The position numbers were made by a program, and so were the translations under genes. This document shows positions 1 to 64,000 of a DNA stretch of 64,000 nucleotides, piece by piece. The notes under the pieces are model-generated. The model worked only from the letters and a program-made list of their open reading frames with translations. It did no database searches and was not told the origin of the DNA. The DNA comes from Apostichopus japonicus (lineage: Eukaryota > Echinodermata > Holothuroidea > Aspidochirotida > Stichopodidae): the NCBI RefSeq assembly GCF_037975245.1, contig NC_092568.1, forward strand, positions 2,294,001 to 2,358,000. The letters are read 5' to 3'. Numbering within the stretch: the stretch's first letter is position 1; each line of letters opens with the position of its first letter.

Positions 1-487
1 TACATATTGGATGCTGTAATAAATGCATTATATTCTCTACTGACAATGTTTTCATGTTCAAATACGTAGGTGTAAGATAAGGTATTAAACCTCCCTCAAT
101 AATTTTTATTTGCTTCTGTTTCTTTCATTAACTTGTTAATAAATAAATTATTTAATTATAATTAGCATTACTACTAACATCGCACTGCCGCCGCTGCTTA
201 TGCTAGCTCGTGCACGTTTATTGGATCAAACCATATAAATATCCAATTTAGCTCTTAAACAGTTTTTAATACTACTACTATCTATTATGCAGGCCCATGG
301 TTCTCATTAGCCGCGAGATTGCGCGATTCGCGCAATTTGATCGCATTTGGAATAAACGATTAGTAAAAAGCCACTAGCGATTACTATTTTTTAGTTATCC
401 CGTCTATAATCCATAAACATCGCGTAAAATTCCTTGTCAGCCTTTCCTTCTTTGAAATAAACGAATGAATAAATAATAATTTCTTCC

Positions 488-812
488 ACATGGTAGCCTA
501 ACACCACACTAAGTCAATGAGAAATCTAGCTAAGCCTAACCATCTGCTTATTTTCTGGAGATGTGACGCAGTTATATAAGACATCCATGGAATACTTTCG
601 TTATTGCTGTTACGTTCGACCACATGGTTGCCTAACACCACACTAAGTCAATGGGAGTAGTCTAGCCTAGCCATCTGTTTATTAGCTGAAATTGTGACGC
701 AGTTATAAGATATCTATGGAAAGCTTTCGTTATTGCTGTTATCTTCGAACACATGGTAGCCTAACACCACACTAAGTCAATGGGAAATCTGCCTAACCGT
801 CGGTTTGCCATT
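488..812. repeat. Tandem repeat, about 131-bp unit
   Basis: The phrase starting CACATGGTAGCCTAACACC occurs at about 488, 620 and 751, giving two full units and one partial unit. Each unit also carries a shared GTGACGCAGTTAT segment. I see no coding content. The surrounding bases 1-487 are AT-rich and hold nothing I can identify. Confidence 0.75.
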
Positions 813-973
813 TTTTTTTTTTAAATCACACTTTGCTTAGGATTCGGGTAATAAATTAGGAACCGGGTAGTATCACGTCGGGCGGGTACCCGGGTACCCG
901 GATAACCCGTGCAAACACTAAAAAAATGATGAGTGGAAATAGTTTCTCCAGGACCGTATCGTATCGTGGGTAT

Positions 974-1021
974 CGAGTGCGTCTGATATACGAACGTACG
1001 TAGTACGTACGTACGTACGTC
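974..1021. repeat. ACGT-rich simple repeat
   Basis: A run of CGTACGTACGTAGTACG-type tetranucleotides. It is self-complementary, so it can form a hairpin. A short GGGTACCC palindromic patch lies just upstream near 885-900. Confidence 0.6.
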
Positions 1022-1060
1022 TATGATGATATGCACTGTACTGTACTGATAAAAACATAG

Positions 1061-1262
1061 GTGAATTTCACTCCATGGGAGTGATCACTGAGCACATTCC
1101 GGTATAAGAGTGAATTTCCACTCCATTGGAGTAAATCTTAACTCCTAATAGAGTTATATTCACTCATATTAGGAGTGAGGGTTAACTCCAATAGAGTTAA
1201 ATTTCACTCTTAATTTGAAGTGCGCCGAGTGATCACTCCAATGGAATGAAATCCACTCATTT
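1061..1262. repeat. Foldback element built from ACTCCAATGGAGT-like palindromes
   Basis: The two ends are imperfect inverted copies: a left arm GTGAATTTCACTCCATGGG and a right arm CCAATGGAATGAAATCCAC. Between them are further short palindromes on the theme ACTCC..GGAGT. It looks like a foldback-type miniature element without coding capacity. I could not find a clear target-site duplication. Confidence 0.5.
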
Positions 1263-1285
1263 GTTTTTAGAGTGTTGCTAGATAT

Positions 1286-1441
1286 ATGAAGAAGAAATTT
1301 ACATACCAATACATGTTATCGGTCATCGATTGGCACAAAAAGCCAGATTCTGATGACAGCTGCCTCAAGAAACCCAATAAATGGCCTAATAAGCACCGAG
1401 CCACCAATGTGGACCATTACCGAAACATCGATGCGTGTTAG
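1286..1441 (+). CDS. Short unidentified ORF (51 aa)
   Basis: An ATG-started frame of 51 codons ends in TAG. The product is very basic and rich in Lys, His, Asn and Asp, containing the stretch VIDWHKKPDSDDSCLKKPNK. Its composition looks more protein-like than the usual chance frames here, but I do not recognise a family. It directly follows a foldback element, so it could be a fragment of a mobile-element protein or one exon of an unseen gene. Confidence that it is coding is low. Confidence 0.2.
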   Translation: MKKKFTYQYMLSVIDWHKKPDSDDSCLKKPNKWPNKHRATNVDHYRNIDAC

Positions 1442-1734
1442 TCTTCCACCCCCTTCCTCTAATGCTATTTAAGTCCACATGTGGGCATATCCTGCAAATC
1501 TACCGGTAGCCCATAGGGGTTTGAGTTCGGAGAAAGGCCTTGACAGCTTGAAACGACAAATGATGCCAACTTCCCTCAAGTTAAAAGTCTGGCTGAGTTG
1601 GCAAGGCCAGTCAGCATGAAAGAGAAAAAAACATTTTTTGCATTTCTGTCACCAAAGTTGCACATCTTTTTGGTTGCTATTTTGCCTCACAGGTGCCATC
1701 TCCTGCGATCTGGGGGGTGCTGAAATCTCAAATT

Positions 1735-1857
1735 TTCTCTGTACGCTCCGCGCCAACCAAGGTGGCGCTCCGCTTAGATAGTAAACTCCGCCCCCCCCCC
1801 CACAGGATAGAACAGCCCCCCATGGCCCCCCACTCAAAAAATCCTAGCTACGCCACT
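1735..1857 (+). mobile_element. Right end of a hAT-like non-autonomous element (left end not found)
   Basis: It contains the dispersed subterminal module (CGCTCCGCGCCAACC, then GGTGGCGCTCCGCTTAGATAGT-like sequence) at about 1738-1786. About 70 bp further on comes a terminal sequence CCTAGCTACGCCACTG, ending at 1857. No matching left terminus is visible upstream, so this copy is truncated or diverged. Confidence 0.55.
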
Positions 1858-2224
1858 GCGCGTGTAATTGTTTGTAAAATAAATTTGCAAAAAGAGTACA
1901 CCATCATTCTGATAAAGTGAAGGCGAGAGGGGCACTCTGACTGCATCAATAGTCTCCATCTGGAAGGGGGCATCCAAGATGAAATGGCCTGGAGTAGCCT
2001 GGTAAAAAGTAGTTTGCATCACCACCTACTCCCCAAAGACGTAAATCCCAGCTCATTGCTCGGAATTGCAAATATATGCCCGACAAACCATGAATACATG
2101 ATTTATTGGAAATAAATTTTACTCAGAACTTTCACGAAAAGTAGCACCAGATTGCACCGAGGACCTCCATATTTTGTGAAATTTTCCAAAGGGGAGGGGG
2201 GCACCCAATCCCCTTAGACCCCTC

Positions 2225-2532
2225 CCCCAGGACGACGATTAGGCATTTCCCATCTGGGCCCCCCCTTCGGCGAAATCCTGGATCCGCCACTGCATGGCCT
2301 GGGTAGAATTCTCTGAAGGGGGAGGGGTGGGGGGCAGGTGAGGAGCACCGAGAAACATGTATCGTGCAAATATTACATAGCGGTGCTTTTGATGTGCATT
2401 AAATAGTATATACCAGGTCATTTTTTTTTCCATAAATTTTTAGTTGGTGATACGTTTCCCAAAAGGGACCATCATGACACTATTTAAGCGGAGCGCCATC
2501 ATTAGTTGGCGCATAGTGTAGCAAGAAATATT
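2225..2532. mobile_element. Fragments of hAT-like elements
   Basis: A right-type terminus CCTGGATCCGCCACTG ends at 2295. At 2481-2532 there is a reverse-orientation, diverged copy of the subterminal module (AAGCGGAGCGCCAT...TTGGCGC). I could not pair either with a partner terminus or a target duplication. The region 1858-2224 holds nothing further I can support. Confidence 0.4.
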
Positions 2533-3113
2533 TCGCCAAAAAGGTCTCCCAGATTGCCCGAAATGGCACTCCCCAGTCCTTCGAGGTTTTCACCAAAACG
2601 TTCTTAAGTTTCCTCATGGTTTAAACATTTAAAAATTAATTTTCGATAAGATCACTTTGTAGTTGGAAATTATACGACGTTAACGTTACCTTATAAGCTA
2701 CGGTGGCTAAATAGGGATTTTTTATATATATTTTTCTTCTTTCCTATGTCCCAATTTAGTCCCCTCCCCCCCCCCCCCGTAATAAGCTCTGCTTTATTCA
2801 TTGTTGTACACAGGTATAAAAGCACGCTAGGTCTTTCTGATGGTTGTCGTAGCTTATATATGCAGACGGGAAGTCACATGGGGAATGTAGTTGTAAATTA
2901 ATCGTTAGGTTAGTGTTATCATTTTCAATTGTTTTACATGCCAAGAAGGCATGGGCGTCAATCCAGGGGGGGGGGACGGGGGGACACGTCCCCCCCCACA
3001 TTTCGATGGATGGGGGAAACAATATCAAATGTCCCCCCCCCCCCACACATTTGGAAAAAGAGTAGTGTCGTGGCTCTATTTGGTTACGTCTTACACATCT
3101 TAGGATTCATATC

Positions 3114-3470
3114 CTCGAATATCACTCAATGTTGCTGAATCGAGAATTCCACCCAGATCTCGTGAGTTGGTACCCTGAGCTCTCCAACAATCTTAAGCTT
3201 AGTCTGCCTTTATTTCGAGGCCAGTTCCATTCGTCGTCGGTTGAAGGGTATAGACAAATATTCAAGTTGATGAATCCAGTGGTACGGGCTATGTTTGGTG
3301 AAGTCGAAGCTCTCTTGCGGTTGCTCCTCGTCTCCTCCGCCAGTTCGACGGAAGCCGAGAGATTTTTTAGTGCTTTGAGGCGTTTGAAAACAAGGCTACG
3401 GAGCACCATGACTCAACAGAGGCTGAACCATGTGATCGTGTTCCATATTCACCGCGCAGGGACGTCGTTA
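3114..3470 (+). pseudogene. hAT transposase C-terminal (dimerisation domain) fragment
   Basis: The open frame from about 3129 encodes motifs typical of the C-terminal dimerisation region of hAT transposases of the ZMYM1-like type: LLRLLLVSSASSTEAERFFS, then ALRRLKTRLRSTMTQQRLNH, then a HIHR ending. The catalytic core upstream is missing: only non-coding poly-G/C sequence precedes it, so this is a remnant. It matters because many non-autonomous elements in this window have hAT-like CAG...CTG ends. A relative of this transposase could have mobilised them, which is inference. Confidence 0.8.
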
Positions 3471-3532
3471 GAGGGGGTGTGGGTGTGTCTCACCCCAAGC
3501 CATGGTAAAACTGACGCTAGTTGGAAAATTGG

Positions 3533-3568
3533 AGTGCGACAGTCGGAATTTCCGGCTGTCGCACTCTG
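3533..3568. repeat. Perfect-stem hairpin next to the hAT transposase remnant
   Basis: GAGTGCGACAG is matched by CTGTCGCACTC, and the inner bases CGGAA/TTCCG also pair, leaving almost no loop. It follows the transposase fragment and may be part of that element's non-coding tail. Confidence 0.6.
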
Positions 3569-3756
3569 GTTTATCTAGGCCTTTTCATATAATTTTTTTT
3601 TTTAAATTTCGGTCAAAATTGACCTTTAACCTGTCATATTTACCACGTTTCCCTTGCCACTTTGGGAAATTGTTTCTCGCGATTCTTGTACTCCGCCGTA
3701 CAAAACTTCTTATGATTTTGAATACTACAAGAAAATGCCCAATAGAACTACCGTCA

Positions 3757-4310
3757 TAGGCGTAGGAGCCCAATTTGTTTTGTGGGGGGGGGGGGGGGTG
3801 GGTGGGTTGTAACGACTTGCCCGAAAAATATAACCAAAATTTTTCGCCCGCTACGCGCGCATCACACATGATCATGTGCATATCATACAGGCATGCATCG
3901 GTTTTTACACCGCATGCAAATAGCATACAATAGTTTTCCGTCTTATTACCCTTCCGTATTGGTGATAATTGTTGGGTAATAATAATATCAGTATAACAAC
4001 TGAAAAACACATTGTAAATTATCCAAAAAGCTATCAGCATATTGCCCGAATTTCACAAAAATATTTGGTTGGGGTGGGGGGGGGGCAATAAGTTTTTGAA
4101 ATGAGTGCCAGTGGGTACAAATGTATCTCAACAAGTTCGTAACAGAAGTGCAGTCGCGAAAGATTGGGTTCTCTGACTGACACTGACCGTTGACGAGTAG
4201 CGGGAGGGTGGGGGGTACAAAGCAGCAGATGGAATTTTCTGGCTTCAAAACCGATTTTCAGCCACTACACCACCCCCCCCCCCAATCATCAGGCCTTAGC
4301 TACGTCCCTG
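3757..4310. mobile_element. Dispersed element fragment of the 'GGCGTAGGAGCCCAATT' family
   Basis: The segment at 3757-3850 (GGCGTAGGAGCCCAATT, a poly-G tract, then TAACGACTTGCCCGAAAA) recurs at 15,622-15,690 and, reversed, at 47,150-47,210 and 47,810-47,865. A hAT-like end AGCTACGTCCCTG closes at 4310. The left terminus is not clear. Bases 4311-4818 show nothing I can identify. Confidence 0.5.
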
Positions 4311-4818
4311 GGTACATGGTGGTTACATAGTACGCTCCGACCAGAATTCACCCGATAACCAGATGCAAATCCACCTAGCAACCGAGGTAACTTGCTTGAG
4401 GACTCTAACGAACAACCACTGATCTATTTTCATGCCTTCATCACTTTAGCCACCACTCACATGGGACCTATTCTAAGTCTGACGATACATGCGCATGTGT
4501 GAGGTCCTGAAAACATAATAAAAGTTGTTTGTCTTGCTATCCTTGTTTTCAAATTTCATGTAAATGTATTCTCGTAGACCTAGCAACCTGGTTTAACATG
4601 CTGGCGCCAAATTTGCGCTAAGCTCGCTATACGAACTCGGATATGGGCTGTGCCTTACTAGTTAGTTATTTAAATTATTAATAATGGCGTATGGGGAAAT
4701 GCACCATTTTGTGGTATGACTCCCAGGACAGAAAGTCGAGAATCTCACATGCAGTCGCGGCGGATAGCTTCCTTCGCCTATATGTCCGGGGAAATTTTGG
4801 GACATCGTTCCTATAGAC

Positions 4819-5180
4819 CAGGGGTGGGCAGCCCGCGGGCCACATGCGGCCCGCCAGTGATTTTTTTTGCGGCCCGTGAGATGTCTCAAGAAAAAGAAAA
4901 AAATCAATCTATTTTGCATCATCACCAAAAACGAGCTGGCTGCTTAGAATTTATCTGCACTTATGATGCTGTCAGGTTGGTCTATTATCACCATTAATTA
5001 TCAACAGGACTGTATTGACATTATGGTTTTGTGAATACAGATAAAGTACACACACCTATTGCTTGAACGTCCTCGGAATCAAAGGTTTGAAATCAGCAGC
5101 AGGCCGTTGGTTAGGTGCGGCCCTGTCAATTTTTCACTCCTAAAATCTGGCCCATTCATTCAAAAGGTTGCCCACCCCTG
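4819..5180. mobile_element. Non-autonomous hAT element (MITE, 362 bp)
   Basis: It begins CAGGGGTGGGCAGCC and ends GGTTGCCCACCCCTG, the inverted termini typical of Charlie-like hAT MITEs. A CGGCCC-rich subterminal region (GCGGCCCGTGAG) is also typical. Flanking octamers CTATAGAC and CAATGGGC agree at only 5 of 8 positions, so this is an old copy. There is no coding capacity. Confidence 0.8.
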
Positions 5181-5587
5181 CAATGGGCCTATATCTGAGG
5201 CCCTGGGGTCAGTGGCGTCGTGCCCATTGGGGCCCGGGGGGCACAGGCCCCCCCAAAAAAATCAAAGGTGTCATAAAATTTTGTCATAATTTAAAAAAAA
5301 GGTGTTTTCGAAATCGAAAAGAAGACTAAATATTCAATTGCTCTTTGATGGTCGTTGCGGAATTTCCACACACCTCAAAGACCACATATCGGGATAAGTA
5401 ATGCCATTACCTTTGAATATGTTTGTCCTAAGCTCGCGTTTGATACAGTCTCAATTAACCTGGAAAATAATCACTTCGTTATGGCGCGTTTTACCTTAGG
5501 TTTCGCTACTTTCACTTTTTCTGCCCATGTTTTCAAACGGCATGGCTTTTTCTTCACCCAGTCACCACTTCTCACGGGCATGGGCGG

Positions 5588-6236
5588 CAAGGGCGGCGGA
5601 ACCGAGCGGGGGGGGGCACAGGGGGCACGTGTCCCCACTTTTCCCCAGGTTAAAAATGTGCCCATTTTCTACATAAAAATTGAGGTGTCTCAAAAGTTAG
5701 CAAGAGGCCAGGGAACCAGAATGAACACTCGGGAAGGGCTTTTTTTCCGGCCATCTGAGGGGTTTGTAAAACCAAAAATTTTCTACTACGCTCTGCGCCA
5801 ACCGATGGTGGCGCTCCGCTCAGATAGTCGTGCATACAACTTTGCAACTCCTGGCTACGCCTCTGACTCTTAGTGAATTTCTGTGGGTCAAACTCAAAAC
5901 TATTTCGAATGAAACAAAGTTAAGATATTAACAAGAAATAAACTCTAATTCGGAAGATTCCTACTTTAGCAATTAGCATGATTTCGCCTCATTTTGTCTC
6001 AAAAGAAAACTTGTTCCTTGTTTCCCAATTTTCACATTGGATATTGCAGTGCTAGTATGCATATTTTCCTTGAGAGGGGGGTGCGTTGATGGAGTGATGC
6101 GTGTACACAAATAAGATAATACAATAAGAGTTGTAAAGGGTACTAAATAAAAGGCTGCATCAGTCCAATCGAATTGCTGCAAAGTGCCCTTTGATGTCGG
6201 TGCCCCCCCAGATTAAAAGTGCTTCCGCCGCCCTAG
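5588..6236. mobile_element. hAT-like MITE (649 bp) with perfect 8-bp TSD ATGGGCGG
   Basis: Left end CAAGGGCGGCGGAA, right end TTCCGCCGCCCTAG. The octamer ATGGGCGG lies immediately outside both ends (5580-5587 and 6237-6244). The same family, in opposite orientation, is at 46,619-47,381. Inside, 5695-5868 matches the right end of the element at 33,130-34,637 (module at 5783-5830, then CTGGCTACGCCTCTG), so this copy carries a secondary insertion. Confidence 0.85.
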
Positions 6237-6474
6237 ATGGGCGGTGATCATGGATCAGCCAACACGAAAATGTTTCGATATCTTAAATGTTGGGCGCTTC
6301 TGGGAGACGAGGAATTGGTAAACTTAGGAATAAATGACGATCACTTCCTTCGAGAATATTTCCCAAAATAAAATATTGCCGGAAATTTTTATCAATTTTA
6401 GGGGTGTTGCTTTCTGCCATAATGCACGGGAAGTGCCGTTTCCTGCAATCTGAGGGGTCTGCCATAAGAAAAAT

Positions 6475-6583
6475 TTTCTTGTACGCTGCGCGCCAACCGA
6501 TGGTGGCGCTCCGCTTAGATAGTACTTACGGCCGGAATACTCGAATCGATTCCGTCCCCCCACGTTTCAAATCGAATTGACGC
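6475..6583 (+). mobile_element. Right end of a hAT-like element with subterminal module
   Basis: The module GCGCCAACCGATGGTGGCGC with flanking CGCTTAGATAGT lies at 6475-6524. A terminus GAATTGACGCCCCTG ends at 6583, 59 bp later. The left terminus was not identified. Confidence 0.5.
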
Positions 6584-6878
6584 CCCTGCAAGAAGGGACC
6601 TATACTTGGGGGAGATATAGGGGACTGTGCCTCGATATTCTTAGTTAAAACATTGGGGCACTGATATAGGGGCTAACAATGAAACTGATAGGCCTATATA
6701 GACGTAATAAATATATTTATGAACAGTAGTTCCATATATGATGCGGGCAAAAAATTGGACAAAGATAAGGCAACCGTATTTTACATGTTCTATTCACAGT
6801 AGATGTTGCCAATACTTTTAAAAGTCATTAGATAGATAGGATATAAAGGGCCGTAGCCTACTGTACTCCTTTACTAAC

Positions 6879-7140
6879 CAGTGGCGTACTATGCCGGGAG
6901 GGGGGGCGTTCCGCCCGGGTACCAGTCATGCCACAGCCACCCTCCCAACAAAATGAGAATTGCTAAATATACAATCAGTTCAAAGCTTTGCCAAAGATAG
7001 CACCATTTTGCACGTCAGCCACCTTTCATAAACAAAAGTTCTCAAAGATCCTTAAACCCCTCCCTTAGGACGGCATTCCATGCACGGGGTGACAAAGGAA
7101 GAATTCGCCCCGTGTACCAACTATTCTGGGTACGCCACTG
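6879..7140. mobile_element. hAT-like MITE (262 bp) with perfect 8-bp TSD TTACTAAC
   Basis: Ends CAGTGGCGTAC and GGTACGCCACTG are inverted. The octamer TTACTAAC flanks both sides exactly (6871-6878 and 7141-7148). It has no coding capacity. Confidence 0.9.
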
Positions 7141-7833
7141 TTACTAACCCTATATATATATTTGTGTTTATCTCTGTACAAGCTTGTACCCATTCTCTAT
7201 TCGTAACTCATATATGTATTGTTGTCTTTAAACACACTATATATGCTTTCATCAGTTAAATAGTTTGGTTTTCATACCCAGGCTGTTTTTTTTCCCATAA
7301 AAAGTAAATATACTAGGCTATATGTTTGTAACTATTTTTCTGACGGGTAATGGTCGTGGGTTGAAGAACTGATCAGCCACTATTTCTCGAATGGGTGGAG
7401 GCGGGGAGGGGTAGATTGCTAACGAAATATCTAATGCTGTGCATATATCCTCGATAGAAAGTATTGAATGCACGCTCGCAGGGCGTGTTAGTAATCTGAA
7501 AATCATGTACTTGTTATGATCAAAATTGCTCACTTAAGTTATTTCTAGCACCAAAAATGTCAACAATGCACACTGCAGACCTCCCCGTGATCCGCAATGG
7601 AGGGATCTTACAAATGTTGGTATTAACCGGAGAAAAGTATCAATCGGCATTGGTTAGCTGTCAAAGCTATCAACAAAAATGAGTTCTAGAAAAAGGGAGA
7701 GAGCGGGGAGGGAGGGGGGCAGATGCTAAGTAGCTGTAATCAACTCAATTAATTGTTTTTATATACTCAGACTAGCATGACTATTATTACATCATCTCGT
7801 TACATGAATACATGAATGAACTTTTTAACTTAA

Positions 7834-8395
7834 AGGATTGGTTCAGGTGTTTACATGTCTATCATGTATGAAAGAGCACAAAAAGAACAGTGAAGAAACT
7901 ACCATGATAGCATGCTCTGTTAAGGATATATGACACTTTGAAGATATCACAATTTCTTTGAAAACGACTGGTGTAGAAAGACTTACTGTGAGGGTGTGAC
8001 GTCACATCCTCACTTCCTTAACATTTGTGAATATATTCCTTTCAAATTATTTACATTTTTTAACACATTTGAAAATAATATAATCAAAAATTCTTCAGAT
8101 GTTTATTCTCAAATACTTCCTTTGACAAATATGTTATCTCCTGACATATCTTTTGGTTGAAAGTCATGAAATCTCACAAAATATTTAGAGATAAAAACAA
8201 AGACTTTTCAGGAATGTGAGGATGTGACATCACAGCTAGTCAGATTTCAGCAGTTTCTACACAATCTGATAAAACTTTACAATTGAATATCTCTTTAACC
8301 GAAAAAGATATTTGAACAGTTTTTTTTCACCATTGTGTTTCTTTTATTGTCCTCTTTCATATAACATAAACATGTATGACAACTGAACCAATCCT
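7834..8395. mobile_element. MITE with long inverted ends, TTAA-type flank
   Basis: AGGATTGGTTCAG opens and CTGAACCAATCCT closes the element. The inverted similarity extends about 60 bp inward, including ACATGT and a TATGAAAGAG/CTCTTTCATA pair. The left flank is TTAA (7830-7833) and the right flank TTAC, compatible with a TTAA-target element (piggyBac or Kolobok type) with one mutated site. A GTGATGTCACA-like motif and its near inverse lie inside. No transposase is seen. Confidence 0.65.
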
Positions 8396-8399
8396 TTAC

Positions 8400-9959
8400 A
8401 GAAACAATATGAGACTCGTGCTCCCACAAGCATTTCATGTACTCATCACAAATAAATATAAGCATTTCTCTTTCTCTTTTTATGCAATATCTGTAAGTGC
8501 GATAATTAAGAGAAACTAGAGGAAAGAGAAAGAGACTACATGATCTCGGCATGGATGCTACCATGACAACAGTGCAAAGAAACAATAACGAAATTAGGAA
8601 AGAAACCAAATTACGGCTTTTGAATTTTCATCGATTCATTCATTCATATTTTTGCCTTGAATATTTCAATTAAGTTATATATAATTAATAATCTACATTA
8701 TCTTATGGAATACACTGAACACCTTTCATTCAGTTACTTATAACACAGAATACCTTTCATATTCAATTCTTATAAGTAGACATGTCTCCATTAAACCCAC
8801 TGAAACATTCGGACATGCAAATACGAAAGGATTTTTTCAAAGAATTTACTTGGATCATATTCGGCTGCTGGCTATAAATTTAAACGTAACCGAAGATTCA
8901 ATATCACCTAAGACGTGTGCCTTCCTCCTCCTACCTCCCCAAATCTTAAAATGTGTCGAGGTCCCTGCAACCACATATCATAAAGAGTTTCATATATGCA
9001 GTGTGGCTGTTTCCTATATTGTGGCATATTTCATTAGGGGCGCAACCACATATACTTGTAGGGTGGGGATTTAGTCCACCAGAATAAAATAATGTATCTC
9101 AGCCGCCCGCTTCCCCCACCGAAAGACAGAATGTTACCGTATGCAGTATTTAAATGTACAACATGTCTGGGCATAGAAACCGTGGGGGGGGGGGGGGGCG
9201 TGTTCCACCCAATTTTGAGCTGTGTGGGACGTAACACGAAATATTCCCCACACTTTCCAGGCATCTAATGAAAAGTATAACCATCATGAAATTCACTCCA
9301 TGTGTAAGAAGAAAAAGGTAAGTCGGAATATCCAGTACTGACAATTTCGTCCAATGTCTCACGAAAACTGTTGATGTGACAGAGTCTCGGGAATAAATCG
9401 AACTGACTTGATTATATTCCGGATCCCTCCATGTATCGATAACAGCGACGAATGTGCTGCAGTATCACGTCATTCTGCTTCCCATGTGACGTCATCATGG
9501 ATTGATCCGACTGGGTTCGCCCCCCCCCCCCTCACGCACTACCTCAGAAAAGCTATCTACGACCATGCATCATGTATCTTATGTGCGTTTCTACCTACAA
9601 GCAGTTGAAAATTTGGAAATTGTCCTTATTGTGGACTACAACAGGTATGACAGCATGCTATTGTCATTGTGACCTCATTAATGTCATGCACCATTCTTAG
9701 GAGTTTGAGCGATGGTTAGATTAACATATCAATGCATAGAACTTTGAGATCAAGAGAGAAATACAAACATCTAAATTATAATCGAACTTATGAAAAGAAG
9801 AAAACACAATTTTCTTTTTACTATCGTTTAACAAAATACCAGACTGGAAAGCTAGAAAATGAAATTGGTATCACATATTAACCAACAACAAACAACCGCT
9901 AATTAGTTACTAAACAGACGTAAGCATCACGCATTGTGCATATGATATTGTTTCTTTAA
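8400..9959. other. No gene identified
   Basis: The open frames here are short and overlap on both strands without family signatures. A poly-G tract lies at 9184-9198 and a poly-C tract at about 9521-9530. The part nearest 9,960 is the 3' flank of the MCFD2-like gene. Confidence 0.5.
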
Positions 9960-12900
9960 TTAATGTGTTGTTGATGATTTCATTCTTCTGCGCTGTACTG
10001 TGTATTCCTGGTAGGTAATATATCCGTCTTTATCAAGATCGTCAGTTTCTAAAACTAGGTCCACCGTTTCTGTTGGAACAAACAAAGAAAGCTTTTATGA
10101 AACTTGTGGTGACTGACGCGTAGTCTTGTGGAAATTTCTCACGAAAATAACCCCCCCCCCCAAAAAAAAAAATCGAATTGGTTTTATTTTTATGCTTTAA
10201 GTTATAATATTCTACCCCTGGTTCATACGCTTCCTCAATAATGACGAAGAATCAGTTTCTCTTTGATCTTCTAAAGCTGATTGATTCTTACCGATTGTAA
10301 ATGTGTCACACGTTTTGTCCTAATTGCTTAGAGTCATTGGTTACTGATTGGTGACGTCCCAAATATACCCACCAGCCAGCAAGTAAACACAAGTATGACA
10401 AATATGTCGAACAACATATTTGTACATGGAGGCTGCATATCTGCGCGTAAGCATGCGTCTGGTTAAATTGCATGGGGCGTTTACCTTTACCAGAATGGCT
10501 GGATAACTTTTTGAACATTATCTCTTGATATTTTCTTCTCCAATAGGTTGCTGTGAACTTAAATAGATAACAGCACCAGGGGCGGATCCAGGATTTTGAG
10601 AAAGGGGGCCGACATCCGGATGGTAGCGCTTTGTGATCTGCGTCCTGGGGGAGGGGTCTAGGGGGTCTAAATTTTTGGTTAATTGTGAGTGCTTAGATGC
10701 AAAATGGTGAAACATTTCGCCAAAAACTAGAAAAACCAGAAACGTTGCAGACACGATTTTTTTGTGCACATATTTTTTCTCGATAGACACATATTTAATA
10801 ACGCTCAACAGTGCATGTACAATGGATACACTATTATTGCGTCGATTCGTTTTTTCTTTTGCGCGAAAATTATGACACCAGATTCACCCAAGAAAAAACA
10901 TAAAACAAGATATATTCAAGGAGATAATTATGATATACTTTTTAATGAAAGGGGGGTGTAGGCGGTTTTACACTATCTAACGCAACGTAGTCGCCAAGAA
11001 CCTGAAGTATTTTTAAGGGAGGGCCCGATAATAAGCGGAAACGGATCACCGACCGAAAAAATATCGGAATTGGGGACTATTTCTTGCTTCCTATTGTATT
11101 AAAACAAAGCACCTATGTGAAAGACACAAATCACATTCTGAAAATTGTGGAAGCCACCCCGTTACCAAAAGCAGTAGTACTTGCTACACTCGATGTCGTC
11201 GCCATGTATACCAATACTCCCCAAGAGGAGGCATTAGATATATGTCAAGAAGTCTATGAAAAGGCGGAAAAAGTGAATATGGAATAAATAAAATATCTTC
11301 CATATCCATGCGCAAACTAATTGAACTTATTTTTAACAAAAAACTGTTTCGAGTTCAATAACCAATTCTATCTACAAAAGATCGGTTGCACCATGGGTAG
11401 CCAAGCCTCTCCGGAAATCTGTGATATCGTCATGCATAGACTGGAAAACCAGATTTTACCGACAGATAATAAAATCTTAAAATGGCTCCGCTATAGAGAT
11501 GAAATTCTATTGCTTTACGACGGTTCACCTCAGAAACTTGAACAGAAATTCACCGCTTCTTAAAGTTTACGGTAGAAATATTACACAGCGAGGTAACATA
11601 TCTAGATATGAAAATCTTCAAAGGTCCAAGGTTTGAAACCAATGGGTTATTAGACACCAAAGTCTACACCAAACCCACGGAAACCTTCCAATACCTCGAC
11701 AGAAACTCTGCACACCCACTTGCCACTTTTAAAGGCGTCATTAAAGGGGAAGTCTTACGATACGCACGTCTATGTAACAATGAGACTGATTTCTTACAGA
11801 AAAAGAATGCGTTCACAGAGAAACTGTTACTCCGTAACTATAAGAAAGAGGAAATTGCCTCAGCCACGAAAGGCATAAAATTTGAAACCCGTTGGCAATA
11901 CCTCACTACCAAACCTAAACAAAAGGAACCACCAATGGTGTTCAAGCTTATCTATACACCCCATATCAAAACCACGCATTTGAAAAATGTACTTTTGAAA
12001 CACTGGCACTTAATCTCGCAACACGCGGACAGGGGCGTAGCGAATTTTTTTTTTTTTTTAGGGGGGGGTGTGGAGGATTTGATTTGCCGACGGATCGGGA
12101 AGTGGTGACTGAAATGGGGCATGGGTCTAAGGGGAGGGGGTGTCCCCCTCCCCTTTGGAAAATTTTTAGTTTTGAAACGTCCTTAGATGCAATCTGGTGC
12201 ATATTTTAAGTCAAATTTGGCACCGTAGAATTTCCATTTCGATATTATTTTTATGGCAGTCGGCAGAAGAAGAATTAATTGGGACCAATTATCGAACTGT
12301 GTTTTCTCTTTCACCGATCGTTGAAATAGTGAAACTTCGTGATGAAAATGTTTAGAAAACTTTCCGGTAATGAGAAATAACAACATTCATTGATAAACAA
12401 GCGAGAAACGTTAAAAATTGTGTACAATTCGTGAGCCGCGAAGAACGAATGACATCTGCGATGACGTCATTCTGAACAGAGGATAATAACAACACCGTTG
12501 TCACACGATAGCACGACTCATGGGCTGCGGCCTATAAGGAAGCATTTAATTCGATTTCTTTCACTGAGTTGCCGGCGATTCTGGCACTCGTCTAGCTGAG
12601 CCTGGCTACAGTAGCTATACTGACGGCCGTGACATTATCAGTTATTTGCCGAGAGGTTTTTAACTTGCAGGCGTCGGGTGATTGGATTGGTGAATGAGTT
12701 TATCAGATGAAAAACTGGAAAATCGAAATAACCCATAAAGAAGCTCCCGTTCTCCTTTTCTCTATTCAGCTTTCCTTCTTTCTTCCCCTTCCGCTCTCTT
12801 CACCTTTTCTTCTTTTGCCGAGAGACCCAAAATTTGCCGACAGCGACCAAGCCGCATATCAATTCCTTAGCGCCATTCCCTGTGCGGCACGCGAACTGAG

Positions 12901-15900
12901 TTCGACCGCCGCAGTTTTAGGCCTATGACTTTACCATATAGACCATTTTCCTACAGCCATAACGTGAAAAGTTAATACCGAAAAAACTTAGTTCAAACGG
13001 CACTAAACAGAGAAATGTGTTGTCTCTCAAGTTCTGTTATTTTCTTAACAATACAGTTCAAAATTCCACCGGACTTGGGTGATTTACGATGCAAGGTTAA
13101 TAAATATCAAACTCAAAACCCTCATTGAAAACACACAGTAAATACTGAAGAAAATCACCATTTGATAGCCGTACTTTGTTTGCGTAACCATTTGCTTGAA
13201 TATTCATTGACAAATTTAGTTCAAACGGTTTTGGAAAGGATTTTTTCTTAACTTTAAATTGATGTTAAATTCCTTTTCATTGGTCACTATCTTCAATCGG
13301 ACCAAGTACAATCCAATCGAATGTCTTCTAAGAAAAATACAAGTTTCGCTTTCTTCGGTGGGCACGCCATTACGTAATATGTGTATCCTGTACTCTGCAA
13401 TAGGGTACAGCCACGAAATGCACAGTGTTCACCTGCAACGCCACAGCCGAGATTCGCTTTCAAAACGTCATATTGTATCGAACTTAATATTATTTCAAAG
13501 AAAATTGACCGTAGAATATGCATCATTAAATGTTGAAGCAAGTTAGTACCAATTAATTTATCTAATGCAATCCTAATTAAAGAAACACCGTTTAAGACCC
13601 CCCTGATGAATGGAATAGTCCAACCAACTTGTCCGCACAGAGCCACAGGATTTTCGGTCAAGGTGATGAGTCATACGCGTTGGTCAGTAAGAGGGCTATT
13701 TCGAAGGATGTTTAGTGTGCATTTTAGAAAGAAAGGAATTGATTAAGTTATTGGGGGTGTGACACCCCCCCACACCCCTCCCCCGCTCGCTACGCCCCTG
13801 CACGCGGAATTATCCAAACTGTTTCCAAAAGAACCGATTCTAGCCTACAAAAGGGCCAAAAATCTCAAAGATTTACTTGTTAACTCAAGGTTTCATACTA
13901 ACGAAGAATCAGCTGACTCTCAAGGTTCACACGAAGCTCTTTTAGATGCGCTTACAGCTGCACTATGAGTCCATAAAAACTCGTGCACAGAAAATAGATG
14001 CATTTTGAGAACGAGACGCCCAGGCCGAATATAAAATATTCAAAGGCTACTACTGATGAAGCTCCTCCTATAAAGTTTGAGAGCAGAAACTGGTCTAGTT
14101 GGTCATAAGAACCTACACTAGTCTCTCCTACTATTAACAGTACACTCAATTCACCTAATAGGTGCAATTATGTTTCACCACGAGGAGCATGCTATAAGTT
14201 GATGTTCCTCGTGGTGTCCCTTGAAAATACTTCAGGTTCTTGGCGACTACGTTGCGTTAGATAGTGTAAAATCGCCTACACCCCCTTTCATTCAGATAAT
14301 TATGATATACTTGCTAACTGTGCATTGATTTTCCCTGACAGTAATAGTCAGCACTATAGTACTGAGCCGTATCTAATTAATACGTGATGTCGCGTAGGCC
14401 TGATAATTGCCTTAGTTTCAAATTTGGAATAAAAACGATCGCGTTTCAGGGAAGAGCAGCTGGATATATACTAGGCTTTTCTTTCACCAAGTTATGCCTA
14501 TTAGGAATTTGAAGCACTCCCACATAAAAAAAACGCAACTGATTTCCAAAAAGGGGAGGCCGGGGCCGGGTCGCCCCCCCTGGATCCGCCCCTGAGCACA
14601 CTGCAAACTACGAAGGAAATTCTCAATCGTTATGTATTAGATACAGTCCAATCCGCGTCGATACTGATGGGTGAGTCCAGCTCAAGAGAATATACTTGTG
14701 AACGTCACTGACGTTGTGTAAAATATGTACAAGAGTTTCACGTTATCACCGCCTGCGTGTTGACTCTTTTACTACCGTGATAATACGCAGGTGCGTATCC
14801 AAGGGGGGGCGTTGGGGGCGCGCGCCCCCCGGGTAAGGAAGAGAGGAGAGAAAAAAAAGGGAAAAGGAGGGGGGGGGGGAAGAAAAGGAGGAGAGGAAGG
14901 AAGGGGAAAGAAAAAGAAAAAAGAGAGAAAAAGGAAAAATGGAGAGAGTAGAAGATAGCCAAGACCTCGGGAAGAGAAAGAGGAACAGTCATAGTTAAAG
15001 CGCTGATCCCTATAATATACACAGGGTAGCCAGTGACAGATCAAGGATTACGGAGGGGGTGTGCGCCTCACCCTACCCCTTACACCGACAACTCCATTTT
15101 TGACGTTTCCATTTTTCCTCTCTCACTAATGTATCTATATAAATACTATATATGGTCTATCATAACGCGTGTGTGTGTATGGACGCCTTAAACAATTGTA
15201 CAATTGTGCTATATGGAACCAACTGTGGCTGGTCTTGAACTCGACCGAGTCGTCGGGGTACATGACGCATGACGGGAAGGGGGCGACCGCCCCCCCCCCC
15301 GAGCAAATTTTCTTTATGACATCGCTAGTAATTTCAAAATAGACAATGCTTAAATGCAACTTACAAGGCCTGGGAAGTGTCATTTCCAGCGATCTGGGAG
15401 GCATTTTCGGCCAAAATTTTTCTTGTACGCTTCGCGCCAACTCATGGTGGCGCTTCGCTTAGATAGTTTGCCTACAGGCTTCGCCCCTCCCTTGGCAATT
15501 ACTCGCTACACGCCTGTTCGAATTTGTAAAGCAAAGAGCAGATATAACATCATATCAGTGAGCATTGAAATGCATGTTCCACGATGAACAGCCTCAAAAA
15601 CTGTCTATGTGTGTAGTTAAAGGCGTAGGAGTCCAATTGGATTTGGGGGCTGTAATGACTTGCCCGAAAAAAAAGCCAAAATTTTTCGCGCGCGGAGCGC
15701 GCGTTCAACATATCAATGCCAATATCATATAAGCAAGCATCGATCATTACAGTGCATAGCACCGTGTACCGAACGGTCCGTGAAAGTTGCACAGTATACC
15801 GCCGGATGCTATGTAAACAACCAAATGTCTTATATAGATGGAGAAAAATCATACAGATCCATTTATGTCAAAACTCTCTTTTACAGTAGTAATGTCGGCC

Positions 15901-18900
15901 AAGCTTACAACTTTATTTTAATTACCAAGGGGATCATTTTTAAGCTATTCATTGCTATTTATTTTTCTTTCAGTAGGTGCCCGAAAAAGATGGGGACAAA
16001 TTTGGTTGCGGGTGGGGGGGGGGGGTGGGGGCTGCAGCCACCGCCTCCTACGGGACCTACGCCTTTGTGTGTAGTGTTCGGTTTCGATATACCTGATATC
16101 GGAAATATCTGCTATTTTTCATTTCCTTCAACCAAGTTTTATAATAGCCATTATAAGAGGTTGCAATATTTCTACACCAATAAATTAACTGTGTCGGAAT
16201 TTTCCAAAATTTCCTCACCAACATTCTTCATCATACTTTCCTCTACTCGTGCAACTTTGACCTGTCTGTTAGGGGTTCAAGGAGGTTTTTCTATATTGCT
16301 TGTCCATAGATTGAATTTTGTGCAACATTATGGGTATGTTTTGAAGTGTTTTTATTCACGAAAAATGTGAATTTTCAAATTCTCAACAAATAATGGGCCT
16401 AAAACCTTGAAAAGTGGGGCTTTCGGATATTGTGGGCCGTGACGTAGAATCACCTACAAAAGCAATGATCCATAGGACATGCAATCAGGTCGAACATGAT
16501 GTGTGACTGGTGACAATCTGCAAAAAGGTTATGGATGGAAAAAACTTTTGGGAAACACTTGGTTCTCAGGCAAAAGTGTACATCTGGTTGGTCATTTTCA
16601 AGCCCGAGAAGTGCTATTTCCGGTGATCTGGGGGGTATCAAAACCAGAAATTTTCTTGTACGCTGCGCGCCAACCGATGGTGGCGCTCCGCTTAGATAGT
16701 AATTCGCGCCCCCCGGGTTAGAAAATCCTGGATACGTGCCTGATACGTAAGCATAGGTTACGTGATATGTACTTACTGACGATGTGTTTCTGAGTTTCCA
16801 GTTGGTCTACCTGCGACCAACTATGTGCAAATGCCTGATATAACTCTAAGCCATCCAAATTAGTATCGTTGTTGAAATCGTGGTTACTGTGTGGATGGAG
16901 AAACGGTAAAGATAATTGCTCGCTCGATTAGAAGTTCCAATTACTATTGCACAGGGGAGCACCGATTTTTTTGTATTGTGTTGGGGCTAAGAAAATTAGG
17001 TCGGCCAAGAGATGTATCCAATGGGAGGGTGGTCCCTCCTCCCTCTCCTTTGGAAAAATTTGGTAATATCAAACTCCATTTGAAAAATTATGGTAACATA
17101 GGCCTAGAGAATACTTAAATGCCAAGTTGTGCTATATTTTGCAACTTTTGAAACAATATTGCAGAATTATCGCCTGTTTACGTAGTACCGCATCATACAT
17201 ATCTTTATGTACTGTACATTTTGGGAACTTAAACAATTTTTTTTTAAACAATTGGTTACAATTTCTTAGTACTTGAAACACCAGTTACGAGTTAGGCAAA
17301 TACTTATTCTCTTTCCATTGCCTCATTTTTATGTCGACATGATAAGAAACCATAAACACAGTACTTCTATTAGAAAAGGAACTTTTACCTATTGAGAAAC
17401 TATACCCACTAAACTTTATAAGTTCATCATTCAAAGTGACTGCAGGACTACCTAGTCTAGCGCAAAGACCATTAGTCTATACAAAGATTGACAGATACAA
17501 TGATGACTTTCATTGCCTCAAATAACTTGTTAATTTAATTAATTTCACTGGAAAGTATGTTTGCTTGCTTGTTTCTAAAGTTTTCTGGTTAATTGCGATT
17601 TTGCTGTATTTAGAATATCTTCTAAAAGTGAAAAACTTCTATGGAAACGTTCAAGTTTAATTAAATCTATCAAAATGAAACCTTGAAAACTAAATAGATG
17701 CAGATGGAGGCAAGCCTTCGAATTTGCTGTGACATACCAACACACGTTCCCGAAAGGAGCATGTGGATACAGTATAAGAAGCTAAAAGAAAAGGGTGGGG
17801 TGGGTAAGGAGAATAGTGAGGGTGTAGGGCTGGATGGAGAGGGTTGGAACATAACATGCACTTAGAAACATATATACTTCTAAGAAAAGACAGTTGCTGT
17901 ATCGAATATTGATGACGACAATGTTCTTTTACTTTAACATGAAAAGAAAGAAAGAAATAACTTAGCAATTGGACCCTTTGTTTATATTTGTCCCATTGTT
18001 TACCAAAGAATACCTGAAAAATCTAAATTCCAGCTCCTCTTGAGACATGTCTTCAAGCTTAACATCTCCTAGCTCCTCCGCATGATGTTCTTTTATATGA
18101 CTGAATTGTAACAAAAGAAAGAAAAGAAAACTTGTAACAATAAAAGAGAGAAAAGGAGACAATTTAAAGAGAGATGGAAAAACTTTATCTCATATATATA
18201 CGTAAGCTATAATCTACTATCCCTAAAGGCCATCTGTTCAGTTTTACCATCAAATATGCTAGAAAGTCAAATATCGGTCACTGATATTCAGATTTCAATA
18301 AGCAATTTATTGTTACCATCAAAGCAGTTTGCCTTACTGAGATAATAAAATGTCTAATTGAACCCTTGTCTATATGTCTGGAAATAATATATGGAAGATC
18401 AGAAGCCTCTATATATTGGTACTTTTTCAAATTACTTTGGAAATCTTCTTGCAAATTCTTCGGTGTGCTAAATTTGGGGCCAATACTGGTGACTTTTATA
18501 AACCGTCAGCTGTAACATAAAACATCGACGCAAACAAATATCAACACTAAGATACCAACCCCAAAAGTCTGTCGCCTAAACGCCAGACGGGGTGGGGGTG
18601 GGGGTGGGGGTGGGGGGTTGTAAGGGAATACAGTCCCGTGGTCAAGTAGGGTTCCCGTGGTAATATGGGATAATTTATGTTTATTCTCACTCTCAGATTA
18701 CACTTTATTCCGGGGATGCTATAGATGCCCTGTACCAATTGTAAGCGGAAACTTTATAAACATGAAAAATCACTTTTACAGTGGACACCCACCCACTTTT
18801 GGCTTTTACTATAACATACTCACATGTATAACTTATAAGTATGCTCGAATAGGCAGCACAGACTACCTTCAGTTAAGCATAATTGTATAACTTACTCTGC

Positions 18901-19035
18901 GTCTGCAACGAATTTAGAGTCATGAAGCTTAGACAGATGTTCTCCTTCTTGGCTGTGGTCATTTGAGCTGCTGGTATATCCCGGTATGAGAACTACCAGG
19001 AGAAGCGTTTTAATAACCTGCATCTTCATACACAT
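9960..19035 (-). CDS. MCFD2: MCFD2-like EF-hand secretory protein, four exons
   Basis: Minus-strand exons: 19035-18896 (signal peptide), 18100-18014, 16886-16777 and 10069-9960, with junction phases 2, 2 and 1 and standard GT/AG sites. The product is 148 residues, against about 146 for vertebrate MCFD2. Exon 1 gives a hydrophobic leader (VIKTLLLVVLIPGYTSSS). Exon 2 gives the family signature HIKEHH...MSQEELEFRFF. Exon 3 carries EF-hand 1 (DFNNDTNLDGLE) and exon 4 EF-hand 2 (DDLDKDGYITYQEY), ending in TAA. In vertebrates MCFD2 binds LMAN1 (ERGIC-53) and acts as a calcium-dependent cargo receptor between ER and Golgi. All EF-loop acidic positions look intact. Three in-frame ATGs (19035, 19029, 19023) could start it; the frame also stays open to 19104. 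Intron 3 is about 6.7 kb and full of transposons. CGREF1 is a possible alternative relative. Confidence 0.85.
11054..13968 (+). pseudogene. Penelope-like reverse transcriptase, broken
   Basis: Coding pieces: 11,084-11,563, with one in-frame TAA at 11,285-11,287; then a frame change to 11,608-12,029; then a continuation after the nested hAT element at 13,801-13,968. Recognisable motifs in order are ATLDVVAMYTNTPQEEALDI, IGCTMGSQASPEICDIVM, RYRDEILLLYDGSP (the catalytic Asp-Asp here reads Asp-Glu), KVYTKPTETFQYLDRNSAHP and GEVLRYARLCNNETDF. These are diagnostic of Penelope-like RTs. A stop, a frameshift, a changed active-site residue and an insertion mean it is inactive. The nested insertion plus its target duplication adds 1,779 bp, a multiple of three, so the frame is the same on both sides. 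Confidence 0.85.
12030..13800. mobile_element. hAT-like non-autonomous element (1,771 bp) with perfect 8-bp TSD CACGCGGA, nested in the Penelope RT
   Basis: Ends CAGGGGCGTAGCG and CGCTACGCCCCTG are a perfect 13-bp inverted pair. CACGCGGA lies exactly outside both (12,022-12,029 and 13,801-13,808). The Penelope reading frame resumes right after the right duplication, which independently confirms the boundaries. The interior has no recognisable transposase; the frames of up to about 120 codons on both strands look like chance. Confidence 0.92.
14049..14109 (+). ncRNA. Degenerate hammerhead ribozyme-like motif in the Penelope-like element
   Basis: ACTA, CTGATGA (14,053-14,059), a short stem GCTC...GAGC, then GAAAC, GGTC and TAGT. 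This is the order of a type I hammerhead: stem I (ACTA/TAGT), CUGANGA core, stem II, GAAA, cleavage-type GUC. An A-A mismatch sits at the base of stem II and stem III is only one pair. Penelope-like elements are known to carry minimal hammerheads, which supports the reading. Activity is doubtful. Confidence 0.35.
14788..16742. mobile_element. 5-bp-TSD DNA element, copy 1 (1,955 bp)
   Basis: CAGGTGCGTATCC opens and GGATACGTGCCTG closes the element; ATACG lies directly outside both ends (14,783-14,787 and 16,743-16,747). It shares nearly its whole length, inverted, with 45,989-48,699. Parts include a polypurine block near 14,840-14,980, the GGCGTAGG...AACGACTTGCCCG segment at 15,622-15,690, a poly-G tract at about 16,013-16,026 and the subterminal module at 16,655-16,702. 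A 236-codon frame at 15,660-16,370 crosses several of these blocks and is not preserved in the other copy, so I do not call it a gene. It lies in intron 3 of the MCFD2-like gene. Confidence 0.88.
18591..18618 (+). repeat. G-quadruplex-prone (GGGGTG)n tract
   Basis: Five runs of four or more G separated by single T bases, in intron 1 of the MCFD2-like gene. The G-rich strand is the template strand for that gene. Confidence 0.6.
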
Positions 19036-19917
19036 ATAGAATGATGTAAGAACCGTAATTAATCTGCTCGTTAGAACGCTCTGTGGGCTACCTTGTATTA
19101 ACAATAAAATGGAACTGTTATAAAAAAAATCTGAATATAGGACTCTTTTGTTTTTAGATTGAACCCTATACTGCTGGTTAGTACAAAAGGATCACCCCTT
19201 TATATGAAAACATTCTTTCTTGAGCCTTGGATTGATGACCTCTTTGCTGCTTGTTTCTTTTTTTAAACTTAATTTGGGGAGGGAGGCGGTGAAGGGGGGG
19301 GGGTATCTTTCTTTCTTACTGTTGCTCGTTTACGACAAACCTTATTAATCACATGACCAAATTCGCCATATATTATTTGCTTGATAGCTGTCTGCTCCCG
19401 ATGCAGGCCTTGTGTGACCCTCGCTGTATATGTTTATCTGTATAACGTAACTTGCATTTTAGTTAATGCATTTGACAGAATGACAATTTTTCGTTCTTGA
19501 ATGCAAAATGGTGACTCAAAAAAAAGGAAGGAAGCCCGATCTGGATCTCAATCGAATACCTGGTTTGAATGTATTCTGCCACAGCACATGTTAGACCTAA
19601 CGAAACCTCCGTTTCTTACAAAACAAACATTTTTGAGTTTATGAGTATATGAGAATACAGTGTACATTATTCTTTATCACATTATTTTCCTGGGCCATTA
19701 ATTGACCCGGCCCCGGGGCTGTACCCCCTATCAATATTGCTAATTCTGAATGCAACTCACAAAGAATATTGTCCAGTTTGTGGTCAAGCTCAATATTTCT
19801 GCTATATATTATAAATTATTCTATATATTATATAGACTATATGGAATAAAGTGAAGTTCGCAAATGCATTCGTTCCCCCAGGGGAACGGTCTCTTTTTGT
19901 ATATATTTGTCTTTATG

Positions 19918-19924
<7 letters not shown>

Positions 19925-20004
<80 letters not shown>
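19925..20004. repeat. (TA)n microsatellite
   Basis: About 80 bp of nearly uninterrupted TA, running directly into the hammerhead-like motif. Confidence 0.95.
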
Positions 20005-20005
<1 letters not shown>

Positions 20006-20044
20006 CCTCTGAAGAAGATCCTGCTAGGATCGAAACGTCAGGCC
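20005..20044 (+). ncRNA. Hammerhead ribozyme-like motif
   Basis: GCCT (stem I, 5' side), CTGAAGA matching CUGANGA, stem II GATCC...GGATC with loop TGCTA, GAAAC, GTC, then AGGC (stem I, 3' side). Stem III is essentially absent (GAAACGTC), so cleavage would need a dimer in which ACGT self-pairs, as proposed for minimal hammerheads of Penelope-like elements. It is probably the terminal relic of such an element, with the adjoining (TA)n tract. Activity is untested. Confidence 0.5.
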
Positions 20045-22040
20045 TACATATGTTTACACATTCTCTTACATAGGCCCTTTAGTGGATATAAGCAGTTCGC
20101 TAACAGTTGTTTTTTCATATATATATATTTTTATTTTGATATAAATATAAATAACAGTCCTACAATCTGATTGTCTTCATGCGATTGAAAATTCAACAAA
20201 ATGTATCAATATGAGTTTGTAGGTCATATTTCAATTTCTACATATATAGGTCATATAATTAATTGATGACTAGATCTGAAATCGTTCTTCTTCTTTGTTT
20301 TTAACTTGAAAATAAATTATGACCTACCTGTTCCTGTTCCTGTTTGCTTCAAAATGTTCTGGTCTATGTGGCTTCTAGCTATGCTACAAACTGTGACTAA
20401 ACATATGGTTATTCTGTATAGGCAAGTGTACATTACAATATCTCAGCTTTATATATACGTTGCACTAGACTGTTGCTGGTAGGTATAGCTCTCTCTCTCT
20501 CTCTCTCTCTCGTTAAATTTCAATACAGAGTCAAGCGTCACAATTTATGGGATATCATTACATTTGCTATATACCTGCATAGTAAAAAAAGCTGTGGTCT
20601 ATGGCTGGTAGTATAGGCCTATATATAGCGAAGGTTTACGATAAAGAAACTTGTAATAATATTTGAAGCCTATTTTGCTTAGCTATAGGGGAGATGCGAG
20701 GGAAGGGAGCATGATTTCATTCTCGGATAGTCTCCATTCCGTCTTCGGGCCATCGAAATGTTCCGAATTTTATGTTTTAATCTAATCGTTCATGTTAAAT
20801 ATGATGTTACTCATGTATGACGAATCGTAGGATATATTATGCAGTTGTAAATTGAAATCAATACTTAGAACGTTATTGGTAGGCTACCGTGTTGTAAATT
20901 ACACGATTATGTATAGCCTATAAATGGAAACTACATGTAAGATGATGTCCCTAATAACGTAATGAGTTTGTGTATATACTTATTTGGCCTGTTATGCGCT
21001 CTGGTCGAATATTTGATCATGAGATACCAGACATGATAATTCAAAGGGTAAGTCAATTCTATGATATGATCCTTATGTGCATCATGGGTAGCTCGCTCAA
21101 GTGGGATTCAAATATAGTCTGGTAGATCAATTAAGTCGTATGGTCGTAAAGACGTGACATCATCACCGATCGACATTTTTCAGATATTGCGGGAAAATCA
21201 GTTCGTGCTTTTCAATGACTGGGTTTAAGACTAATTACTCCATGCTATTTTTTGTTGGAAAGCATAGGCCCTACCGTATCTAGTGTAAGAATGAAATGAT
21301 ATGGTAAACACGAAACCTTTTATTTTTGTTCAACTTTAAGAACAATTATACTATTAATTTTAATATGTTATCATCAAATCCCTATAATAACTGTGCAACA
21401 AAGGTATACGTATGAGAATTCATCCAGTTTTAATCATGTTCGAATTAATATAACCATGGACATTAGAATTAAAGGATGACTTTATACAGAAGTTTATTCT
21501 TGATTTTCATAGAACAAGAAAATTGTTTAGACCTATGTTTCTACAGGTATTCTACTTGTTAAGATATCTAAATATTTATATATGCTTTATCTCTTTAAGC
21601 ATACATCAGCTCCCATGTGCCGGCTGAATGTTAATAATTTGTTTTAAATCAATCAAAACATGTGCTTATAACTTTACATAAACAGCAGAATACATTTGAG
21701 TGATGTTCAACAACATTTGTCCTTGACAAGAAACTGTTCTACATTATAAACATATCACAAATTGAGGCCAAATGAAGATCTTATATATGTAGTTTCCCAT
21801 TGAGTTTTGCGTTGTCTCTGAGGCACTGATTTATTTATCTGTGTATAAGAATATACAGTGCAGGCACTTTAACTGATGAACCCCAGCTGTTTAATGGGAC
21901 ATTCTCAAACATTAGGTATCTTATAAGGAATGCAACCTAGACTGATAACATTTATTAAAGGTCTATATCATATCAAAATTAATGTTGTGCCTTGAAAGTG
22001 ACTCCATGCATTGGAATAAATCAACTGTTATATATATGTC

Positions 22041-25000
22041 ATGCTTTGTGACGATTTTATTCCAATAATAATTCCAATGTCTCCCCAACCCCTCTCCCTC
22101 ACCCCTTTAATAAATCGAACTTATATGAGCTGTATATTATTCAAATGTGTCCCCTCTATTAATTCGGGACTTTTGTCCTTTCTGGCCAACCAAGGGTCAA
22201 TGTGCTCGTCGCCCACAGCTTCGTGTAAACAATTTATGAAACAAATTTCTGTTAGAATAAGAATGAAAACGTTTGATGAGAAACTCAACATTGTATGTGA
22301 AATATTCGAGAATCTAACGAGCAGTGAGCAAGTGGAAACCATAAAAGCGCTTCTTATAAAGTGCCAGGTAAGAATTAAGTTGTATATTGTGATCTAAGAC
22401 GGAATCTACCTTTCTTCAAATAATTTTGAGCGTTGGAGCCGGTTCTGCGAAAATTGTATGTCCCTCGCTTATGTAGCGTAGACCCATAGTATATGTACAC
22501 ATGCGGTACGAATTTCATAGCAACCTCGTAAAAGTAGCAATGTTTTTTTGGGGTCAAAATCTCAATGAATCGGACGGAAATACACACAGCCTTGTAACGA
22601 TAAAACAAAGACATTGCTGACAATGTTTCCTGATATATCAATTAATATCCAAGGAGATAAAGACCAGAATCAGAGGACACACTGTAAAAACTGGTAACTG
22701 CAGTTGATCTAGAATGGATCTTTCACAAAATATTCAATGAAGCTTGTAAACCAAGAAACTGCTTGACCTCTTCTGATCAATTTTATTCATTGCACTTTAA
22801 AGTTAACCTCAGGTCATCATTTCTCAAAAAACATGGGAAAATAAAATAAAATGAAGTTCATAGAAAGGAACATGTATTGACGGTCAAAACATTCTTCACA
22901 CTTTTACGTTGACTAATTACGTGTAATTTTGTGTAACCATTTTTCTGCTGTTTCAGCCAACTAAGGTGGATACACAGGACACACAAATTAACATGACACA
23001 CACGATTTCTATTAAATAAAGTAAAGGTAAAATCTTCCTTTGGCAAGGGTAAACCCTGTAGTAAATTGTGGCCATTAAATTTCTATGCAAATTTGGATAG
23101 CAACTTGTAACACAGTTAAGCAACTACAGTAACAATTTCAATACAAATAAATAATTCACTAAAGTTGTGATAAAATTGAGTTGAAAATATTATGAAATTT
23201 CATCCAACAATAGCAATTTTTCTGAATGCAACTGAATTGCAATAACTTTCTGGAGATGCGTATTTTCTATGCATAAAATTTTATGTACCTACTTCTTAAC
23301 AGTATATGGCTGGATCATATAGTGTAGTATGTATGTATGTATATGTATATGTGATCTTCCCGCAAGCAGGAACTCGCGAAAGAAGCCATGGAGGCTTATA
23401 GACTCGCAAGCTGACCGAAGCCAATCTCTCGGCACACATCCATTTAACGTCCATGTCGGGAAGTTGTTATTGAACAACACCCTTGCCAGACGACACACCT
23501 TGCTGTCGGCGGGGAATCGAACCGGGGATCTCATGACTGGGCGACGCCGGCGTTAACCACTAGGCTATACACTCCGCGTAGTAGCTGTTTCACTCCGTGT
23601 AGTAGCTGTTTCAACTCCACAGAGTTCTTGTTATCCCAAAGTATTGTTTGCCTTTTGGTCAGTTTGTCAAAGAAATGGGAAGAAATATCTATATGTATAG
23701 TTTCAACAAAACAAAACATAGGATGGTCAGGCTTCCTGTAACTCTGTTCCAAATTTCACAAGAAAAAAACAATTATAATCCCATCCAGAAGCACAGAGAA
23801 ACCCCGAAAAATTAACTCACATATCTGTGATGTTGTTTCTATGAACTAAAGGTAAAATCCTGGTTTCGGAATATAAAAGTAAAATTTCACAATTTTTGAA
23901 TTTGATTCTGTATTCACAGCCTCCGCAGCTTAACACTGTACAAGAAGTTTTACAGACCCAGCTGCTGTATGATGCAGATTTTTCTCAGTTTCTCCCTCAA
24001 GAGTTGATAACAAAGATATTCAGTTATCTTTCAGCAGGAGAACTAAGTAGAGTAGCTTGTTCTAATAAGCATTGGAGAGATGTAGCAAATTGTGATGTTT
24101 TATGGGAAGAACTACTGCTGAGCATGCACTGTTTTCACTATGATAATAGAGAACTTCATAAACCCCACTCCTTTTTCATGTATATAAATTTAATAGTAGA
24201 AAAAAAATCCTGCTGCTACTTCAATTGATGGTAACAGTTTAAAAGTTTTCATTGGATTAAGCAATTTGCTTGCCAAGTTTGCAATTTTCTTTATCGCATG
24301 TTTATGTGAGAAATAACCTTTATTTAGCGTGTAGCCTTTATTTTGTGTGGAAATGTTTATTGAAATGCATTCTGTTGTTTCTGTGTCATGGATATTGTAC
24401 TTATGCAATCAAATACAAGAAGAAATTAAAGCAAGGGTTTCACTTATACCTTATTAGTTTACTGATCAATATGTTTCCTTTTGTACAATCTTCATTATAC
24501 ATTCATTTGTATTTTGTCATCTCCTTCAAGAGAAACTATATTTGAGTCAAGTTAAGTCTTTAACTTAATCTGTTTACTTAAAATCTTATTTTTGCAGGCA
24601 AAAGTTCTGTAGAGACAAAGGATGGTTGCATTATGGAATCGATCATGATTTATCGATGGAACAGCCGAGCCCAAGGTCCAAAGGTTCGGCAATCAGCTCA
24701 CCGACATTCAGCGAGGACAATTTGATCCGATTTCCGTCAACTCTCAATCCTACATGTCGATGGAAAGAAGTGTTTATCAGGGCTGCTCACTTAGACAAGA
24801 ATTGGGCGACAGGATGTTACAAGGTTGCATTGCCTTTGAGAGGTCATAGGGGAAAGGTGACATGCATTGATTCTGACGGTGAGATTTCATATTTTCAAGG
24901 ATCCATTCAGTTGTAAAAGGTTTTGTGTGCAGAAATGTTATTTCAAGGTTTCTCGATACAAACCCTAGAATAAGTAACAAGAGATGTTATTCAGCCTTTG

Positions 25001-28000
25001 TTGGAAGCTAAATGCAATATCCATAGCTTATTAAACTACAAAGTTAGCAATTGGAAAGAAATTTATATAGCAACTGCATCTTTAAAAATACTTAGTACCA
25101 AGCCATGTAAAGTTATCAATCAGCTCAGTATTGCTGCTTTTTAGTTGTAAAACCTTGATGCAATACTTGCATGTATAAAACTGGGTTCTTCTATGCTAAT
25201 AGGTTTAAGCCCATCCTGTGTCATACTATCATACAAAATCATTCAATTAATACTTTCCTTCAGGTCAAATAATCGTCAGTGGAAGTACTGATGGAACAGT
25301 CAGAGTCTGGGATGTCTTCAGTGGCCAGTGTTTGGATGTCATCAATGGACATTCTGATTCAGTAACCTGCCTACAGATGATGGTAAGACAGAGAGTCAGT
25401 ACTTTGCATATAACAATTGGGAATGTAGGTGTAAGTTTCATAAATTACTGCCTCTTAATATTGGTTTATTTGCAACCTTGCACACAGAATTAAGAAACAA
25501 TCAATCTTCTAATCATGAGGTCAATGGTGATAATCCCATTCCAGATATGGAAGATATGAATATGGCTATTGTAGGCAGCTTCAATCTTTAATCTTGTAGA
25601 GGGATAAGACAGTGTATGCTTGCTTGCATATACAAGTTAAACAACACCTTTAAATCCACAATATGTATTTGTTGTGACCTCCTTTTTGTCATTATGAACA
25701 GTTTGTCTCAAAAAGAAGAAAAAAAAAAGAAAAAAAGAAATCAAATTCATGAAATGTTTTCCCTAAATTCAGCATTTTACAGAATCTTTACAATTAACAC
25801 TTAAACTGCAGTGTCCATATCTCAATCTAAAGTTAATATGTGAACACAAACTTCTAACTTAAAATATATTCTTAATTACCAGTTATTGTGATGATGTGTT
25901 TCAAATCTCCTTGGCTAGAATTATTAATTTCTAAGATAACATTACATTCCAGACCAAGACTTATCTCTTATCTAGGATGCATATGATGTATGGTCTGACT
26001 TCAGTCATCTGAATAGGGTGTGGTTGGGGTCATAATATTAAAAACAAAATGTTTTTAAATGTTCTATCTTGATGTTATTCTCTCTGTCATAGGATACAGA
26101 AGTCATAACTGGGTGTGCTGATAGCATTATTAGTGTCTTTGAAATATCCTCAGCAACTTGTAAGAAAATACTGAATGGTCATGAGAAGGGTATCATTGAT
26201 CTGAAGTGTGACGGAAAACATCTGGTTTCTTCTGCTGGAGATTTGTAAGTCTATCAAATCATCAAATTATGGAATCTCACCTTTTCTTTACATCAAGTTC
26301 TGCTGTTTAGTGTTTAAACCATTCTTGTGGAAAGAAGATAGTAACTTTGAAGTAAAGAATTTCTTTAAAATATTCTCCCGTTTGATTTGCTTTACTTTTG
26401 AAGACAAAATTTTGGTCAAGACAAACTGACATTAAACTGATGCATTAGCAATTTAGGGATCTATGATGTCCACAGTACACAGCAAGTAAGCATGTCTAAC
26501 TTGATTAACATTGTTTGAAACCATTTTGTGCTGTTTTGATCCAGAGTTGGAAAACACCATGGATTGCTTTTGGAAGAATCAAATTTTTTAGATTGCAAGT
26601 TTAAAACGTCAGATACGACTCCTTCTTACCACAGGACCATGCCGCTAATTTGTCTGTTATCATAATTAATATTAAACTTTAGATGGCTCTTCATCATTAA
26701 TAGGACAGCTTATCAAACTTAATATTAAAAAATGTTGTTCCCTTTACTTGAATAAATTGTTATAAATAAAAAGTAATATTAATGGTCATACTTGTTTGAC
26801 GTCTTTTCTTCCCAGCATGATTCGCATTTGGTCTTGGCCTAGTGGAAGTTGTCAGCACGTACTCTCTGGTCATGTGGATGAGATTGAGGTTAGAGTGTTG
26901 AAATAATTTTTTTTAAATATCTACCTTTCATAAAATAATTTATATCATTCCAAGTTAATTGTGTCATGTATTTTGCAGGACTTGAGAAACTGCAAGATAA
27001 AATTTCTTTGGTGAAAGGTAAGGCAGTACAGAGGAATATGGACTGTAGTAAGAAGTGAAGTTGTACTAGTTACATTAAAGCTTTTGCAGAACAAAGAAAC
27101 AATATTACAGAGCCTATTGTCTGAATCTGATTGTTTGCCTTTTCCATGCAATAAATGGTATTGGTATTGATTATGCTGGTTTTCTGTTCATTTCGAGGTC
27201 AAAATAAATTTCATATATCAAGTCTGCCTAATGAGCGAAATTCATCATGAATATTGAATTGAAATGATATCTCGATAAACGTTCCGTCTCTATCAAACAT
27301 AACCAAAGCTTGACAACAGAAGAATAAGTGCAGTAACCTAATAGAATGCAATAAGGGACTTCATGACAGCTGACGACACAAGCTTATACCACATAGAAAC
27401 AAATGGTACAAAATACTTAGATAACAAAGCTTAAGATCATTTTCTCAAAAGTTTCCAGCAATGGATTTTCTTGGCCTCATATCAGACTTAATATGTTTTC
27501 ATTAGAGTATATGGGATTTTCATTTCCATATTCATGAAATTAGGAGTGTCCAACTCAAATTATCATATGTGCAGTTGAACCTTGGAAACAGCTTATTGTA
27601 GGCCTATCTTGGAACATCACTTTAATCGTTACTGTAATTCTAGAACTCTTCACAAAGGAAGCAGCAGACATTTCCACCCTGTAAAAGAGAACTGTTATTT
27701 GCTATATTATAGCATATATCATTCCCATTTTCCTTGACTCTTTGCAGACATTGTCATTGTATGAAGGCCTTGTTATGTCAACGTCTTGGGATTCATCATG
27801 TAAACTGTGGGATATAAACCAAGGAATATGTATTCAGACCCTCAGTGGTCACACTGAAAGTAAGCAGTTTTGAAGGTGTTGTTATGTCAACATCATGGAA
27901 TTCAGTGTGTTGAGGTTGGGTGTAAGCTAGGACTATGTTAGAATATGATTTCTTTAAACACATTTGTAGGTTTATAGGTCAATCTCCATATATGGAGATC

Positions 28001-31000
28001 AAGGGAAGAGGATGTAGAATTTGTCCTTTCCTCTGTTGGATATGGAACACGAAAAGGGGAAACTTATTTTGTAAACTAAACTAATTTGATTGTTGTCTAA
28101 AGTAAAGTTCTTGCTGCTGTTTTACCATGCTGTTGCTCAAACTCAGGTTGATGTCTTAACTTCCATTGTCTAAACTTACGTTGTTGCCATTGGCCCTGCT
28201 CAACAATTGCTCAAAAACGTAATGTAAAAAAAAAGATGTTTCGCACGAAATTCAACAAACATCACCAGCGCAGGAGAATGCATGATACATGGGCTGCTAC
28301 CACTACTACTACTAGGCCTACTACTGTTACACCTAGAGCCATATTGGTACTCTTACTACTGCTACTACTAGACTCAACAATGGAAAGAATTCTAAACAGT
28401 CTAAACTACCCACATATCCTAATTAACGACGTGGGTATAGTAAGCTTCTGCAAAGCAAGTTGAATTTCGTGAGAAAATTTATTTTGTCACATGGTTGAGC
28501 AATTGTTGAACAGCGCCAATGGCAACAACGTAAGTTCAGACAACGACAGTTGTCAAGGTGAAGTTTAGACAACTGAGTGAAGTTTAGACAACTCATGGTG
28601 AAGTTTAGACAACTGAAGTTTAGACATCAAGGTGAGTTTAAGCAACAGCATGGTAAAACAGCAGCAACAACTTAGGTTTAGTCAACAACAAACCTAATTT
28701 AGCCAACGAAATAAGTTTGCCCTATTCGCATTTCATAGTTGGACACTACCATACAATTGACTAGTAAGTTGTGTATATTTGAAGGAATTTGCTCAATGGA
28801 TTTGTTTTGCCAACTGATTTTGTTCTGCCCCTTCCCTTGTTGTATTTACATTGTATCTGGTGATGAGAAACTTGATTTTGAAAAAAAGGGTTACGATTTT
28901 AAGTGAAGTTTCCTTTGGTTATTGACTGAAGTTTCATTAGTTATTTCTGTTTTCTTTACTTTTTGTAGTTTTTACTTCTCATTTTCAGTTGTCTTCTGTT
29001 GTCAGTTTGATGATGTGAAAGCTGTGACTGGTGCAGGAGATGGCACACTAAAAATATGGAACCTTACCACTGGTGAATGTACTGTTACACTCATAGGACA
29101 CCAGGATGATGTTGTGAGTTACTTTATATTTAATCTAATATATGTATATTTCATATTTTAAGAAATGAGTACCAAAATATTGATGTCATGAGATTGAGAG
29201 TTAAGCGATATCAAGTAATTAATGTCCATATGGACATTAATTACTTGATATCGCTTAACGACAAACATATGATTGTTGATAGCTTTATCTGTTGTTGGAA
29301 TAATTTAGTGAGCTATTAATATCTGATGAGAGAGGTAAATCATCAATATTGATGTTGATACGACATGAGAAGCTTCATTTGAATGTATATTGGTAACTGT
29401 GTAGGATTACAGGATAGTGCAGTGAGCTAATGGTGACGTTAAACAAGTCATTAGTATCTATATGGATATAAAGAAGATGTTGTGAACTTAAAGATATCAT
29501 GATCCACTGGTCCAGAATTATCCATATTGATAGTTTTATGGATATAGGAAGAATGCGATGTTTGTAGAGATGTTAAATTCAGTCATTAGCATGTATGTCA
29601 CTATATATTAGATGCTTCAGTAAGTGCAATAGAGAGTTCTCTGATATCAAGTGACTCATGAGTTGACTCATTGGTGATACCAAGTGACTCATTGGTGATA
29701 TCAAATGACTCATGGGTGATATCAAGTGACTCATGGTGATATAAAGTGATATATGGGTGATACATAGTGACCTTGGTGATATCAAGTGACCCATGAGTGA
29801 TATCAAGTGACTGATTGGTGATACCAAGTGACTCATGGGTGATATCAAGTGACCCATGAGTGATATGAAGTGACTAATTTGTGATATCTAGTGATGCATG
29901 GGTGATATCTACTGACTCATCGGTGATATCAACTGACTCATGGGTGATATCAAGTGACTCATTGGTGATATCAAATGACTCATGGGTATCAAGTGACTCA
30001 TGGGTGATATCAAGTGACTCATGGGTGCTATTATAAAGGGACCCATGAGTGATATCAAGTTACTCATTGGTGACATCAAATGACTCATGGGTATCAAGTG
30101 ACTCATGGGTGATATCAAGTGACTCATGGGTGCTATTGAGTGACCCATGAGTGATATCAAGTTACTCATGGGTGATATGTATAAGTAGCCTTAATGGGAT
30201 ATCAAGGCAAATCAATCGTCAGGAATAAGTAGGGTAGTAATGTTCATGAACAGCTCCCAAGAAATCTGACTAATATTGAACTTTTATTTTTCAGTATTGT
30301 TTGCAATATGATAATGATGTAATAGCTTCTGGTTCAGCTGACAGCACAGTAATACTATGGAACCACTCAGGTATGTGTACTAAGAGGGTAACAGTTGAAA
30401 ATGATTACATGGATTATCACAGATCATGTATTACTACACTGTGGACTAAAACAGGAATGATGTTGTGCTCTTAATATGCTGTATAATTTTCCTCCTAAGA
30501 AGGTAGTCCCTTCCATTTAGCAGCTCACTGTATCTACCCTGCTGTGACTCACTGTCTACCCTTAGCTACCCTCCAACTAATAACACACATTCCTTTTGCA
30601 TCATTTTTGGGGGGTAAATCAATATTCATAATCTACTGTATATAATCTCTACTTTTGTCATGAGCTAGAATAGGTCAGAGAAGGCAGATAATATCTCTGC
30701 ACTGGATGGTGACCTAACATGTGACCAAAAATTGATATGCTAATTATCTATTGCCACCAAAGTTATTAAGTTTTTTTCCTCCCCTTGTATTCTGTATTAT
30801 TTCCAACACTTTTGAAATAAAGCTCAACATTTTTGATTTTGTTATTTTCTTTCAACCTCATAGGAGAATGTCTTCGAGTTATGGATGGGCATATCGGTGT
30901 CGTCCGTTGTTTGAGGTTAATGAACGGGAGATTGGTGACTGGAGGGGATCGAAAGAAAATAATGGTCTGGGATGGCAAGGTGAGAAGTCATAATGTATCG

Positions 31001-34000
31001 TATGTTTGTATGTATGTATGTATGTATGTATGTATGTATGTATGTATGTATGTATGTATGTATGTATGTATTTTAGATCCTCCTGCAAGCAGGAACTCAC
31101 GAAGAAGCCATCATTAGCTTATCAAAGCCGCAAGCTGACCGAAGTCAGTCTCTTAGATTCATATTTAATGTCCATGATTAATTGTCAATTGTCAACAACT
31201 CTGTAACTGGACAACATACATTAATCTTGGAGTGACTCGAACTCTGGACCTTATGATTGAAAGGCACCGGCTTTAACCACTAAGCTAACACTGCGTAGTA
31301 TAAGTCTCCAGGTGGCTATTATGTTGCATGGCATAGAGGCCTGCCGGTGGTAATAATGGGTATACAACATGAATGTGATGATTACAATGTAGTACGGAAG
31401 ATTGATAGTATGGCTATGATGTGGAAATGTTTCAGTTTGTTGGGTATCATATGACATGGCCCTAGGGGTGCATTGCCTATAACATGGGTCCCAATGTGGT
31501 GATTATGGCATGGCATGGTGTGGAGGTGATGGTGTAACTATGTTGTAGTATGTTGTGAATATGGTGGATGCTATGTTGGTAATGCAGTGGTGTTTTTTTT
31601 TTATTGTTTATCAGGTGATTGTAGTGGCTATAGACATGATAGCTATGAATATGGTATGTCTGTTGGTTATCATGTTACATATAGTGAATGTTTAAACTGA
31701 AACGTGGTATGCTGCATGTGATTGTTTGCGCAGTGCAGTATCTGATGGCTGGGATACCAAATGTTGCAAACTTGGTAGTTTTTAACGTGGCTTGATACGA
31801 TTACAGTTGCTATGATATTGTTATGGGATAAACATGTGTAGACACATATGGTGGGTGTAATATGGAATGCTGTGTATATCCTGTAGCTTTGAAATATCTC
31901 AGAGTACTTTATAATAAACCAAAGACTCAATACTGCAGAGACTGGTGTGTAAATTTATTTGATAGTTGTTTAATGTGGTTTGATGTGATTATGGTTGCTA
32001 TGATATTGAATGGCGGAATAAACATCTGTAGACATACAGTGGATGTTATATAGAATGCTATGCATATCCTGGAACTTCTCACTTCTCAGTGTACTTTTAA
32101 TAAACTACAGACTCAATACAGAAACTGGCGTTTAAATTAACTCGACAAAACTTCTCACAACTTGATCTAAAGGAAGGATGGAAATGTTTCTCTGTCCTCT
32201 GCTGCCGATACTCTGAGAGATGCAAGCAGTGTTGCAATGAATCATAACTGGAGCCACTAAATTTCAAAAGTGAATGAAAAGTGACTCAAACAATTGATTG
32301 ACCTTGTTCCCCGTAGAGATAATACAGTGACTCAAGTCAATGACTCAACTGGAGTCAGAAAATCACTGGCAATGACTGGACTTGACCATGACATACTTAA
32401 TTAACTTACTTAATTGTAGCAACTCTGGATAACAGCACTTTAACCTATTTTTCTGCCTAGTTCTGACCTGATCGACCTACACCTCTTGTCATTAATAGAA
32501 ATTTTACCGATGCACTGTGGAGCCTTCGGTTCTTATTATCTAAGCTATTTTTACTAATTTGTCTTGAATAAATATTGGCAAAGTTAATCTTTGCTACTGA
32601 CAAAGTAAACAAGACACTTAAAGCCTTTGATGAGCGGTAGTTATTTCAACTGTTTGGGTTCAGAGGTTGGAAAATATTTTCATCGTAGGTGTTGATGGTA
32701 GTTCAATTGTGGCAAAAATAATGGTGTGAATTGTAGTGTTGTAGAGAAAATGTCGGGAGGTTTGGGATGAAAGAAGATAAATAATTTGAATTGACGACAA
32801 AAGAGTATGGAAAATGATCACAACTGTCTCTTGATTCATCAACTTGTAAAGAACTCTTAGAAGAGATTTTGATTAAGAGAAAGAGAAAGACTGAAGACAA
32901 CTAAGATGCTGAAAATGTAATAATCCAAAACTTATCAAACATCAGACTTAAAGTTGAAGACTTAATTCTACTTCTTTTTGATGATTTTTTTTCAATGTAG
33001 TGAATTTGTCTGGGTTATTATGTACGCCAATTTAATGGTAATGGTAGTTTCTAAATCTATGGGCTTTAAATGTTATACATTTGTTTCCATGTAATTTAAG
33101 TAATAGAATAAACTTATATTTCATGAGACCAGGGACGTAGCCAGGGGGGGAGCAGGGGGAGCAACCGCTCCCCCCCTTTCAGTGTCGAAAAAAATGTTTA
33201 AAAACTGTCTTTTTTTTAGCATGGTATTTTGACAGTGCTCTTTTGATCTTGATTACTCGTCAGCTCCGTTAACTCGATTATAATCGTAGTAACATTCACG
33301 CCTACTGATTCAACTACTTACTAAGTTTGGCATATGCAATTAGCTAAATTTAGCCTATAGCCTATTACAAGCCTACAGTTGGCCACTGCGTAATAAAATA
33401 CATATTGCCTACCTAACCTCACTCTATGGAATGTCACGAACCGTATGCACAACAACGTCGACAACGTTCGTTCTCATCCTTTCTATGATTCATCCTAAGT
33501 TGTTGCACAAACAGCATGTTATGAAGCTAAGCTAGCAATCGTACGTGATACGCACTTCCTATGAATAATTATTACACTGCTAATACACTGCAATAACGAT
33601 ATTTGTTTTTAGGCCACTGCATATCTGGCTATATTACAAAATATGAAAGTTTATATTGCCCATCAGTTAAGTTCCTCAAATGTATTAAAGTCCAGACATT
33701 GGACAATAAACAAGAATCATCCTACTGGAAAAATTGTAAAAGAGCACTATGTTTGTTTTCTGATATATTATGTGAAAGAACATGTGAAAGAATTCAAACA
33801 GGAAACAAAATCTGCTGATGATATCATATCATATGATCAGGGGCATAGCCAGTATGTAGCACTGTAGGCCCGGGCCTACACTTTTTTGGGCCAAGTTATC
33901 TTTTTTATAAAAACACCCATAATTCAAATCCAAAGGCTTGCTGGACGAGTTTAAGAGTCTAGACAGGAAAAACTATTGAAATGAACGTAGCAAGAATATG

Positions 34001-35330
34001 GCTTAATTAGGTGACCTATTCTTCTGTCATCTAGGCTGTCATTTCTATTGCGTGCCATTTCATTCAACACTCTACCCGACGAAAAAGACTAGGATCCGAT
34101 CTTGTCAGTTTTATAACATCTAGTTAAGAACCCGTTAACGCAGATAATATTTCAGTTGAGAAAACAGTTGAGAAATTTGCATCAGATGGCAATCGTCGGA
34201 TAGCTCTCGCCTTCTCTTATAAGCCAACTTAAACATTTACTAGCTACAGTTGTATCAAAGACAATTACTGGCTATAGTTGTATCAAATACATTTCTGGCC
34301 TATCTTTGTATTTACAAGTATCAGAAGTTGAAAAGTAAGACTACTCTGTACATGTACCTTGCTAATTTTAAATACATTATGTAGTATTGAATTACGTACT
34401 ATTTTAACTCGTTTGTTTTTGGGGTTTAAAAGTTAGCAAGAGGCCACGGAACCAGAATGAACACTCGGGAAGGGCCGTTTCCGGCCACCTGGGGGGTTTG
34501 TAAACCCAAAAATTTCTTGTACGCTCCGCGCCAACCGATGGTGGCGCTCCGCTCAGATAGTCGTGCCTATAACTTTGCAAATCCATATCAATTGCAAAAA
34601 GGGCTCCCCCCCTTTCAAATTCCTGGCTACGTCGCTGCATGAGACAGTTAGTGAAGGTGACGCATTTATGTGGATGCTTCATCCAAGGAACATCTACTAA
34701 GCACACAATTAAAAATGCTGTCACAATACAATCAAAACACTTGCTGTATGTTGTTTTCTTTGTATTGTGCAACTACATACAAGGTCATGGAAAGTAGAGC
34801 TTGTTTCCTGGTTTGAAATGATGTTTTCAGTGCTTGATTATTTCAGGAGCAGGAAGACTTTGGTTAAATTTTATTTCTGTTCATATCCCAAACGGACACA
34901 TATTGATAAAGTTATACTATCCTATCATGGGTGATTTAAAGCGAAGTTTTGTAGTACCGGGTGAGGTGTTGTAAGAAAATAAGACTTTTACAGCCCATCC
35001 ATTAAAAACGTTAACGAATCATATCTTCTGTAAGGTTCAGAATGTTAAAGATTTGTGCATTAGAAAATGTATAAAAATATAAAAACCACAGTAAACCCAA
35101 AACGAAACTATTGTTAATGAATACATGACACCATACCATTACAATTCTGAATTGTGCTCACCTCTGAAACTGTTGTAGACTGTTGTCTTCTACCTCCACA
35201 GACTGGGGATCTGTTGAACGTGATCCATCGGAACCCAAATCTTCTCCATCTGATGTGGATCAGTGACACCAAGCTTATCACCGCCTCTCCGGAATCACCA
35301 GGTGTCATCACTCTCTTGAGTTACTGGTAG
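22041..35330 (+). CDS. F-box/WD40-repeat protein, candidate SCF ubiquitin-ligase substrate receptor, 11 exons
   Basis: Exons: 22041-22367, 23920-24179, 24598-24878, 25264-25382, 26093-26244, 26816-26888, 27748-27859, 28989-29113, 30295-30370, 30864-30979 and 35202-35330, giving 589 residues with consistent phases and a TAG stop. Exon 1 ends in a helical segment like the dimerisation region before the F-box of Cdc4/Fbxw7 proteins. The F-box (FLPQELITKIFSYLSAGELS...) is at about residues 132-175. From about 276 on there are eight WD-type blades, beginning GHRGKVTC, GHSDSVTC, GHEKGIID, GHVDEIET, GHTEIVFC, GHQDDVVY and GHIGVVRC, plus a degenerate last one. The layout matches Cdc4/Fbxw7, where the F-box binds Skp1 and the propeller binds phosphorylated targets. 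The blades are divergent, so I do not assign orthology. The start is uncertain: ATG 22265 also fits. The exon 2 donor (AT|GTATAT) is weak and was chosen by phase. Confidence 0.85.
23322..23578 (-). repeat. tRNA-derived SINE, copy 1
   Basis: Read on the minus strand, it starts with a tRNA-like head: A box TAGCCTAGTGGTTAACG (about 23,551-23,569) and B box GGTTCGATTCC (23,513-23,523). It ends in a short (TACA)n tail at about 23,322-23,345. The body (AAGCAGGAACTCGCGAAAGAA on the plus strand) matches copy 2. It lies in intron 1 of the F-box gene. The head-proximal flank has a short tandem duplication (ACTCCGYGTAGTAGCTGTTTC, to about 23,615). Confidence 0.85.
27872..27945 (+). pseudogene. Relic partial duplicate of F-box gene exon 7
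   Basis: Thirteen bases after exon 7 ends, the intron reads GAAGGTGTTGTTATGTCAAC, then ATCATGGAATTCA. This copies the interior of exon 7 (GAAGGCCTTGTTATGTCAAC, then GTCTTGGGATTCA). Similarity fades over about 70 bp. It has no acceptor of its own and its frame does not continue, so it looks like a failed duplication of a WD-blade exon. Confidence 0.6.
28111..28668. repeat. Long imperfect inverted repeat in intron 7 of the F-box gene
   Basis: The left arm (28,111-28,219) contains TTTTACCATGCTGTTGCTC, AACTTACGTTGTTGCCATTG and GCTCAACAATTGCTC. The right arm (28,493-28,668) contains their reverse complements in reverse order, ending GAGCAATTGTTGAA...CATGGTAAAACAGCAGCAA. The right arm is expanded by about four copies of GTGAAGTTTAGACAACT. 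The loop (28,220-28,492) holds a CTACTACTA-type repeat. The transcript could fold into a long hairpin. Confidence 0.8.
29201..29258. repeat. 58-bp perfect palindrome
   Basis: Two 29-bp arms with no spacer, centred on GTCCATATGGAC and ending TTAAGCGATATC / GATATCGCTTAA. It lies in intron 8 of the F-box gene, 87 bp after the exon 8 donor. GATATCAAGT in the arms also occurs in the neighbouring minisatellite units. Confidence 0.95.
29642..30178. repeat. Minisatellite, about 21-bp unit
   Basis: About 25 imperfect units on the theme TGACTCATGGGTGATATCAAG, with 15-18-bp variants and some higher-order repetition near 29,920-30,170. It is intronic (intron 8 of the F-box gene). The reverse strand gives artefactual open frames rich in MSHLISP. 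Confidence 0.95.
31000..31071. repeat. (GTAT)n microsatellite, tail of SINE copy 2
   Basis: About 17 units of GTAT directly abut the SINE tail, just inside intron 10 of the F-box gene. Confidence 0.95.
31073..31297 (-). repeat. tRNA-derived SINE, copy 2
   Basis: The same body as copy 1 (CAAGCAGGAACTC, AAGCTGACCGAAG) with a diverged tRNA-like head: A box TTAGCTTAGTGGTTAAAG (31,271-31,288 region) and a mutated B box (31,232-31,245). Its tail is the (GTAT)n tract. It is more diverged than copy 1. Confidence 0.8.
31298..33129. other. Intronic sequence, nothing identified
   Basis: Part of the 4.2-kb intron 10 of the F-box gene. A loose ATGGTGTGG-rich region (31,480-31,620) and two related segments ending AATAAACYA-AGACTCAATACTG (about 31,880-31,945 and 32,060-32,125) suggest an old tandem duplication of about 180 bp. 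Confidence 0.5.
33130..34637. mobile_element. hAT-like non-autonomous element (1,508 bp) with perfect 8-bp TSD CATGAGAC
   Basis: CAGGGACGTAGCCAGG opens and CCTGGCTACGTCGCTG closes the element. CATGAGAC flanks exactly on both sides (33,122-33,129 and 34,638-34,645). The subterminal module lies at 34,515-34,562, 75 bp from the right end. No transposase frame is present. It sits in the last intron of the F-box gene. Confidence 0.93.
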
Positions 35331-36046
35331 TCCATAACTGGTGTCAGCATTACCAAGCTACTCATTGCCTTTCATTTTGAAAGTACAGACATCTGCTTTA
35401 AAGGGTTAAAGAACATACTTGTGTTTTTTCCCCTTCATAATGGTCGTTAGTACTCCAACCTTGAAGGATATTGATAAACAACAGTCCCTAGGGCTTTTCA
35501 TGGCGTTAACTGAATTATATATCGTGATTGGATTCTGTTTAAAAGTGAAAAGAGAATTCAGTAGTGGAGTACATTTTTTTTAATTTAAGACACAAAACTG
35601 TAATATGCTTATTAACGTGTAGAAAGGTTGCATATAAGATTTACATGGGTTACTAAGAAAGATCTGAGGGGAAGTTACCTTGTGTTAGTTTTACATTTCT
35701 ATTTTGAGATCAAAACGAAGATTGAGCCTCAAGCAGGACAGCGCTTCAAAGGCATTACAACATGCAACCTTCAATGGCTGGTGTATGGAGCAGTCATGGC
35801 AAACCTCAGTGATCAATTGGGGAACAACTGAGCTAACCCTTGTGCTTTGAAGTGATAAAAACTGTCATGGCAACGCAGGGTGGCGGCAAGCCAGAATCTC
35901 TGAAATGGGTAGTGCATGGCAGCAGTGACAATGTTGATTTGACTTCAAAGATGAAAGAATAACTAACCATTTTGATCGGGCCTCTGAGGAACTTATCTGT
36001 GCTCTGGACTTGTGCCACCATGTTCCCTGTTAACAAAGACATAAAA

Positions 36047-36052
36047 AATAAA
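36047..36052 (+). terminator. Candidate poly(A) signal of the F-box gene
   Basis: AATAAA, about 720 bp after the stop codon. It is the only canonical hexamer I noticed before the next transposon cluster. Use of this site is unproven. Confidence 0.3.
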
Positions 36053-36568
36053 CATTGAATTAGTGATGGCAATAGGTATTGGTATGGGTGGGGGAGGGGA
36101 GGGGTGTCTAGATCCCCACAATGAGCTGTTATTATACCAGATCAATTGTTAATGGAATATATACTGCACCACCCCAAACCTTCCTGTCAGAAAATAGATT
36201 TATCACAGAAAGGAGATGCATTATTTTCAGGTCAGGATTATGTATTTGCTGCAAGATAATTTCCCTGACTTAACAAGTTAACTAGTTTTATTCATGTAAC
36301 TCATATATTAGAGGTATGACAAACCAATCCCACAGGTTTTTCCCCAACAATTTGTTACTTTTTGTGGGGTGAGGGAGAGGGGCAGGGTGTGTGTATGTCC
36401 TTACATAGAGTAAGTCACAATCAAGAATACTGGCTTTTTTGCCATGTGTGATGTGGGGCCTGGCAGTTTAAACAAAGCATTTAAGATATTTAAAAAAACG
36501 TGAATTCAATTTCCCTAGATTTGTAAGAAATATTGATGAAATGATTCCGTCCATGCACTAATATTACT

Positions 36569-37652
36569 CAGGCGCGGCGGAACGGAAAAATTATTGGGGG
36601 GGCTAATGTGTGGAGACTATCTAAGCGGAGCGCCACCATCGGTTGGCGCGGAGCGTACAAGAAAATTTTCGGTTTTTTCAAACCCCCAGATGGCCGGAAA
36701 CGGCACTTTCCGAGTGTTTTATGCTGCGAATACCAAGCCCTAAAATATAGGTCTCAAGCCTGCAATTTCTCAGATTGCACCTAAAAGTCTGTAAAAACAT
36801 TGTAATTTGTATATTCGATGGTTTTTTAAAGAGAGTAGCTATTACTCGTAGTGTACTCGCAAAGATGTTTTTGAGTGTAGTAAGGGCAGTGGCGGAGCTA
36901 GAGTATTGGTCAGGGAGGGCAAGAATGGTCTGTAGGGGCGCTTTCGACACTATCTAAGCGGAGCGCCACCATCGGTTGGCACGGAGCGTACAGAAAATTT
37001 TTGAGTAAAGATACTCCCTAGATTGCAGGAAATGACCCTTTCCGGGGCCTTGCTAATTTGCAGATAAACGGAGAATAAATAGGTGTCGTCGCCATTTTGT
37101 CGGAAAATTACACCAACAGAATATGACAAATGTCAATAGGTATATGAGAGCGCAATAAAATAGTCAAAAATCGCGAATAAGTAAAAAGTGGTGAAAAGCT
37201 AAAAAGGGCGCCAGCAGTCCATTTGAGTCCGTCAGGGGGGAGGGGGGCATCCGCCCCCTGACTGTATATATGGACGCTCCGCCACTAAGTAAGGCAATGT
37301 TGGAGAACTGTCTGAAATGAGGCAAGTCATTGGCCTAAGACGAAGTCGTGTTACGCTTACCGGTACTCACACTCACTGCTTCCACTTTTCACGGGGCGTG
37401 AAGACGCGGTTGGGTGACAATGTGGTCTATAGCCAGGGGACGGGCCGAGGGTCCCCCAGCAATTACTAAAATTATTACACCTATAGAGTATACGTGTGCA
37501 TCGGACAGATCGACAAGTATGCATTGAAAAATTGGCAGATGCACGTTTCGGAGCCTTGGTAAATATTGGGGGGGCTTATCATGCATTTGCCCCCTCAACT
37601 TTTTTATTGGGGGGGCTGAGCCCCCCAAGCCCCCCCGGTTCCGCCGCCACTG
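36569..37652. mobile_element. hAT-like non-autonomous element (1,084 bp) with perfect 8-bp TSD ATATTACT
   Basis: CAGGCGCGGCGGAAC opens and GTTCCGCCGCCACTG closes. ATATTACT lies outside both ends (36,561-36,568 and 37,653-37,660). The subterminal module, in reverse orientation, is at 36,617-36,666, 48 bp from the left end. It contains another element (next entry). Confidence 0.92.
36887..37287. mobile_element. hAT-like MITE (401 bp) nested in the 36.6-kb element
   Basis: CAGTGGCGGAGC opens; GCTCCGCCACTA closes, its final base changed from the expected G. Flanking octamers AGTAAGGG and AGTAAGGC match at 7 of 8 positions. It carries its own copy of the subterminal module at 36,949-37,004, 62 bp from the left end. 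Confidence 0.85.
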
Positions 37653-37660
37653 ATATTACT

Positions 37661-38586
37661 AAATGCATTGATTGTGTGTGTGCTTTTGTGTGCTGTTTTA
37701 TTTGAGATTTATACTGTATTTATTTTGTATATAATTACATTACGTAGATAAGTGTATGTACATTCCAAAGGTTTACCTTACAAGTTGTAACAACAATGCT
37801 TTTGTCTCATAACTCGAAAGTTTTGTTTGTCCTGTCATTCAATTGTGTCAAATATACAATGTTTTGGGAGTATAGAGCGGCCGAGTTGGATGGGTATGCA
37901 TGGGCGGGGATGGGGGGGGGGGCAGTTGTTTATTTCCTGTAAAGGACCTTTTTCATTCTTAACTAAATGCACTAGATGTCCATGTAGCTTTGCTCAGAGC
38001 TGCTTAAAGATCATAGTAATGCTCTATTAATTATTGTAGTGAATGTGTCGTTCAAAGTCTTTCTTAATTGCCTGTAGAAGCGGTATTGGGCTCGGGTGGG
38101 AGGTGGGTGGGAGGGGCCAAGGTAATCGACTGTTCCTGTCCTTTAGTATCCTCCACACTGATCACACGGCCATTAAATGTAGGACTTAATGGAGCATGCC
38201 AGTCATAGTATAATTAAGCGATATTCGAATGCCTAGCGCAAATGTATGAAACCATCAGATTCCTAAGTATTTTTTGTTCCCAAAATAAAATATAAATACT
38301 GTTTGACATGATTTGCAACTCAGTTCACTAAATCAAATGTTAAAAAAACATTGCAGTACTTGTCTGCACTGTGTGCGACTAATTACCATCAGTTACGTCC
38401 ACAAAATATGCATTTGAAGTTGGTATGCTCATCGATTGCCTACTTGTGAATTGTTAACGTTTATCTGGTGTTTATATATTGATAATTGCTATCAATGGGT
38501 ACAAAGTTACTCCGTAATTACACACACAAGCCTTCAAAAGAAATTGACATCAACAACATGTCTACTGTTTTATTGAACTGACGTAT
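37661..38586. other. 5' flank of sphingomyelinase-like gene 1
   Basis: No gene is visible. A poly-G tract lies at about 37,912-37,922. A TTATATATT stretch at 38,472-38,481, about 110 bp before the start codon, could act as a TATA box. No CCAAT element as clear as that of gene 2 is present. Confidence 0.3.
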
Positions 38587-41500
38587 ATGATGGAGTATAT
38601 CGTTTGGTGTAAGAATGTTCTGGTCCTCACCTTGCTGGCATCTTTGGCAGGTAAGTTCTCATTTCCAATTTTTAATTCAGATCTGGAAGGTCACTTGATG
38701 TTAATCGAATTAGATTCGATAGTTAAATGCCCGGTTAGTACTAATGCCACTTAAAGATCGACACTTACTGAAAAGGGTGTAAAGCCACGGTTATTTTGAT
38801 GGGGAGGAGGGTTCATGACGAAGTGGCGACAGCTCTTTTACTTGATGTGCTCCCCCCCCCCCCCACCCTTCCCTCCTCACCGGCATTCAGATTAAATATC
38901 ATAATAGACAAACCCCAGGATGTTTTTCATTCGACAATAGGCCACTTTACTAAATTTGCCCCAATGAAGTTTCCCCTGATCTCATAAGGTAGCAAATCGA
39001 CGCTACAGATGGAAAGAGTTATTTCTTCTAAGATCGACGTTTATGTTTGGCATGCTTGTGTAAAAACAGAGGGAGCCACTTCGGGTTCCGGTCACAACTA
39101 CCGTTTACCACTGGGTCCCTGTTTTTGTAAGTATAATATGAAAAAGAGAATGCACTACTCTTTATCCCACATTTTCGCCTGCCCCATTAAAGTCTCCTGG
39201 GCCCATGTCATTGCTGATATCGGACCCGGGCTCTAGCCTCAACTGACCGCCCATACTTTTTTTCGCCAGACCTGTGTAAAAGTAAGATCTCCTAATGTAT
39301 TCCATTTTAACATTTATTCATACAGCGCATTCATGGATACCCATGACCAGCTCATACCCTCCCTCGGCCACCTTTATCATGTTGGTATTATGAATGCCCT
39401 TATTCCGCTGATGAGTTACCGGTGTAGGGGATGTACAGCCATTTTATTGTCACTAACGACTAGACCTTCGCGTGTTTTGAGTCCTTTAAAAGTATGCGTG
39501 TTTAATGATTCATGATCACTGATGGCCCCCGATTTAAATTTGACACCAACCCTTGCTAGGGGTTATTTCAAACTGATATCTACATCATGTTCCTTTTCTT
39601 CTAATCAGAAAGAGCTCTTTTGATGTTATCATAACTATTTAAGTTTCTATATTTTTTACAGATTCCCAGTGTCCTAATGACAGGGGTCCTCTAACAGTAT
39701 GGCTCGGTACGTTTAAGCCCTTCATGTCCTGAAAACTGTCAGTGACATATCTATGCAAGAGATTGTTCATGCCTAAAAGCTCTATGGTTAGGTGATCTAT
39801 AGTTGTGCATAACCTGTGTATGAAAGGACCATACTAGTTATTCACTTTAACAAAATGATTTTCATATAACCCCACACGTGAATATATCTCCCCTAACCGC
39901 AAAGGTTTACGCAAGGGGCAGTAATTAGAAATGTGACTTTTTTTAGGGGGCCGGAAGAGAAAAAGTTACCTCAAAACTTTCCGACGAATGGACCCCCTGT
40001 GTATTCCGTACCACGAATTCCAGTATTTTATTGTTTTTCAACAAAGGAGACTGTTTAATTACATTTTCTTCTTACTTTTCAACAGCGCGGTACATTTCTT
40101 AATATCAGGATTATTTAATTTGTTAACAAAAAGGCACTTTAAATAACAAATACCGTATTTACAATAATTTAAAGGGTACATCTATTACGAATAAGGGAAC
40201 TTATTACTTCTGAAAGTGGCACTTTTGAGGTTTTTTACATACCTTTTGGAGGTGGATTGGGGAGGGCAGATGCCCTGTGCATCGCCTGGTATTCAATATT
40301 GCACTGATTATGTCATGTAGCAGTAACTAACAGAATGTGTAGTTGGGGATGGGGAAACGGGGGGGGGGGGGGCGAGTGGTGTGTGGTAGAGGGTTCAAGA
40401 AACAGGGTGACGCCACCACGTAGTGCTAGTGTTCACATGTATTGATTTGAATGTTGACGTAATCATTTCTGGTTATACCTTTTAGCCGATGCTACTAACT
40501 GTCAAGCGGACGCCAAGCACTGTGAGAGATTTGGAATGGAGTTTGTGTGCTCAGAGGAAATAATTAATCCCCACCCTAACGCGACTTGTCAGGAAGGTGT
40601 TAAAGCCTTGTGTTCATACCCACCAATCCCTAGCCCTTTGGTGGAAACCCCAGCTTCAACCTTTAAGACCCTAGCGTACAATGTATGGGAGCTTCGATAC
40701 CTCTATTACCAGATTGGACAACGGGAGAGGACATGCCGCATTATCCCAGAGGTCCTGCGCCGCCATCCCGACCTTGATGCGATAATATTCAACGAGGCCT
40801 TCATGGGTGGATGTATTGGTGGTTTTAATCTTTCATATTCCGGTGAAAAACTGACCTTTCGGAACGTCCTGAAGGAATATGGCTTCTCATACATTACCGC
40901 TACGATAGGTAACTCACCCACTCTCAGAAAATTCGAAAACGGAGGTATCTTCATTGCATCTAAGTGGCCCATACTTGAAGAAGATAATGTCATATACGAA
41001 GCCACACAGCCTCTCACCGCTGATGACCTCAGTCAAAAAGGAGCGTCTTACGCCAAGATACTCAAAACCGTCGATTCCGTATCCCGTGTGTATCACGTGC
41101 TTGGAACTCATCTGCAGGCGACTGATAACATCGGCTCCGATAACGTCCGACGAAATCAAGCTCGAGAAATGCACGAGCTGATGTTATCGAAGAATATACC
41201 CCCTCACGAGCCAGTCATCTACGGCGGCGACCTGAACGCCGACAGGTTATCGGAACTCGGGGCTGATATCTTTGAAATTCTAGACGCTAGCATGCCAGAG
41301 ATAGTAGGGGAACAACAGTACACCAAAGACAAATCTATTAACGACATATATGACGGAGGGAGTAGCCAAAAATGGATAGATTACGTATTGTATAGCAACG
41401 CCCATCTACAGCCGAATTCAGCTACCACACAAGTCGTCATCCCGAAGTCTGACCAACCCTTTGGTGTTTGTCTCGATGAATTTCGAGTTTGGCCAAGACC

Positions 41501-43855
41501 ACTTTATTCGGATAATTCCAGATGCCGAACAGTAAAAAATATAACCGATTTGGCAGACCATTTTGCTGCTATGGGAAGTTTTGCGTATCCTGAAGATGTT
41601 GAAATAGTTACTACACTACCCCCTTCTAAAGTACCAACTCAGAGCCCTGCTCCACCTACCACTATCAATCCAGAAGGTTTGTGTTACGTGTTATCACGTG
41701 ACAGGAGAGACTCACGGTCACTTGTATTTTCTTCACATTTTAAATTCGTACAAGGTGTTTGTAAACGAGCGATAAATTTTAATTATCAGGTCTTTCATTG
41801 CATTGCACTATATCATTGAGTTTAATGAGGTCGGTAAAAATGTCCAGGGAGGTGGTGTTACAGAAGAGACAAGGAGCAAGTTTTAAATATAAACCAGGCA
41901 TTCAGTCAGAGTTCAACCAAGTTTACTTCGGTGGGGGAGGTCGGGGGAGTGAGGGGACCACATTTTCCCCCTGATATGTCCATTATTGTACTTGAAGAAG
42001 GGGCACAGATGTATTGCTATTTGTTATCATTTTAAGGCCCGGATAAGAGTATTTTTCATGCTTTCCCTTGGATCCATGCTTATGTTGTTGGCTTGAAAAG
42101 TAAGTCCGGTTACTTTCGGGCGACACGGCCTCTTTTTTCTTTTGTTTTGCAATGTTATTGTGTCAATTTCTCTTTGTATTTTATTTCAGATCAATGCCCA
42201 GTAAGATTCACCGATCTTTCAGTGTGGGTTGGTAAGTGCATGCACCATCATTTGTCATGATTTTATGTATTACAATAATGATGCCAGGCAGTTTGAAACT
42301 TTCAACATGGAAGGGGGTCGTCTGTACAGAGAGGACTGATCTCACACAATTTCTTCACGTCCTTGAAAAACTTTCCAACGAATAAATTGTCATTAATTAC
42401 TTCATCCTGTAAAAGATAAGGGCCGGAGGTCAGGGGTTAATATTGCTGACTGTATTTGCATTTCTAACATTTTAACCTAAACTTACAATATTAAATTATG
42501 GCATCATTAGTTCTATCAGTCAACTCATTGAAATCGAAACGAATTAAAACTTATGACGTACTTTCTCGTTATATATATATATATGTTTTCCTTGCTTTCC
42601 TTACTTTTATATTTTAGATGACGCTCCTAATTGTCATGCAAACGAGTCGTACTGTAGTTACTTCGGACTGAATTATATCTGCAAGGAAAACTTTCAAGAT
42701 AACTCCGCCAATGCAACGTGTACCTCGGGTACTCGAGTTAGATGCGGTTACCCGCCGTCAACGATCGAACTGGTCTCAACACCTGTCACTACCTTAAAAG
42801 TGTTATCTTACAATATATGGGAGTTAGGCTATTTTTACTATCAGAACGGCCAACGGGAGAGAACTTGTCGCACTATACCCGAGGTACTCTCTATGCAACC
42901 CGATCTAGATGTCATTGTGTTCCAAGAGGTGTTTATGGGAGGATGCTTCTCCCCTCTTGCCTCTTTAAATAGATTGACTCTCAGAGAAATTTTGACCGAA
43001 TACGGTTTCCCTTACTTCACGGGTACTGTTGGCATCCCACGTTCGAATCCCGTAAAGCTCGAAAACGGCGGTACTTTCATTGCTTCAAAATGGCCGATTC
43101 TAGAGGAGAGCCAATTGGTTTTCAGAGATGGAGATCGTCTGAGTATTGACGTTTTGATGGCAAAGGGTGTCATGTACGCAAAGATTGAAAAAACTATCGA
43201 GGACGTATCCAAGATGTATCACGTGTTTGGTACTCACTTCCAGTCTGGAAATTACCACATCCAAGATACCATACGTATCATGCAAGCAGTGGAGATGTAT
43301 GACTTCCATAACAGTTTCAACATTCCACCAGAAGAGCCTGTCATTTACGCCGGTGATCTGAATGCTAACCGAATCGACAAACCTCAGCACGCCGCTGATG
43401 TCATTGCTGCTCTTAGGTCCACCATGCCGCGGATAGTAGGGGATTCGGAATACACATTCGATGCTGGAACGAATGATGTATTCTGGGATATCATCTCAGT
43501 CAGGTCATGGTTGGATTACGTCCTATTTAGCAACGAACATGAACAACCAGTGAGTTCAACCATTGAGGTTGTTCGTCCAAAGGCAGAAGCTCCGATGGAG
43601 GTTTGTCTGATCGCGCCGTTAGCTCGTGCGCCTGTGTATGCAGATTCGAAGAGATGCGCTAGAAGTAGGGTGATCACGAATCTGGCTGACCATTATGCCG
43701 TACTGGGTGTGCTAGACTATGATCAGTCAAAGAGAACAACAACTGCGACGGTGGAAATTCCTGCAAGTACCCAAGCGGGGACAGGTGGCAATTTGGTCGC
43801 TTCAATATATCTACATATGATACCAGTATTATGCTTTTGCTTAATTTTGATATAG
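38587..43855 (+). CDS. Secreted sphingomyelinase C-like protein, two catalytic domains, probable GPI anchor (gene 1)
   Basis: Exons: 38587-38650 (signal peptide, hydrophobic NVLVLTLLASLA), 39662-39706 (mini-exon 1), 40486-41676 (domain 1), 42190-42231 (mini-exon 2), 42618-43855 (domain 2 and stop). All introns are phase 1. The product is 859 residues. Both domains belong to the endonuclease/exonuclease/phosphatase superfamily and look closest to bacterial-type sphingomyelinase C, which splits sphingomyelin into ceramide and phosphocholine. Motifs kept are YN, (N/Q)E, GTH, GDLN and ADH. A Pro/Thr-rich linker joins the domains. The C-terminus has a Thr-rich stretch, a GTGG turn and a final hydrophobic segment (LHMIPVLCFCLILI), the pattern of a GPI-anchor signal, suggesting display on the outer cell surface. 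The substrate is inferred from family resemblance only. Confidence 0.88.
39662..41676 (+). CDS. Gene 1, mini-exon plus catalytic domain 1
   Basis: Mini-exon 39,662-39,706 (45 nt, tag CPNDRGPLTVWL) is followed by the 1,191-nt domain exon 40,486-41,676. The domain opens with a Cys-rich segment (CQADAKHCERF..FVC), then AYNVWELRYLYYQ, IIFNEAFMGGC, ENGGIFIASKWPI, LGTHLQA, YGGDLNA, WIDYVLYS and LADHFAAMG. All expected active-site positions are present. It is most like the B-type domains of gene 2. The exon ends with a Pro/Thr-rich linker. The track of codons after 41,676 stays open to 41,819 but is intronic by the GAAG|GTTTGT donor, whose phase matches the next mini-exon. Confidence 0.85.
42190..43855 (+). 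CDS. Gene 1, mini-exon plus catalytic domain 2 with GPI-type tail
   Basis: Mini-exon 42,190-42,231 (tag CPVRFTDLSVWV) precedes the terminal exon 42,618-43,855. Motifs: SYNIWELGYFYYQ, IVFQEVFMGGC (Gln replaces the usual Asn before the metal-binding Glu), ENGGTFIASKWPI, FGTHFQS (Phe replaces Leu), YAGDLNAN, WLDYVLFS and LADHYAVLG. The catalytic Glu, His and Asp/Asn residues are kept. It is most like the A-type domains of gene 2. The exon continues into a Thr-rich stalk, a hydrophobic tail and TAG. Confidence 0.85.
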
Positions 43856-45837
43856 AATAGTTAACCATTGTTCAAGTAATTAACATCGTTGCATGTACAT
43901 TGATGTGACGCAAGTTTAGGTCACATGGAATCACTTTGCTTGTTCTCTTTATCATGATTTTCTGAAAACCCTTCCAAGCGATTGTGGAGCCATTCTGTTA
44001 GCTAAATATAAAAATGCATTGCATAAATCATAACTATTCTATTTCGTAAGGGTGGATGTTGCTTTAGTAAGAGGGGAAGTGTGGTGGGTGGTTCGAGTCG
44101 GAAGGAGGACGAATTGAATGTTGCCCCCTCTCTCCTCTACATTTTTGGTGGCCTTCTTATTTTGTTTACAATATTAACTCGCAAGTGCTCTCATTAAGTG
44201 ATATAGTACTTAATAAATGACATTTGAAAGTTAACTCATAGAGTCTGGCTTAGAGTAGATCAAGAAGATACGGTATTACCTTTCATCATTGTCGAAACTA
44301 GCTGAAACACTGCTCCCACTATACCTGACTATACCTGCGATAATATCGAACATGAATTGGTTGTATAAACTTTTGAGGATATGTATATGATGAAAACGTT
44401 TTCAGCCCCTCGTTGCTTATTCCACAGCCTACCTGACACCGCTTCGAATACCCGCATGGGCAGTGGCAGCTCGAAGGGGATAGGGTATTCCCCAATCAAA
44501 ACGCTTGTTCCCCCCCCCCCCCACTCTCTCCAGGTCCTGCGTAATTCCTCTTTCTGACATGTAGTTTTGCGGTCCAAATTCGCTGCATAGGCGAACAAGA
44601 TCTATTTACAAATGCTGCAGCTTATAGGGGCCCTGCACTGCCAGCCAATAACATTGTACAGTTGTAATTATATAGATATTTGTCATATTTCGAGACGTTT
44701 CATGTAAAAGAAAAATATTCATTAATAAAATTTGCGTGGGACGGGCCGTGGGGTGGGGAGTATGGCGTGTTCCCTACCCCGATACATTTCCCCGTGATTT
44801 GCACTTTATACAGGTGCGTTTTTGCTGTTCCAAATGTTTGTCCCAAACTGTTTGCTTGCCTTCCCTCCCCCCCACCCCACCGCTCGACCCCCAACTGTGG
44901 AATTTCTGGTGCCGCCATTGAGTACGGGCCAACTCTTGCTTCGACAAGCTCATTTTATATGTACTCGCTCCTTAACTTGCAACCTCTAAGCAGAATATTG
45001 CTTAGAATGCATTTGATGGAGTTTTACATTTGTGAATCGAAGATATTGGTTTTTCTCATAAAAATAGAAGCTTTCATTTGGGTTGCAAAGTGGAATATGC
45101 TTCGGCAAAAAAGAAAACGGAATGAATTATTTGCTTTATTAATTTGTGTTTGTATCAAATAAAATTACATCGCATTTCATTGATTTGTATAATTCGTCAC
45201 TTCCTTTTTAATTTAATCATATTATATAAGAATTGAGAACAAAGGAAAATTGACTAGTAAAATGAACAAATAGATATTTGGCTAGAACAGAATTTTAACC
45301 AGTTACCTCAGCGTTACAATTTAAAGAAGCCCGATCGCATTTCATTTCTATAAAGACAGCCAGTTTCATAGTATCTTTAATAAACTTCAATATGATTCAT
45401 TGTACAGCTCGCTCATCCCAGTGCAATCACTTGCGTCTATGAACACTATTACCTATGAAGTGAATGCTCTCGTCTTTTTATATTAATTATCCCATACAGT
45501 AGCTACACCTATCTTTCCGAAACTAGGTTTCAACCGTCCCAGGGAAATCGGGAGATTCAAGACGGGCAATTGAGGTAACAGGAAAAGTTGGCCAATTATA
45601 ATGTACCCTGATGTCAACCAATGAAATAAACCAACAATCTTCGGCAGGATGCGGAATATAATATACACTTTATGCGATATTTTCCTTTTGTTACATTTCC
45701 TTTAAGAAGAACGTTGAAGTAGCGCTATGCGTTATTGGTTTAACAATATGAGTTTCATGGTATTCATCATACCAAGACGATGTGTAGGGTGGCAAGCTTG
45801 CATGATGACGTTAACTGTGAAAAACCAACCAGTCAAT
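43856..45837. other. Intergenic region between the two sphingomyelinase-like genes
   Basis: AT-rich, with a candidate AATAAA at about 44,212 and poly-C tracts at about 44,511-44,523 and 44,867-44,880. The open frame at 44,680-45,162 has no recognisable features and no flanking splice logic, so I do not call it. A promoter-like segment near 45,585-45,670 is listed separately. Confidence 0.5.
45585..45670 (+). promoter_or_regulatory. Decayed duplicate of the gene 2 promoter region
   Basis: ATGTCAACCAATGAAATAAA followed by GCGGAATATAATATA resembles 48,985-49,040 upstream of gene 2. The CCAAT-to-AT-rich-box spacing is the same (about 37-38 bp). No signal-peptide exon follows it, so it may be a leftover promoter of a lost or moved gene copy. 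Confidence 0.35.
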
Positions 45838-45985
45838 GCACATTCAAACACATTCAAGCATAATCAAGCATAGTCAAGCATATTTAAGCACAATAAACCA
45901 TGACACCTAACTGGTATGATCACGTGCTGCGTTATCAGTCAAGCACATCCAAGCATAGTCAAGTACATCAAGTATACATGGCATT
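45838..45985. repeat. Short-period TCAAGCATA-like repeat cluster
   Basis: About ten scattered units such as TTCAAGCATAATCAAGCATAG. The cluster resumes at 48,700-48,730, on the other side of the mobile element, so the element inserted into it. Confidence 0.6.
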
Positions 45986-45988
45986 CAA

Positions 45989-48699
45989 CAGGCGCGTATC
46001 CAGGATTTTCTAACCCGGGGGGCGCGAATTACTATCTAAGCGGAGCGCCACCATCAGTTGGCGCGGAGCGTACAAGAAAATTTCTGGTTTTGATAACCCC
46101 CAGATCACCGGAAATGGCACTTCTCGGGCTTGAAAATGACCAACCAGATGTACACTTTTGCCTGAGAACCAAGTATTTCCCAAAAGTTTTTTTCCATCCA
46201 TAACCTTTTTGAAGATTGTGATCAGTCACACATCATGTTCGACCTCATTGCATGTCCTATGGATCATTGCCTTTGTAGGTGATTCTACGTCACGGCCCAC
46301 AATATCCGAAAGCCCCACTTTTCAAGGTTTTAAGGCTTAAGCCCATTATTTTTTTGAGAATTTGAAAATTCACACTTTTCGTGAATAAAAATCACCTCAA
46401 AACATACCCATAATGTTGCACAAAATTCAATCTATGGACAACTAATATAGAAAAACCTCCTTGAACCCCTAATAGACAGGTCAAAATTGCACGAGTAGAG
46501 GAAAGTATGATGAAGAATGTTGGTGAGGAAATTTTCGAAAATTCAGACACAGTTAATTTATTGGTGTATAGAAATATTAAAACCTGTTATAATGGCTATT
46601 ACAAAACTTGGTTGAAGGCAAGGGCGGCGGAAGCACTTTGAATCTGGGGGGGCACCAACGTGGAAGGGCACGTTGCAGAAATTCGATTGGACTGATGCAG
46701 CCTGATATTAAGTACCCTTTATAACTCTTATTGTATTATCTTATTTGCGTATACACATCACTGCATCAACCCCCCCCCCCCCTCAAGGAAACAATGCATA
46801 CTAGCACTGCAGTATCTAATGTGCAAATTGGGAAACAAGGAAAAAGACAAAATGATGTGAAATCATTATAAAGTCCCAGTCCCTGCACACGCGATCGATA
46901 CATGCATGAAAGCAAATGAAATATGTCAATAAACTGAAAGAAAAGTAATTTTCTATGTGTTTTTCAATGGTTGAACTGATATTATTATGATCATTATTAT
47001 TGTAACGACTTTCCCAATAATTCTAACCAATTTGGAAGGGTTATAACACGGCAAATGATTGTATGCTATTGGCATGCGATGTAGTAACCAACGCATGCCT
47101 ACATGATATGCACATTAACATGTTGAACGCGCGCGAAGCGCGCGAAAAACTTTGGTAATATTTTTCGGGCAAGTCGTTACAGCCCCCCAGATCAAATTGG
47201 GCTCCTACGCCTGTGGTAGTAAACATATAAAACTTCCCGAAATATTTCATTCGACGTGGGTTTCGCCTTGTAAACTCTTTTTTTATTTAGAAATTTTTAT
47301 GTAGAAAAAGGGCACATTTTTAATCTGAGGAAAAGTGGGGGGCACGTGCCCCCTGTGCCCCCCCCGGTTCCGCCGCCCTTGGTTGAAGGAAATGAAAAAT
47401 AGCAGATATTTCCGATATCAGGTATATCGAAACCGAACACTACATACATAGGCGTAGGTCCCGTAGAAACCGGGGGCTGCAGCCCCCCCCCCCCCCCCAC
47501 CAATTTTTTTCCCATTTTTTCGGGCATCTACTGAAAGAAAAATAAATAGCAATGAATAGCTTAAAAATGATCTCCTTGGTAATTAAAATAAAGTTCTAAG
47601 CTTGGCCGACATTACTACTGTAAAAGAGAGTTTTGACATAAATGGATCTGTATGCTTTTTCTCCATCTACATAAGACATTTGGTTGTTTACATTAGCATC
47701 CGGCGGTATACTGTGCAACTTTCAGGGACCGTAAGGTACACGATGCCATGCGATGTAATAACCGATGCTTGCTTATATGATATTGACATGCGAAAAATTT
47801 TTGCTTTTTCTTCGGGCAAGTCGTTACAGCCCCAAATCCAATTGGGCTCCTACGCCTTTGACTACACACATAGACAGTTTTTGAGGCTGTTCATCGTGGA
47901 ACATGCATTTCAATGCTCACTGATATGATGTTATATCTGCACTTTGCTTTACAAATTCGAACAGGCGTGTAGCGAGTAATTGCCAAGGGAGGGGCGAAGC
48001 CTGTAGGCAAACTATCTAAGCGAAGCGCCACCATGAGTTGGCGCTAAGCGTACAAGAAAAATTTTGGCCGAAAATACCTCCCAGATCGCTGGAAATGACA
48101 CTTCCCAGGCCTTGTAAGTTGCATCTAAGCATTGTCTATTTTGAAATTACTAGCGATGTCATAAGGAAAATTTGCTCAAGGGGGGGGGGGGTGGCGGTCG
48201 CCCCCTTCCCGAATGCGTCATGTTCCCCGACGACTCGGTCGAGTTCAAGACCAGCCACAGTTGGTTCCATATAGCACAATTGTACAATTGTTTAAGGCGT
48301 CCATACACACACGCGTTATGATAGACCATATATAGTATTTATATAGATACATTAGTGAGAGAGGGGAAAAACGTCAAAACTGGAGTTGTCGGTGTAAGGG
48401 GTAGGGTGAGGCGCACACCACCTCCGAAATCCTTGATCTGTCACTGGCTACCCTGTGTATATAATAGGGATCAGAGCTTTAACTATGACTGTTCCTCTTT
48501 CTCTTCCCGAGGTCTTGGCTATCTTCTACTCCCTCCTTTTCTCCCTTTTCTCTCTTTTTTCTTTTTCTTTCCCTTCCTTTCTCTCCTCCTTTTCTTTTTT
48601 TCCCCCTCCTTTTCCCTTTTTTCTTCTCTTTTTTTTTCTCTCCTCTTTTCCTTACCCGGGGGCGCGCGCCCCAACGCCCCCCCCCTGGATACGCGCCTG
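45989..48699. mobile_element. 5-bp-TSD DNA element, copy 2 (2,711 bp), inverted relative to copy 1
   Basis: CAGGCGCGTATCCAGG opens and CCTGGATACGCGCCTG closes, a perfect 16-bp inverted pair. TTCAA lies directly outside both (45,984-45,988 and 48,700-48,704). It carries the reverse complement of nearly all of 14,788-16,742. The extra length is mostly the nested element at 46,619-47,381. The subterminal module is at 46,031-46,082, 42 bp from the left end. A second module copy at 48,010-48,062 follows an internal terminus-like CAGGCGTGTAGCGAG at 47,961, so the family is itself a composite. Confidence 0.9.
46619..47381. mobile_element. hAT-like MITE (763 bp) with perfect 8-bp TSD GTTGAAGG, nested in copy 2
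   Basis: CAAGGGCGGCGGAAGC opens and GTTCCGCCGCCCTTG closes. GTTGAAGG flanks both sides (46,611-46,618 and 47,382-47,389). Copy 1 of the host element has the uninterrupted site (CCTTCAAC at about 16,127-16,134), an exact empty-site comparison. It is the same family as 5,588-6,236. Confidence 0.95.
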
Positions 48700-48993
48700 T
48701 TCAAGTATTGACAAGCGCAGTCAAGCACAACAATGGCACATCATTGGTGTAATCACGTGATATTTTGTTTGGTTCTGCATCACTATAGTATGAATTCTTG
48801 CAGTATCGAATGATTCATCTGTCGAATCACATTAAGGTTGTGTACTTGAAGCAAGGCAACCACTAGTTGCTTTCAAGAATGAGCTGTTTCCATTTTTTCT
48901 AATTTCGTTTCGTTACGATAATCTAACGTTATTCTCTACGCCGGTACGTGTGTATGCTACATTCTTATCGGTAATTATATCCCCTAATGTCAA

Positions 48994-49038
48994 CCAATCA
49001 AAGAAACCCAACCATCCTAGTCACAATGCGGTATATAT
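48994..49038 (+). promoter_or_regulatory. Candidate core promoter of sphingomyelinase-like gene 2
   Basis: CCAAT at 48,994-48,998 and TATATAT at 49,032-49,038. This spacing would place transcription start near 49,065, about 200 bp before the ATG at 49,269. The segment is partly duplicated at 45.6 kb. Confidence 0.4.
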
Positions 49039-49268
49039 GAACAATGGATTAGTGTATGCAATGCCCCTTAATTAAATTATCTTTATAATTACACTAGAAC
49101 TTTAGACTGTTGATTGGGATTGATTGTTAGGTTCTGATGGATTTCTGATTGCATACTACTACCGTATGTTTGGGCCTAGCCTTGGATCATAAGAGGAATA
49201 GGTTATATGCAAATCACGGTATACTGTATACCGTCTGTCACGAGACTGAATGCAAACATACAAGGAAG

Positions 49269-52200
49269 ATGGCTGAACTTTTGAAGTGGTTCGCCATTTT
49301 CTTCATTTGTGGGATTTCGCATACATATGCAGGTTTGATATATAATTAAATTCAATTTAAAAATTATGTTAAATTTTTCTTTCTTGTACTCTTTCTTCAG
49401 TTCGCATGGTACCCATACTACGGTAAAAAAAATCGAACTGACATCGTCTCTGCTTCAGCGGATTTGGTCGTGTAGTGTAATGCGGTAAAGTGTTTGTCAA
49501 ATTCGCAAATATGATTTTACAGTAAACTTATTTTCTGGGAAAGAGATAGGGTTGTTATTCATTTGTTGCAATTAGACCTACATTGAGTTGGCCTATATAT
49601 GTATTCTCAAAACGATGTTCTTATATAGGTTATCAGAATACTGTGATGTACAGTTGGGTGACATTACATTAACGTTCCAATAGCCTATGTGTTAATTCTC
49701 ACGAAACACTGTGTACTCCCATTCGGCATTGATTCGAGAGTCACATGTTTTCATACTATACTGTACAACAATCGAATAATTTCAAGCAAACTAAACACTT
49801 ACAATTCAAAGATACATTGGCGTTGCTGCTATAATTGCAACCAAAGCACTGGTGTGCCAGTCTGCGCAAAATATGATACCTTTCCTTGTTTCCTTCTCTA
49901 ATAATCGAGAAAGTGAATTAAGTCAAATATCTTCCTACGATAAAAATACTTTTAAAGGTATTAATCTCAAAAAGAATAAAACGTGGAGTATCAATAAACG
50001 CTTCCCTAGATACTCAAACCATTTCTCTCTTCTTCCTTTACCCATTTTATGAAACGAAAATATTTAATCCTGGTAATCTGGTACTAATGTCATGAGAGAC
50101 ATTTGGTCCCCGGAGCGATCATCATTTGTGCATACTGACAACGTATTACACATCTATGAATTGTAGTTTCACTTTTGTCGGGTTGTCATGAATTATGCAT
50201 TTGTAAGAGCCGTGTTTTTTTTTAAGTGTTACACCCACTTTATACCACAACATCGCTTATTACAAGAAGATGTACCTCACCCAGTAGTCCATGTTGTCTT
50301 CGAGGGGTGGGGCCAGGGGAAAGAATGATCTGCAAATAATTTTGATCTGTAATTTCCGTTGGCAAATGTAGAATTTTTCAGTATCAAATGAATGTGAATG
50401 TACCGCACTATTACTGTCTCGACGCATTAGTAGGCCTTACTCCAGTGCCACCCCTCTAACATAACTGGGTGGTTCACCTCACCCCCTCCCCCCCCCCGCT
50501 TCCAACCCGGTACCGCTGTAAGCTCGTCCTCTATATTCCTACTGAAATACCTCGTGAACTGCATGAATCCATACTGTAAACAGAGACATCTGTGCGCTTT
50601 TGTACGAAGTATACATTGACGACTTACGTACAGCTATCAAACGTCACACCACCATTAATATCGTTTGACCAAACAGCCAAGGGAGCAGTAAAAGTTGCAT
50701 GCCTTCTGCCTTTATTAGGTTTTACCAATGTGGTGCCTTCTGCGTAACGTAAATACGTGCGTAAAATGTCAAATGTAAATAGTGTTTTTCCTTTCATTAA
50801 TCCCGTAGAAAACTGCACGTATGACGGAGAAGCCCCTTTCGTTTGGATTGGTAAGTTTAGAGGCTATTATTGGACAAATGGACAAACATGGAAATGATTA
50901 CACACATGCGTATATATTGCCCGTTTGTGGACTGTATCTTTCACATTATTCACTTCTGTGGCAATTTTGTGACTGATTCTTTGGGTGGAAATGAGTAACT
51001 ATATGATGCTGCATCAAAAGTTAGGCTGAAGTTTCCTAAACAGTGATCGGATTTATTCAGGGGTTACAAAGCAGTTTACAGTGTATATTTTCAAGATTAA
51101 AATATATATGGCCGATATCGGCACATGTTGTTGCCTTTTGCGAGGAACAACAGGAGGGGAGTGTAAGATCCTGTTGTAGTGGTATACCTTAATTCTTACC
51201 GATTTTCACAGTCCATCCGTCCCTTCCGAATACGAACGGAAGTTAGAAACCTACGATATTCGTTTTTTGTTCTTCTACAGACGACGCTCCAGATTGCTTT
51301 GCTGATGAAAGCTACTGTCAACAGTTTGGACTCGAGTATGTATGTCAAGAGCCTTCCCAAAATGCATCATGTGCCAATGGGACTCGTGTACTCTGTTCGT
51401 TTCCTACACCTTCGACCGCCCTACAAGACACACCTTCAACGATGTTGAAAGTAATAGCATATAATGTGTGGGAGTTGCGCTATCTCTACTGGCAGTCTGG
51501 TCAACGGGAGAGAACCTGCCGAGTAGTTCCCGAGATCCTCCGATTGCATCCCGATGTAGACGTCATCGTGTTCAATGAGGCTTTCATGGGCGGTTGTTTT
51601 GCATCAGGACTGGATGATCCTTCGCTAACGCTTCGTGATATCCTCGAGTTTTATGGTTTCACAGAATACACGATGACTGTTGGAAACGTACCGACGACAG
51701 CCAAACCGGAAAATGGAGGTGTTTTTATTGCATCGAAATGGCCGATAACACGTTCAAGACGTCTCGTGTACGAGTACTCAGAGCGTACCACAGCAGATAG
51801 TTTGTCACAAAAAGGGGCGGTGTACGCACGCGTGGAGAAAAGCGTTGGAGGTCAAGCAAAAACGTATCACATATTCGGCACGCACCTTCAAGCTTTTGAA
51901 AGGCGTAATAGTAGTTTAGTAAGAGTCCTTCAAGCACAAGAGATGTACAATTTTAAAGAATCCCAAAATATTCCCAGTGGCGAAGGGGTCATCTACGCTG
52001 GGGATTTAAATGCCGATCAAATCAACAGACCAGAACATGCAGAGGAAGTCATCGAAGAGCTGAATGCAATTGTTCCTCCAATCGTCGGAGAATATCAATC
52101 ATCTTATAACAGAGGAATAAATGACATCTTCTTAGATATACCCTCAGACGGTAGTTGGCTTGACTACGCCCTCTACAGCACGGAACACCTTATACCGGCC

Positions 52201-54587
52201 AGGTCTTCTTTACAAGTGGTTAGACCAAGAAGTCAACGACCATTCCGTGTCTGCCTTAATGCCATTCCGCCGGGTCATTCGTATCCCGAATCTTCGAGAT
52301 GCCTAAGAAGTAAAGAAATAACCGACTTGGCGGATCACTTTGCAGTGATGGGAACGTTTGATTTCGGAGACGGAATGTGGACCACAACCCAGGCCCGTGA
52401 GTTGAATTATATTATTTTGTAAAATACTATGATAATCACTTATGGTATAATATTTAGTGAAATGAGATGATACATAAGTCCTTAGCTGGAATCCCTAAAT
52501 TTTGTCTCACATGACAAATGTATCCAACTTTAACACGGTAGTTTGATTTTCATGAAACGGTCTCTTGAATTTGTATAGCCTAAACTATGTCGGTATAGCA
52601 TATTCATAATCACATACACGCATTCTTGAATTCGTCGTTTTAGCATAAACGAGAAATTAGTTTCTTCCGCAGATCCTGAATATAAATTACCGATGTAAAG
52701 CGTTGGTGACTTTCAAGTAATAATTCATTCAAAAGCAAATGTAACGAGATTTGTTATGTATTAAGTATATAAGTTTGCCTAGCATTATGTAAAATGTACC
52801 CTATTTTATGAAACACATTCTAGCAATTAGGAAAACAGTGTGCAAAGTTTGGCAGAAGACATGTCACTGTAATCTTCTTAAAGTTTTCGCAATTAAAACT
52901 TTTCTCTTTGTATTATGTTTCTACAGCCGCCTGCTATGTACCTTCTGGTGTACCATCTGTGTGGCTTGGTAAATCCATTTTCCTTGATTTTTATTTTAGG
53001 ATCATCTTATTTGTGCCAACACTATAATATTTATTTACAAACTATGTGGCGAATACATTGTCTTGTGATTTTCGAAATCAAAAATGAGTTGGAAGGATGC
53101 TGTACATGCGTTTTAAATTGCATTATGTAGAAGAAAAAAGTATCTTACTATGCGAACATTTTACCTACCCCTTGTCTAAAGAGGTACTTACCATCCACCT
53201 TTTGTTTTTCTTCTCGAAACATCCAATAATTTTCATTTCAGCGAAATGACAAATTTAAGTTCAACTTGCATGTGATTCGTAACAGCACATTGATGAAATA
53301 ATATTATCAACCATAGTGCTTCATTTTCCTTCTTTCCAAAGATGATGCACCCGATTGCATCGCAGATGCAGACCATTGTGCCAGATTTGGATTAGATTTC
53401 GTTTGCAGTGAGACTTTCGTCGATCCTGATCCTCCATTTAATAACTCGTGTGTAAATGGAACCAAAGCCTTGTGTTCTTTTCCACCGATACCCAAATCTC
53501 TCCAACTCACTCCGGCGACCCATTTCAAAGTCCTTGCCTATAATATCTGGGAATTGAGGTATTTATACTATGAGACAGGGCAAAGGGAAAGAACTTGTCG
53601 AATTATTCCAGAAGTATTCAGACTCCATCCTGATCTTGATGCGATTATTTTTAACGAAGTATGGATGGGTGGATGCATCGCTGGATGGAACTTTACCATC
53701 AATGGAGATCTGATGATGTACCGGGAGATACTGACGAATTATGGATTCAAGTACTTTACAGCTACCCTTGGAAATCCGCCATCTCTGAGAACCTTCGAGA
53801 ATGGAGGGGTTTTCATTGCCTCCAAATGGCCAATTTTAGAAGAAAAGCAAACCATTTACAACTCCACGGTCACGTTGTCCGCTGACACTTTGTCACAGAA
53901 AGGTGCAATGTACGCAAAGATTCAAAAGACGGTTGATAACATACGTCGTGTTTATCACGTGTTCGGGACACACCTGCAAGCTACTGGTCGATTAAACGCA
54001 GATAATGTTAGACGTGATCAGGCTCGGCAAATGCACGAGTTGATGTTAAGCCTAAACTTACCGAGTACGGAACCCGTCATCTATGGTGGTGATCTCAACG
54101 CTCGTTTAGGTTCACGACTAGCGGACGACATATTTGAAATCTTGGATGCATCCCAACCACAAAAAGTTGGAGAACTAGATTACACGAGCGATAAAACCAT
54201 TAATGATTTGTTCGCTGGAGATGGGCGAACGGGTCAGAGTTGGATCGATTACACCTTGTATAGTAACGCATATTTACTACCAACAAATGCAACGACACAG
54301 GTCGTGAGACCTCGAGCTCAGGAGCCATTCGAAGCATGCATTGATGACGTCAAAGTGTCGCCCGGCCCTGTCTATCCAGAGAGGAGGTACTGTCGCAAAC
54401 CAAAGAATGTAACGGACTTGGCGGATCATTTTGCTGTTCTCGGGACATTTGATTACATTTACGGTAAAGTTTTATTTTTAGATATATAAGTTAGCAGGAT
54501 TCGAAGCCACTTGCGCGTTACATACAGGACATAAACGCTCGTTTTGGTGTATCGTCAGTTATAATAATTTTAATAATAATAATAATT

Positions 54588-54620
<33 letters not shown>

Positions 54621-54650
54621 TTAATATTAATAATGATAATGATAATGATG

Positions 54651-54690
<40 letters not shown>

Positions 54691-54692
54691 TG

Positions 54693-54778
<86 letters not shown>

Positions 54779-57700
54779 TATAATAATAATAATAACAATA
54801 ATGACGACGACGACGATGATGATGATAATCAGGCAGTTATTTTTAGTTTTCAGCATGAAATACCAATTTCCTTGTAAGTTTGATCTACCAATAGCTGTTA
54901 TTACTTTTGAATGTTTGAAATATCAGTTAACTATTTATTATTATTTAACAAGTGTGTCTTCATACTGTTTAAACAATTTTTTATTGCCATTGTTTCTTTC
55001 AGACAATTGTCCGGCAGAAAAGCCTGTTCTTTCTGTGTGGGTAGGTGAGTAACAGTATCGTTCGAAGAAACGTCCTAACCATGTAATCAATGTGATACGC
55101 TAGGTTGCTTATTACATGCAAGTGAAACTCCATACGGATATTAATGCGGCATGTTTCACATCCGAAAGAACTTGTAATATTACCATAGTACTACGATATA
55201 AAACTGCTGTCAATTTTTAAAGCTGATGAATGAAGCGTGTCTCTAGCAAAAGTAATTGAATGTGTCTTCTTGTTTTCAGACGACGCCGTCGGATGCATCG
55301 CAGATTCGTCTTACTGTGACATCTTCGGATTGGATTACATTTGTACTGCCGATATTGTTGATCCATCTCCTGTCAACCTCTGTAAGATTGGAAGAAAGGC
55401 CCTATGTGCCTTTCCACCGAGAACCACACCATTGTTTGATACTCCAGCGAATGAACTAAAGGTAGCTTCATATAATATATGGGATTTGAGATATCTCTAC
55501 TACGAATGCGGACAGCGGCAACGAACATGTCGTATGCTTCCTGAAGTATTTAAACAACAACCAGACCTTGACGTCATCATCTTCAACGAAGCTATGATGG
55601 GCGGATGTTTTGGTGGTTTTAACGTTTCGGATACCCGCTCCATTATGTCTTTTCGAGAAATCTTGAGGGAACAATACGGGTTTCGATATTCGACCAGAAC
55701 TATTGGGACACCGTACACCTTGCGGAAACCTGAAAATGGTGGTATTTTCATCAGTTCCAAGTGGCCAATCATTGAGGCAGATGCAAAGGCGTACGAAAAT
55801 TCAATTAGAACTTCTGCCGACAGCTTTTCTAATAAAGGAGTAGTTTACGCCAAAATAAGAAAATCAGATGGAAACATGTCACATATTTATCATATTTTCG
55901 GGACCCATCTGCAAGCTGGAGGGGGTCAAGAAGGGGATGTCGTACGTCAACAGCAGGCTGGAGAGATACACGAGTTCATGAAGCAAAAAAATATTCCTCT
56001 GAACGAAGCCGTCATGTATGTTGGGGACCTTAACTCTGGATGGTTTGAAGAAGATGGACCGATCATTCTTGGAATATTAGAAGCTACCCAACCGGAAGTC
56101 ATCAATATGAACTATACAACTGATCAAAGTATAAATGACTTAATCGATAAACCACATAAAACACCACGATGGATCGATTATGCAGTTTACAGCAGTGTTC
56201 ACCGCCAACCGATTAACGCCACCACAGAAGGATTTCGTCCCAGATCAGATGAATACTTTGAGCTCTGTATAAATGATGTCGCCATTGCAAACGGTCCAAT
56301 CTACCCTTGGTCTCAAAGATGTAAAAATTCCCGCAGTGCTACAGATTTATCGAATCACTACGCCGTTATGAGTAAGTTTGTCTTTGGACCGAAGAACGAG
56401 TTTCCAGGTAAGTGAAGAAATAACTATTCTTTATTGATGTGATTTCATTATATATTTCTAAACATTTAGACCCGTTAGCATTTTGTTTACATGCAGACTG
56501 TCTATTTCATCAATCGTTGTGAAAATGCATGCACTTGGCCACCTGGTAATGGTAGCATATGAATTAAAGGAATGTTCAAGAATATTTGACGTTATTGAGA
56601 AACGAATTGGATATTAAGGATTAATATATTATGAAGTAATTTTGAAGTTCACTCCAACAAGTAATATATCAACAATGCTTATTTGAGAAGGTGTGATATC
56701 TTTACAGCAAATGATGTTCATTGAACCAGGGGATGGCTGCTCATATACTTGATGTTTAATATATATTTGTTTATTGCAAGATATAACTGATGTTCTTTTT
56801 GACTAGCTGTGAGCGTGCTTTGTTCAGGAAGTGATTTAGACTAACGAAGTGGTAATATCGATGTTGATTCCCACGCACCCCTCATCACACCCATGATGTC
56901 CGTGCCCGTCCCATTTGTTTTTGCTGAAATTACCAGACTTTTACATAACTATTACTGATATGGGCCGAAACTACCGACCAAGTACGAATGTGTAAGAAAC
57001 AATGACATATGGGCTAGCTAACTACCGTGATTCAAACCACACAACCAATTAAAAGAAATATGCTCAAGACTATTGCAAAATGTGCATGGCCAACCCTCCC
57101 CCCCCCCCCCCCAGGTCCCAAATAGTTCTGTCTCATTTGCCTTTTCGTACGTATAGCGTGCGTTGTTGTAAAACTTAACTATATTTCTCTTAATTATCTA
57201 TCAGAAACCTGTAAATATGAAGGAGAAGCCCCTTATGTTTGGATTGGTAAGTGTTTTTTTTTAGAGAAGAATGTGAATTAATACGAAGCATCTAGTTTAA
57301 ACACAACTACAAAATATACACCCGCAAACACCCACGCTTGCATATATGTCGATTGTTTGTCACTATCTGTTTAATAAATTATTCTGTTTTGTTGCAAATA
57401 AGTAACTGATTGGGGGAAGCCCCTTATGTTTGGACTAGTAAGTGTTTCTTTTTCATAGAGGCATTTTGATTAATACGAAGCATATAGATTTATCACAACT
57501 ACAAAAACATACCCACAAACATACACGCGTGCATATATTTCGATTGTTTGTCACTGTCTTTTAAATGCATTTTTCTGTTTTGTTGCAAATAAGTAACTGT
57601 TTGGGACTGAATATTTGAAATAATGCTACAGCAAGATCAAGGTTGCAGTTCTTTATTATACAGAAAATTTATCAGTTTACGAATTATACTAGTTGTACTA

Positions 57701-60700
57701 ATTATAATATCGGTACAGAAATTAAGGCTATCAACAATACCTGAAAATATGGAAGGAAGAGCTTATTTAACAAACCGGCAACTCCTCGCCCCCCCCCCCC
57801 ATTATTGAAGATTATGATTACGAATCTCGTTGTGTTTCTCTCCCACGTGCAGACGACGCACCAGATTGCTTTGCTGATGAAAGTTACTGTCAACAGTTTG
57901 GACTCGAGTATGTATGTCAAGAGCCTTCCCAAAATGCATCATGTGCAAATGGGACTCGTGTACTCTGCTCGTTTCCTACACCTCCGACCGTCCTACAAGA
58001 CACACCTTCAACGATGTTGAAAGTAATAGCATATAATGTGTGGGAGTTGCGCTATCTCTACTGGCAGTCTGGTCAGCGGGAGAGAACCTGCCGAATAGTT
58101 CCCGAGATTCTCCGATTGCATCCCGATGTAGACGTCATCGTGTTCAACGAGGCTTTCATGGGAGGTTGTTTTGCATCAGGACTGGATGATCCTTCGCTAA
58201 CGCTTCGTGATATCCTCGAGTTTTATGGTTTCACAGCATACACGATGACTGTTGGAAACGTACCGACAACAGCCAAACCGGAAAATGGAGGTGTTTTTAT
58301 TGCATCGAAATGGCCGATAACACGTTCAAGACGTCATGTGTACGAGTACTCAGAGCGTACCACAGCAGATAGTTTATCACAAAAAGGGGCGGTGTACGCA
58401 CGCGTGGAGAAAAGCGTTGGAGTTGAAGCAAAAACGTATCACATATTCGGCACGCACCTTCAAGCTTTTGAAAGGCGGAATAGTAGTTTAGTGAGAGTAC
58501 TTCAAGCACAAGAGATGTACAATTTTAAAGAATCCCAAAATATTCCCAGTGGCGAAGCGGTCATCTACGCTGGGGATTTAAATGCCGATCAAATCAACAG
58601 ACCAGAACATACAGAAGAAGTCATCGGTGAGCTCAATGCAATTGTACCTCCAATCGTCGGAGAATATCAATCATCTTATAACAGAGGAATAAATGACATC
58701 TTCTTAGATATACCCTCAGACGGTAGTTGGCTTGACTACGCCCTCTACAGCACGGAACACCTTATACCGGCCAGGTCTTCTTTACAAGTGGTTAGACCAA
58801 GAAGTCAACGACCATTCCGTGTCTGCCTGAATGCCATTCCGCCGGGTCATTCGTATCCCGAATCTCCGCGATGCCTAAGAAGTAAAGAAATAACTGACTT
58901 GGCGGATCACTTTGCAGTGATGGGAACGTTTGATTTCGGAGACGGAATGTGGACCACAACCCAAGCCCGTGAGTTAAAGTATTTTTGCTGATATTTTGAT
59001 AATCAATTCTGAAATCGATTTTTTTACAAAAGCTAAAGCATTATTTACTAGATTGTAGGAAAGTATCTTCATTGTAACACAACGGGTCAAACACTGTCAA
59101 ATTAGAAGCACCATTTAGGCATAATTCCAATTTATGTCGAAAACTCTATAAGTCCTTTTCTAGTCATCTTCATTTTGAAAAGAAAATAATAAACCAGACT
59201 TAATCAGGCATAACAGTTCACATAGTTACTGGGCCGCAGTACTGATAAAAGGCGAACAGGAGACGATCATTGCTAAGTTTCACATATGTTGCCTTGTGAA
59301 ATTTGCAGTTTGAACTCAGACTCCGAATTAATATTGTATGTTAATATTTGGCTTTGATGTTTCCAGTCCGAGTTAAACGAATGACTGTGAAGGAGGGTAT
59401 TTACTCGTGTATTATTAGAGGTTTGTAAGTTTTGGGCAGCCCAACCTTCACCCGACATTATAATAAGCACCATCGACCATGTGGATTATAGTTATATTAT
59501 GACCATACTTAATATTGAAAGGTTAACTATGTACAGGGATGTGTGTATTTCAAATATACTAGCCAATCTATAACTAATATATCATATTTATAATAAAATC
59601 CAAAATTCAACAGAAACTATTGAGGCAGAAATGGAGAGTCGATAATTGATTCATGAATTGAGTGAAATAAAAATGATTAATCACTAATAATTAACAATAT
59701 CTATTGGTACTTTCTTTATATGCAGCCTCCTGTTATGTACCACCTGAAGTACCGTCGGTTTGGCTAGGTAAAGTATTTCTTTGTTGCGAAAAGTTCATAT
59801 ATAAATTGTTGCTCTGTAATTATCATTTGAATCATCATCGTTGGTTTGTTTTCCATACAATCATTAATTTACAAAAGAAACTAAAGATGTGTATCTCTGT
59901 CAAGACATGTAATGTGTGGGTTGGTGTATCCATTATATTTACAGTTTAACATGTATATTTTTCCATGTGACTCCTAACCTGGCCCCTTCCCAGTTTCATT
60001 GGCACCTCATCCACTCCACTCTTGTAGCTTATCATGATCTAATTTATGTTGGTCATTAAGCCATATATAAGATTACTTCGTTCGAATAAAATAAGCATGG
60101 AGCTGCTTCTTTGAAACAAAGTATTTTACATTTAGATTTCACGAAATATGTATACCTTCTCTTTCATTAATAAAGTCATAACAAACCAGAAAACCTAGTT
60201 TGGTTGTTTATTTGAAAATATACACTAATGAATGAAGGCAACGTGAACAACGTGGCACACAAAATCAAGGGAATGATCGAATCGACCAATCAACCGTATT
60301 CTAACGTTTCTAACTTTGTCATTTACCTACTTCTCGATGTAGTTTTCTATGTGTCTTTAATTTATCAACATTGAACATCATACTGAATTAACTTTTCCCG
60401 TCATTGTTTCCTTCTTTCCAAAGATGATGCACCCGATTGCATCGCAGATGCTGACCATTGTGCCAGATTTGGATTAGATTTCGTTTGCAGTGAGACTTTC
60501 GTCGATCCTGATCCTCCATTTAATAACTCGTGTGCAAATGGAACCAAAGCCTTGTGTTCTTTTCCACCGATACCCAAGTCTCTCCAACTCACTCCGGCGA
60601 CCCATTTCAAAGTCCTTGCCTATAATATCTGGGAATTGAGGTATTTATACTATGAGACAGGGCAACGGGAAAGAACATGTCGAATTATTCCAGAAGTATT

Positions 60701-61651
60701 CAGACTTCATCCTGATCTTGATGCGATCATTTTTAACGAAGTATGGATGGGTGGATGCATCGCTGGATGGAACTTTACCATCAATGGAGATCTGATGATG
60801 TACCGGGAGATACTGACGAATTATGGATTCAAGTACTTTACGGCTACCATTGGAAATCCGCCATCTCTGAGAACCTTCGAGAATGGAGGGGTTTTCATTG
60901 CCTCCAAATGGCCAATTTTAGAAGAAAAGCAAACCATTTACAACTCCACGGTCACGTTGTCCGCTGACACTTTGTCACAGAAAGGCGCAATGTACGCAAA
61001 GATTCAAAAGACGGTTGATAACATACGTCGTGTTTATCACGTGTTCGGGACACACCTGCAAGCTACTGGTCGATTAAACGCAGATAATGTTAGACGTGAT
61101 CAGGCTCGGCAAATGCACGAGTTGATGTTAAGCCTAAACTTACCGAGTACGGAACCCGTCATCTATGGTGGTGATCTCAACGCTCGTTTAGGTTCACGAC
61201 TAGCGGACGACATATTTGAAATCTTGGATGCATCCCAACCACAAAAAGTTGGAGAACTAGATTACACGAGCGATAAAACCATTAATGATTTGTTCGCTGG
61301 AGATGGAAGAACGAGTCAGAGTTGGATCGATTACACCTTGTATAGTAACGCATATTTACTACCAACAAATGCAACGACACAGGTCGTGAGACCTCGAGCT
61401 CAGGAGCCATTCGAAGCATGCATTGATGACGTCAAAGTGTCGCCCGGCCCTGTCTATCCAGAGAGGAGGTACTGTCGCAAACCAAAGAATGTAACGGACT
61501 TGGCGGATCATTTTGCTGTTCTCGGGACATTTGATTACATTTACGGTAAAGTTTTATTTTTAGATATATAAGTTAGCAGGATTCGAAGCCACTTGCGTGT
61601 TACATACAGGACATAAACGCTCGTTTTGGTGTATCGTCAGTTATAATTATT

Positions 61652-61682
<31 letters not shown>

Positions 61683-63291
61683 CAATAATGACGACGACGA
61701 TGATGATGATAATCAGGCAGTTATTTTTAGTTTTCAGCATGAAATACCAATTTCCTTGTAAGTTTGATCAACCAATAGCTATTATTACTTTTGAATGCTT
61801 GAAATATCAGTTAACTATTTATTATTATTTAACAAGTGTGTCTTCATACTGTTTACACAATTTTTTATTGCCATTGTTTCTTTCAGACAATTGTCCGACA
61901 GAAAAGCCTGTTCTTTCTGTGTGGGTAGGTGAGTAACAGTATCGTTCGAAGAAACGTCCTAACCATGTAATCAATGTGATACGCTAGGTTGCTTATTACA
62001 TGCAACTGAAACTCCATACGGATATTAATGCGGCATGTTTCACATCCGAAAGAACTTGTAATATTATCAAAGTACTACGATATAAAACTGCTCTCAATTT
62101 TTGAAGCTGATGAATGAAGCGTGTCTCTAGCAAAAGTAATTGAATGTGTCTTCTTGTTTTCAGACGACGCCGTCGGATGCATCGCAGATTCGTCTTACTG
62201 TGACATCTTCGGATTGGATTACATTTGTACTGCCGATATTGTTGATCCATCTCCTGTCAACCTCTGTAAGATTGGAAGAAAGGCCCTATGTGCCTTTCCA
62301 CCGAGAACCACACCATTGTTTGATACTCCAGCGAATGAACTAAAGGTAGCTTCATATAATATATGGGATTTGAGATATCTCTACTACGAATGCGGACAGC
62401 GGCAACGAACATGTCGTATGCTTCCTGAAGTATTTAAACAACAACCAGACCTTGACGTCATCATCTTCAACGAAGCTATGATGGGCGGATGTTTTGGTGG
62501 TTTTAACGTTTCGGATACCCGCTCCATTATGTCTTTTCGAGAAATCTTGAGGGAACAATACGGGTTTCGATATTCGACCAGAACTATTGGGACACCGTAC
62601 ACCTTGCGGAAACCTGAAAATGGTGGTATTTTCATCAGTTCCAAGTGGCCAATCATTGAGGCAGATGCAAAGGCGTACGAAAATTCAATTAGAAGTTCTG
62701 CCGACAGCTTTTCTAATAAAGGAGTAGTTTACGCCAAAATAAGAAAATCAGATGGAAACATGTCACATATTTATCATATTTTCGGGACCCATCTGCAAGC
62801 TGGAGGGGGTCAAGAAGGGGATGTCGTACGTCAACAGCAGGCTGGAGAAATACACGAGTTCATGAAGCAAAAAAATATTCCTCTGAACGAAGCCGTCATG
62901 TATGTTGGGGACCTTAACTCTGGATGGTTTGAAGAAGATGGACCGATCATTCTTGGAATATTAGAAGCTACTCAGCCGGAAGTCATCAATATGAACTATA
63001 CAACTGATCAAAGTATAAATGACTTAATCGATAAACCACATAAAACACCACGATGGATCGATTATGCAGTTTACAGCAGTGTTCACCGCCAACCGAATAA
63101 CGCCACCACAGAAGGATTCCGTCCCAGATCAGATGAATACTTTGAGCTCTGTATAAATGATGTCGCCATTGCAAACGGTCCGATCTATCCTTGGTCCCAA
63201 AGATGTAAAAATCCACGCAATGCTACAGATTTATCGAATCACTACGCCGTTATGAGTAAGTTTGTCTTTGGACCGAAGATCGAGTTTCCTG
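49269..63291 (+). CDS. Secreted multi-domain sphingomyelinase C-like protein, at least six catalytic domains (gene 2, incomplete at window end)
   Basis: Exon 1 (49,269-49,332, 64 nt, the same length as in gene 1) encodes a signal peptide (ELLKWFAIFFICGISHTYA). Six mini-exon plus domain-exon pairs follow, all with phase 1 junctions: A 50,809-50,850 + 51,281-52,396; B 52,927-52,968 + 53,342-54,463; C 55,003-55,044 + 55,280-56,407; A' 57,205-57,246 + 57,853-58,968; B' 59,726-59,767 + 60,424-61,545; C' 61,887-61,928 + 62,164-63,291. The frame is open throughout, about 2,349 residues, with no stop or new signal exon between domains; the last exon ends in a good donor. The family reaction is phosphodiester hydrolysis of sphingomyelin outside the cell; that role is inferred. 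The alternative is several shorter transcripts from the same array. RNA evidence would decide. Confidence 0.8.
50809..52396 (+). CDS. Gene 2, domain A
   Basis: Mini-exon tag CTYDGEAPFVWI, then a 372-residue domain exon. Within the domain: N-terminal Cys at 6, 13, 22, 31 and 39, probably disulfide-bonded; YN at 61-62; metal-binding Glu in FNE at 100; ENGGVFIASKWPI; His of GTH at 202; Asp and Asn of GDLN at 242 and 244; Asp-His at 352-353. All superfamily active-site residues are present, so it is probably active. The donor C|GTGAGT keeps phase 1. Confidence 0.85.
52927..54463 (+). CDS. Gene 2, domain B
   Basis: Mini-exon tag CYVPSGVPSVWL plus a 374-residue domain exon (53,342-54,463). Motifs: AYNIWELRYLYYE, IIFNEVWMGGC, ENGGVFIASKWPI, FGTHLQA, YGGDLNA, WIDYTLYS and LADHFAVLG, all with intact active-site residues. 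Several Asn-X-Ser/Thr sites (NNS, NFT, NST, NAT) suit a glycosylated secreted protein. Closest to gene 1 domain 1. Confidence 0.85.
54550..54805. repeat. (TAA)n microsatellite in the B-C intron
   Basis: About 240 bp of TAA/ATA units ending in a short GACGAC patch. The paralogous intron between B' and C' has only about 45 bp (61,645-61,690). That difference of about 200 bp accounts for the B-to-B' versus C-to-C' spacing difference (7,082 against 6,884). Long poly-Ile frames here are artefacts. Confidence 0.95.
55003..56407 (+). CDS. Gene 2, domain C (Asp-His motif changed to Asn-His)
   Basis: Mini-exon tag CPAEKPVLSVWV plus a 376-residue domain exon (55,280-56,407). It keeps SYNIWDLRYLYYE (Asp replaces the Glu of WE), IIFNEAMMGGC, ENGGIFISSKWPI, FGTHLQA and VGDLNS. 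The C-terminal motif reads LSNHYAVMS, so the Asp that normally precedes the catalytic His is Asn (about residue 359). The same change is in C'. The His itself and the metal-site Glu are kept. Activity may be lowered or altered. Confidence 0.85.
57205..58968 (+). CDS. Gene 2, domain A' (duplicate of A)
   Basis: Mini-exon tag CKYEGEAPYVWI plus a 372-residue domain exon (57,853-58,968). By eye it differs from A at about 11 positions, more than the other two pairs. All active-site motifs are intact. The intron between mini-exon and domain is longer than in A because of a 190-bp tandem duplication. Confidence 0.85.
57226..57605. repeat. 190-bp tandem duplication containing a dead copy of the A' mini-exon end
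   Basis: The end of the mini-exon and its intron (from GAAGCCCCTTATGTTTGG at 57,226) is repeated from 57,416. In the second copy the last codons read TGGACTA|GTAAGT instead of TGGATTG|GTAAGT, and the upstream acceptor and Cys codon are missing, so it cannot serve as the mini-exon. Confidence 0.85.
59726..61545 (+). CDS. Gene 2, domain B' (duplicate of B)
   Basis: Mini-exon tag CYVPPEVPSVWL plus a 374-residue domain exon (60,424-61,545). Only about three residues differ from B by eye. All motifs are intact. The identity extends into the flanking introns, including the acceptor region TTCCTTCTTTCCAAAG and the downstream intron. Confidence 0.85.
61645..61690. repeat. Short (TAA)n tract, counterpart of 54,550-54,805
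   Basis: The paralogous position in the B'-C' intron, much shorter than its partner. Confidence 0.9.
61887..63291 (+). CDS. Gene 2, domain C' (duplicate of C, Asn-His motif)
   Basis: Mini-exon tag CPTEKPVLSVWV plus a 376-residue domain exon (62,164-63,291). About five residues differ from C. It shares the LSNHYA change. The exon ends TTTCCTG|GTAAGT in phase 1, so the gene continues past this domain. The frame runs open to 63,362 only by reading into the intron. Confidence 0.85.
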
Positions 63292-64000
63292 GTAAGTGGA
63301 GAAATAACTATTCTTTATTGATGTCATTGCATTATACATTTCTAAACGTTTACACCCGTTAGCATTTGTGTACATGCAGACTGTCTGTTTCGTCAATCGT
63401 TGTGAAAATGCATGCACTTAGCTGCCTGGTAATGGTGGCATATGAAATAAAGGAATGTTCAAGAATATTTGACGTTATTGAGAAACGAATTGGATATTAA
63501 GGATTAATATATTATGAAGTAATTTTGAAGTTCACTTCACTAAGTAATAGATCAACAATGCTTATTTTAGAAGATGTGTTTCCTACACAGCCAATGATGT
63601 TCATTGATCCAGGGGATGGCTGCACATAAACTTGATGTTTAATAAATATTTGTTTATTTGTCAATATATATAACTGATGTTCTTTTTGATTAGCTTTGAA
63701 CGTGCTAAGTTCAGGAAGTGACTTAAACAAGCAGCCCCATGATGCCCGTGTCCGTCCCATTTTGTCTGCTGAAATAACCAGACTTTCACATAACTGTTAC
63801 TGATATGGGACGAGACTGCCGACCAAGTATACGAATGTGTAATAAACAGGGACATATGTTCTAGCTAACTACCATCATTCAATCACACAACCAATTAAAA
63901 AATACGCTCAAAACTATTGCAAAATGTGCATTGCCCACTCCCCCCCCCCCCCCTCCCACGTCAGGTCCCTAATAGTTCTGTCCCATTTGCCTTTTAGTAC
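63292..64000. other. Intron after domain C', truncated by the window end
   Basis: Homologous to 56,408-57,150. It contains a poly-C tract at about 63,938-63,952 and no exon. Confidence 0.8.

What the first reader, a model, noticed from the sequence alone, without database searches (positions are those of the whole stretch)
49269..64000. A secreted chain of at least six sphingomyelinase C-like domains in one open gene
One signal-peptide exon is followed by six complete catalytic domains with no stop, no second signal exon and consistent phase 1 splicing. Bacterial and animal sphingomyelinases of this superfamily are normally single-domain; I know of no described animal protein with six or more in series. 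A multi-headed enzyme could bind membranes strongly or be cut into single enzymes. The sequence shows the exons; the single transcript and the substrate are inference.
Basis: partly seen in the sequence, partly recalled or inferred. Interest (0 to 1): 0.92.

Follow-up and report, generated by a model that had tools for sequence, protein, structure and literature searches.

The report
Eleven linked sphingomyelinase-like domains, one gene
An echinoderm genome holds a gene that appears to string eleven bacterial-type sphingomyelinase domains, enzymes that cut membrane lipids, into one long protein ending in what looks like a membrane anchor; if it is made as read, it would be an unusually long multi-headed enzyme.

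Summary
From the signal-peptide exon at 49269 the window holds six intact units, each a 42-nt exon plus a ~1.12-kb catalytic exon, joined by phase-1 introns. Past the window come five more units, then a stop after a hydrophobic tail: 23 exons, 4419 aa, 11 domains, A-B-C three times, then D-E. The tail looks like a GPI signal (inferred). Domains match bacterial sphingomyelinase C better than other branches. Eight of 11 keep all seven catalytic residues checked; the three C domains carry Asn for Asp295. One genome search (query B1) found 15 such domains, all in one ~69-kb cluster, which I read as four genes with 2, 11, 1 and 1 domains. Intron patterns point to unequal crossing-over in exon B; if that duplication were an assembly error, eight domains would remain. 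The mitochondrial code indicates an echinoderm. Single transcript, anchor and substrate are inferred. No database of animal proteins could be searched, so rarity is untested.

The parts
49269..49332 (+). exon 1: start codon and signal peptide, ends in phase 1
50809..50850 (+). 42-nt exon before domain A1 (14 aa, one Cys, ...VWI)
51281..52396 (+). catalytic exon A1, all seven checked catalytic residues present
52927..52968 (+). 42-nt exon before B1
53342..54463 (+). catalytic exon B1, all seven checked residues present
55003..55044 (+). 42-nt exon before C1
55280..56407 (+). catalytic exon C1, Asn at the Asp295 position
57205..57246 (+). 42-nt exon before A2
57853..58968 (+). catalytic exon A2, all seven checked residues present
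59726..59767 (+). 42-nt exon before B2
60424..61545 (+). catalytic exon B2, all seven checked residues present
61887..61928 (+). 42-nt exon before C2
62164..63291 (+). catalytic exon C2, Asn at the Asp295 position; donor at 63292 leads to units A3, B3, C3, D1, E1 beyond the window end (stop ends at 74249 in window-extended coordinates)
38590..43855 (+). related neighbouring gene 1: signal exon 38590-38650 (an in-frame ATG also lies at 38587), 39662-39706, catalytic exon D0 40486-41676, 42190-42231, catalytic exon E0 42618-43855 with hydrophobic tail and stop

Best explanation
An echinoderm gene encodes one extracellular protein of about 4419 residues: a signal peptide, eleven sphingomyelinase C-type phosphodiesterase domains (A-B-C three times, then D-E), Thr/Ser/Pro-rich linkers after C3 and D1, and a hydrophobic C-terminus that I read as a GPI-anchor signal. 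I propose that it sits on the outer face of a cell membrane (for example gut lining or coelomocytes) as a multi-headed lipid phosphodiesterase. The A, B, D and E heads would hydrolyse sphingomyelin or the related sphingophospholipids of marine animals and microbes by the metal-dependent two-histidine mechanism of Bacillus cereus sphingomyelinase; the C heads are weakened, specialised or substrate-binding. Many heads on one tether would raise local activity and hold the enzyme on lipid surfaces. The array grew by exon-unit duplication (phase-1 introns on both sides make each unit insertable) and by unequal crossing-over. Shown: open gene structure, domain family, residue conservation, low dN/dS between copies. 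Inferred: single transcript, anchor, tissue, substrate, duplication route, advantage of linkage.
Against: No transcript or protein data were available. The signal-exon scan is weak evidence: at the rate it gives in 36 kb of the rest of the window (3 hits on each strand) about one hit would be expected in the introns by chance, and its donor pattern was written after seeing the true exon. Best scores (97-110 bits) are far below the 248.2-bit cut-off of the sphingomyelin phosphodiesterase equivalog model. Two of four edge metal positions differ in all 15 domains (N57 to Gly; D100 to Asn, Ser in one), and the loop in place of the membrane-binding hairpin holds no Trp or Phe in the A, B and E types, so substrate and membrane binding may differ. 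C domains lack Asp295. The model of domain B is of middling confidence (pLDDT 60.3, pTM 0.71), and its Foldseek overlays are loose (TMq at most 0.56, rmsd 5.6-8.0 for ranks 1-16).
Confidence: 0.57

Rival explanations
1. The row is read as several separate one- to three-domain genes, or as overlapping alternative transcripts, rather than one 11-domain protein.
For: Genes 1, 3 and 4 next door have 2, 1 and 1 domains, so short versions exist. No RNA evidence was available, and the signal-exon scan expects only about one chance hit in these introns, so its zero says little.
Against: No stop and no long spacer between the 11 units: the 21 introns after the first are 235-797 bp, while the gaps to genes 1 and 3 are 5.4 and 2.7 kb. 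Only E1 has a stop and a hydrophobic tail.
Confidence: 0.17
2. The middle unit (B2-C2-A3) is an assembly artefact, two alleles laid in tandem, so the true gene has eight domains.
For: B1-C1-A2 and B2-C2-A3 are the same ~7 kb twice, with 0.2-2.8% mismatch in the first seven 400-base windows; echinoderm alleles can differ by several percent (recalled).
Against: Four of the other nine windows differ by 7.8-12.5%, with indels of up to about 200 bases. The similarity edges bracket exon B, as unequal crossing-over predicts. Introns A-sB and sB-B of unit 1 do not align with those of units 2 and 3 above shuffled controls, so units 1 and 3 are distinct and eight domains stand in any case.
Confidence: 0.12
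3. The chain is mainly a multivalent lipid- or phosphocholine-binding surface protein (immune recognition or adhesion) in which catalysis is secondary.
For: C1-C3 have Asn at Asp295; the neighbouring gene 3 has Glu at His151 and Asn at Asp295; edge metal site altered in all 15.
Against: 8 of 11 chain domains keep all seven catalytic residues, and dN/dS between A copies and between B copies is 0.05-0.15.
Confidence: 0.14
4. The domains belong to another function in the endonuclease/exonuclease/phosphatase superfamily, for example sugar-zwitterion phosphodiesterases or nucleases.
Against: The strongest sequence and fold matches are bacterial sphingomyelinases. No GlcNAc-PDase sequence was compared directly.
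Confidence: 0.15

Closest known systems
Bacterial neutral sphingomyelinase C (Bacillus cereus 2ddr, Listeria ivanovii SmcL 1zwx, Streptomyces griseocarneus 7cne, Staphylococcus aureus beta-hemolysin 3i41; TIGR03395)
   Same: Fold, and the Asn16/Glu53/His151/Asp195/Asn197/Asp295/His296 positions in most domains; both are secreted (bacterial side recalled)
   Different: The solved relatives are chains of 298-317 residues with one domain; here each unit has an added N-terminal Cys-rich part (in A1 the bacterial match begins at residue 50-55 of the exon-encoded part), altered edge metal site and hairpin loop, and eleven units in a row with a hydrophobic end.
Human neutral sphingomyelinases nSMase2 (SMPD3, 5uvg) and 8j2f
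   Different: Far weaker sequence match for 5uvg (E 7.1e-4 against 5e-39); these are membrane-integrated or membrane-associated single-domain enzymes (recalled).
Enzymes with several catalytic domains in one chain: norcoclaurine synthase fusions of Papaveraceae (two to four active domains; PMC5171800, passages seen) and insect group II/III chitinases (PMC5891080, passages seen)
   Same: Tandem catalytic domains in one polypeptide; some domains in group II chitinases lack a key residue
   Different: Unrelated enzymes with fewer domains in the passages seen; sucrase-isomaltase, lactase and carboxypeptidase D are further recalled examples.

Membership tests
Sphingomyelin phosphodiesterase equivalog (TIGR03395) | score above the curated 248.2-bit cut-off | tested here: not met
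   97.1, 100.7 and 110.5 bits for A1, B1, C1: related, not an equivalog
Bacterial-type sphingomyelinase C branch | closest sequence and fold relatives are bacterial SMases | tested here: met
   among solved structures only; one domain (B1) folded, sequence search with A1 and with a profile of the 8 window domains
Bacterial-type sphingomyelinase C branch | catalytic and central metal residues (Bc-SMase N16, E53, H151, D195, N197, D295, H296) | tested here: met
   all seven in 11 of 15 domains; D295N in C1-C3; H151E and D295N in F. N16, E53, N197, H296 and H151 (a reference title) are named in PMC9710629; D195 and D295 recalled; columns placed by motif
Bacterial-type sphingomyelinase C branch | edge metal site F55, N57, E99, D100 | tested here: not met
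   E99 kept in 15 of 15, F55 in 9 of 15, N57 and D100 in 0 of 15
Bacterial-type sphingomyelinase C branch | aromatic beta-hairpin (W284, F285) for membrane binding | tested here: inconclusive
   the region is a loop between two Cys without Trp or Phe in the A, B and E types, with one Trp in C and a Phe in D1; modelled at low confidence in B1
Bacterial-type sphingomyelinase C branch | hydrolysis of sphingomyelin | not testable with these tools
   needs an assay
Endonuclease/exonuclease/phosphatase superfamily (PF03372) | score above gathering 24.5 bits | tested here: met
   2 of 3 domains scanned: A1 34.2 and B1 27.6 met; C1 had no PF03372 hit
GPI-anchored proteins | C-terminal hydrophobic stretch ending the protein, small-residue site upstream | tested here: inconclusive
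   hydropathy only; no dedicated predictor available
Animal neutral sphingomyelinase nSMase2 | closer to SMPD3 than to bacterial SMases | tested here: not met
   E 7.1e-4 against 5e-39

The most novel reading that the evidence does not exclude
A membrane-tethered protein with eleven linked sphingomyelinase-type heads of five kinds, eight of them probably active, built by repeated insertion of one phase-1 exon unit and by unequal crossing-over: an undescribed architecture in which an animal has turned a bacterial-type secreted lipid-cutting enzyme into a surface-bound multi-headed enzyme.
Probability: 0.45. Interest if true: 0.85.

Novelty: new variant of a known kind. Interest (0 to 1): 0.72.

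Why it matters
If made as read, it is an extreme case of an enzyme with repeated catalytic domains and a natural test of what linkage does for an enzyme that acts on membranes. It also shows how phase-1 exon units and unequal crossing-over can grow such an array, with exon B as the likely crossover site. In the animal it would point to an outward-facing sphingolipid-cutting system of unknown role (digestion, defence or membrane turnover) next to one-domain and two-domain sister genes, which are natural controls.

Tried and rejected

The whole-genome count of 15 rests on one query, domain B1; queries with domain A and with TIGR03395 did not complete, so more distant relatives could be missing. 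The earlier PF03372 search scored only 150 of 1141 candidates, and its rows show none of this cluster.
Full report
WHAT IS THERE. The window lies on contig C8 (2294001-2358000, + strand) of a 671.6-Mb assembly of 35 contigs. Exon 1 at 49269-49332 encodes a signal peptide. It is followed by six units, each made of a 42-nt exon (14 residues with one Cys and the pattern VW) and a catalytic exon of 1116-1128 nt. All junctions use AG/GT and phase 1. The order is A-B-C-A-B-C: two copies of a three-domain set whose members are 45-51% identical to each other and 96-98% identical between copies.

BEYOND THE WINDOW. Adjoining sequence was fetched. tblastn with the three domains over 124 kb (20 kb before to 40 kb after the window) found five more domains in the same direction, A3, B3, C3, D1 and E1, and one further domain at 78.9 kb. 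The complete model runs from 49269 to 74249 (window-extended), with 23 exons, 22 phase-1 introns and 4419 residues, and ends in a stop after a hydrophobic tail. Thr/Ser/Pro-rich linkers follow C3 and D1. There are 114 Cys and 47 glycosylation sequons.

NEIGHBOURS. Gene 1 (38590-43855) has a signal exon, two domains (D0, E0), a hydrophobic tail and a stop. Gene 3 (76946-80151, window-extended) has a signal exon, one domain (F), a tail and a stop. Gene 4 on L015 has one domain (G) and a tail; a simple pattern for its small upstream exon found nothing. A whole-genome protein search with B1 scored 22 candidates and found 15 matches, all on C8 between 2334488 and 2403639: 2 + 11 + 1 + 1. In a tree of the 15 domains one branch separates A, E, F and G from B, C and D (100/100); E0 pairs with E1 (100/99), while D0, D1 and B group at 89/92; G, F, E0, E1, D1 and D0 are flagged as long branches. 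So the D-E end of the long gene resembles gene 1, and the A-B-C sets look like later additions in front of it (inference).

ACTIVE SITES. Residue roles are from PMC9710629 (introduction, section 15 and passages read); D195, D126 and D295 are recalled. Columns were placed by motif. All seven residues N16, E53, H151, D195, N197, D295 and H296 are present in 11 of 15 domains, 8 of 11 in the chain. C1, C2 and C3 have Asn at D295. F has Glu at H151 and Asn at D295 and is probably altered or inactive. Edge metal positions: E99 kept in 15 of 15, F55 in 9 of 15 (Trp in B, Met in C), N57 and D100 in none. PMC9710629 reports a natural enzyme, S. griseocarneus SMase, with Gly at a central position (G330), which I take to be the D295 equivalent, so C domains need not be dead.

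IS IT ONE GENE. For: no stop; the 21 introns after the first are 235-797 bp; 0 candidate signal exons in 11,721 bp of introns and 0 in their reverse complement, while the scan finds the true ones in genes 1, 2 and 3. Against: no transcript was available. The scan is a simple one of mine, its donor pattern was written after seeing exon 1, and it gives 3 hits on each strand of window 1-36000, so about one chance hit would be expected in the introns; its zero is weak evidence. The gaps to genes 1 and 3 are 5.4 and 2.7 kb.

HOW THE ARRAY GREW. Unit 2 looks like a chimera: its A-to-B introns match unit 3, and its B-to-C introns match unit 1. This is what one unequal crossover between exon B of unit 3 and exon B of unit 1 gives: a ~7-kb B-C-A segment twice, with 0.2-2.8% mismatch in the first seven 400-base windows and 1.2-12.5% in the other nine. 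The similarity starts 17 bases before exon B1 (unit 1 against 2) and ends just after exon B2 (unit 2 against 3). Exons A and B of units 1 and 3 differ at 6 of 168 and 9 of 158 fourfold sites, exon C at 22 of 136 (Fisher p 0.0002 and 0.004); units 2 and 3 differ at 7 of 155 in B and 24 of 135 in C (p 0.0004); A against C for units 1 and 2 (11 of 164, 3 of 149) is not significant, p 0.056. Yet the introns A-sB and sB-B of unit 1 do not align with those of units 2 and 3 above shuffled controls, and sA-A only weakly. I read this as gene conversion largely limited to exons. dN/dS is 0.05-0.15 for A and B and 0.13-0.26 for C. If the B-C-A repeat were an assembly error, eight domains would remain.

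WHICH ANIMAL. Contig C35 (16,099 bp) is mitochondrial; its genes were named by eye. In cox1 all 11 AAA codons can be read as Asn, and several stand at positions I recall as universally Asn (for example GGFG-N-WLIP); the 23 ATA codons are read as Ile. These two meanings separate code table 9 (echinoderms and flatworms) from the common invertebrate code; AGA as Ser and TGA as Trp are shared by both. The gene order in the 10 kb read fits echinoderms, and a sea cucumber seems likeliest (both recalled).

HOW IT MAY WORK. See the best explanation. The anchor rests on hydropathy of the last residues in four genes. Substrate is open: marine invertebrates also use ceramide phosphoethanolamine and aminoethylphosphonate lipids (recalled), and the hairpin that binds membranes in bacterial enzymes is replaced by a loop between two Cys. 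Linkage can raise efficiency in proportion to the number of domains in another enzyme, norcoclaurine synthase (PMC5171800, passages seen), and insect group II chitinases mix active and altered domains (PMC5891080, passages seen).

NOVELTY. The domain is known; the eleven-unit, probably anchored chain is, as far as I could look, a new architecture. Ten paper searches showed no multi-domain animal sphingomyelinase in the titles and abstract starts listed, but the listings are capped and cover open-licence papers only, and the protein database was off. Predicted proteins of this kind may already sit unremarked in public echinoderm annotations.

Noticed in passing
14788-16742 and 45989-48699: Two inverted copies 91-94% identical over about 2 kb in all, probably a mobile element; further short repeats of the same kind recur through the window.
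   Followed up: no
57225-57605: A 191-bp tandem duplication of the small exon before A2: the second copy keeps only the end of the exon and looks like a decayed exon.
   Followed up: partly
54561-54802 and 61643-61689: An ATA-type triplet repeat in the B-C intron, about 81 copies in unit 1 and 16 in unit 2.
   Followed up: no
L015 4543-5774 and gene 3 at 78857-80151 (window-extended): Two single-domain sister genes; the domain of gene 3 has Glu in place of catalytic His151 and Asn for Asp295, a natural candidate for a non-catalytic relative.
   Followed up: partly
23845-24228: Open frame with an F-box-like domain (E 1.1e-12), part of an unrelated gene.
   Followed up: no
3066-3578: Open frame with a hAT transposase dimerisation match just under its cut-off (21.1 of 21.4 bits).
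   Followed up: no
29664-30178: Minisatellite of about 25 copies of a 21-bp unit.
   Followed up: no
own genome, mainly contigs C11, C16, C17: Many near-identical PF03372 matches in open frames of up to about 1180 aa, probably endonuclease domains of retroelements (150 of 1141 candidates scored).
   Followed up: no
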